From Rhizobiaceae bacterium (GTDB lineage Bacteria; Pseudomonadota; Alphaproteobacteria; Rhizobiales; Rhizobiaceae), in assembly GCA_019635715.1 (NCBI GenBank), contig JAHBYY010000048.1:1-35915 (forward strand): DNA of 35,915 nucleotides. Direction: 5' to 3'. Each line of letters opens with the position of its first letter. Position 1 is the stretch's first letter. Both the position numbers and the translations under genes were made by a program. The notes under the pieces were generated by a model. It was not told where the DNA came from. It saw only the letters and a program-made list of their open reading frames with translations, and made no database searches. Positions 1 to 35,915 of this stretch are shown here, piece after piece.

Positions 1-32
1 CACCGTGGGTTCGAATCCCACTCCCTCCGCCA
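1..32 (+). tRNA. tRNA-Ser, 3' part only (5' end lies outside the window)
   Basis: The window opens inside a tRNA. A T-arm is visible, with stem GTGGG/CCCAC enclosing the loop TTCGAAT, followed by the acceptor strand TCCCTCC, a G discriminator base and encoded CCA. The G discriminator and a TCCCTCC acceptor strand (partner GGAGGGA) fit tRNA-Ser. The anticodon is not in view, so the isoacceptor cannot be named. An IS element begins 40 bases downstream. Confidence 0.8.
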
Positions 33-71
33 CCTTGCTTCGAATAGTTCTTTTAGACCAATGAGATAATA

Positions 72-117
72 CCAATCGTCCCGGCCTCTGACTCTTTCGT
101 GATTTTGCGACGATTGG
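72..117. repeat. Left IS end with an inverted second copy of the terminal repeat
   Basis: The terminal sequence CCAATCGTC (72-80) is followed by its exact reverse complement GACGATTGG at 109-117. The left end could therefore fold into a 9-bp stem with a 28-base loop. The right end has no matching internal copy that I could find. The internal copy lies just upstream of the transposase start at 154, where it could affect transposase binding or transposase expression; that is inference. Confidence 0.6.
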
Positions 118-153
118 GCTGCGTGATTCCGTTGCGCCGGAGGAGATTCGGCG

Positions 154-663
154 ATGGGATCAGCGGTGGGGGTGCGGACGGACTATTCGGCTGGCGAGCT
201 TCGCCGGCTGGCGCGTGCGTCGAAGGATGTGCGCCAGAGCAGCCGGCTGCTGTCGATCGCGGCAGTTCTGGATGGAATGAAACGTGCAGAGGCGGCGAAG
301 ATCGGCGGCATGGATCGCCAGACGCTGCGTGACTGGGTGCATCGGTTCAATGAGAACGGTCCCGAAGGTCTTGTCGATCAATGGTCGTCTGGTCCGCCGT
401 CGCGGCTGTCGCCGGAGCAGCAGGCCGAACTGGTCCGGATCGTGGAAACCGGACCTGATCTCGCCGTCGACGGCGTCGTGCGCTGGCGGCTCATCGACCT
501 GCAGGGCGTCATCGAGGAGCGTTTCGGCGTGAACTACGACACGCGCTATGTCGGCAAACTGCTGGACAAGCTCGGCTTCAGCCACGTCAGCGCGCGCCCG
601 CGCCATCCGGCGCAGGACGCCCATGTCGTCGAGGAGTTCAAAAAAACTGGTCACGCACGCTGA
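154..663 (+). CDS. IS630-family transposase, first frame (N-terminal DNA-binding part)
   Basis: The 169-residue product has the N-terminal helix-turn-helix region of IS630 transposases (residues about 20-70, around QTLRDWVHRFNENGPEGL), followed by a second winged-helix-like segment (about 80-150) that recognises the element's ends. The ATG at 154 is preceded by GGAGGAG at 8-base spacing. The frame ends at 663 without the catalytic domain. The run of seven A at 640-646 lets a -1 shift (AAA AAA then AAC TGG) carry translation into the frame ending at 1223. The fused product would be about 356 residues, normal for the family. It may be programmed frameshifting, as in other IS630 members, or a simple inactivating indel. 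Confidence 0.85.
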   Translation: MGSAVGVRTDYSAGELRRLARASKDVRQSSRLLSIAAVLDGMKRAEAAKIGGMDRQTLRDWVHRFNENGPEGLVDQWSSGPPSRLSPEQQAELVRIVETGPDLAVDGVVRWRLIDLQGVIEERFGVNYDTRYVGKLLDKLGFSHVSARPRHPAQDAHVVEEFKKTGHAR

Positions 664-1223
664 AGGCGCATCTTTGCGACTTGCCGCCGCGCGTGAAGGT
701 GGAGTTGTGGTTCCAGGATGAAGCCCGCATCGGGCAGAAGAACGGAACGGTGCGGCAGTGGGCAAGGCGCGGCACGCGACCCCGCCAGCCCGCCGACCAG
801 CGCTACAAGAGCGCCTACCTGTTCGGCGCCATCTGCCCGGCGCGCGGCATCGGCGCGGGTCTGGCACTGCCCTTCGCCGACACCGAGGCCATGCAACTCC
901 ATATCGACGAGATCAGCCTGCACGTCGAACGCGGCGCCCATGCCGTGCTCGTCATGGATCGGGCCGGTTGGCACACCACCGCCAACCTCAAAATCCCCAA
1001 GAACGTGACGCCGATCTTCCTGCCTTCGCGGGCGCCCGAGCTGAATCCGGTCGAGAACGTCTGGCAATATCTGCGCGCTAACTACCTCTCCAACCGCGTC
1101 TTCGACAGCTATGAGGCCATCATCGAGGCCGCCTGCGAAGCCTGGCAGAAACTGCTCGCCGCTCCCGAAACAATCACTTCAATCGGAATGCGAGAATGGG
1201 CCCACATCGGTCAAACCCAATGA
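645..1223 (+). CDS. IS630-family transposase, second frame (DDE catalytic domain), read by -1 frameshift
   Basis: This frame has no convincing start of its own near the junction; an ATG-type start only appears further in. It is best read as the continuation of the frame beginning at 154. It carries the full DDE triad of the IS630/Tc1 superfamily: first Asp in WFQDEARIGQ, second Asp in VLVMDRAGWH, and Glu in PELNPVENVWQYLR. There are no internal stops, so the catalytic core looks intact. The stop codon overlaps the right terminal repeat by two bases. Activity depends on whether the A7 shift at 640-646 is used. Confidence 0.85.
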   Translation, partial: NWSRTLKAHLCDLPPRVKVELWFQDEARIGQKNGTVRQWARRGTRPRQPADQRYKSAYLFGAICPARGIGAGLALPFADTEAMQLHIDEISLHVERGAHAVLVMDRAGWHTTANLKIPKNVTPIFLPSRAPELNPVENVWQYLRANYLSNRVFDSYEAIIEAACEAWQKLLAAPETITSIGMREWAHIGQTQ

Positions 1224-1328
1224 CGATTGGTATAAGATGGTTGCGCCGGCGGCCGGCGGCCTTCGAGGCGAAGGCTGCCGCGCATGACGATGCAAGGCGC
1301 GGGTTGCCGGGGCGGGAACTTCCGCCGT

Positions 1329-2282
1329 CTACTGCCGGAGCCCGTCGGTGTCCGCATAGTGGCAGGCGGCCAAATGGCCGTCCGCGACGACTTTCGCCGG
1401 GGGCGGCTCCTTGCGGCACAGATCGGTCGCGTGCGCGCAGCGCGGATGAAAGCGGCAGCCGGCCGGGATGTTGCGGGCACTCGGCAGATCGCCGAGGTCG
1501 GCGGTGCGCGGCTTGCGCCGGGCCGGATCCGGCAGCGCCTGCATCAGCGCCTGCGTGTAGGGATGCGAGGGATTGTCCCACACCGCGGCGCTCGGCCCGC
1601 TTTCGATGATCTCACCGAGATACATGACGAGAACCCGGTCGGCGATGTAGCGCACCACCGAAAGATCGTGGGAAATGAAGACGTAGGAGAGGCTGAGCTC
1701 GCGCTTCATCCTGGTCAGCAGGTTGAGGATCTGCGCCTGGATCGACAGGTCGAGCGCCGAAACCGGCTCGTCGCAGACGATCAACTGCGGCGACAGGATG
1801 ATCGCCCGCGCGATGCCGATGCGCTGGCGTTGACCGCCCGAGAACTCATGCGGCCAGCGGTCGTAGGCGCCCTTCGGCAAGCCGACCGCATCCAGTACCT
1901 CTCGGGCGCGCCTGACGCGCTCGCCACGGTCGCCGAAGCCGTGCACCTTCAGCGGATCGGTGAGGATGCGTCCGATCGTATGGCGTGGATTGAGCGAGGC
2001 GAACGGATCCTGGAACACCATCTGCATCTTGCGGCGCACCGGCTTCATCTGCCGGTCGCCGAATTCCGAGATGTCGGCGCCGTCGAACCGGATGCGCCCG
2101 GCGGTATGCGGCGTCAGCCTGAGGACGCTGCGCCCGAGCGTCGACTTGCCGCAACCGGATTCGCCGACCAGGCCGACCGTCTCGCCGCTCTCGACGCTCA
2201 AGGAAACGCCGTCGACGGCGCGCAGAACGCCGCTCGGCGTGCGATAATGGGTCTTGAGATCGTTGACCTCCAGAAGTGCCAT
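1329..2282 (-). CDS. Oligopeptide/dipeptide-type ABC importer, ATP-binding protein (DppF/OppF-like)
   Basis: This 317-residue cytoplasmic ATPase would power a family-5 (peptide/nickel/opine) importer together with its neighbour. Visible motifs are Walker A GESGCGKST (40-48), Q-loop Gln about 91, signature FSGGQ (147-151), Walker B LIVCDEP (about 167-173) and the H-loop His about 205. The C-terminus has the oligopeptide-type extension with a Cys cluster (around CRFHPRCAHATDLC), typical of DppD/DppF proteins. It is the last gene of a five-gene minus-strand operon; its ATG directly follows the stop of the second ATPase. The substrate class cannot be read from the ATPase. The nearest downstream feature is the IS630 element. 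Confidence 0.93.
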   Translation of the reverse strand: MALLEVNDLKTHYRTPSGVLRAVDGVSLSVESGETVGLVGESGCGKSTLGRSVLRLTPHTAGRIRFDGADISEFGDRQMKPVRRKMQMVFQDPFASLNPRHTIGRILTDPLKVHGFGDRGERVRRAREVLDAVGLPKGAYDRWPHEFSGGQRQRIGIARAIILSPQLIVCDEPVSALDLSIQAQILNLLTRMKRELSLSYVFISHDLSVVRYIADRVLVMYLGEIIESGPSAAVWDNPSHPYTQALMQALPDPARRKPRTADLGDLPSARNIPAGCRFHPRCAHATDLCRKEPPPAKVVADGHLAACHYADTDGLRQ

Positions 2283-3262
<980 letters not shown>

Positions 3263-3266
<4 letters not shown>

Positions 3267-4189
3267 TCCGACCTCGGATTGAGCGCGTCGTTGAGCCCGT
3301 CGCCGATGAGGTTCAGCGACAGCACCGTCAGCACGATGGCAACGCCGGGAACGGCCGACAGGAACCAGGCGGTGAACAGATGCTCCCGTCCCGACCCGAT
3401 CATGCTGCCCCAGGTGACGAGGTTGGGATCGCCGAGCGACATGAAGGACAGCGCCGACTCCATGAGAATGGACTGCGCGACCAGCAGCGAAGCGGTGACG
3501 ATGATCGCCGGCAGCGCGTTCGGCAGGATCTCGCCGAAGATGATGCGCGCGTGTCCGAAGCCGAGCGAGCGCGCCGCCAGCACGAAATCCTTCTCGCGCA
3601 GCGAACGGAACTCGGCACGCACCAGCCGCGCCACGGTCGGCCACGTCACCAGCGCGATGGCCAGGATGATCGAGGACACCGACGGCTGGGCGATCGCCAC
3701 GACGACCATCAGCAGCACGAAGCTGGGCGGCGTCTGGAAGAACTCGATCAACTTGGAGAGCATCATGTCGGCGCGCCCGCCGAAATAGCCGGCCACGGCT
3801 CCGATGATCACCCCCGCGGAAACGCCGAAGAAGGTGGCGGAGAGGCCGACCAGCATGGTGACGCGCGCGCCCCACGCCACGCCGGCGGCCACGTCGCGCC
3901 CCAGCGCATCGGTGCCGAGCGGATAGGCAAGGCCCTCGCCCGGCCAGATGAACGGCATCGCCCCCATGGCGAGCGGCCCCTCGGCGTAGACGTAGGGTGC
4001 CGCCAGCGCCAGTCCCGCCATGATCAGCAGGATCAGCAGGCCGGCGACGCCCGCCGGATTGCGCAGGAAGATGCGCCAGGCGCTCTGCCTGCCGGAACGC
4101 GGATCGGCCGCGGGATCGGCGGCCTGCGCTCCTGCCGGAGGGGTGGGCGCGATGGCTGGGCTGGCGTCGGGCCTGGCTTCGTCGATCAT
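3263..4189 (-). CDS. Oligopeptide/dipeptide-type ABC importer, inner-membrane permease (DppC-like)
   Basis: A 308-residue permease. The first 35-40 residues are Pro/Ala-rich and cytoplasmic, followed by the DppC N-terminal segment [10 protein letters not shown] and about six membrane segments. The EAA coupling loop that docks on the ATPases is visible around residues 205-235 ([20 protein letters not shown]). The ATG at 4189 lies two bases after the stop of the DppB-like gene, so the two are tightly coupled. It should form a heterodimer with that protein. A longer upstream extension of the frame runs through the DppB gene and is not coding. Confidence 0.93.
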
Positions 4190-4191
4190 CG

Positions 4192-5181
4192 CTATTTCAA
4201 CTCGATGCGTGGATCGATGAAGGCCTGAATCACGTCGACCAGAAGGTTGACGGCGATGACCACGATCGAGGACAGCAGCAGCACGCCGAGCAGCACGCTG
4301 AAGTCGCGCGCCATGACGGCTTCGTAGGCAAGGCGACCGAGGCCCGGCCAGGCATAGACAGTCTCGATGACCACGGCGCCGCCCAGCAGGCCGCCGAGGT
4401 GAATGCCGGCGAGCGTGGTGACCGGCAGCAGCGCGTTGCGCAGCACGTGGCCCGTCATGACCTTGAACTGGCTGAGCCCCTTGGCGCGCGCCGTGCGGAC
4501 ATAGTCCTGCGCCTTCGCCTCGATGACCGAGGCGCGCGTCAGCCGGGCGTAGACGGCGACATAGAACAGCGCCAGCGAGGTCGCCGGCAGGACCATGTAC
4601 TTCAGCCGGATCAGCAGCCCCGACAGGCCGGAGAGCTCGACCCCGATCGGGCCGCTGCCGCCGGTCGGCAGCCACCTCAGCCGCACCGCGAAGAACACGA
4701 TCAGCATCAGGCCGATCCAGAAACCCGGCAGCGAATAGAAGAGCTGGGTGACGACCGCGATGACGCGGTCCGGCCAGCGTCCGGCGAAGGTGGCCTGGAA
4801 AGTGCCGACCGCGATGCCGATCATCAGCGAGATCGCCATGGCGCTCAGCATCAGGATCAGCGTGCCCGGCACGCGCTGCAGGATCAGATCGATCACCGGC
4901 GTGTTGAACCGGGCCGAGTAGCCGAGGTCGAAGCGCAGGATGTGCCCGAGATAGTTCTGCAACTGCTCGAGGATCGGCAGGTCGAGCCCGAAGCGCGAGC
5001 GCAGCCCTTCCATCATCTCATCGGTCGCAAAACCCGACTCCGCGGCGATCACGTCCGCCGCGTCGCCCGGCGCGAGGCGCAGCAGAAAGAAATTGGCCAC
5101 AAGGATGACGAGGATGGTGGGCACGGCATGGAAGGCCGAGCGCACGATCAGTCTCGCGATGTCGGGCAACCGTCCCTGCAC
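4192..5181 (-). CDS. Oligopeptide/dipeptide-type ABC importer, inner-membrane permease (DppB-like)
   Basis: A 329-residue permease with the DppB layout: a first membrane helix (about residues 18-38), a long periplasmic region containing the LDLPILEQLQNYLGHILRFD segment, and five further helices. The EAA loop is visible in YVRTARAKGLSQFKVMTGHV, and the family ending IDPRIELK is intact. It follows the binding-protein gene after 70 bases that contain a strong stem-loop (5211-5242). Gene order on the minus strand is SBP, DppB, DppC, DppD, DppF, as in classic dpp/opp operons. Confidence 0.94.
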   Translation of the reverse strand: MQGRLPDIARLIVRSAFHAVPTILVILVANFFLLRLAPGDAADVIAAESGFATDEMMEGLRSRFGLDLPILEQLQNYLGHILRFDLGYSARFNTPVIDLILQRVPGTLILMLSAMAISLMIGIAVGTFQATFAGRWPDRVIAVVTQLFYSLPGFWIGLMLIVFFAVRLRWLPTGGSGPIGVELSGLSGLLIRLKYMVLPATSLALFYVAVYARLTRASVIEAKAQDYVRTARAKGLSQFKVMTGHVLRNALLPVTTLAGIHLGGLLGGAVVIETVYAWPGLGRLAYEAVMARDFSVLLGVLLLSSIVVIAVNLLVDVIQAFIDPRIELK

Positions 5182-5210
5182 CTGTCTTCCGCCTTCCCTC
5201 GATATCGACC

Positions 5211-5242
5211 GCCGACCGGGCCGGCGAACCGGCCCGGTCGGC
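5211..5242 (-). terminator. Intra-operon stem-loop between the SBP gene and the permease gene
   Basis: A perfect 14-bp stem (5211-5224 pairs with 5229-5242, starting GCCGACCGGGCCGG) closes on a CGAA loop. It lies in the 70 bases between the stop of the binding-protein gene and the start of the DppB-like gene. There is no U-run, so complete termination is unlikely. Stem-loops at this place in ABC operons often protect the upstream SBP transcript or attenuate read-through, which gives an excess of binding protein over permease. The hairpin is seen; the function is inferred. Confidence 0.6.
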
Positions 5243-5251
5243 CATATCCCG

Positions 5252-6877
5252 TCAGCCGACTATATGCGCATTCGCAAGCGTGCCGAACACGCCGTTCGAG
5301 GTGACGATCGCGTCCTGGACGCGCTTGTTGTAGACCGCGAACTTGACCGGTCCGACCAGCGGCAGCACCGGAAGCTCGTCCGCGATGATGTGCTGGAACT
5401 TGTAGTAGAGGTCGTAGCGCTTCTTCTCGTCGACCTCGATCGAGGCATCCTCGAGCAGCTTGTCCACCTCGGGATTGTTGTAGCCGAGCGGATTCACGAA
5501 CGGGATGCCCTTGTTGTAGAGCGGCGAGTAGTAATAGCGCTGCACGCCGACGGCCGGATCGAACTGCGTGGAATAGCCGTCCGCCGTGAAGTCGAAATCA
5601 TGATCGGTGAAGATGCGCTTGACGTAGGCCGATACGTCCTGCGAGCGGATGGTCACCTCGATTCCGACCTTGCCGAGCTGCTGTTTGACGTACTCGACCT
5701 CGGTGCGGTAGGCCGGCTCGTCCGGATAGAAGTCGAGCGTCACGCTGAAGCGCTTGCCGCTGCCGTCCTTCGGGAAACCGGCCTCATCGAGCAGCGCCTC
5801 GGCCTTGGCCTGGTCGTTCGGATAAGTCGGCAGGTCCGTCGCATACCACTGCTTGGAGAGCGGGCTGAACGGGCCGTAGTTGGGGATCGCCCGGCCATAC
5901 CAGAGCGCCTTGGCCACGAATTCGCGGTCGATCATGTAGGCGACCGCCTGGCGGACGCGCTTGTCGGCGAACTCCTTGCGCATCAGGTTGAAGTGCAGGT
6001 TGGCGATCGTCGGGACGTAGGCGAAGCCGTTGTCGTTGACCGCCAGATGCTCCATCGCCGCCAGGCGGGCGAGATCGGCGATCGGCACGACTTCCGAGCT
6101 GGCCAGGTCGACCTCGCCGCTCTCCAGGCCGACGACACGCGAGCCGATGTCGGTGAAGGTGCGGAAGATCACCCGATCGACATAGGGCTTCGGCTTGTCC
6201 CAGTAGTCGGGATTCTTGTCGAGGATGATGTAGTTGCCGACTTCCCAGCTATTGAACTTGAACGGGCCGGTGCCGACCGGATTGTTGTTGTGCGGGTTCT
6301 CCTTGAGGTCCGTGCCTTCGTAGAGATGCTTCGGGATCATCGGCGTTTCGGAGCCCGCCAGAGCGGCGAGCAGGAACGGCTTCGGCGCCGACAGCTTGAA
6401 GATGGCCGTCGTCGCATCCGGCGTCTCGACGGCGGTCACGGTCGAGAAGGTGTTGCGGCCGCGCGGATGGACCTCCTTCAGCGTGGCGATCGAGAACGCC
6501 ACGTCGGCCGAGGAGAAGTCCTGGCCGTCGTGCCACTTCACGCCGGAGCGAAGCTTGAAGGTGTAGGTCAGCCCGTCCGGGCTCATCTCCCAGGATTCGG
6601 CGAGCGCCGGCATCGGCTTGATGTCGAAGTCGTAGGCGATCAGCCCTTCGAAGATCTTCGGGCAGACCGTGTTCTGCGGCGTGCCGGTCGACAGGAAGCT
6701 GGCGAGGTTGGTCGGGAAGGAGGCGAGCGCATGGGTGATCGTGCCCCCCTGCGCCGGTGCGGCTGCGTCTTCCGCCAGGGCGACCGTGCCTCCCATGGCG
6801 CCAAGCACGGCCATAGCGCTGCCGGCCTTCAGCAGACTGCGCCGGTCGATCATGGTCGGCGTTCTGTCGTTCTTCAT
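5252..6877 (-). CDS. Periplasmic solute-binding protein, family 5 (DppA/OppA-like)
   Basis: A 541-residue binding protein that delivers substrate to the DppBCDF-like importer. The N-terminus has a twin-arginine type signal, DRRSLLKAG (residues 11-19), and a hydrophobic stretch ending near ALAE. The family-5 fold is clear from LAESWEMSPDGLTYTFKLR and WHDGQDFSSADVAFS, and later from VRQAVAYMIDRE. The ATG at 6877 is preceded by GGGAGGAAACA, a very good ribosome site. Bound ligand in this family can be peptides, opines, nickel chelates, glutathione or sugars, so the substrate is unknown. A perfect palindrome (6955-6969) lies 78 bases upstream, in the gap after the sugar-type permease gene, and is the likely control site of the operon. 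Confidence 0.93.
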   Translation of the reverse strand: MKNDRTPTMIDRRSLLKAGSAMAVLGAMGGTVALAEDAAAPAQGGTITHALASFPTNLASFLSTGTPQNTVCPKIFEGLIAYDFDIKPMPALAESWEMSPDGLTYTFKLRSGVKWHDGQDFSSADVAFSIATLKEVHPRGRNTFSTVTAVETPDATTAIFKLSAPKPFLLAALAGSETPMIPKHLYEGTDLKENPHNNNPVGTGPFKFNSWEVGNYIILDKNPDYWDKPKPYVDRVIFRTFTDIGSRVVGLESGEVDLASSEVVPIADLARLAAMEHLAVNDNGFAYVPTIANLHFNLMRKEFADKRVRQAVAYMIDREFVAKALWYGRAIPNYGPFSPLSKQWYATDLPTYPNDQAKAEALLDEAGFPKDGSGKRFSVTLDFYPDEPAYRTEVEYVKQQLGKVGIEVTIRSQDVSAYVKRIFTDHDFDFTADGYSTQFDPAVGVQRYYYSPLYNKGIPFVNPLGYNNPEVDKLLEDASIEVDEKKRYDLYYKFQHIIADELPVLPLVGPVKFAVYNKRVQDAIVTSNGVFGTLANAHIVG

Positions 6878-6954
6878 TGTTTCCTCCCTGTGCGAACCGG
6901 TACGATCCGATGGGCCACGATGGTCATTTCACGGCTCTGGCTCAATACGGCCTT

Positions 6955-6969
6955 TGTCCAGATTGGACA
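6955..6969. promoter_or_regulatory. Perfect inverted repeat, candidate operator (site 1)
   Basis: TGTCCA GAT TGGACA, a perfect 6-3-6 palindrome in the 159-base gap between the sugar-type permease gene (stop at 7037) and the family-5 SBP start (6877). It is the best copy of a motif found ahead of several transcription units in this block. No clean -10/-35 pair could be assigned next to it. Proposed as a binding site for the HTH-SBP regulator encoded at 16084. Confidence 0.6.
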
Positions 6970-7036
6970 CGGACCAACCCGCGATCGGCTATCGGCGTTG
7001 CGCCGCCGGGGCGTTTCCAGGCGGGCCTCGAAAAGC

Positions 7037-7873
7037 TCAGCCGTCCTTGAGGCCGCCGGCGGACAATCCCGCCACGATCTGCTTCTGGGCAAAGACGGTG
7101 AGCAGCAGCACCGGCAGGCTGACGAGCAGCGCCGCCGCCGCCAGCGGTCCCCAGGACACCTGCTCGAAGGACAGCACATTGTAGACGGCCGACGGCAGGG
7201 TGCGCGCCTGCTTTCCGCCGAGCACGACGGAGAAGATGAAATTGTTCCAGGAGAAGATGAAGGCGAGGATCGAGCTGATGACGATGCCCGGCCTGGCGAG
7301 CGGCACGGCGATGTGGCGGAAGGCCTGCCAGGTCGTGCAGCCGTCGACCATCGCGGCGTCTTCGAGTTCGGCCGGCAGGCTCTCGAAGTAGCCGATCATG
7401 ATCCAGACGATGATCGGTATGGTGATGACGAGATGGGTGACGATCAGCGCGCCTATGGTGCCGACCATGCCCAGCAACTGGAAGACGATGAACAGCGGGA
7501 TCAGATAGGACAGCGCCGGGGTCATGCGGGCGATGAGGATGACGATCGCGAAGCGGCTCGACTTCGACCGGGCGATGCCGTAGCCGGCCGGCACGCCGAC
7601 CAGGAGCCCGATAAGCACGGCCCCTCCGGTGACCAGCACGGAGTTGATGAAATAGCCGAGGAAGTCGTTGCGCGAGAACACCGTCTCGTAATTGGCAAGC
7701 GTCGGCGGGCTCGGCACGAAGACCGGCGGGAAGGCCATGTTGTCGATCTCGCTCTTGAACGACAGGGAGATCGTCCAGAGGAAGAACAGGATCGCCGGCG
7801 ACACCAGCACGAACACCGCGAAGGCGAACGCGGCCTTGCGCAAGACCTTGAGCACCAGGCTTTCACCCTCCAT
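7037..7873 (-). CDS. Sugar-type ABC importer, inner-membrane permease (MalG/UgpE-like)
   Basis: A 278-residue permease of the carbohydrate (CUT1-type) class. It has a first helix at about residues 12-32, a periplasmic loop with FVPSPPTLANYETVFS, and five more helices. The EAA loop EDAAMVDGCTTWQAFRHIAVP is complete. The C-terminus ends in the common KQIVAGLSAGGLKDG sequence of MalG-type proteins. The ATG at 7873 shares one base with the stop of the MalF-like gene (TGATG), so they are translationally coupled; the longer frame to 8125 is not used. No ATPase gene follows; the next gene starts a separate operon. Confidence 0.93.
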   Translation of the reverse strand: MEGESLVLKVLRKAAFAFAVFVLVSPAILFFLWTISLSFKSEIDNMAFPPVFVPSPPTLANYETVFSRNDFLGYFINSVLVTGGAVLIGLLVGVPAGYGIARSKSSRFAIVILIARMTPALSYLIPLFIVFQLLGMVGTIGALIVTHLVITIPIIVWIMIGYFESLPAELEDAAMVDGCTTWQAFRHIAVPLARPGIVISSILAFIFSWNNFIFSVVLGGKQARTLPSAVYNVLSFEQVSWGPLAAAALLVSLPVLLLTVFAQKQIVAGLSAGGLKDG

Positions 7874-8796
7874 CAGGCGTTCCACTTCGTCTTCTGCCGC
7901 ACGTGCAGCATGAGCAGCGAGATGGCGACGATGACGGCGAAGAACACCACGACGACCGCCGAGGCATAGCCGATGTTGTAGTAGGCGAAGGCCTGCAGAT
8001 AGAGGAAGATGTTGATCGTTTCGGAGGCCGTGCCCGGCCCGCCGGAACTGATCACGAAGATGGTGTCGAAGACCTTGAGCGCGTCGATCACCCGGATGAT
8101 CAGCGCCACGAGGATGAAGGGCCACAGCAGCGGAAAGGTGATGTGGACGAACATCTGAAAGGAGTTCGCCCCGTCGATCAGCGCGGACTCATAGGGCTCG
8201 CGCGGCAGACCGGCCAATCCGCCGAGCACGATCAGCATGACCAGCGGGGTCCATTGCCAGACCTCCACCAGCACCAGCGTCGGAATGACCGTCGACGGGC
8301 TGTAGACCCAGGCCTGCGGCGGTATGCCGACCTGTGACAGGAGGTAGTTCAGCACGCCGAGCTGCGGGTGGAACATCATCGTCCACACCAGGGCGATCGC
8401 CACCGGCGTCGCCATCATCGGCATGACGAAGATCGTCCGCAGGATGCCGCGTCCGCGAAACTCCCGGTGGAACACGAGCGCGGCGAGTGTTCCCAGCACG
8501 ATGGGGATCAGCGTGGCGAGCAGCGTGAAGACCAAGGTGTGGACCAGCGCCTCGTGGAAGCGCTGGTCGGCGAACAACTGGCGATAGTTGTCCAGCCAAA
8601 CGAATGTCGTCCCGCCGCCGATCTCCCAGATGTGGAACGACATATAGACCGTGAACAGCCACGGGAAGACGATGACGGCCAGGATCACCACCGTGGCCGG
8701 CACGGCGAAGACCCAGTAGTTGCGCTTGAAATCCGGGCTTTCCGCCTGCGGCTCGTCGGATTCGACGAGCCCGGCGGCCGGCGACACGGCCGTCAC
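7873..8796 (-). CDS. Sugar-type ABC importer, inner-membrane permease (MalF/UgpA-like)
   Basis: A 307-residue permease partner of the MalG-like protein. After about 30 cytoplasmic residues there is a first helix (VPATVVILAVIVFPWLFTVY), then five more. The EAA loop reads YESALIDGANSFQMFVHITFP. The start chosen is the GTG at 8796 because GGGAGG lies six bases upstream and it falls 13 bases after the SBP stop; the open frame to 8886 would overlap the SBP gene. Typical length for this family is about 290-310 residues. Confidence 0.92.
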   Translation of the reverse strand: MTAVSPAAGLVESDEPQAESPDFKRNYWVFAVPATVVILAVIVFPWLFTVYMSFHIWEIGGGTTFVWLDNYRQLFADQRFHEALVHTLVFTLLATLIPIVLGTLAALVFHREFRGRGILRTIFVMPMMATPVAIALVWTMMFHPQLGVLNYLLSQVGIPPQAWVYSPSTVIPTLVLVEVWQWTPLVMLIVLGGLAGLPREPYESALIDGANSFQMFVHITFPLLWPFILVALIIRVIDALKVFDTIFVISSGGPGTASETINIFLYLQAFAYYNIGYASAVVVVFFAVIVAISLLMLHVRQKTKWNA

Positions 8797-8809
8797 GACC
8801 GCCTCCCGA

Positions 8810-10147
8810 TCAAGCCTTCTCGCTCTTCTCGAGGATCGGCCGGAACGCCTCCGTCGCGGCCTTGAGTTCAGGCGCGGCCTCGGCACCGCCGATCATGTTG
8901 GTGAGCGCCACGCCGAAGGTGTCGCGGAACTCGGTGACCGGGATGATGTCCGGCAGGCCCGGCCTGCCGATGTCGATCGACTTCACCAGCATGTCGAAAT
9001 AGGCCCTGGGCAGCGGCGAATTCTCGATGACGGCCGGATCCTTGAACGGCGAGATCCGCGCCGAGGAGCCAGCGCCGGTCTGCACCAGCATCGACTGGTT
9101 CTTCTTGTTCAGGTACCACTGCAGATAGAGCCAGGCCGGTCCCTTCTTCTTCGACCCTCGGGCGATGCCGATGCCTTCCGCAAAGATCGCAGACGCCGAT
9201 GCCTTGGGACCGGCGGGCATGACGCCGTAGCCGACCTTGCCGGCGATCCGCGATTTCGCGGGGTCTTCCATGGCACGGGCCCAGGCCGTCGAATCCAGCC
9301 ACATCGCCGCGTAGCCCTGGGTGAAGGTCGTCTGGCACTCGCTCCAGTTGAAGCCGATCGTGCCGGGCGGCGCATAGTCCTTGTTGAGGGTCCGGTAGAG
9401 GTTGGCCGCCCAGATCGCCTCGTCCGTATCGGTCATCAGCTTGCCGCCGGCATCGAGGGCGTCGATGTCCTGGCCGAACAGCAGGTTCATCCACACCGGC
9501 ACATTGGCGTTCTTCAACCCGCGCGACACGAAGCCGTAGACGTTGTTTTCGGGCTTGGTCAGCTTGGCCGCCACCTGGACGATGTCGTCCATCGAGGTCG
9601 GGAACTCGACGCCGGCCTGCTCGAACAGCTCCTTGTTGTAGTAGAGCAGGAAATAGTCGAGGCTGCAGGGCAGCGTGTCCATCCGGCCGTCGGCCTGCGT
9701 CGAGAAGGCGACGCCGCCACGGCTGATATCGGCGAAATCGAAGTCGGGCGCCGTCTGTTCGGGATCGTCCAGCATCGGCCGCAGGTCCTCGAGCCACTGC
9801 CCCTTGCCGGCGAGCCGCTTCATCACGGCCAGCGAGATGTTGGTGACGTCGAAGGTCGGGCTGCCGGAGGCGAATTCGATGACCTGCTTCTGGCGCGCCT
9901 GCTGCTCGGGGATCTGCTCCGACGAAACCTCGATGCCCGTCAGTTCGGTGAATTCATGCTCGACCGACTGGAAATAGTCGTTGCGCGGCGTCTTGGTCAG
10001 CGCGACGTCGATCTTCTCGCCGGCATAGCGCTTCCAATCGAAGCTCGATTGCGCATTGGCCCTCCGCACGATGGCCGGAGCACCCAGGATGGGTACGATG
10101 GCCGCGGCCTGCATCAGTCTCCGTCGTGAAATCCTGAAGGTGGTCAT
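8810..10147 (-). CDS. Periplasmic solute-binding protein, family 1 (sugar/polyol/organic-acid type)
   Basis: A 445-residue exported binding protein for the MalFG-like permeases. The signal region has a twin-arginine pattern (SRRRLMQAA, residues 7-15) and a likely cleavage after ANA in RRANAQ. Family-1 hallmarks are LLYYNKELFEQAG, the surrounding PTSMDDIVQVAAKL, and TQGYAAMWLDSTAWA near the middle. The ATG at 10147 has GGAGG seven bases upstream. The bases before both SBP genes of this block share the 12-mer CACAGGGAGGAA. It heads a three-gene operon that lacks an ATPase, so a shared ATPase encoded elsewhere must energise it. A degenerate operator copy lies at 10244-10258. Confidence 0.93.
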   Translation of the reverse strand: MTTFRISRRRLMQAAAIVPILGAPAIVRRANAQSSFDWKRYAGEKIDVALTKTPRNDYFQSVEHEFTELTGIEVSSEQIPEQQARQKQVIEFASGSPTFDVTNISLAVMKRLAGKGQWLEDLRPMLDDPEQTAPDFDFADISRGGVAFSTQADGRMDTLPCSLDYFLLYYNKELFEQAGVEFPTSMDDIVQVAAKLTKPENNVYGFVSRGLKNANVPVWMNLLFGQDIDALDAGGKLMTDTDEAIWAANLYRTLNKDYAPPGTIGFNWSECQTTFTQGYAAMWLDSTAWARAMEDPAKSRIAGKVGYGVMPAGPKASASAIFAEGIGIARGSKKKGPAWLYLQWYLNKKNQSMLVQTGAGSSARISPFKDPAVIENSPLPRAYFDMLVKSIDIGRPGLPDIIPVTEFRDTFGVALTNMIGGAEAAPELKAATEAFRPILEKSEKA

Positions 10148-10243
10148 GCTCGTTCCTCCCTGTGATCGCGCCCCGTGAGGCGCCCGGGCTTGTCCACGGA
10201 CGCCGAGGGTGATCCGGCCGTGCCGGCCGGTCCACGGCCAACA

Positions 10244-10258
10244 TGTCCGAATTGACCG
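10244..10258. promoter_or_regulatory. Degenerate copy of the inverted repeat, candidate operator (site 2)
   Basis: TGTCCG AAT TGACCG, about 97 bases upstream of the family-1 SBP start, in the 148-base gap after the SDR gene. The left half matches the perfect copy at 6955 except the last base; the right half matches at three of six positions. The spacing to the gene is close to that of site 1. Confidence 0.4.
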
Positions 10259-10295
10259 AACGGCGTCGGCACCCGCGGCGCCAGGAAGCGCCTGC

Positions 10296-11054
10296 TCAGA
10301 TCAGGATGCCGCCGTCGATCGGCATGGTGAGTCCGGTCATGTAGGAAGCCTCGCCGGAGAGCAGCATGACGATCGGCGCGGCGATCTCGCGCGCCTCGGC
10401 CGGCCGCTTCAGCTTCGATCGCGCCTCGAAATTGCGGGTCATGGCGTCGTCGGCCCGCTGCGCCAGGGTCATCTCGGTCGCCACGACGGCGGGCGCCACG
10501 GCATTTACCCGAATGCCGTAGGGGGCGAGGTCGCGGGCGAGCGTCTGCGTCAGGAGCTTCACCGCCGCCTTGGTCGGCGCATAGCCGGTCGGGCAGTTGC
10601 CGGAAACGAAGGCGCAGGTCGAGGCGATGTTGACGATCGAACCTTTGGTTCGCTTGAAGTGATCCAGGAAGGAATGGATCATGTACATGGTCCCGTCGAC
10701 ATTGACGGAGAAGCTCAGCCGCCATTTGTCGAGGAAGTCCGCGTCCTCGAAGCGCTCGCCGAGGCTGACGCCGGCGCAGTTGACCATACCGCAGATGTCG
10801 CCCTGTTCTTCCGCCACCCTGGCGGCCAAGGCACGCACGGCCTGCAGGTCGGACACGTCGAGACGATAGGCGGAAATCTTTGCGCCGCCCTGCCGCAAGG
10901 ACGCCGCAACGGCTTCCGCGCCCTGGAGATTGAGGTCGGCCAGGACGAGTTCGGCGCCTGCCGCGGCGACGTGCCGGGCGGTTTCCGCCCCGATGCCGCG
11001 CCCTGCCCCGGTGATCAGGACGCGGCGGCCGGCGAGCCTGCTGCTGGTCTGCAT
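10296..11054 (-). CDS. Short-chain dehydrogenase/reductase (SDR), NAD(H)-type
   Basis: A 252-residue classical SDR oxidoreductase, probably oxidising a hydroxyl group of a sugar, polyol or hydroxyacid. Motifs: TGAGRGIG (15-22), Asp40 after the second strand, favouring NAD over NADP, NCAG (92-95), Ser145 in NIAST, and the catalytic YAPTK (Tyr158, Lys162). The start at 11054 is chosen for the GGGAGGAAGAA just before the ATG; the extension to 11102 adds residues that fit nothing in the family. It lies directly upstream of the sugar-type importer, on the same strand, and divergent from the flavin dehydrogenase at 11272. The specific substrate is unknown. Confidence 0.92.
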   Translation of the reverse strand: MQTSSRLAGRRVLITGAGRGIGAETARHVAAAGAELVLADLNLQGAEAVAASLRQGGAKISAYRLDVSDLQAVRALAARVAEEQGDICGMVNCAGVSLGERFEDADFLDKWRLSFSVNVDGTMYMIHSFLDHFKRTKGSIVNIASTCAFVSGNCPTGYAPTKAAVKLLTQTLARDLAPYGIRVNAVAPAVVATEMTLAQRADDAMTRNFEARSKLKRPAEAREIAAPIVMLLSGEASYMTGLTMPIDGGILI

Positions 11055-11156
11055 TTCTTCCTCCCGTTGCCGATTTGCGAAGCCCCCGCCGGTTCGCGGC
11101 AAGGCCTGCTTCCCCGGTATTTGGGCTCGGCCGGAGGCTGGCCAGAACCCGGAGCA

Positions 11157-11182
11157 TGTCCATTGTGATTATCTTGGCACAT
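11157..11182. promoter_or_regulatory. Weak motif copy in the SDR/flavin-dehydrogenase divergent region
   Basis: The 217-base divergent region between the SDR start (11054) and the flavin dehydrogenase start (11272) contains TGTCCA (11157-11162) and, twelve bases later, TGGCACA. It is near the middle of the region, about 105 bases from each gene, in a locally AT-richer patch (TTGTGATTATC). The outer halves form an imperfect dyad with wider spacing than the other copies. It may be a variant operator or a chance match. Confidence 0.25.
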
Positions 11183-11271
11183 CCCAGAGGGGCCGATCGC
11201 CTGCACAACTGGGCGGCGAAGCTTCGCTCCGGCGTGGCTTCCCATGCCAACCCTTGCCGTAGGGAGCCGTC

Positions 11272-12675
11272 ATGAATGTCCATACGCCAGCCAAACGCAG
11301 CGAAGCGGTACGCCTGATCTTCGCCGACCTGCAGGCCCTGCTCGGCGAGCGGGCGACCCGCGCCAAGGCGGTGCGCGACGCGCATGGCCATGACGAATCC
11401 CACCATGCGTCGCAGGCACCCGACATCGTCGTCTTCGCCCGCTCGACCGAGGAAGTGGCCGAGATCGTGCGGCTTTGCGGCACCTACCGGCTGCCGGTGA
11501 TCGCCTTCGGCGCCGGCACGTCGCTGGAGGGCCAGGTCAATGCGGTCTGCGGCGGCGTCTGCATCGACCTTTCCCAGATGAACGCCATCCTGCGCGTCAG
11601 TCCCAACGATTTCGACTGCACGGTCGAGGCCGGGGTCCGCCGCAAGCAGTTGAACGAGCATCTGCGCGATACCGGCCTGTTCTTCCCGATCGATCCGGGG
11701 CCGGACGCGACCATCGGCGGCATGGCGGCCACCCGTGCCTCCGGCACCAACGCCGTGCGCTACGGGACCATGCGCGAAGCCGTGCTCTCGCTGACCGTGG
11801 TGGTCGACGGCGGAAGGGTCATCCGCACCGCGCAGCGCGCCCGCAAATCGTCGGCCGGCTACGATCTCACCCGCCTGTTCGTCGGCTCCGAAGGCACCAT
11901 CGGCATCATCACCGAGATCACCTTGCGGCTGCACGCCATCCCCGAGACGATCATCGTCGGCAGTGCCGTGTTCCCGGACGGACGACGCGCCGTCGACGCG
12001 GCGATCACCGCGCTGCAGCTCGGCGTTCCGCTGGCGCGCGCCGAATATCTCGACGAAGCGCAGATCGCCGCCATCAACCGCTTCTCGAAGCTCGACCTGC
12101 CGATCGCGCCGACGCTGTTCATGGAACTGCACGGCAGCCGCAAGCATCTGATCGACCAGATGGAGCTGCTGTTCGAGATCGTCACCGACAATGAAGGGCA
12201 CAGCTTCCGGCAGGCCGAAAGCCTGGAGGCACGCGCCGCCCTCTGGCAGGCCCGCCACGACGCCTACTACGCGGCGGTCAGCCAGCGCGCCGGCGGCAAG
12301 GGCTGGGCGACCGACGTCTGCGTGCCGGTGTCGCGGATCGCCGAGTGCATCGCCCTGACCAAGGACGACCTCGCCGACTGTCCTGTGCCGGCCTGTATCG
12401 TCGGCCATGTCGGCGACGGCAATTTCCACGTCATCTTCTCGCTCGATCCCGACAATGCGGAAGAGATGGAAGCGGTGGCCGCGATCAGCCGGCGGCTTGT
12501 ACGGCGGGCCATCTCCATGGACGGTACCTGCACCGGCGAACACGGCATCGGCCTCGGCAAGCGCAAATATCTTGTCGAGGAGCATGGCGACGCCGTCGAA
12601 CTGATGCGCACGCTCAAGGCGGCCTATGATCCGCTCGGCATCTTCAATCCGGGCAAGATGCTGCCGGCCGCCTGA
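11272..12675 (+). CDS. FAD-binding D-lactate dehydrogenase (cytochrome)/GlcD-type oxidase
   Basis: A 467-residue flavoprotein of the D-2-hydroxyacid dehydrogenase group (vanillyl-alcohol oxidase fold). It would oxidise D-lactate, glycolate or a related 2-hydroxyacid to the 2-oxoacid and pass electrons to the respiratory chain. The PCMH-type FAD domain occupies about residues 45-225 (FGAGTSLEGQ, PGPDATIGGMAATRASGTNA, SEGTIGIITEITLRL). The cap domain follows, with HVGDGNFHVIF and the conserved EHGIGLGKRKY (423-433). The ATG at 11272 follows GGGAG. It is the only plus-strand gene between 1.3 and 16 kb and is divergent from the SDR gene. A 21-bp hairpin follows the stop. Confidence 0.92.
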   Translation: MNVHTPAKRSEAVRLIFADLQALLGERATRAKAVRDAHGHDESHHASQAPDIVVFARSTEEVAEIVRLCGTYRLPVIAFGAGTSLEGQVNAVCGGVCIDLSQMNAILRVSPNDFDCTVEAGVRRKQLNEHLRDTGLFFPIDPGPDATIGGMAATRASGTNAVRYGTMREAVLSLTVVVDGGRVIRTAQRARKSSAGYDLTRLFVGSEGTIGIITEITLRLHAIPETIIVGSAVFPDGRRAVDAAITALQLGVPLARAEYLDEAQIAAINRFSKLDLPIAPTLFMELHGSRKHLIDQMELLFEIVTDNEGHSFRQAESLEARAALWQARHDAYYAAVSQRAGGKGWATDVCVPVSRIAECIALTKDDLADCPVPACIVGHVGDGNFHVIFSLDPDNAEEMEAVAAISRRLVRRAISMDGTCTGEHGIGLGKRKYLVEEHGDAVELMRTLKAAYDPLGIFNPGKMLPAA

Positions 12676-12688
12676 TCGCCTGCAATGC

Positions 12689-12733
12689 AAAGCAACGGGG
12701 CCGGCGCGAACCTCGCGCCGGCCCCGTTGCTTT
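12689..12733. terminator. Bidirectional terminator between convergent genes
   Basis: A perfect 21-bp stem beginning AAAGCAACGGGGCCGG closes on a 3-base loop. It lies between the flavin dehydrogenase stop (12675) and the thiol dioxygenase stop (12761). The AAA at one foot and TTT at the other let it work on both strands, as expected for converging transcripts. Confidence 0.85.
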
Positions 12734-12760
12734 GCCGGTACAAATCCTCCGGCCGGACCG

Positions 12761-13354
12761 TTAGACGTTGACGCCCCGCCAGGGGTTCGGAAGCCGACTG
12801 TTGGAATAGCCGGAGACGAAGTCCTTGCCGGCGCCGGTCAGCGGATCGAACACGGCGCGCGACACCGCGCCGATATTGGCGCCGTAGACATGGATGCTGA
12901 TCGAGGTTTGGTCGGCAAGGGCGTTCGACACCTTGTGGATGTCGCCGACATTCGGCGACACGACGTCGACATCGCCGGGCTCGAGCCGATCGAGCCCGGT
13001 CTCGATCATCGGGGAACCCGCTTCATAGCGCAGCGAGGTCTCCGCCCCGCGCAGCATGCCGATCAGACCCCACACCGTGTGGTTGTGGATCGGGGTGGTC
13101 TGGCCCGGCCCCCATACGAAGCTGACGATCGAGAAACGCTCGAACGGATCGCAATAGAGCAGGTATTGCGAGTAGAACTGCGGGTGCGGCCGGGCGAATT
13201 CGTCCGGCAGCCAGTCATCCTGCGAGACCAGATCGGCGAGCAGCCGGCGGCCCTCGCCGATCATCACGGATTCGTCGCGACCGGCACGGTCGGCAAGCTC
13301 GCTCATGGCGGCGATGAAGCCGCCGAGCCGCGACGTCGAGGACCGGGCCGGCAT
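12761..13354 (-). CDS. Thiol dioxygenase, cupin fold (3-mercaptopropionate/cysteine dioxygenase family)
   Basis: A 197-residue non-haem iron enzyme that adds O2 to a thiol to give a sulfinic acid. Iron ligands of the family are visible: His90 and His92 in TPIHNHTVWG and His140 in VGDIHKVSN. The Ser-His-Tyr relay is S153-H155-Y157 in SISIHVYG. The length, DWLPDEFARPHPQ, FVWGPGQ and the ending SGYSNSRLPN are, from memory, those of the Gln-type bacterial enzymes that prefer 3-mercaptopropionate (Pseudomonas type) rather than mammalian cysteine dioxygenase. Cysteine cannot be excluded. It is nine bases downstream of an AhpD-like gene and likely shares its transcript; TauE lies further upstream on the same strand. 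Confidence 0.88.
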   Translation of the reverse strand: MPARSSTSRLGGFIAAMSELADRAGRDESVMIGEGRRLLADLVSQDDWLPDEFARPHPQFYSQYLLYCDPFERFSIVSFVWGPGQTTPIHNHTVWGLIGMLRGAETSLRYEAGSPMIETGLDRLEPGDVDVVSPNVGDIHKVSNALADQTSISIHVYGANIGAVSRAVFDPLTGAGKDFVSGYSNSRLPNPWRGVNV

Positions 13355-13363
13355 CGCAATGCC

Positions 13364-13717
13364 TCAGGCGGAGGCCGGAGCGCTCATCCCGTCATAGCAG
13401 TCGATGACGCGGGACGAGTAGACGAGCGCGGCGCCGGCGTTCAGCGCGATCGCCACGCCCAGCGCTTCCGCGATCTCCTCGCGAGAGGCGCCGAAGCCGA
13501 TGGCCGCCTCGACATGCGAGGCGATGCAGCCGTCGCAGCGGGTGGTGACGGCGACCGCCAGCGCGATCAGCTCGCGCGTCTTGCCGTCGAGATGGACGGC
13601 CTTTTCGCCCGAGCCGGCCAGTGCGGCATAGCCCTTCATCACTTCCGGCGCGAGCTTGCGCAGGTCGCCGACGCGGCTCTTGACGTTGGCGCGGTATTCT
13701 TTCCAGTTGAGCATCAT
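13364..13717 (-). CDS. AhpD/carboxymuconolactone-decarboxylase-like protein
   Basis: A 117-residue alpha-helical protein of the AhpD-like superfamily. The peroxidase-type active-site motif is CDGCIASH (Cys61, Cys64, His68), which allows thiol-disulfide chemistry. Two adjacent ATGs (13717, 13714) are possible starts; the longer open frame to 13777 adds an unlikely N-terminus. It immediately precedes the thiol dioxygenase gene. I infer that it handles disulfides or peroxides linked to that thiol, for example by keeping it reduced; the family also includes proteins with no known function. A candidate operator lies at 13855-13869, 138 bases upstream of the start. Confidence 0.88.
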   Translation of the reverse strand: MMLNWKEYRANVKSRVGDLRKLAPEVMKGYAALAGSGEKAVHLDGKTRELIALAVAVTTRCDGCIASHVEAAIGFGASREEIAEALGVAIALNAGAALVYSSRVIDCYDGMSAPASA

Positions 13718-13854
13718 CTGGCTGTTCCAGTCTTGTTGGCTGGCCTGCCCCCAATGCGGAACAGGACGTTTTCTCACCTGGCCGATGCGATCCCTCGCGG
13801 CAGCCTACCGACAAAAAGACTAGCAGCGCCGATGGCCCGCTCCGGGGCGGAAAT

Positions 13855-13869
13855 TGTCCAGATCGGACT
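13855..13869. promoter_or_regulatory. Inverted repeat, candidate operator (site 3)
   Basis: TGTCCA GAT CGGACT in the 216-base gap between the TauE stop (13934) and the AhpD-like start (13717). It keeps the same left half and the same GAT spacer as the perfect copy at 6955-6969; the right half matches at four of six positions. It would control the AhpD/thiol dioxygenase pair. Confidence 0.5.
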
Positions 13870-13933
13870 TGAATTCGGGTGCATTGCGCTTGACCGCGTC
13901 CGGCGTTCGCGCACGCCGCGAGCGCCGTATCAG

Positions 13934-14707
13934 CTATGACGCGACGATGACGGACAGGCCGTCCCACAGCAGCTTCAGCCCGACCAGCATGAGCAACGAA
14001 TAGGTCACCAGGTAGAACCGCTCCTGGTCGACGCGCCTGACCAGCCAGATGCCGGCATAGGTGGCGGCGACGGCCACCGGCGCCAGCAGCAGCGCCGCGC
14101 CGAGCGACCCGGTCGTCACCTGCCCGAGCGCGATATAGGCGATGGCCTTCACCCAGTTCATCACGCCGAAGAAGATGACGCTGGTGCCGACATAGATGTT
14201 GCGCGGCAGCCGCTGCGGCAGGACGAAGATCTGGAACGGCGGTCCGCCGGCATGGGCCACCATGCTGGTGAACCCGGCGCCCGCGCCGCACAGCCAGCCG
14301 AACGGCATCGACGGCCGCGACGGGGCGGCCGTCGCGCGCCTGGCGAGCAGCAGGAGCAGGCTGCGGCCGGCAAACGCCACCGAGATCGCCCCGAGCGCGA
14401 TCCCGACCGCGGCCTCCGACAGGTGCGCCGCGAGCCCATAGCCGATCAAGATGCCGACCAGTCCGGGCGGGATGAGGATGACGAGGTTCCTGCGATCGAA
14501 CTCGGCGCGGTAGTTCCAGATGCTCGCCACATCCTGCAGCATCAGCACCGGCAGCATGATCGCCGCCGCGGTCACCGGACCGACCGCGAAGGCCAGCAGC
14601 GGGGTCGACAGCATTCCCAGCCCCGAGAAGCCGCCCTTGCCGAGGCCGGCCAGCGTCACCGCGGTGACCGCGCAGAGGACGGCGACGGGCGTGAAGAATT
14701 CGGTCAC
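13934..14707 (-). CDS. TauE/SafE-family membrane exporter (sulfite/organosulfur type)
   Basis: A 257-residue protein with about eight hydrophobic helices and the family's repeated pattern (GLGKGGFSGLGMLSTPLLAF near the start, then GAGAGFTSMVAHAGGPPFQI in the second half). Members export sulfite, sulfoacetate or other small anions, and several have unknown substrates. Translation appears to start at the GTG at 14707; no better in-frame start was found. It lies 50 bases downstream of the hydroxyacid dehydrogenase, probably in the same transcript, and upstream of the thiol dioxygenase. That setting supports removal of sulfite formed from a sulfinic acid (inference). Confidence 0.88.
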   Translation of the reverse strand: MTEFFTPVAVLCAVTAVTLAGLGKGGFSGLGMLSTPLLAFAVGPVTAAAIMLPVLMLQDVASIWNYRAEFDRRNLVILIPPGLVGILIGYGLAAHLSEAAVGIALGAISVAFAGRSLLLLLARRATAAPSRPSMPFGWLCGAGAGFTSMVAHAGGPPFQIFVLPQRLPRNIYVGTSVIFFGVMNWVKAIAYIALGQVTTGSLGAALLLAPVAVAATYAGIWLVRRVDQERFYLVTYSLLMLVGLKLLWDGLSVIVAS

Positions 14708-14757
14708 GGACGGCCGGCGCTCAGCGGAGAGGACATGTCATGGCGAGAGGTTTCGCG

Positions 14758-15711
14758 TCAGTAGCCGCGCTCGGTATCGATGACGTTGATCAGCGGCTTG
14801 CCGGCGGCGAAGCGCTCAAGGTTCTCCGCAATGATCCCTCGCATTCGCGCCGCATTGCCGTCGCCGTCCCAGGCCAGATGCGACGTGATGCGCACCTTCG
14901 GATGCGTGTAGAACGGATGCCCTTCCGGCAGCGGTTCGGGTTCGGTGACGTCGAGCGTCGCGCGTGCCAGGTGCCCCTGCTGCAGCGCGTCGAGCAACGC
15001 GTCCTGATCGACCAGCCCGCCGCGCGCCACATTGATCAGGTGCAGGCCCGGCTTCGCGCGGGCGAGCGACTCGCGGTTGACGATATGGCGGGTTTCCCGA
15101 GTCGCCGGCATGGCCAGCACCAGATGGTCGGAGCAGGCGAACAAGGCGTTGATGTCGGCCACCGGCTCGACATCCGGCGGGGCGTCTGTCCAGGCGGAAC
15201 GGCGAAACGCGGCAACCTTCATGCCGAAGGCCCGCGCCCGTTCGGCCAGCGCCTGGCCGATGGCGCCGAAGCCCGCAATGCCGAGAACCTTGCCCTGCGG
15301 CGATCCCATCCTGATCTGCTTCCACTCCGACGGGCCGCGGATGCCGGTTTCGTGGACGCGCTTCTCCGTCCCCAGGATTTCTGCCATCACATATTCCGCG
15401 ATGGATGGGGCGTTCGAGCCGCGCGCCGAGGTGACCGTCACGTCCTTCAGGAGCCATTTCGGAAAGGCGTCGATTCCGACCGATTCCAACTGGATCCAGG
15501 CAAGTCCGGTCGGCCAGTCGGCCGGCCGTTCGGACGGAGCGCCCTTCCAGCCGGGCGGCGTGGTGATCAGGATCCGCGTTCGAGCGGGCAATTGCCAGCG
15601 GGGCGTTCCATTATCCGGAACGACCAGATCGAGGTCGGGAGCACAACCGGCGATGAGATTATTGATGTCGGGGCCGAGATGGCTGACGACCAGACTGCGT
15701 TTCGTGTTCAT
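14758..15711 (-). CDS. D-2-hydroxyacid dehydrogenase (NAD-binding, GhrB/SerA-like fold)
   Basis: A 317-residue dehydrogenase that interconverts a 2-oxoacid and a D-2-hydroxyacid with NAD(P)H. The Rossmann motif GFGAIG is at 147-152. Catalytic residues of the family are in place: Arg230 (NVARGGLVDQ), Glu259 (DVTEPEPLP) and His278 (ITSHLAW). The ATG at 15711 (MNTKRS) is preferred because it gives the usual length and follows AGGGCAGGA; the open frame to 15807 adds a hydrophobic lead with no family match. It is the first gene of the minus-strand group toward TauE and is divergent from the HTH-SBP regulator. Its substrate is unknown; a mercapto- or sulfo-substituted pyruvate is one speculative option. 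Confidence 0.9.
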   Translation of the reverse strand: MNTKRSLVVSHLGPDINNLIAGCAPDLDLVVPDNGTPRWQLPARTRILITTPPGWKGAPSERPADWPTGLAWIQLESVGIDAFPKWLLKDVTVTSARGSNAPSIAEYVMAEILGTEKRVHETGIRGPSEWKQIRMGSPQGKVLGIAGFGAIGQALAERARAFGMKVAAFRRSAWTDAPPDVEPVADINALFACSDHLVLAMPATRETRHIVNRESLARAKPGLHLINVARGGLVDQDALLDALQQGHLARATLDVTEPEPLPEGHPFYTHPKVRITSHLAWDGDGNAARMRGIIAENLERFAAGKPLINVIDTERGY

Positions 15712-16083
15712 TCCTGCCCTGGCGGTTGCTGATGCACTGTGCGGAATCGGAAATGCGCCCGCCGAAATGAGGCCGATCATTATCATAGTGATATAAATCG
15801 ACCTCATTCCGGGCAGCGTTCCCGGTACTATCCATAGCCATCATCCGCCTTCGGCGCGGAGTCGTGTAGCCCAAGAATGTCCAGTTTGGGCGCAAGACGG
15901 CCTTGGCGGTAAGGTGCCGGCAAATGCCGGCTGTGAGTTCGGGAGGCGCACAACCAAATCACCTGCGGATTGCAATAGATGGTGCTTCATCTGCCTGTCC
16001 GCTCGCGGGCAAGGAAGGGACACCGGACACCGCGCGGAGGAGCGGATTGCACGGCAGGGGCGCCGGAAGATCGGGAGGAGTGC
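15712..16083. other. Divergent intergenic region upstream of the hydroxyacid dehydrogenase and the HTH-SBP regulator
   Basis: These 372 bases hold no convincing gene. They contain an AT-rich patch at about 15778-15800; on the minus strand it reads TATGATAATGAT and could serve as a -10 for the dehydrogenase, though no good -35 was found. There is also a candidate operator at 15878-15892 and the ribosome site GGGAGGAG just before 16084. The open frame that extends the regulator upstream to 15979 is judged non-coding because this ribosome site fits the ATG at 16084. Confidence 0.6.
15878..15892. promoter_or_regulatory. Inverted repeat, candidate operator (site 4)
   Basis: TGTCCA GTT TGGGCG in the divergent region, 167 bases from the hydroxyacid dehydrogenase start and 192 bases from the regulator start. 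The left half is identical to the perfect copy and the right half matches at four of six positions. A site here would allow autoregulation of the HTH-SBP gene together with control of its divergent neighbour. Confidence 0.45.
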
Positions 16084-17778
16084 ATGAACGACTTCGAGAC
16101 GCTGAGGCTGATCAGCCTGATCGACAGGGTGCGCGGCACCTTCGGCGACATGATGCCGATGTCCGACGAGGAACCTGTCTGGAACGCCACGTCCTTCCTG
16201 ATCCGCAGCGAGATCAGCGGCAAGCTGGTGACGATCTCCACTCTCTGCGACGTCACCGGCGTGCCCTACGCGACCTCGCGGCGCCTCATCAACCGGATGA
16301 TCAACGAAGGGCTGATCCTGCGCACCGTGCGCAGCCGCACCGGCAAGAGCTACGCCCTGCACCCGAGCCCTGCCCTGCTGGCCAGCTTCGAGGCCTACGG
16401 CCGCAAGATGAAAGCGCTGATCGCCCAGACGATCGGCAAGCGTTCCACCGACGAAGACGACGACGACTACTATTTCGGCGGCGCCCAGCCGACGCTTCCG
16501 GCGGCCGTCGGCGCCGATCCCGGCGAACGCGACGACCTGCGTTTCCTGCTCAACGACGACAACTACGCCTTCGCGGTGCGCAACATGTGGTCGGATTTCC
16601 GGACCAACCTCGGCTCGACCCGCGACTTCAAGCTGATGACCTGTCCGAACGTCCACAACGAGCTGGTCGAGAACAGCAAGCTGCCGGTCTCGCGATACGA
16701 CGTGGTCGGCATCAACCTGCCCTGGCTCGGCGAATTCGTCGAGCGCGGCGCGCTGGTGCCGATCGGCGACATGCTGGAGGGCACGGATCTCCGCGAAACC
16801 ATCCATCCCGACTTCTGGCAGGCGGGCCGCTGGCGCGGCCGGGTCTACGGCGTCCCGATCTATGCGACGGTGAACCTGCTCGCCGCGCGCAGCGATCTCT
16901 TCTCGGCGGCCGAAATGGCCTATCCCCGTACCTTCGACGAGGTGATCGCGGCCGGCCGCAAGCTGGCCAGTCCCTCGCAGGGCCGCTACGGCGTCGTCTG
17001 GGATGCGGCGCGCGGCATGCCGATCTCGCATTCCTTCATGTTCTTCATGGGCGCGGCCGGCAGCCCGATGCTTTCGCTGCGCAAGACGTTCCGCGGCTAC
17101 ACGATCGACAACCTCGACTTCGAGGATCTGATCCCGACGATCGACAACGACATCGGCCGCTCGACGCTCGACTTCATGCACCGGCTGACCGAGATCTCGC
17201 CTCCGGACGTGCTCGACCTCGCCTGGGACGATGCCCTGCACGTCTTCCTGACCGGGCAGGCGGCGATGTCCTATTGCTGGTCGATGCGCGCAGCCCGCTT
17301 CGAATACGATCTGCGTTCGGCGGTGAAGCGCCGCGTCAGCTACCTGACCCATCCGACGCGCACCGGATCCGCCGGAACCGTGCCGATCGGCGGGTTCCTG
17401 CTGGCCGTTCCGTCCAACCTGCCGGAAGACCGGCGCCAGAGCGCGATCCGGGCGATCGAGATGATGACCTCGCGCGAAACGCCGAAATCCTGCGCGCCGA
17501 GCGGCCTGCCGGTATCGTCCAACTTCCGCCTCAGCGCCGACCCGGAGATGAAGGCCGGTTCGCCGGTCGCCAACTTCGTCGACAAATGGGCGGCCAAGGG
17601 CCTGCTGCAGACATGGCAGCGTCCGGCGATCCCGCAGTTCCATGCCATAGACACGATCCTCGGCGAGGAGATCCACGCGGCGCTGTCGCGCAGCAAGAGC
17701 GATGCCTGCGCGCTGCGCGACGCCACGCTCAGGATGGAACGCGCGCTGTCAAAGGTGGTGCAGTTCCGCGCCGCTTAA
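16084..17778 (+). CDS. Fusion of a winged helix-turn-helix with a cytoplasmic family-1 solute-binding domain; predicted transcription regulator
   Basis: A 564-residue protein with no signal peptide or membrane segment. Residues about 35-110 look like a MarR-type winged helix: TISTLCDVTGV leads to the recognition helix PYATSRRLINRMINEGLI (61-78) and a wing with TVRSRTGKSYAL. An acidic linker follows (DEDDDDYY, 123-130). From about 180 to 540 the sequence is a family-1 binding protein: PWLGEFVERGALVPI, NLLAARSDLFSAAEMAYPRTFDEVIAAGRKL in two parts, and a C-terminal lobe with GGFLLAVPSNL. Binding proteins are normally exported, so this one must act in the cytosol as a ligand sensor. GGGAGGAG lies just before the ATG. 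It is adjacent to two importers and divergent from the hydroxyacid dehydrogenase. DNA binding and ligand are inferred. Confidence 0.85.
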   Translation: MNDFETLRLISLIDRVRGTFGDMMPMSDEEPVWNATSFLIRSEISGKLVTISTLCDVTGVPYATSRRLINRMINEGLILRTVRSRTGKSYALHPSPALLASFEAYGRKMKALIAQTIGKRSTDEDDDDYYFGGAQPTLPAAVGADPGERDDLRFLLNDDNYAFAVRNMWSDFRTNLGSTRDFKLMTCPNVHNELVENSKLPVSRYDVVGINLPWLGEFVERGALVPIGDMLEGTDLRETIHPDFWQAGRWRGRVYGVPIYATVNLLAARSDLFSAAEMAYPRTFDEVIAAGRKLASPSQGRYGVVWDAARGMPISHSFMFFMGAAGSPMLSLRKTFRGYTIDNLDFEDLIPTIDNDIGRSTLDFMHRLTEISPPDVLDLAWDDALHVFLTGQAAMSYCWSMRAARFEYDLRSAVKRRVSYLTHPTRTGSAGTVPIGGFLLAVPSNLPEDRRQSAIRAIEMMTSRETPKSCAPSGLPVSSNFRLSADPEMKAGSPVANFVDKWAAKGLLQTWQRPAIPQFHAIDTILGEEIHAALSRSKSDACALRDATLRMERALSKVVQFRAA

Positions 17779-17879
17779 AGCGCGTCGCGTCAAACCGGAC
17801 TCAGGCGACGCGCTTTAAATTCTTGTTTTGATGCATGTCGTTGTCCCGAAACCGGTTCCCACTTTCGGGCGACATGCAT
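17775..17879. repeat. Rhizobial intergenic palindromic repeat (RIME-like), full copy
   Basis: Two hairpins in tandem. The first is a perfect 14-bp stem, TTAAAGCGCGTCGC (17775-17788) with its complement at 17805-17818. The second is ATGCATGTCG (17831-17840) with CGACATGCAT (17870-17879), nested around CCCGAAA/TTTCGGG. Related copies are at 22648-22707 and 35860-35915. The TAA stop of the HTH-SBP gene (17776-17778) lies inside the first stem. Similar mosaic elements are common between genes in rhizobia; the family assignment is from memory. Confidence 0.85.
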
Positions 17880-17915
17880 TAGGCCGCCAGGGAAATCGCT
17901 GGACATTTGCGGCGC

Positions 17916-17962
17916 GCTTGCCCCGTGCTCAACGGGGCGAGCGGCTGCCTTGATTGAAGGCA
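17916..17962 (-). terminator. Candidate terminator hairpins after gyrA
   Basis: Downstream of the gyrA stop are two stem-loops: TGCCTT/AAGGCA (17946-17951 with 17957-17962) and an 11-bp GC-rich stem GCTTGCCCCGT/ACGGGGCGAGC (17916-17926 with 17932-17942, one G-U pair). There is no U-run on the gyrA transcript, so termination may be weak or Rho-assisted. Confidence 0.45.
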
Positions 17963-17975
17963 CCGCGACGCCGGC

Positions 17976-20708
17976 TCAGGCGTCGCCGGCCTCGTCCTCC
18001 GACTGCGGCTCCGAGATGCGCTCGACCGAGACGACCTTCTCGCCCTCCGCCGTATCGAAGATCGTCACGCCCTTGGTGGCGCGGCTGGCAATGCGGATGC
18101 CGCCGACCGGCACGCGGATGACCTGGCCGCCGTCCGACACCAGCATGATCTGGTCCTCGTTGCCGACAGGGAAGGTGGCGACCAGCTTGCCGATCTCGTC
18201 GACCTTCGACACGTCGGTGGCGCGGATGCCCTTGCCGCCGCGGCCGGTCAGGCGGAAATCGTAGGACGAGGACCGCTTGCCATAGCCGAACTCGGTCACG
18301 GTCAGCACGAACTGCTCATGCGCCTTCAGCTCGGCATAGCGTTCGTCGGTGAGCTGCGCGTCCTCCGACACTTCCTCGTTGGTCAGGGCGATGTCCTCGT
18401 CCTCGCCGGAGGCGACGCGCCGCTCGGCGACCGAGCGCTTGAGATAGGCGGAGCGCTCCGAGGCGTCCGCCTCGACATGTTCGAGGATGGTCATGGAGAT
18501 GGCACGGTCGCCCTCGGCAAGCGCGATGCCGCGGACGCCCTGCGACGAACGCCCGGCGAAGACGCGTACATCGTCCACCGCGAAGCGGATGCACTGGCCG
18601 GAATCGGCCGTCAGCAGCACGTCGTCCTTCTCGGTGCAGGTTTCGACGGCGAGGATGGCGTCTCCTTCCTCGTCGAACTTCATGGCGATCTTGCCGTTGC
18701 GCTTCACGTCGGCGAAGTCGGACAGCTTGTTGCGCCGCACCGTGCCGCGCGTCGTGGCGAACATGACGTCGAGCTCGCCCCAGCTTTCCTCGTCCTCCGG
18801 CAACGGCAGGATGGCGGTGATGCGGTCGCCGCTCTCGATCGGCAGCAGGTTGATCAGCGCCTTGCCGCGCGACTGCGGATTGCCGATCGGCAGGCGCCAC
18901 ACCTTCTCCTTGTAGACGATGCCGCGCGACGAGAAGAACAGCACCGGCGTGTGGGTGCTGGCGACGAACAGCCGCGTGACGAAATCCTCGTCCTTGGTCG
19001 ACATGCCCGAGCGGCCCTTGCCGCCGCGGTTCTGCGCCCGGTAGATCGAGAGCGGCACCCGCTTGATGTAGCCGGCATGCGTCACGGTGACGACCATGTC
19101 CTCGCGCTGGATCAGGTCCTCGTCGTCCATGTCGGCGCCGCCGTCGGCAAGCTCGGTGCGGCGCGGCGTGGCGAATTCCTCGCGCACCAGCGCGAGCTCG
19201 TCCTTGACGATCTGCTGGATGCGGGCCCGCGACGACAGGATGTCGAGATAGTCGGCGATCTCGACGCCGATCTTGTTCAGCTCGTCGGCGATCTCGTCAC
19301 GGCCGAGCGCGGTCAGGCGCTGCAAGCGAAGCTCGAGGATGGCGCGGGCCTGTTCCTCGGAGAGATTGTAGGTGCCGTCCTCGTTGATGCGGTGACGCGG
19401 ATCGTCGATCAGCCGGATCAGCGCCTCGACGTCGGCGGCCGGCCAGCGGCGCGTCATCAATTGCTCGCGCGCCGTCTGCGGATCCGGGGCGCCGCGGATC
19501 AGCTTGATGACCTCGTCGATATTGGCCACCGCGATGGCGAGACCGACGAGCACGTGGGCCCGCTCGCGCGCCTTGCGCAGCAGGTATTTGGTGCGGCGGC
19601 TGATCACCTCCTCGCGGAAGGCGACGAAGGCCCGCAGCATGTCGAGCAAGGTCAGCACTTCCGGCTTGCCGCCGTTCAGCGCCACCACATTGGCGCCGAA
19701 CGAGGTCTGCAGCGGCGTGAAGCGATAGAGCTGGTTGAGGATGACCTCGGAATTGGCGTCGCGCTTCAGCTCGATGACGACGCGATAGCCTTGCCGGTCG
19801 CTCTCGTCGCGGATGTCGGAGATGCCCTCGATGCGCTTCTCGCGCACCAGGTCGGCCATCTTCTCGATCATCGAGGCCTTGTTCACCTGGAACGGGATCT
19901 CGGTGACGACGATCGCCTCGCGGTCGCCGCGGATCTCCTCCACATGCACCCGGCCACGCATGACGATCGAGCCGCGGCCGGTCGCATAGGCGTTGTAGAT
20001 GCCGGAGCGGCCGAGCACGATGCCGCCGGTCGGGAAATCCGGGCCGGGAATGATCTCCATCAGGTCCGGCAGGTCGATCGCCGGATTGTCGATCAGCGCG
20101 ATGCAGCCGTTGACCACCTCGCCGAGATTGTGCGGCGGAATGTTGGTCGCCATGCCGACGGCGATGCCGCCGGAGCCGTTGACCAGCAAATTGGGGAAGC
20201 GCGCCGGCAGAACCTTCGGCTCCTGGCCCGAAGCATCATAGGTGTCCTGCCAGTCGACGGTCTCCTTGTCGATGTCCTCGAGGAGTTCGTGCGCGACCTT
20301 GGTGAGCCGCGATTCGGTGTAGCGCATCGCCGCCGGCGGATCGCCGTCGATCGAGCCGAAATTGCCCTGGCCGTCGATCAGCGGCACGCGCATCGACCAG
20401 TCCTGGGCCATGCGGACCAGCGCGTCGTAGATCGAGGCATCGCCGTGCGGGTGATATTTGCCCATCACGTCGGCGACGGGGCGCGCCGACTTCACGTATT
20501 TGCGGTTCCAGTGGTAGCCGCTTTCGTGGGAGGCATAGAGGATGCGCCGGTGCACCGGCTTCAGCCCATCGCGCACGTCGGGCAGCGCACGGCTGACGAT
20601 GACGCTCATCGCATAGTCGAGATAGGAGCGCTGCATCTCCTCGATGATGGAGATCGGCTCGATGCCGGATGGCCCTGACGGCCCGCGCGGAGTGGTCTGA
20701 TCGGTCAA
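17976..20708 (-). CDS. gyrA: DNA gyrase subunit A
   Basis: A 910-residue housekeeping type II topoisomerase subunit that cuts and rejoins DNA in the GyrA2GyrB2 complex. The breakage-reunion domain is complete, with catalytic Tyr130 in AMRYTESRL and the quinolone region [13 protein letters not shown]. There the position equal to E. coli Ser83 is Ala91 and the Asp87 position is Asp95. The C-terminal beta-pinwheel starts near residue 535 with the GyrA box QNRGGKG (559-565), where the usual consensus is QRRGGKG. Acidic insertions near 525-535 and 760-790 fit alphaproteobacterial GyrA. The apparent start is a TTG at 20708 giving (M)TDQTTPRG; no ATG in this frame fits better. Confidence 0.98.
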
Positions 20709-20743
20709 AATAGATCGCTGTCGATTAAGGGAATCACCGGTTG

Positions 20744-20773
20744 TTTATATAGGAGTGGCACGGTGATCTCCAA
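20744..20773 (-). promoter_or_regulatory. Possible gyrA promoter
   Basis: On the minus strand, TTGGAG (20768-20773) and TATAAA (20744-20749) are separated by 18 bases, with the -10 box about 36 bases upstream of the TTG start. The match to a housekeeping promoter is reasonable (4/6 and 5/6) and the surrounding TATATAAAC is the most AT-rich spot in this gap. Confidence 0.45.
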
Positions 20774-20827
20774 TGCGCCCGGGGGATTATCCCGGATATT
20801 GCGCTGCGTCGAGTCGCGGAGAATCCT

Positions 20828-21823
20828 GTGCAGAGTGCCACCGATCAGACCGTCACGCCGTTTCGCGCCTTCGTGGCCCGCGCCGCCGAGGGACGAAACT
20901 CCCTGCCCCGCATCCTGATCGGCAGCATCATCGTCGTCGCGCTCTGGTTCGGCGGCACCTTCGTGGTGCTGACGGCGGGCGCCGCCGCGGCCTGGGCAGG
21001 CTGGATTCCGACGATCGGCGCGGATGCCACCGGCAACGCCTACGTCGACTTCGTGGCGACGCCGGCGGGCCTGATCGCCACGGTCGCCACGCTCGGGGCG
21101 ATATGGCCGGGGGTCTGGCTGGCGCTGAAGCTGCTGCACAAGAGGCCGATCTCGAGCGTTCTGGGCGCCGGAGGCCGCCTCGCCTGGGGGGATTTCCGGC
21201 AAGCCGCCCTGGTGACGCTGGCCGTCGCGGTCGCGGTCAGCCTCCTCAACCTGGCATTCGAGCCAACGGCGCAGCGCAGCAGCGTTGCGGTGTCGACCTG
21301 GCTGCTCACCCTGCCGATCGCCGCCCTGGTCCTGCTGGTGCAGACCAGCGCCGAGGAAGTGTTCTTCCGAGGGTATCTGCTGCAATCGCTGGCGCAGCGC
21401 TTCAAATCATGGCTGGTGTGGGGCGGCCTGCCCGCGGCGATCTTCGCCTTCGCCCATTGGTCCGGCGAGGCGCAACCCTGGATGAACGCCTCGGTCGTCG
21501 CCTCGATCCTGATGTTCGCAGCCGCCGCGGTCGTCCTGGTCCACCTCACCGGCAATCTCGGCGCGGCGATGGGCATGCATTTCGCCAACAATCTCGTGGC
21601 GTTTCTTTTCATGGCGTCCGGGAAGGACGGACAGACCCTGGCGCTGTTCATCACGCCGCCGGTCGACGATCCGCGCTGGACGACGGCCGACGCGGCGATC
21701 GGTCTCGCCGTCCAGGCGGCGATGACCGGGCTGACGCTCTATGTCCTGGCCGCGCGCAATTCGCCGCTGCGCGTCGGAAAGAAGGCGCCGTCGATCAATG
21801 CCGGCGCCGCGGCATCGATTTGA
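20828..21823 (+). CDS. CPBP-family intramembrane metalloprotease-like protein
   Basis: A 331-residue membrane protein of the CPBP (CAAX protease and bacteriocin-processing, Abi) family. The three family motifs are present: EEVFFRG (Glu176, Glu177, Arg181), FAFAHW with His210, and MHFANN with His251 and Asn255. About seven or eight hydrophobic helices surround them. Members cleave or process membrane-associated proteins or peptides; many have no known substrate. The start is a GTG at 20828. It diverges from gyrA and is followed 60 bases later by the MarC-family gene on the same strand. Function in this organism is unknown. Confidence 0.87.
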   Translation: MQSATDQTVTPFRAFVARAAEGRNSLPRILIGSIIVVALWFGGTFVVLTAGAAAAWAGWIPTIGADATGNAYVDFVATPAGLIATVATLGAIWPGVWLALKLLHKRPISSVLGAGGRLAWGDFRQAALVTLAVAVAVSLLNLAFEPTAQRSSVAVSTWLLTLPIAALVLLVQTSAEEVFFRGYLLQSLAQRFKSWLVWGGLPAAIFAFAHWSGEAQPWMNASVVASILMFAAAAVVLVHLTGNLGAAMGMHFANNLVAFLFMASGKDGQTLALFITPPVDDPRWTTADAAIGLAVQAAMTGLTLYVLAARNSPLRVGKKAPSINAGAAASI

Positions 21824-21882
21824 CGCTGGCAAGCGCCCCGTCCCTCGGCTAGCCTCTCCGGAAGCTGGCGCGGGGGAACGAG

Positions 21883-22512
21883 ATGCCAAGCTATGAGAGC
21901 CTGCTCAACGCCTTTCTGACGATCCTCGTCACCATCGACCCGCCGGGCCTGGCGCCGCTGTTCCTGGCCGTGACGCGCGGCATGAACCGCGCGGAACGGA
22001 GCCAGGTCTCGATCCGGGCGAGCATCATCGCCTTCGCAGTGCTGGCGCTGTTCGCGCTGGCCGGCGCCGCGATCCTTTCGGTGTTCGGCATCACCCTGCC
22101 GGCGTTTCGCATCGCCGGCGGCTTCCTGCTGTTCTTCATTGCCTTCGAGATGGTCTTCGAGAAGCGGCAGGACCGGAAGGAGAAGATCTCCGACGTGGCG
22201 ATCACCCGCGACATGATCCACAACATCGCGGCCTTCCCGCTCGCCATTCCGCTGATCGCCGGCCCCGGCGCGATCTCGGCCACGGTGCTGCTGTCCGGCC
22301 ACTTCGAAGGCTGGATCGCGCAACTCGCGCTCGTCGGCATCATCCTGGCCTGCCTGGCGCTGACCTATCTGGTGTTCATCCTGGCCGAGCGGATCGACGG
22401 CATACTCGGGCAGACCGGCCGGTCGATCCTGACGCGGCTGCTGGGCGTCATCCTGGCGGCCCTGGCCGTGCAATTCGTCGCCGACGGCGTGAAAGCCCTG
22501 ATGTCGGGCTGA
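21883..22512 (+). CDS. MarC-family integral membrane protein (UPF0056)
   Basis: A 209-residue protein with six predicted membrane segments arranged as two related halves. The diagnostic sequences are VTIDPPGLAPLFLAVT near the N-terminus and AFPLAIPLIAGPGAISATVLL in the second half. The family was once linked to multiple antibiotic resistance, but that link was withdrawn for E. coli MarC and the role is unknown. From memory, a marC-like gene often lies near gyrA in Hyphomicrobiales, so this placement looks ancestral. ATG at 21883 with GGGGGAACGAG just before it. Confidence 0.93.
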   Translation: MPSYESLLNAFLTILVTIDPPGLAPLFLAVTRGMNRAERSQVSIRASIIAFAVLALFALAGAAILSVFGITLPAFRIAGGFLLFFIAFEMVFEKRQDRKEKISDVAITRDMIHNIAAFPLAIPLIAGPGAISATVLLSGHFEGWIAQLALVGIILACLALTYLVFILAERIDGILGQTGRSILTRLLGVILAALAVQFVADGVKALMSG

Positions 22513-22647
22513 GCCGCGGTCTGACGTGGGCCTGCTCGATGTCTCTCATACCCAAAGCCCTGAGCTTTGACCGTCGGTGGTGCGGACAGGGTCAGGCATG
22601 GATTCTCCCCGCGCCAACAACGGTCAATCATTCAGGCCGTTGGTCTA

Positions 22648-22707
22648 AGTTCTTGTTTTGATGCATGTCTCCCGAAACCGCTTTCCGCTTCCGGGCGACA
22701 TGCATCA
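22648..22707. repeat. RIME-like palindromic repeat, second-hairpin half only
   Basis: AGTTCTTGTTTTGATGCATG begins a copy of the second half of the element at 17775. The stem is GATGCATGTC (22660-22669) with GACATGCATC (22697-22706), and inside it CCCGAAA faces TTCCGGG with one mismatch. The TGA stop of the LysR gene (22705-22707, minus strand) is made from the last bases of the repeat. Confidence 0.8.
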
Positions 22708-23583
22708 AGCCTTGAGATGCCGGATCAGGGCCTGCTGGGCGGGGCCCGGCTCCCTGGCGGTGTGGACGATGAGCGCGAAGTCGCGCGGCGGGATGTCGAG
22801 CGGTACATGGCGCAGCGAACCGTCGGCGACGCCGCGCGCCACCACGTGCTCCGAAATGATGGTCGCGCCGGCGCCGGCCTCGACGGCGCGCCTCACCGCC
22901 TCGTTGGTCGGCAGGACCAGAAAGATCGGAACATCCTCGAAGGCGACGCCCTGCCGCACGGCGAGATCCTCGAGGGCCTCGCGGGTTCCCGAGCCGCGCT
23001 CGCGGACGATCCACCGGATCGCCGAAATGTCGGGAACCCCCGGCGAGAGTTCGGGCGGGGGCGGCATGTCGCGTCCGGTGACCAGCAGCAGCCTGTCGAT
23101 GTCGACGCGGCTGCGCTCCAGAAGGTCGGCGCGCGTCCGTCCTTCCACGAGCCCGATCTCGGCCGTGCCCTCCAGCACGGCCGCCTCGACGTAGCGCGTG
23201 TTGCCGACCGTGAGGTCGAGCCTCACGGCGCCGTACTTCTCGCGAAAGCCCGCGAGGCGCTGCGGCAGCCAGTAGCTGGCGATCGTCTGGCTGGCCGCGA
23301 TGGCGACGCTGCCGCTGACGGTCTCCGCGATGTTGCGCAGCACCAGCCGGGCCGCCTCGGAACGGGCCAGCACCGACTTCGCCTCGGGCAGGAAGCGCTT
23401 ACCCGATTCGGAGAGTTCGATCCGGCGTCCGACGCGGTTGAACAGCGTCACGCCGTGCAGGCTCTCCAGCGCCTTGATCGCCGCCGAGGCGCCCGACTGC
23501 GATATCCCGAGGACTTCGGCGGCGTGGGTCATGTGGCCGCGCTCGGCGACCAGGGCGAAGATGCGGAGCTGTTCGAGCGTCAT
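22705..23583 (-). CDS. LysR-family transcription regulator
   Basis: A 292-residue regulator. The N-terminal winged helix (residues 1-60) is typical: MTLEQLRIFALVAERGHMTHAAEVL in two parts, then the recognition segment ISQSGASAAIKALE. The C-terminal effector domain runs from about 90, with GSVAIAASQTIASYWLP. It diverges from the 54-residue ORF and soeABC, the usual arrangement for a LysR protein controlling the adjacent operon, so it may respond to sulfite or a related metabolite (inference). The gene's stop codon lies in a palindromic repeat, so the C-terminus may have been set by repeat insertion; the length is normal. Confidence 0.93.
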   Translation of the reverse strand: MTLEQLRIFALVAERGHMTHAAEVLGISQSGASAAIKALESLHGVTLFNRVGRRIELSESGKRFLPEAKSVLARSEAARLVLRNIAETVSGSVAIAASQTIASYWLPQRLAGFREKYGAVRLDLTVGNTRYVEAAVLEGTAEIGLVEGRTRADLLERSRVDIDRLLLVTGRDMPPPPELSPGVPDISAIRWIVRERGSGTREALEDLAVRQGVAFEDVPIFLVLPTNEAVRRAVEAGAGATIISEHVVARGVADGSLRHVPLDIPPRDFALIVHTAREPGPAQQALIRHLKA

Positions 23584-23600
23584 CCCGGATCAATCAACTT

Positions 23601-23618
23601 TTGTGATCGAAATGACAA
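23601..23618. promoter_or_regulatory. Candidate LysR-type binding site
   Basis: TTGT GATCGAAATG ACAA, an imperfect dyad with the T-N11-A character of LysR sites, lies 18 bases upstream of the LysR start in the divergent region. A TTGACT hexamer follows at 23630-23635 and could be a -35 for the soe direction, but no good -10 is seen after it. Confidence 0.4.
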
Positions 23619-23648
23619 GAACTAACTGTTTGACTGGTTGATCGTCCA

Positions 23649-23663
23649 TGTCCAATCTGCCAG
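23649..23663. promoter_or_regulatory. Partial copy of the inverted repeat ahead of the soe operon (site 5)
   Basis: TGTCCA ATC TGCCAG, 35 bases upstream of the 54-residue ORF. Its first eleven bases (TGTCCAATCTG) are identical to the minus-strand reading of the perfect palindrome at 6955-6969, but the right half is degraded. It may tie soeABC to the upstream regulon or be coincidence. Confidence 0.3.
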
Positions 23664-23697
23664 CGATCTCATCCCACAATCGCCAGGCAAGGTCGGA

Positions 23698-23862
23698 ATG
23701 TCCCAAAAATCACGGCAGATCGGAAAAATCCGGATCGCTGTGAAGCGCCTCATGGAACTCCTGTCGCGCGATGGCTACGAACCCCACAGGCACTACATGC
23801 GCGGTCCGGGCCCAAAGGCGAAGGCCCGCCAGACCAAGTCGCGGGACCAGGCGCGCGGATGA
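23698..23862 (+). CDS. Small basic protein of unknown function, first gene of the soe operon
   Basis: A 54-residue protein starting MSQKSRQIGKIRIAVKRL and continuing through SRDGYEPHRHYMRGPGP to a Lys/Arg-rich tail. No domain is recognised, and there is no signal peptide, membrane segment or cysteine. The ATG at 23698 follows AGGTCGGA. The stop overlaps the ATG of the molybdoenzyme gene (ATGATG), which suggests translational coupling and argues that the ORF is real. It might be a small chaperone or assembly factor for the enzyme, by analogy with small genes in other molybdoenzyme operons; that is a guess. The start at 23638 is also open but less likely. Confidence 0.6.
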   Translation: MSQKSRQIGKIRIAVKRLMELLSRDGYEPHRHYMRGPGPKAKARQTKSRDQARG

Positions 23863-26792
23863 TGCCCTCGGCCTTCCGCGGCGCCAATTCCGCGCCCTCG
23901 CAGCGACCGCTCGACGACACCAGGGCTCCCTCCGAGGGCGACGGCGTCGAGACCTCGCCGAAGATCGGTGACAGCGTCGCCCGGACGACCTGCTACATGT
24001 GCGCCTGTCGATGCGGCATCGAGGTGCATCTTCGCGACGGACAGGTCCGCTACATCAACGGCAACAAGGACCACCCGGTCAATCGCGGCGTCATCTGCGG
24101 CAAGGGCAGCGCCGGCATCATGCAGCACTACAGCCCGGCCCGCCTGCGCAAGCCGCTGCTGCGGACCGGCGAGCGCGGATCCGGCGAATTCCGCGAGATC
24201 GAGTGGGACGAGGCGCTGGCGATCGCCAGCGAGCGGCTGGCGCACCTCCGCTCGACCGATCCCAAGAAGCTCGCCTTCTTCACCGGACGCGACCAGTCGC
24301 AGTCCTTGACCGGATGGTGGGCGAAGCAGTTCGGCACGCCGAATTTCGCCGCCCATGGCGGATTCTGCTCGGTCAACATGGCGGCCGGCGGCCTCTACAC
24401 GATCGGCGGCTCGTTCTGGGAGTTCGGCGAGCCCGATTGGGAAAACACCAAATACTTCATGCTGTTCGGCGTGGCGGAAGACCACGATTCGAACCCCATC
24501 AAGATCGGCCTCGGCAAGCTCAAGGCGCGCGGCGCCAAGATCGTCTCGATCAATCCCTGCCGCACCGGCTACAACGCCATCGCCGACGACTGGATCGGCA
24601 TCCGGCCTGGCACCGACGGCCTGTTCGTCATGGCGATCATCCATGAACTGCTGCGCGCCGGGCGCGTCGATCTCGACTATCTGCTGCGCTACACCAATGC
24701 CGGCTGGCTGGTCGCCGAGGCTCCCGGCACGGCCGATGACGGGCTCTTCCTGCGCGGCGCCGACGGCGAGGCGCTGGTGTGGGACAGGCACCGGGCGGCG
24801 GCGGTCGCGTGGAATGCGTCCGGGGCCGCCGCGGCGCTGAGCGGGAGCTACACGGTCGACGGGACGCCATGCGTACCGGTGTTCCAGAGAATCGCCGAAC
24901 GCTATCTGGACCCGAACTACGGTCCCGACGCGGTATCCGAGCGCTGCGGCGTGCCGGCAGCCGAGATCCGACGCATCGCCGCCGAACTCGCCCATGTCGC
25001 CTTCGAGCAGGAGATCGAACTGCCGATCGCCTGGACCGACTGGACCGGCCGAAGGCATGCGACGATGAAGGGACGTCCCGTGGCGATGCATGCCATGCGC
25101 GGCATCTCCGCCCATTCCAACGGCTTCCACACCTGCCGGGCGATCCATCTCCTGCAGGTGCTGCTCGGCAGCATCGACGTTCCCGGCGGCTTCCGCTTCA
25201 AGCCGCCCTACCCCAAATCCGCACCGCCCGGACCAAAACCGTCAGGCAAGGACGGCGGCAAGCCGATGACGCCGCTCGACGGGATGCCGCTCGGCTTCGT
25301 CGCCGCCCCCGAGGATCTGCTGGTCGATGATGCCGGAAGGCCGCTGCGCATCGACAAGGCCTATTCATGGGAGGCGCCGCTGGCCGCCCACGGCCTGATG
25401 CACACGGTGATCCGCAACGCCTGGGCCGGCGACCCCTACCCCATCGACACGCTGTTCCTCTACATGGCCAACATGGCCTGGAACTCGTCGATGAATACCG
25501 TCGAGACCATTCGCATGCTGACGGACCGCGGCGAGGACGGCAGCTACAGGATCCCCTTCATCATCTACTGCGACGCCTACAATTCCGAGACGGTGTCCTA
25601 TGCCGACCTCGTCCTGCCCGACACGACCTATCTGGAGCGCCACGACTGCATCAGCCTGCTCGACCGGCCGATCAGTGATGCCGACGGGCCGGGCGATGCG
25701 ATCCGCCACCCGGTGGTGAAGCCCGACCGCGACGTCCGCCCCTTTCAGAGCGTGCTGATCGATCTCGGGGCCCGGCTCGGGCTTCCAGGCTTCGTCGACG
25801 ACGACGGAGCGCCGAAATACCGCGACTACGCCGACTACATCGTCAATCACGAGCGCATGCCGGGCGTCGGCCCGCTCGCCGGCTGGCGCGGCGAGGACGG
25901 GCAAAGCAGCGGGCGCGGCGCGCCGAACCCGAACCAGCTCGATCGCTACATCGCCAATGGCGGCTTCTGGCATCACGAATTCGCGGCCGAAGAGCGCTAC
26001 TACAAGATGGCGAACCGGGCCTATCTCGACACCGCCGTGCGCCTCGGCTTCCTGCCGAAGGCCGAACCGATCATCTTCCAGCTCTACAGCGAACCGCTGC
26101 AGAAGTTCAGGCTGGCGGCGGACGGGCATGGTCCGGCGGTGCCGCCACCCGCCGACCGCGAGCGTATCAGGACCTTCTGCGATCCTCTGCCGATCTGGTT
26201 CGAACCGCTGGAACAGGCTGCCGTCGACGCCGAGGCCTATCCGCTGCACGCCATCACCCAGCGTCCCATGCACATGTATCATTCCTGGGGATCGCAGAAT
26301 GCCTGGCTGCGCCAGATCACCAGCCAGAACAGGCTGTTCGTCAATGCGGGCACCGCGGCTGGGATGGGACTGGTCGACGACGACTGGGTGTGGATTGAGA
26401 GCGCCAATGGACGCGTCAAGGGTCAGATCAAGCTGATGGACGGCGTCAATGCGAACACGGTGTGGACCTGGAACGCCACCGGCAAGCGCAAAGGCGCATG
26501 GGGCCTGAAGGACGACGCGGCCGAATCGAACCGCGCATTCCTGCTGAACCATGCGATCGGCGACCTGCTGCCGCGGGGCGTCAACGGCAAGCGTTACTCC
26601 AACTCCGATCCGGTCACCGGGCAGGCCGCCTGGTTCGACCTGCGGGTGCGCCTGCGCAAGTGCGCTCGGGGCGAAGAGGGTTTTGCCGAGCCGGCGTTTC
26701 CAAAACTCCGGCGGCCGCCCGGACTGCCGGCTTCGCCGGACGAGCTGTCCTTCGGCGCGCAGTTCAATCCGACAAGGACCGACGCGAGATGA
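23859..26792 (+). CDS. soeA: Molybdopterin oxidoreductase, SoeA-like catalytic subunit of cytoplasmic sulfite dehydrogenase
   Basis: A 977-residue DMSO-reductase-family enzyme. A [4Fe-4S] site lies at the N-terminus: Cys45, Cys48, Cys52 and Cys80 (CYMCACRCGI, then VICGKG). It is followed by SPARLRKPLL and RGSGEFREIEWDEAL of the molybdopterin domains. Cys169 in HGGFCSVN is the likely Mo ligand. The C-terminal cofactor domain has QRPMHMYHSWGSQNAWLRQI. There is no twin-arginine signal, so it is cytoplasmic, unlike DMSO, polysulfide or tetrathionate reductases. The length, the CACRCGI motif and the following DmsB- and DmsC-like genes fit SoeABC, which oxidises sulfite to sulfate and feeds quinone. 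A reductase or other anion substrate cannot be excluded from sequence. Confidence 0.8.
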   Translation: MMPSAFRGANSAPSQRPLDDTRAPSEGDGVETSPKIGDSVARTTCYMCACRCGIEVHLRDGQVRYINGNKDHPVNRGVICGKGSAGIMQHYSPARLRKPLLRTGERGSGEFREIEWDEALAIASERLAHLRSTDPKKLAFFTGRDQSQSLTGWWAKQFGTPNFAAHGGFCSVNMAAGGLYTIGGSFWEFGEPDWENTKYFMLFGVAEDHDSNPIKIGLGKLKARGAKIVSINPCRTGYNAIADDWIGIRPGTDGLFVMAIIHELLRAGRVDLDYLLRYTNAGWLVAEAPGTADDGLFLRGADGEALVWDRHRAAAVAWNASGAAAALSGSYTVDGTPCVPVFQRIAERYLDPNYGPDAVSERCGVPAAEIRRIAAELAHVAFEQEIELPIAWTDWTGRRHATMKGRPVAMHAMRGISAHSNGFHTCRAIHLLQVLLGSIDVPGGFRFKPPYPKSAPPGPKPSGKDGGKPMTPLDGMPLGFVAAPEDLLVDDAGRPLRIDKAYSWEAPLAAHGLMHTVIRNAWAGDPYPIDTLFLYMANMAWNSSMNTVETIRMLTDRGEDGSYRIPFIIYCDAYNSETVSYADLVLPDTTYLERHDCISLLDRPISDADGPGDAIRHPVVKPDRDVRPFQSVLIDLGARLGLPGFVDDDGAPKYRDYADYIVNHERMPGVGPLAGWRGEDGQSSGRGAPNPNQLDRYIANGGFWHHEFAAEERYYKMANRAYLDTAVRLGFLPKAEPIIFQLYSEPLQKFRLAADGHGPAVPPPADRERIRTFCDPLPIWFEPLEQAAVDAEAYPLHAITQRPMHMYHSWGSQNAWLRQITSQNRLFVNAGTAAGMGLVDDDWVWIESANGRVKGQIKLMDGVNANTVWTWNATGKRKGAWGLKDDAAESNRAFLLNHAIGDLLPRGVNGKRYSNSDPVTGQAAWFDLRVRLRKCARGEEGFAEPAFPKLRRPPGLPASPDELSFGAQFNPTRTDAR

Positions 26793-27523
26793 CCTGCGTG
26801 CCGGCCGCAACCGACCGCAAGCTCGGTCTCGTCATCGATCTCGACACCTGCGTCGGCTGCCAGGCCTGCGTCACCTCCTGCAAGGAATGGAACACCGGCG
26901 GCCAGATGGCGCCGCTGACCGACATCCATCCCTATGGCGGCGACGTCGACGGCGTCTGGTTCAACCGCGTCCACACCTATGAGCACAGCACGGCAGCCGG
27001 CACCCGAACGGTCAATTTCCCGCGCTCGTGCCTGCATTGCGCCGAACCGGCCTGCGTCACCGTGTGCCCGACCGGCGCTTCCTACAAGCGCAAATCCGAC
27101 GGCATCGTCCTGGTCGACGAGGACAAGTGCATCGGCTGCAAACTGTGCAGTTGGGCCTGCCCCTACGGCGCCCGCGAGTTCGACGTGGCGGTCGGCGTGA
27201 TGAAGAAGTGCACGCTGTGCGTCGACCGCATCTACAACGACAATCTGCCGGAGGAGGATCGCGTGCCGGCCTGCGTTGCCGCCTGCCCGACATCGGCGCG
27301 GCATTTCGGCGACCTGGGCGACCCGGCATCGGCGGTCTCGGCCCTGGTGGCGGAGCGCGGCGGCGTCGCGCTGATGCCAGAGCTCGACTACCAGCCGACC
27401 AACCGCTACCTGCCGCCGCGGGCCCGGACCGACCGGGCGCCGAAAATGAATGCCTCGCCGCTGGAGGACGCGTCGCCGCACGGCGGCTTCCTCGGCTGGG
27501 TCGACCGCATGCTGTCGCGCTGA
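26789..27523 (+). CDS. soeB: Four-cluster ferredoxin-like subunit, SoeB-like
   Basis: A 244-residue electron-transfer subunit linking the molybdenum subunit to the membrane anchor. Four [4Fe-4S] clusters can be laid out from the cysteines: 21/24/27/31 (CVGCQACVTSC), 81/84/89/93 (CLHCAEPACVTVC), 114/117/120/124 (CIGCKLCSWAC) and 141/144/162/166. No signal peptide is present, consistent with a cytoplasmic face. The ATG at 26789 overlaps the stop of the catalytic gene (ATGA); the longer open frame from 26462 runs inside soeA and is not coding. Confidence 0.85.
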   Translation: MTCVPAATDRKLGLVIDLDTCVGCQACVTSCKEWNTGGQMAPLTDIHPYGGDVDGVWFNRVHTYEHSTAAGTRTVNFPRSCLHCAEPACVTVCPTGASYKRKSDGIVLVDEDKCIGCKLCSWACPYGAREFDVAVGVMKKCTLCVDRIYNDNLPEEDRVPACVAACPTSARHFGDLGDPASAVSALVAERGGVALMPELDYQPTNRYLPPRARTDRAPKMNASPLEDASPHGGFLGWVDRMLSR

Positions 27524-27526
27524 CCG

Positions 27527-28462
27527 ATGCACCCGGCCTATTCCGTCATCTTCTTCACCACTGCCACGGGAGCCGGCTACGGCCTGCTCGCCGCGCTCGG
27601 CCTGTCCGCCGCCGCCGGCGCCCTCCCGCCGGATTTTTGGCTGGGGCTGATCGGGCTCGGACTGGCGCTGTCCCTGATCTGCGGCGGCCTGCTGTCGTCG
27701 ACGGGCCATCTCGGCCGGCCCGAACGCGCCTGGCGGGCCTTTTCGCAATGGCGCAGCTCATGGCTGTCGCGCGAGGGCGTGCTGTCGGTTGCGACCTTCG
27801 TGCCGGCGGGCCTGCTCGGGGTCGGCTGGGTGCTGCTCGGGCAGGCGGGCGCCTGGATCCGCATCGCCGGCCTGGCTTCGGCGGCCGGGGCGGTGGCGAC
27901 CGTCTGCGCCACGGCGATGATCTACGCTTCGCTGAAGCCGGTGCCGCAGTGGAACAGCCGCTACACCCTGCCCGGCTACCTCGTCCTATCGGCGTTGAGC
28001 GGCTTGGTGCTCCTCAATGCAGTGCTGAGCCTGTTCGGCGGTTCGCATCCTTCGGTGGTTCTGGTCGCGCTGGTGGCGACCGCGGCGGGATGGGCATTCA
28101 AGCTCGCGACCTGGCGGCACAATGACCGGATCGTGCCGGTGGTCACTGCCAATTCTGCGACCGGACTGGCCGGCGGCACCGTCCGCTCGATCGAATGGCC
28201 GCACACGGAAGAAAATTACCTGCTCAAGGAAATGGGCTTCCGCGTCGCGCGCAAACATGCGGCGCGGCTGCGCCTCGTCGCGCAGGGGCTGGCCTTCGCC
28301 GCTCCGATCCTCCTACTGCTGCTTGCCGCGGCGAGCGGCGGGGCAGTCTCCATGGCGCTTTCGCTGATTGCGCCGTTGGTGCAGCTTGCCGGCCTGCTGG
28401 TCGAGCGCTGGCTGTTCTTCGCCGAAGCCCGGCACGTCGTGACGCTCTACTACGGCCGCTGA
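27527..28462 (+). CDS. soeC: DmsC/NrfD-type membrane anchor subunit, SoeC-like
   Basis: A 311-residue polytopic protein with about eight membrane helices that anchors the complex and exchanges electrons with quinone. The DmsC-type signature GHLGRPERAWRAFSQWRSSW is at about residues 60-79, and the segment NYLLKEMGFRVARKHA lies in the second half. It starts three bases after the soeB stop. Its stop directly abuts the stop of the lipid kinase-like gene on the other strand (TGA followed at once by TCA), so no terminator space remains between them. Confidence 0.85.
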   Translation: MHPAYSVIFFTTATGAGYGLLAALGLSAAAGALPPDFWLGLIGLGLALSLICGGLLSSTGHLGRPERAWRAFSQWRSSWLSREGVLSVATFVPAGLLGVGWVLLGQAGAWIRIAGLASAAGAVATVCATAMIYASLKPVPQWNSRYTLPGYLVLSALSGLVLLNAVLSLFGGSHPSVVLVALVATAAGWAFKLATWRHNDRIVPVVTANSATGLAGGTVRSIEWPHTEENYLLKEMGFRVARKHAARLRLVAQGLAFAAPILLLLLAAASGGAVSMALSLIAPLVQLAGLLVERWLFFAEARHVVTLYYGR

Positions 28463-29401
28463 TCAGCCGCGCAGCGTGAGCGCCCGCGGCAGGATGGTGA
28501 AGGCGGCGGGGATGGCGCCGGGGCATTCGCCGTCGATGTCGAGCAGGGCGCGATTCCGCTCGAGTCCGTCCAGCGGTTCGACCTCGACCGTCCTGCCGCG
28601 CAGGAATGTGCAGGCCGGGTGGCCGCGATGCGCGCCCGAATAGATGAGCCTGAGATCGCGGATCAGCGACGGCTTCGAGGCGCCGCGCACGATGACGATT
28701 TCGGCCAGCCCGTCGTCGGCGCGCGCGTCGGGGGCGATCATCATGCCGCCGCCGAAAAACCGCCCATTGGCGATCGCGACGAGCGCGACGTCGCAGGAGA
28801 TCGGCGCGCCACCGTCGACGCGGATGCGCACGGCCTGGAAACGGTAGCGCACCAGCTCGCGAACGGTGTGCGCGAGAAACAACAGCTTGCCGGGCAGGCG
28901 CGAGCCGGCGCGGGCGGCGTTGACGGCCTTCACCGTGGCGCCCGACAGGCCGAGACTGGCGATGTTGACGAAGTGCCGCCGCACCGGAACCCCATCGGGC
29001 GTCGTGAAGCTGACCAGCCCGACGTCGATCCGGCGCTCCGGGCCGCCGGCGATGCGCCGCGCGATTTCCGCGGCGGTCCCGCCGAGCCGAAAGCCGCGCG
29101 CGAAATCCGAACCGGTTCCCGCCGGGACGACGGCCAGCGCCACCTCCGTGGCGCCATCGCGCCGCGCGCTCATCAGGCCGTCGACGACCTCGCTGACCGT
29201 TCCATCGCCGCCGACCGCGACGACGAGGCCGACGCCGTTCCGCGTAAAACCTGCCGCCAGGCGGGCGGCGTCGCCGACGGCTTTCGTTTCGACGACTTCG
29301 ATCGGCCCCGGCAACCCTTCCAGTCTTGCGGCGACCTCGCCCCACAGGCGACCGGCCCTGTTGGCACCGGCGACGCGATTGACGATCACGCCTACCGCCA
29401 T
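28463..29401 (-). CDS. Diacylglycerol/lipid kinase family protein (YegS/BmrU-like)
   Basis: A 312-residue kinase of the DAGK catalytic fold, which phosphorylates a lipid or sphingoid-like acceptor using ATP. The nucleotide motif VAVGGDGTVSEV (GGDGT at 64-68) is intact. The second motif is PAGTGSDFARG, where Ser replaces the more common Asn. The C-terminal region with LLDIDGE is also family-typical. The start at 29401 (MAVGVIVNRV) is preferred over the open frame to 29497 because GGGTGG lies just upstream and the family begins with this strand. Acceptor unknown; the neighbouring genes are for surface polysaccharide, so an envelope lipid is plausible. Confidence 0.88.
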   Translation of the reverse strand: MAVGVIVNRVAGANRAGRLWGEVAARLEGLPGPIEVVETKAVGDAARLAAGFTRNGVGLVVAVGGDGTVSEVVDGLMSARRDGATEVALAVVPAGTGSDFARGFRLGGTAAEIARRIAGGPERRIDVGLVSFTTPDGVPVRRHFVNIASLGLSGATVKAVNAARAGSRLPGKLLFLAHTVRELVRYRFQAVRIRVDGGAPISCDVALVAIANGRFFGGGMMIAPDARADDGLAEIVIVRGASKPSLIRDLRLIYSGAHRGHPACTFLRGRTVEVEPLDGLERNRALLDIDGECPGAIPAAFTILPRALTLRG

Positions 29402-29766
29402 GATCCACCCCCCCGAAAGATCCGCGCAGCGAGCTTGGACGGTCGATCCGGCGCCGGCAAGCACAACCGGCCCCGGCGACACAGAAGTGTCATGCAAACG
29501 CTATAGTCGGTCGAGAGACCTTGCGGTGGGAGGCGCGGGTCGCGATCGGCGAGATGGCTGGGGGACCGAGTAACGTGAACAGACCCGACGGAGCTCCGAA
29601 TCCGGTCCGGCGACCCCGGATTGCCCGGCCTCCGAGCGGCTGCGCGCCTGACCGTGCCGCCGCCGCGTCTCCGCCCGATCCGAGCAGGCGCCCTGCATGG
29701 CGCTGAATGAACCGGCAGGCGGCATCCAGCCGCCGCCAGACCGCATCGCACGAGACCGGGACGACG
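29402..29766. other. Divergent intergenic region before the polysaccharide genes
   Basis: These 365 bases separate the lipid kinase-like gene from the large transferase. I see no convincing gene. A short dyad, ACAGAAGTGT, and CTATAG occur at about 29481-29505 and might belong to a promoter, but no good -35/-10 pair could be set. If translation of the transferase begins at the upstream ATG at 29707, the gap is 60 bases shorter. Confidence 0.5.
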
Positions 29767-32109
29767 ATGAATCTTTTGGAAAGTAGCGTCACACTCTCCG
29801 GCCGGCCGATCGGCCGCCTGGCGCCCGCGCCGGTTCGCATCCTGTCCTTTGCGGAAACGCCGAACCAGTTGCACATGGCCCGCGAGACGGCACGGATGAT
29901 GGCGCGCGACATCCAGCTCGAGGTCTTCGTCATCCAGAAGATCTTCCGGCTGCCGCCGCACCTCCTGCTGGAGGCCGCGGAGGACATGCCGGTCCATCCG
30001 GTCGATCGCAGCGGCGTTCACAACGCCCATGACGGCGAGATTCTGTTCTGTGCCCGCGAATGGTTCAAGTCGGTCATCGACGACTATGCGGCGGTGCTGA
30101 TGTTCAATGACGGGACGCGCGTCTCGCTGATGGTGTCCGAATGGGCCCGGCAGAGCGGAAAGCCGGTGGCGGTGGTCCAGGACGGTGTGCTCGGGCACGT
30201 CACAAACCCCGGTCTGCGCAGCTATCCCGCCTTCCTCGCGCTCCACGCCAAACTGCTCGCCTCGCAGTTCATGTTCCTCGACGCCGCGGCGAATGTCGCC
30301 AACGTGCAATGGGCGGCGCAGAACGGCGTCCCCGGCGGCCTGACGCTGCAGAAGCTCTACGACCTGCATTGCGGCTCGACCAAGATCGGAGCCGGCAAGG
30401 CCAGCCAGTATTTCGTCCACAACCAGGACATCCGCATCAAGACGGCGATCCGCCATGCGCTGCCGGCACAGTCGATCGCCGTCACCGGCTCGTTTCACGC
30501 GGTGCCGCCCCGCGGCAGGAACGAAGCGGAACGCCCGGCGGCCGACATCCTGTATGTCGGCCAGTGCCATACGCGACATGGCAAGGCGCGGCTCGAAGAC
30601 TGGCTGTCCGACTTCAGGCAGATCGTCGACAGCATGGCCGGCCAGGATGTGCTCTACCGGTTTCACCCGGGCGAATTGCCGTCGACCAGGAAAATGCTCA
30701 CCGAGATCATCGACGGCCGCTTCCGCATCGACACGAGCGGTATCCTGCGCGCGAGCGACCTCGGCCGCTACGGGATGATCGTCTCGGAGACGTCCAGCGT
30801 GACGTTCGACGCGATCCGGGCCGGGAAGCCGGCCATCGTCGTCGAGGCTCCCTGTCTGGCGGAGCGGCTGCCGCGCGTCGACCACCCGCTGCTGATCTAC
30901 ACGACCCCGCCGCTGCTCGCCAACGCCATCCGTGCGACGCTGGCGGGACACCGCCCGCCGGCCGCGCTGCCGGTGGAACTGCAAGGCGCGGCGTTCCTTC
31001 CCGCGGTAACGGGCTTCGAGGAGCCGCTGCGCAGATGGATCCGCAAGGTCTCGCCGCCGCAACAGGCGGAGCGCCCGCACACCGGCGGGGCCGATAGGAA
31101 CGAGGGGCTGACGCACGGCATCCTGGCGCTGCCGCTGGACGAGATCCTGGCGGATGCGCGCGCCATCCATGCCTGCGACACGCCGCAATGGGACACGCAC
31201 TACTGCGCCGCCCTGCTCGGCAAGCTCGGGCTGCCCCACCTGCCGCTGTGGTACCAGGCGATGTGGGGACAGGACTGGGCGCACCGGCTGCTGCGGCAGA
31301 TCGTCGTGAACCGCGTCGCCGACGAGGCGCGGCTGCAATTCCTGGTCGCCAGGACTTTTGCGCAGCTCGATCCGCTGAGCTTCAGGGCACTCGTCGATGC
31401 CACCAAGCCGGCGGCTTTCCGCGACCTGCTGCTGAGCGTCAGGGCGATCGCGACGGCGACCGCGCCGGTCCGGCTGCCCGATCTCGACAAGCACTTCGCC
31501 TCGTCGCCGATCTGGGGCGCTCTCTATGCCCGCGCGCTCCGACGCGGCCTGCTGCCGGAACCCGAGGACCGCCTGGCGCAGCTCATCGAAAACCGCCATC
31601 TGGAGGAGTTCGGCCGGGCGTCGGCGGCCGTCGCGGCCCGTTCGCGTCGCCCCTTCGGCAGCTATCTGGCGGCGTTCCTGGTCGAACGGCAGGTCGAGGA
31701 ACGCCATGTCATTCACCGCGTCCTGTCGACGCGCGCGCCGGCGCGCCTCGCCGCCGAACTGCCCGACTTCATCTCGACGCTGCTTTCCCGGAATGCGCCG
31801 GATGCCGGCCGGGATACGGTGAAGCTGGTCGCCAAGCTGGCCGAATATGCCGACCGGCAGCAGGACGAAGCGCTCGCCGACATGCTGATCGGAATCGCGC
31901 TCGCGCAGAAGCCGCGTTCGAAGCGCCTGCTGCGCACCAGGATCCTGCTCGCCGTGCGGCGCAACGATGTTTCGGGTTTCCAGGATGCCATCGAAAGCTT
32001 CAAGCATGTTTCGCCGACCGGGGTGGCCGGGCTGGTTTCGTATCTTCGCGAGCTTCATCCCGGTGAGACCGAAGCCCTTCTTGCCTCCTTCCCCGAACTG
32101 GCGGACTGA
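29767..32109 (+). CDS. Large predicted GT-B-like transferase of a surface-polysaccharide locus
   Basis: A protein of about 780 residues with no signal peptide or clear membrane segment. The first about 400 residues look like the GT-B fold of capsule-type and glycerophosphotransferase-like enzymes: PNQLHMARETARMMARDIQ at the start, YRFHPGELPSTRKM, and the donor-site-like IVSETSSVTFDAIRAGKPA. The remaining half is helical, rich in Leu/Ala/Arg, and not recognised; it may be a partner-binding extension. Exact sugar or phosphopolyol substrates are unknown. An in-frame ATG at 29707 would add 20 residues of low-quality sequence; 29767 with GGGACGACG before it is preferred. The next gene starts four bases after its stop. 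Confidence 0.65.
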   Translation: MNLLESSVTLSGRPIGRLAPAPVRILSFAETPNQLHMARETARMMARDIQLEVFVIQKIFRLPPHLLLEAAEDMPVHPVDRSGVHNAHDGEILFCAREWFKSVIDDYAAVLMFNDGTRVSLMVSEWARQSGKPVAVVQDGVLGHVTNPGLRSYPAFLALHAKLLASQFMFLDAAANVANVQWAAQNGVPGGLTLQKLYDLHCGSTKIGAGKASQYFVHNQDIRIKTAIRHALPAQSIAVTGSFHAVPPRGRNEAERPAADILYVGQCHTRHGKARLEDWLSDFRQIVDSMAGQDVLYRFHPGELPSTRKMLTEIIDGRFRIDTSGILRASDLGRYGMIVSETSSVTFDAIRAGKPAIVVEAPCLAERLPRVDHPLLIYTTPPLLANAIRATLAGHRPPAALPVELQGAAFLPAVTGFEEPLRRWIRKVSPPQQAERPHTGGADRNEGLTHGILALPLDEILADARAIHACDTPQWDTHYCAALLGKLGLPHLPLWYQAMWGQDWAHRLLRQIVVNRVADEARLQFLVARTFAQLDPLSFRALVDATKPAAFRDLLLSVRAIATATAPVRLPDLDKHFASSPIWGALYARALRRGLLPEPEDRLAQLIENRHLEEFGRASAAVAARSRRPFGSYLAAFLVERQVEERHVIHRVLSTRAPARLAAELPDFISTLLSRNAPDAGRDTVKLVAKLAEYADRQQDEALADMLIGIALAQKPRSKRLLRTRILLAVRRNDVSGFQDAIESFKHVSPTGVAGLVSYLRELHPGETEALLASFPELAD

Positions 32110-32113
32110 TCTG

Positions 32114-34477
32114 ATGACATCCATTCTCGACGAGATCGCGGTTCGCTGCGAGGATCCGGCGATCGCCGCCCTGACCAGCGACGTGTTCGACACGGTGCTG
32201 TTCCGCTCGCACGGAAGCTGGAACGACTTCCTCCTCGCGCTCGGCGCGGCGCTCGCCGAAGAGGGGTTGACGAAGCCCGGATTGAACCCGGAGAAATTCG
32301 TGCATTTCCGCAAGGCCGCGGAGAAGGACGCGCACGAGACGGCCCGGCAGATCGGCGTCCAGGCGGTGGCTTTGGAGGCGATCTACGCGGATTTCCCGGC
32401 GCAGTACCTGAGCGCGGGAACCGATGCGGCGAAGCTCGCATCCTTCGAGTTCGCCTTCGAGAGGCGGGCGATCTTCTCGCTCCCCAGCTACCGATCCTTC
32501 TTCGGCGGGCTGCGCCAGCGCGACCTCAAGGTGCTCTTTGCCAGCAACAGCTACTATTCCGCCGCGCAGATCGGCGAACTGCTCGTCGCCGCCGGGGTTT
32601 TCGCCAGGGGAGACGTGCCGACCATCTATTCGTCCTGCGACCATGGGCTGAACAAGAACGGCGGCCTGTTCGCGGCGATCTGCAAGGCGGAAGATCTGCT
32701 GCCCGCACAGATCCTGCACATCGGCGACAACCCGGTCACCGATGTCCGCGCCGGCATCGAGGCGGGGGTCAGCGTGATCGCGGTGGGCGAGGCACGCATG
32801 CACGCCGACTACGGCCGACCGCTGTACAAGGACGTCCGGCGCAGCGACGCTCCCTTCCTGTCGCCCCTGCTGACGCTGACCACGGTCGGCGCCGGCAGCC
32901 GCGGCTACGAACAGTTCGGCTACCAGTTCCTCGGTCCGATGGTGCTCGGCTTCGTCGAGTGGCTGGAGGCCATGCGCGAGGAAAGGCAGGCGGAAAAGCT
33001 GCTCTTCGCGGAACGCGAAGGCATTTTCCTGATCGAGGCCTACGATGCGTGGATGGAGGCGGCCGGCCGCGGACCCAGGACCAGGAGCAAAAGCCGGACC
33101 AAGCCGAGTTCGCTGCTCGCCGTTTCACGCGCTGCGCTTTTCCCGCTGTCGTTCCGCTTCGGTTCCGTCGCCGAGCGCGTCGACCTGATCAAGCGCAGCG
33201 CCGCCGCCGGCCTGGAGGACATCGCGGCGCGGCCGCTGCAGAAGGAGTATGCGCAGGCGCGCGACTACCTCAAGTCGATCGTCGCCGCCGGCAGCAGGAT
33301 CATCTTCGTCGACGTCGGCTACAAGGGGACCATCCAGAAGCAGCTCGACGCCTTCTTCGAGGGCGAGCAGCTCGGCGTCGACATGCACGGCGCCTATCTC
33401 ATCCACCGCAAGTCGGGAGCCATGCGATCCGGTGTCTCCGGCTATCTGTGCGAAAACAGCTACCCCCGCGACCTCCTGGCCGATACCGACGGCGGTGTCG
33501 CCGTCCTCGAACAATGCCTGATGCCGGACAGCGGCACCGTGACCGGCTACGGGCCCGACGCCACCGTCGAGCGCGGCGAGGTCAAGGTGCCGGCCGGGCA
33601 GCTTGCCGAGCAGCGTCTCGTCCAGAAAGGCGCCCTGGCCTTCATCAAGGACTATGCGGAGCTCTGCCGCGCGGCACGGCGCGAGCGCTCCGGGCTGTCC
33701 GCCGAGTCGATCGCCGAGGAAACCATGCGCTGGCTGACCAGGCCGTCGCCGCGCATCGCCGGCCTGTTCCGCCACTGGGTGCACGAGGTCAACATGGGCA
33801 CGCCGCATGTCCTGCCGATCGTCTCGGAAGTCGCGCTCGGCGACTTCATCCCGACGCGCGAGACGGTTCGGGCGGTCGGCGGCTGGAAGGCTTCGCTGCG
33901 GGAGCGCATTCCCCTGGTGCCCAAGACGCAGCGGGAAGTCGTCGTCACCGCAAGGCTGCTCGCCTGCGCGTCGCGAGGGCCCTTCGCGCTGACGCCGCTT
34001 CGCAGCGCGACCTTCGAGCGCCGGGTGCTGTCGGGCAACTGTCCGGCTCCCAAGGGCGAGACCGTGACGCTCCTCGTGCTGCGGGAGTGCGAGATCCTCG
34101 ACGGACGGCCGGTCGGCATCAGGCTGGCCTGGCTGCCGATCGGCGATCCGACGGAACAGAGCGACGAGGACGCGGCCTGTGGCGCCATGAACCAGATCGC
34201 CTTCCGGCACGAGAGCGGCCGCCTCACCGCGGACGCCCCTCCCGAAGTCAATCCATTCTCGATGTCGTTCACTGCCGCATCGAAAAGCCTGCGGATCAAG
34301 GTGGACGGCGCCTTCGCCGTGGCCTCGGTGCGATTCGAGATCGCCGAACTGCCGCGCGCCGCGAAGCCGGCAGCCTCGCCGGCAAAGCCCGTGGGGACAC
34401 CGGCCAAACCGACGACCGCCGCTGCCAAGCCAGCGCCGGCCAAGCCCGCCCCCGCCGCCAGGACAAGCACCGCCTGA
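32114..34477 (+). CDS. Large HAD-superfamily protein (COG5610-like) of a surface-polysaccharide locus
   Basis: A 787-residue cytoplasmic protein. The N-terminal HAD domain (about 15-235) has motif I SDVFDTVLFR with nucleophile-like Asp23, motif II FASN, a conserved Lys in GLNKNGG, and motif IV HIGDNPVTDVRAG. Position +2 after Asp23 is Phe rather than the acid/base Asp of HAD phosphatases, as in other DxFDT-type members, so phosphatase activity is uncertain. The middle region includes EREGIFLIEAYDAW and FVDVGYKGTIQKQLDAFF and resembles large HAD proteins found in capsule/LPS loci. The last 40 residues are a Pro-Ala-Lys repeat (AKPAPAKPAPA). It is tightly linked to the transferase gene before it and convergent with the next. 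Confidence 0.7.
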   Translation: MTSILDEIAVRCEDPAIAALTSDVFDTVLFRSHGSWNDFLLALGAALAEEGLTKPGLNPEKFVHFRKAAEKDAHETARQIGVQAVALEAIYADFPAQYLSAGTDAAKLASFEFAFERRAIFSLPSYRSFFGGLRQRDLKVLFASNSYYSAAQIGELLVAAGVFARGDVPTIYSSCDHGLNKNGGLFAAICKAEDLLPAQILHIGDNPVTDVRAGIEAGVSVIAVGEARMHADYGRPLYKDVRRSDAPFLSPLLTLTTVGAGSRGYEQFGYQFLGPMVLGFVEWLEAMREERQAEKLLFAEREGIFLIEAYDAWMEAAGRGPRTRSKSRTKPSSLLAVSRAALFPLSFRFGSVAERVDLIKRSAAAGLEDIAARPLQKEYAQARDYLKSIVAAGSRIIFVDVGYKGTIQKQLDAFFEGEQLGVDMHGAYLIHRKSGAMRSGVSGYLCENSYPRDLLADTDGGVAVLEQCLMPDSGTVTGYGPDATVERGEVKVPAGQLAEQRLVQKGALAFIKDYAELCRAARRERSGLSAESIAEETMRWLTRPSPRIAGLFRHWVHEVNMGTPHVLPIVSEVALGDFIPTRETVRAVGGWKASLRERIPLVPKTQREVVVTARLLACASRGPFALTPLRSATFERRVLSGNCPAPKGETVTLLVLRECEILDGRPVGIRLAWLPIGDPTEQSDEDAACGAMNQIAFRHESGRLTADAPPEVNPFSMSFTAASKSLRIKVDGAFAVASVRFEIAELPRAAKPAASPAKPVGTPAKPTTAAAKPAPAKPAPAARTSTA

Positions 34478-34514
34478 CCTACGGTGTTGGGCGGTCTGTC
34501 GGGAAAGCCGGCGC

Positions 34515-35801
34515 CTACAGCAGCTTCAGCCGTCGCAGCAGCCGGTCGACAGGGCGCGCGATCGCGCCGGGCAGGAGCGCGTCGCCGATCGTGTAGACGG
34601 CGCGGCGGACGGGATCGTAGCCGGCGCGCCGGGCCTGGAGCCCCTTCGACTTCGAGCGCCGCAGCATCGGCTTGAGGCTGTCGCGGATCTGGACGGTCGC
34701 CTCGTGGCTTTCCACCATGCCCCTGAAATAGGGGGTGGCGCGGACCGCGTCGGCGGCACGCAGGTCGCGCGACAGGGCGGTCAGGGCGCTGTCCACGATG
34801 ACCGCCGCCGCGGAACGCCCCAGCCGCGGGAAGAAGGCATCGATCCAGCCCCGCTCGGGCTCGCCGATCTCGTCCGCGCCGATCTGGTCGAAGGTCCTGA
34901 GCAGGCCGCTTTCGAGAAAGACGGGGTTGCCGAACTTCTCGTGGACGCCGAGATCGAGGACCGCCGCAGCGCGACAGCCCGCCGCGATCGCCTCCAGCGC
35001 CGCCGTCGATGAAAAGGTGAGCAGCAGGTCAACTTCGGGAAGAAGGTCGGCGACCGGCGTGTAGTCGATCCGGAAATTGGCCGGCAGCACCTCGCCGCGC
35101 AGCAGATCCTCGGGATGGAACAGCATCTTGTGGAAGGTGGACTCTCCCAGCCGGTGCCGGGGCTTCAGCAGCACGGTGCGTTCCGGATGGGCGCGCGCAT
35201 AGCCGATCAGCCGACGGTAGGCGTAGAGCCTGTCCCAGGCCGTATCGGGCACCGTCGGCTGGTCGGCGTAGAGGACGGTACGGATCGGTCCGCCGCGCAG
35301 GGGCGCAAGCTCCGACGGCAGGAACGGCATTCCGGAAAGCAGCAGATTGCCGGTCGGCAGCGAGAGATGCCGCGCAGCGGACTCGAAGCGCTCGAGATCG
35401 GCTCTCGAATTGACGGCGACGACGTCGCAGGCGCAGCGGTCGAGATAGCCGGCCACCAGCTTTTCGATGATGATGCCGACCCACCCCGCCACCAGTACCG
35501 GAGGCCGCCGGCCCAGCGTCTCGCCCATTCGATGCAATTCGATCGAGATGCGCTTGGTCGACGGACCGGACAGGGCCGAGACGAAGACGTCGCTCAGCAT
35601 GGCGAAGGCCATCATTTCCTTCCAGGCGACGCGCTCGACACGATCCACGCCGGCGTCGGCGATCTGCGCATCGCTGAGCGCCGACCGCACGTCGGGAACG
35701 ACGATCCGGCAGGCGACGCCGCGGCTTTCGAATTCGGCGCGCAGGCCGGCGCTCCACTTCAACTGGGAATCGAAGGCCGCCGCAAACAGAGCTGTCGTCA
35801 T
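34515..35801 (-). CDS. Predicted glycosyltransferase-like protein (DUF6716-type)
   Basis: A 428-residue cytoplasmic protein with no membrane segment. It has a GT-B-like layout: an N-terminal half with MTTALFAAAFDSQLKWSAGL and VLVAGWVGIIIEKLVAGY, and a C-terminal half with LKPRHRLGEST and LTFSSTAALEAIAAGCRAA, which resembles the donor-binding loop of polysaccharide transferases. The match to DUF6716 is from memory and moderate. The ATG at 35801 is chosen because AAAGGATCC precedes it and the frame to 35876 adds an Arg/Gly-rich lead. It converges with the HAD gene, and a palindromic repeat lies just upstream. Confidence 0.65.
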   Translation of the reverse strand: MTTALFAAAFDSQLKWSAGLRAEFESRGVACRIVVPDVRSALSDAQIADAGVDRVERVAWKEMMAFAMLSDVFVSALSGPSTKRISIELHRMGETLGRRPPVLVAGWVGIIIEKLVAGYLDRCACDVVAVNSRADLERFESAARHLSLPTGNLLLSGMPFLPSELAPLRGGPIRTVLYADQPTVPDTAWDRLYAYRRLIGYARAHPERTVLLKPRHRLGESTFHKMLFHPEDLLRGEVLPANFRIDYTPVADLLPEVDLLLTFSSTAALEAIAAGCRAAAVLDLGVHEKFGNPVFLESGLLRTFDQIGADEIGEPERGWIDAFFPRLGRSAAAVIVDSALTALSRDLRAADAVRATPYFRGMVESHEATVQIRDSLKPMLRRSKSKGLQARRAGYDPVRRAVYTIGDALLPGAIARPVDRLLRRLKLL

Positions 35802-35859
35802 CCGGATCCTTTCCGCTGGTGGCGTGCGCCCGCCCGCACCGGGCCGTGCTACGCCACCC

Positions 35860-35915
35860 AAAGCGCGTCGCGTCAAATCGGACTCAGGTGACGCACCTTG
35901 AGTTCTTGGTTTGAT
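35860..35915. repeat. RIME-like palindromic repeat, truncated by the window end
   Basis: AAAGCGCGTCGCGTCAAA matches the copy at 17777 nearly base for base. It is followed by a diverged return arm (GGTGACGCACCTT) and GAGTTCTTGGTTTGAT, which corresponds to the linker before the second hairpin. The window ends inside the element. It sits upstream of the DUF6716-type gene. Confidence 0.8.

Follow-up and report, generated by a model that had tools for sequence, protein, structure and literature searches.

The window (the whole stretch of DNA analyzed, 35,915 nucleotides) encodes a protein in which a MarR-like winged helix is followed by a complete solute-binding protein (SBP) domain of the SBP_bac_1 family. 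The protein is probably a cytosolic one-component regulator, with a MarR-like dimer sitting on a palindrome, the SBP_bac_1 domain sensing an intracellular ligand, and the flanking operons under its control.

In the proposed mechanism, a dimer of the winged helices would bind a palindrome of 15–19 bp (about TRTCCA-N3-TGGAYA). The SBP_bac_1 domain, which may be derived from the binding protein of a sugar/polyol importer, would close on the ligand inside the cell and reposition the two DNA-binding heads. The candidate targets (Table 1) are the promoter from which the regulator diverges from the 2-hydroxyacid dehydrogenase and TauE genes, followed by CMD/CDO and the Opp-type importer operon with SBP_bac_5. 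As promoter scans found no sigma-70-like promoter near the operators, an activator and a repressor are not distinguished; repression relieved by the ligand is the slight favorite.

Table 1. Features of the window, with positions counted from its first nucleotide.
Feature	Positions	Strand	Remarks
Winged-helix/SBP_bac_1 fusion regulator	16084–17778	+	564 aa, open frame
MarR-like winged helix	16084–16449	+	residues 1–122; structure prediction, fold search
YYFGG linker motif	16468–16482	+	residues 129–133
SBP_bac_1 domain	16552–17754	+	residues 157–557; Pfam, profile alignment
D-2-hydroxyacid dehydrogenase, divergent neighbor	14758–15807	-	predicted target
TauE/SafE-type permease	13934–14707	-	predicted target
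CMD/AhpD-like protein	13364–13777	-	predicted target
Cysteine-dioxygenase-like cupin (CDO)	12761–13354	-	predicted target
Exported SBP_bac_5, opening an Opp-type importer operon that extends to 1329	5252–6877	-	predicted target
Exported SBP_bac_1 named in the initial annotation	8810–10147	-	link to regulator unsupported
Predicted operator 5′ of the SBP_bac_5/Opp operon	6953–6971		score 12.9, first; contains perfect palindrome 6955–6969
Predicted operator, divergent promoter of the regulator	15876–15894		score 12.7, second
Predicted operator between TauE and CMD	13853–13871		score 11.3, third
Weak possible site between SDR 10296–11102 (-) and FAD oxidase 11272–12675 (+)	11155–11173		score 7.3

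Domain architecture of the fusion protein

A direct check confirms that the frame is open from 16084 to 17778. The start at 16084 is supported by a Shine-Dalgarno-like sequence, GGGAGGAG, and by a stop codon immediately 5′ of the equivalent Met in locus L024. An alternative in-frame ATG at 15979 was set aside. The overall organization put forward in the initial annotation (a winged helix, then a complete SBP domain, with no visible export signal) is confirmed by structure prediction, fold search, profiles and hydropathy.

Residues 1–123 are predicted as a winged helix (AF2, pLDDT 83.5), and the modeled fold includes all of the N-terminal 110 residues. MarR structures head the fold-search matches of the predicted head and account for most of the rows, with TFE-alpha at rank 2 in one search. 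The predicted fold is of the MarR type, as annotated. The recognition helix covers approximately residues 62–74, and R67 in this helix is invariant in all 35 aligned sequences. The winged helix lies below the Pfam cut-offs (HTH_29, E 0.0044; MarR_2, E 0.0083, with 16.7 bits against a cut-off of 27), and MarR_2 is matched by 10 of 35 relatives at E 0.01. A profile of ten N-terminal sequences has no significant match among PDB sequences, the best being TubR (0.016) and a MarR protein (0.018).

The head is connected to the SBP domain by a segment that had been annotated as an acidic hinge, residues 123–130. An acidic run is present, but it spans residues 123–128 and is poorly conserved in the alignment. 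The YYFGG linker next to it is mostly conserved among the relatives.

The match to the Pfam SBP_bac_1 model covers residues 205–463 (E 4.8e-19, 69.9 bits against a cut-off of 26), and this Pfam domain is found in 35 of 35 relatives. SBP_bac_1 and SBP_bac_8 are the only SBP models of Pfam that are matched. Profile alignments extend over most of the SBP domain for the exported family-1 SBPs 5iai (E 4e-58), 1eu8 (trehalose/maltose, 3e-39) and 4rya (sorbitol, 9e-33). Unlike these importer parts, the regulator carries a DNA-binding head, and no export signal is visible in it. In the full-length structure model the winged helix is confident, whereas the SBP half is poor (mean pLDDT 48) and unreliable. 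The annotation of a full family-1 solute-binding domain nonetheless holds at the level of sequence, including the profile alignment with 5iai.

Product names were collected for 14 annotated copies on plasmids, hand-picked from 34 records with a full-length match. Twelve copies are named 'extracellular solute-binding protein', one a periplasmic sugar-transport component, and one hypothetical. By these names the protein would be an exported part of an importer whose N-terminus is unusual, and a complete SBP domain would fit this as well. It is extremely unlikely, however, as hydropathy and inspection reveal no apparent export signal at the N-terminus, which is predicted as a helix (AF2), and a winged helix is predicted in place of a signal peptide. 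Within the first 60 residues, hydrophobicity over 19 residues peaks at 0.92 in a stretch that begins at residue 37, inside the winged helix, compared to 1.28 and 1.35 by the same measure near the N-termini of the two other SBPs of the window, in agreement with the annotated lack of a signal peptide. Moreover, the genes in the 14 plasmid regions are single and stand alone, often divergent from the cluster. The regulator is most likely an intracellular gene switch and not an exported SBP, and transcription factors beside catabolic clusters would then be filed as transport parts in 12 of the 14 copies.

Relatives and comparison with known regulators

Co-linear relatives with 64–25% identity are found in Alphaproteobacteria and a few Betaproteobacteria. 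In the same family, 15 of 151 genomes match at E ≤1e-20, 13 of these over the whole architecture. The matching genomes number at least 8 of 385 in the class (at 1e-75) and at least 6 of 398 in the phylum (at 1e-60), both tallies being lower bounds with up to three candidates scored per genome. The genome of the window is included in all three counts. Ten loci from one scan include Mesorhizobium and Kaistia. A match is present in 290 plasmid records, and in 34 of them it spans 80% or more of the query; these 34 are mostly alphaproteobacterial, with two from Paraburkholderia. In addition, the genome of the window contains a paralogue with the same architecture and 44% identity (contig C118, 13915–15597; L002 and L047).

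The tree of SBP domains has a branch (98/99) that separates the 35 fusion members from eight SBP-only sequences, several of the latter on long branches. The SBP-only set consists of seven of the eight fetched loci (L004 left out) and the SBP of the window.

The LacI and LysR regulators use a binding-protein fold for ligand sensing. Unlike them, the protein described here has a full SBP_bac_1 domain as its sensor, and it has no Pfam match to their domains. MarR proteins are generally single-domain; here the head, below the Pfam cut-off for MarR_2, is fused to an SBP domain. SgrR of E. coli is a cytosolic regulator that has an HTH at the N-terminus and a complete SBP domain at the C-terminus. 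For its homologue DsvR of V. cholerae, passages of PMC13060122 describe an HTH at the N-terminal end and an SBP_bac5 domain at the C-terminal end. The fusion protein is similar to both in being a cytosolic regulator with an HTH followed by a complete SBP domain. There are differences, however. The sensor is SBP_bac_1 here and SBP_bac_5 in SgrR and DsvR, and the operator and the neighboring genes are also different. The regulator has no SBP_bac_5 match in Pfam, and the NCBIfam SgrR model is not matched at E 0.1.

The initial annotation considered such an architecture unusual in proteobacteria. The principle is known from SgrR and DsvR, whereas the SBP_bac_1 version and its operator may be new. 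Neither a comparable SBP_bac_1 regulator nor its operator was found described in the open-licence PMC literature, a collection outside which most subscription papers lie. A term search of PMC5882156 gives no mention of solute-binding or SgrR.

The palindrome upstream of the regulator genes

The palindrome at 6955–6969, TGTCCAGATTGGACA, had been reported in the initial annotation and suggested as a binding site of the protein; its sequence and position are confirmed. At a score of 14 or above, the palindrome WWTATCCA-N3-TGGATAWW is found upstream of the regulator in 29 of the 41 non-redundant loci, compared to 0.55 expected from dinucleotide shuffles. Of 356 control blocks taken from these loci, 9 have it. 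It is the predicted operator of the regulator. The symmetric matrix was seeded with sites within two mismatches of the 6955–6969 palindrome and iterated on the loci counted, the matrix used to score a given locus lacking the site of that locus but retaining those of its relatives. The 41 loci are the full set of 44 minus the near-copies L026, L028 and L049. By the plain pattern, the 1,500 bases upstream of the gene contain the palindrome with at most two mismatches in 17 of the 44 loci. Clustering at 60% protein identity divides the 44 loci into 14 groups. Eleven of these have an upstream site at a score of at least 10, and in one of the eleven, clade II (see below), it is found in three members only.

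No upstream site reaches a score of 10 in L037, L038, L042 and L046; a site with two mismatches is located in the gap that follows the L042 regulator gene. The nine control-block sites comprise three in gaps between annotated genes (two in L035 and one in L038), one inside an annotated permease gene (L041, position 5704), and five in unannotated loci (L023, L047, L053 and two in L024).

With a matrix trained without the window, the top three sites of the 35.9 kb are those at 6953, 15876 and 13853, followed by that at 11155. All four are intergenic, while intergenic DNA makes up 6.7% of the window by the gene map. The plain pattern with at most two mismatches gives three sites in the window, and 2 of 100 shuffles give at least as many. 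The divergent promoter of L030, the closest syntenic locus (64% identity), contains a perfect palindrome; another site of this locus, at 6035, directly precedes CMD, matching the place of 13853 in the window.

The exact sequence TGTCCANNNTGGACA occurs only at 6955–6969 in the 4.57 Mb of the genome that were searched, and allowing one mismatch gives 8 places compared to 5 for the control. The relaxed pattern TRTCCRNNNYGGAYA gives 5 places, as does the reversed control, and distant regulon members are therefore not claimed. The predicted operator should allow regulons to be mapped by sequence, with ligands sought from the clusters under control.

There is a different palindrome in one sub-clade of ten loci (clade II; L025, L026 and L028 are near-copies). 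Here TATCCANNNTGGATA with at most two mismatches is at the chance level (1 found, 1.2 expected), whereas TTCTCANNNTGAGAA, a pattern chosen after these loci had been inspected, gives 20 sites in nine of the ten loci at the same tolerance, compared to about 3 expected. The locus without a site is L032, and L027 has one TGTCCA-type site in addition. In all other loci, 4 sites of TTCTCANNNTGAGAA are found and 15 are expected. The recognition helix differs as well. The 35-sequence alignment takes in seven of the ten loci (L026, L028 and L031 left out), and all seven have F62 and S64; 27 of the 28 other sequences combine T64 with Y62 or H62. The sub-clade is one supported branch (100/100), and as a result the link between operator and helix rests on a single event. 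The paralogue in the genome of the window belongs to this sub-clade with the other palindrome, and two TTCTCA-type sites are located in the 19.9 kb around it. The operator change provides a natural test of winged-helix residues against the bases that they read.

The regulator itself is predicted to bind the palindrome. That the palindrome is instead the site of another regulator or a shared promoter element, with the protein acting otherwise, would be compatible with the correlative nature of the co-occurrence and with an operator change that happened once. We consider this very unlikely, as gene and palindrome remain together while the remaining neighborhood changes, and the palindrome differs where the recognition helix differs.

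We lean towards an undescribed proteobacterial regulator family, in which a MarR-like head acquired the binding domain of a sugar/polyol importer, apparently in a single event. The operator would be near-constant at only 30% identity, yet rewired in one sub-clade together with residues 62 and 64, and the genome of the window would have one member of each kind, perhaps mutually insulated. The control-block site in a coding region and the single origin of the operator change call for caution in this reading.

Gene neighborhood and candidate ligands

L030 retains the dehydrogenase (52% identity), CMD (83%) and CDO (70%). The CDO-like cupin is under the Pfam cut-off in the window and over it in L030. 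Neither TauE nor an importer of the 8810–10147 type is found in L030 within 17 kb.

This importer has a bearing on the ligand, as the initial annotation proposed a common ligand for the regulator and the exported SBP_bac_1, with one recognition fold shared by importer and regulator. Both proteins belong to Pfam SBP_bac_1, the weak fourth site is located in the gap before the SDR-SBP_bac_1-permease genes, and SBP_bac_1-type importer genes are present near the relatives in L038 and L042. However, the two proteins have only 24% identity over 236 residues when aligned, and the importer is missing from L030 over the distance given above. The perfect operator precedes the SBP_bac_5/Opp operon rather than the 8810–10147 importer, which leaves the shared ligand unsupported, and we regard it as unlikely. 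SBP_bac_5 genes also adjoin the regulator in L058 (divergent, with a predicted site between) and L049 (downstream, lacking its own site).

Genes labeled as sugar ABC transporters are present in 10 of the 14 plasmid regions, and one further region, L037, has an ABC importer whose label names no substrate. Four regions (L033, L034, L035 and L038) contain genes for both maleylacetate reductase and intradiol dioxygenase. Nine cleft-side residues were compared in 35 sequences, reading NWYTWWRFR in 17, DWQTWYLYR in 12, and variants in 6. The regulator of the window shares NWYTWWRFR with L033–L035, which have the intradiol dioxygenase clusters, and its ligand class may therefore be theirs. From the clusters and the nearest solved SBPs, our guess would be a polyol- or cyclitol-like ligand, or a product of its catabolism.

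The clusters beside the regulator in L033, L034, L035 and L038 contain YciI in addition to the two enzymes, and most of them also have Gfo/Idh and dehydrogenase genes. They possibly encode a cyclitol-to-hydroxyquinol route. No description of a cluster of this type was found in the open-licence PMC literature.

Other parts of the window contain recognizable gene groups. The region 7037–10147 has the SBP_bac_1 gene with two MalF/MalG-type permeases, and family scans show no adjacent ATPase gene. An IS630-type transposase is located at the left contig end (154–1223), in two adjacent frames. Finally, a molybdopterin oxidoreductase, a 4Fe-4S protein and a DmsC-like anchor follow each other at 23859–28462, corresponding to a respiratory molybdoenzyme of the DMSO-reductase type.
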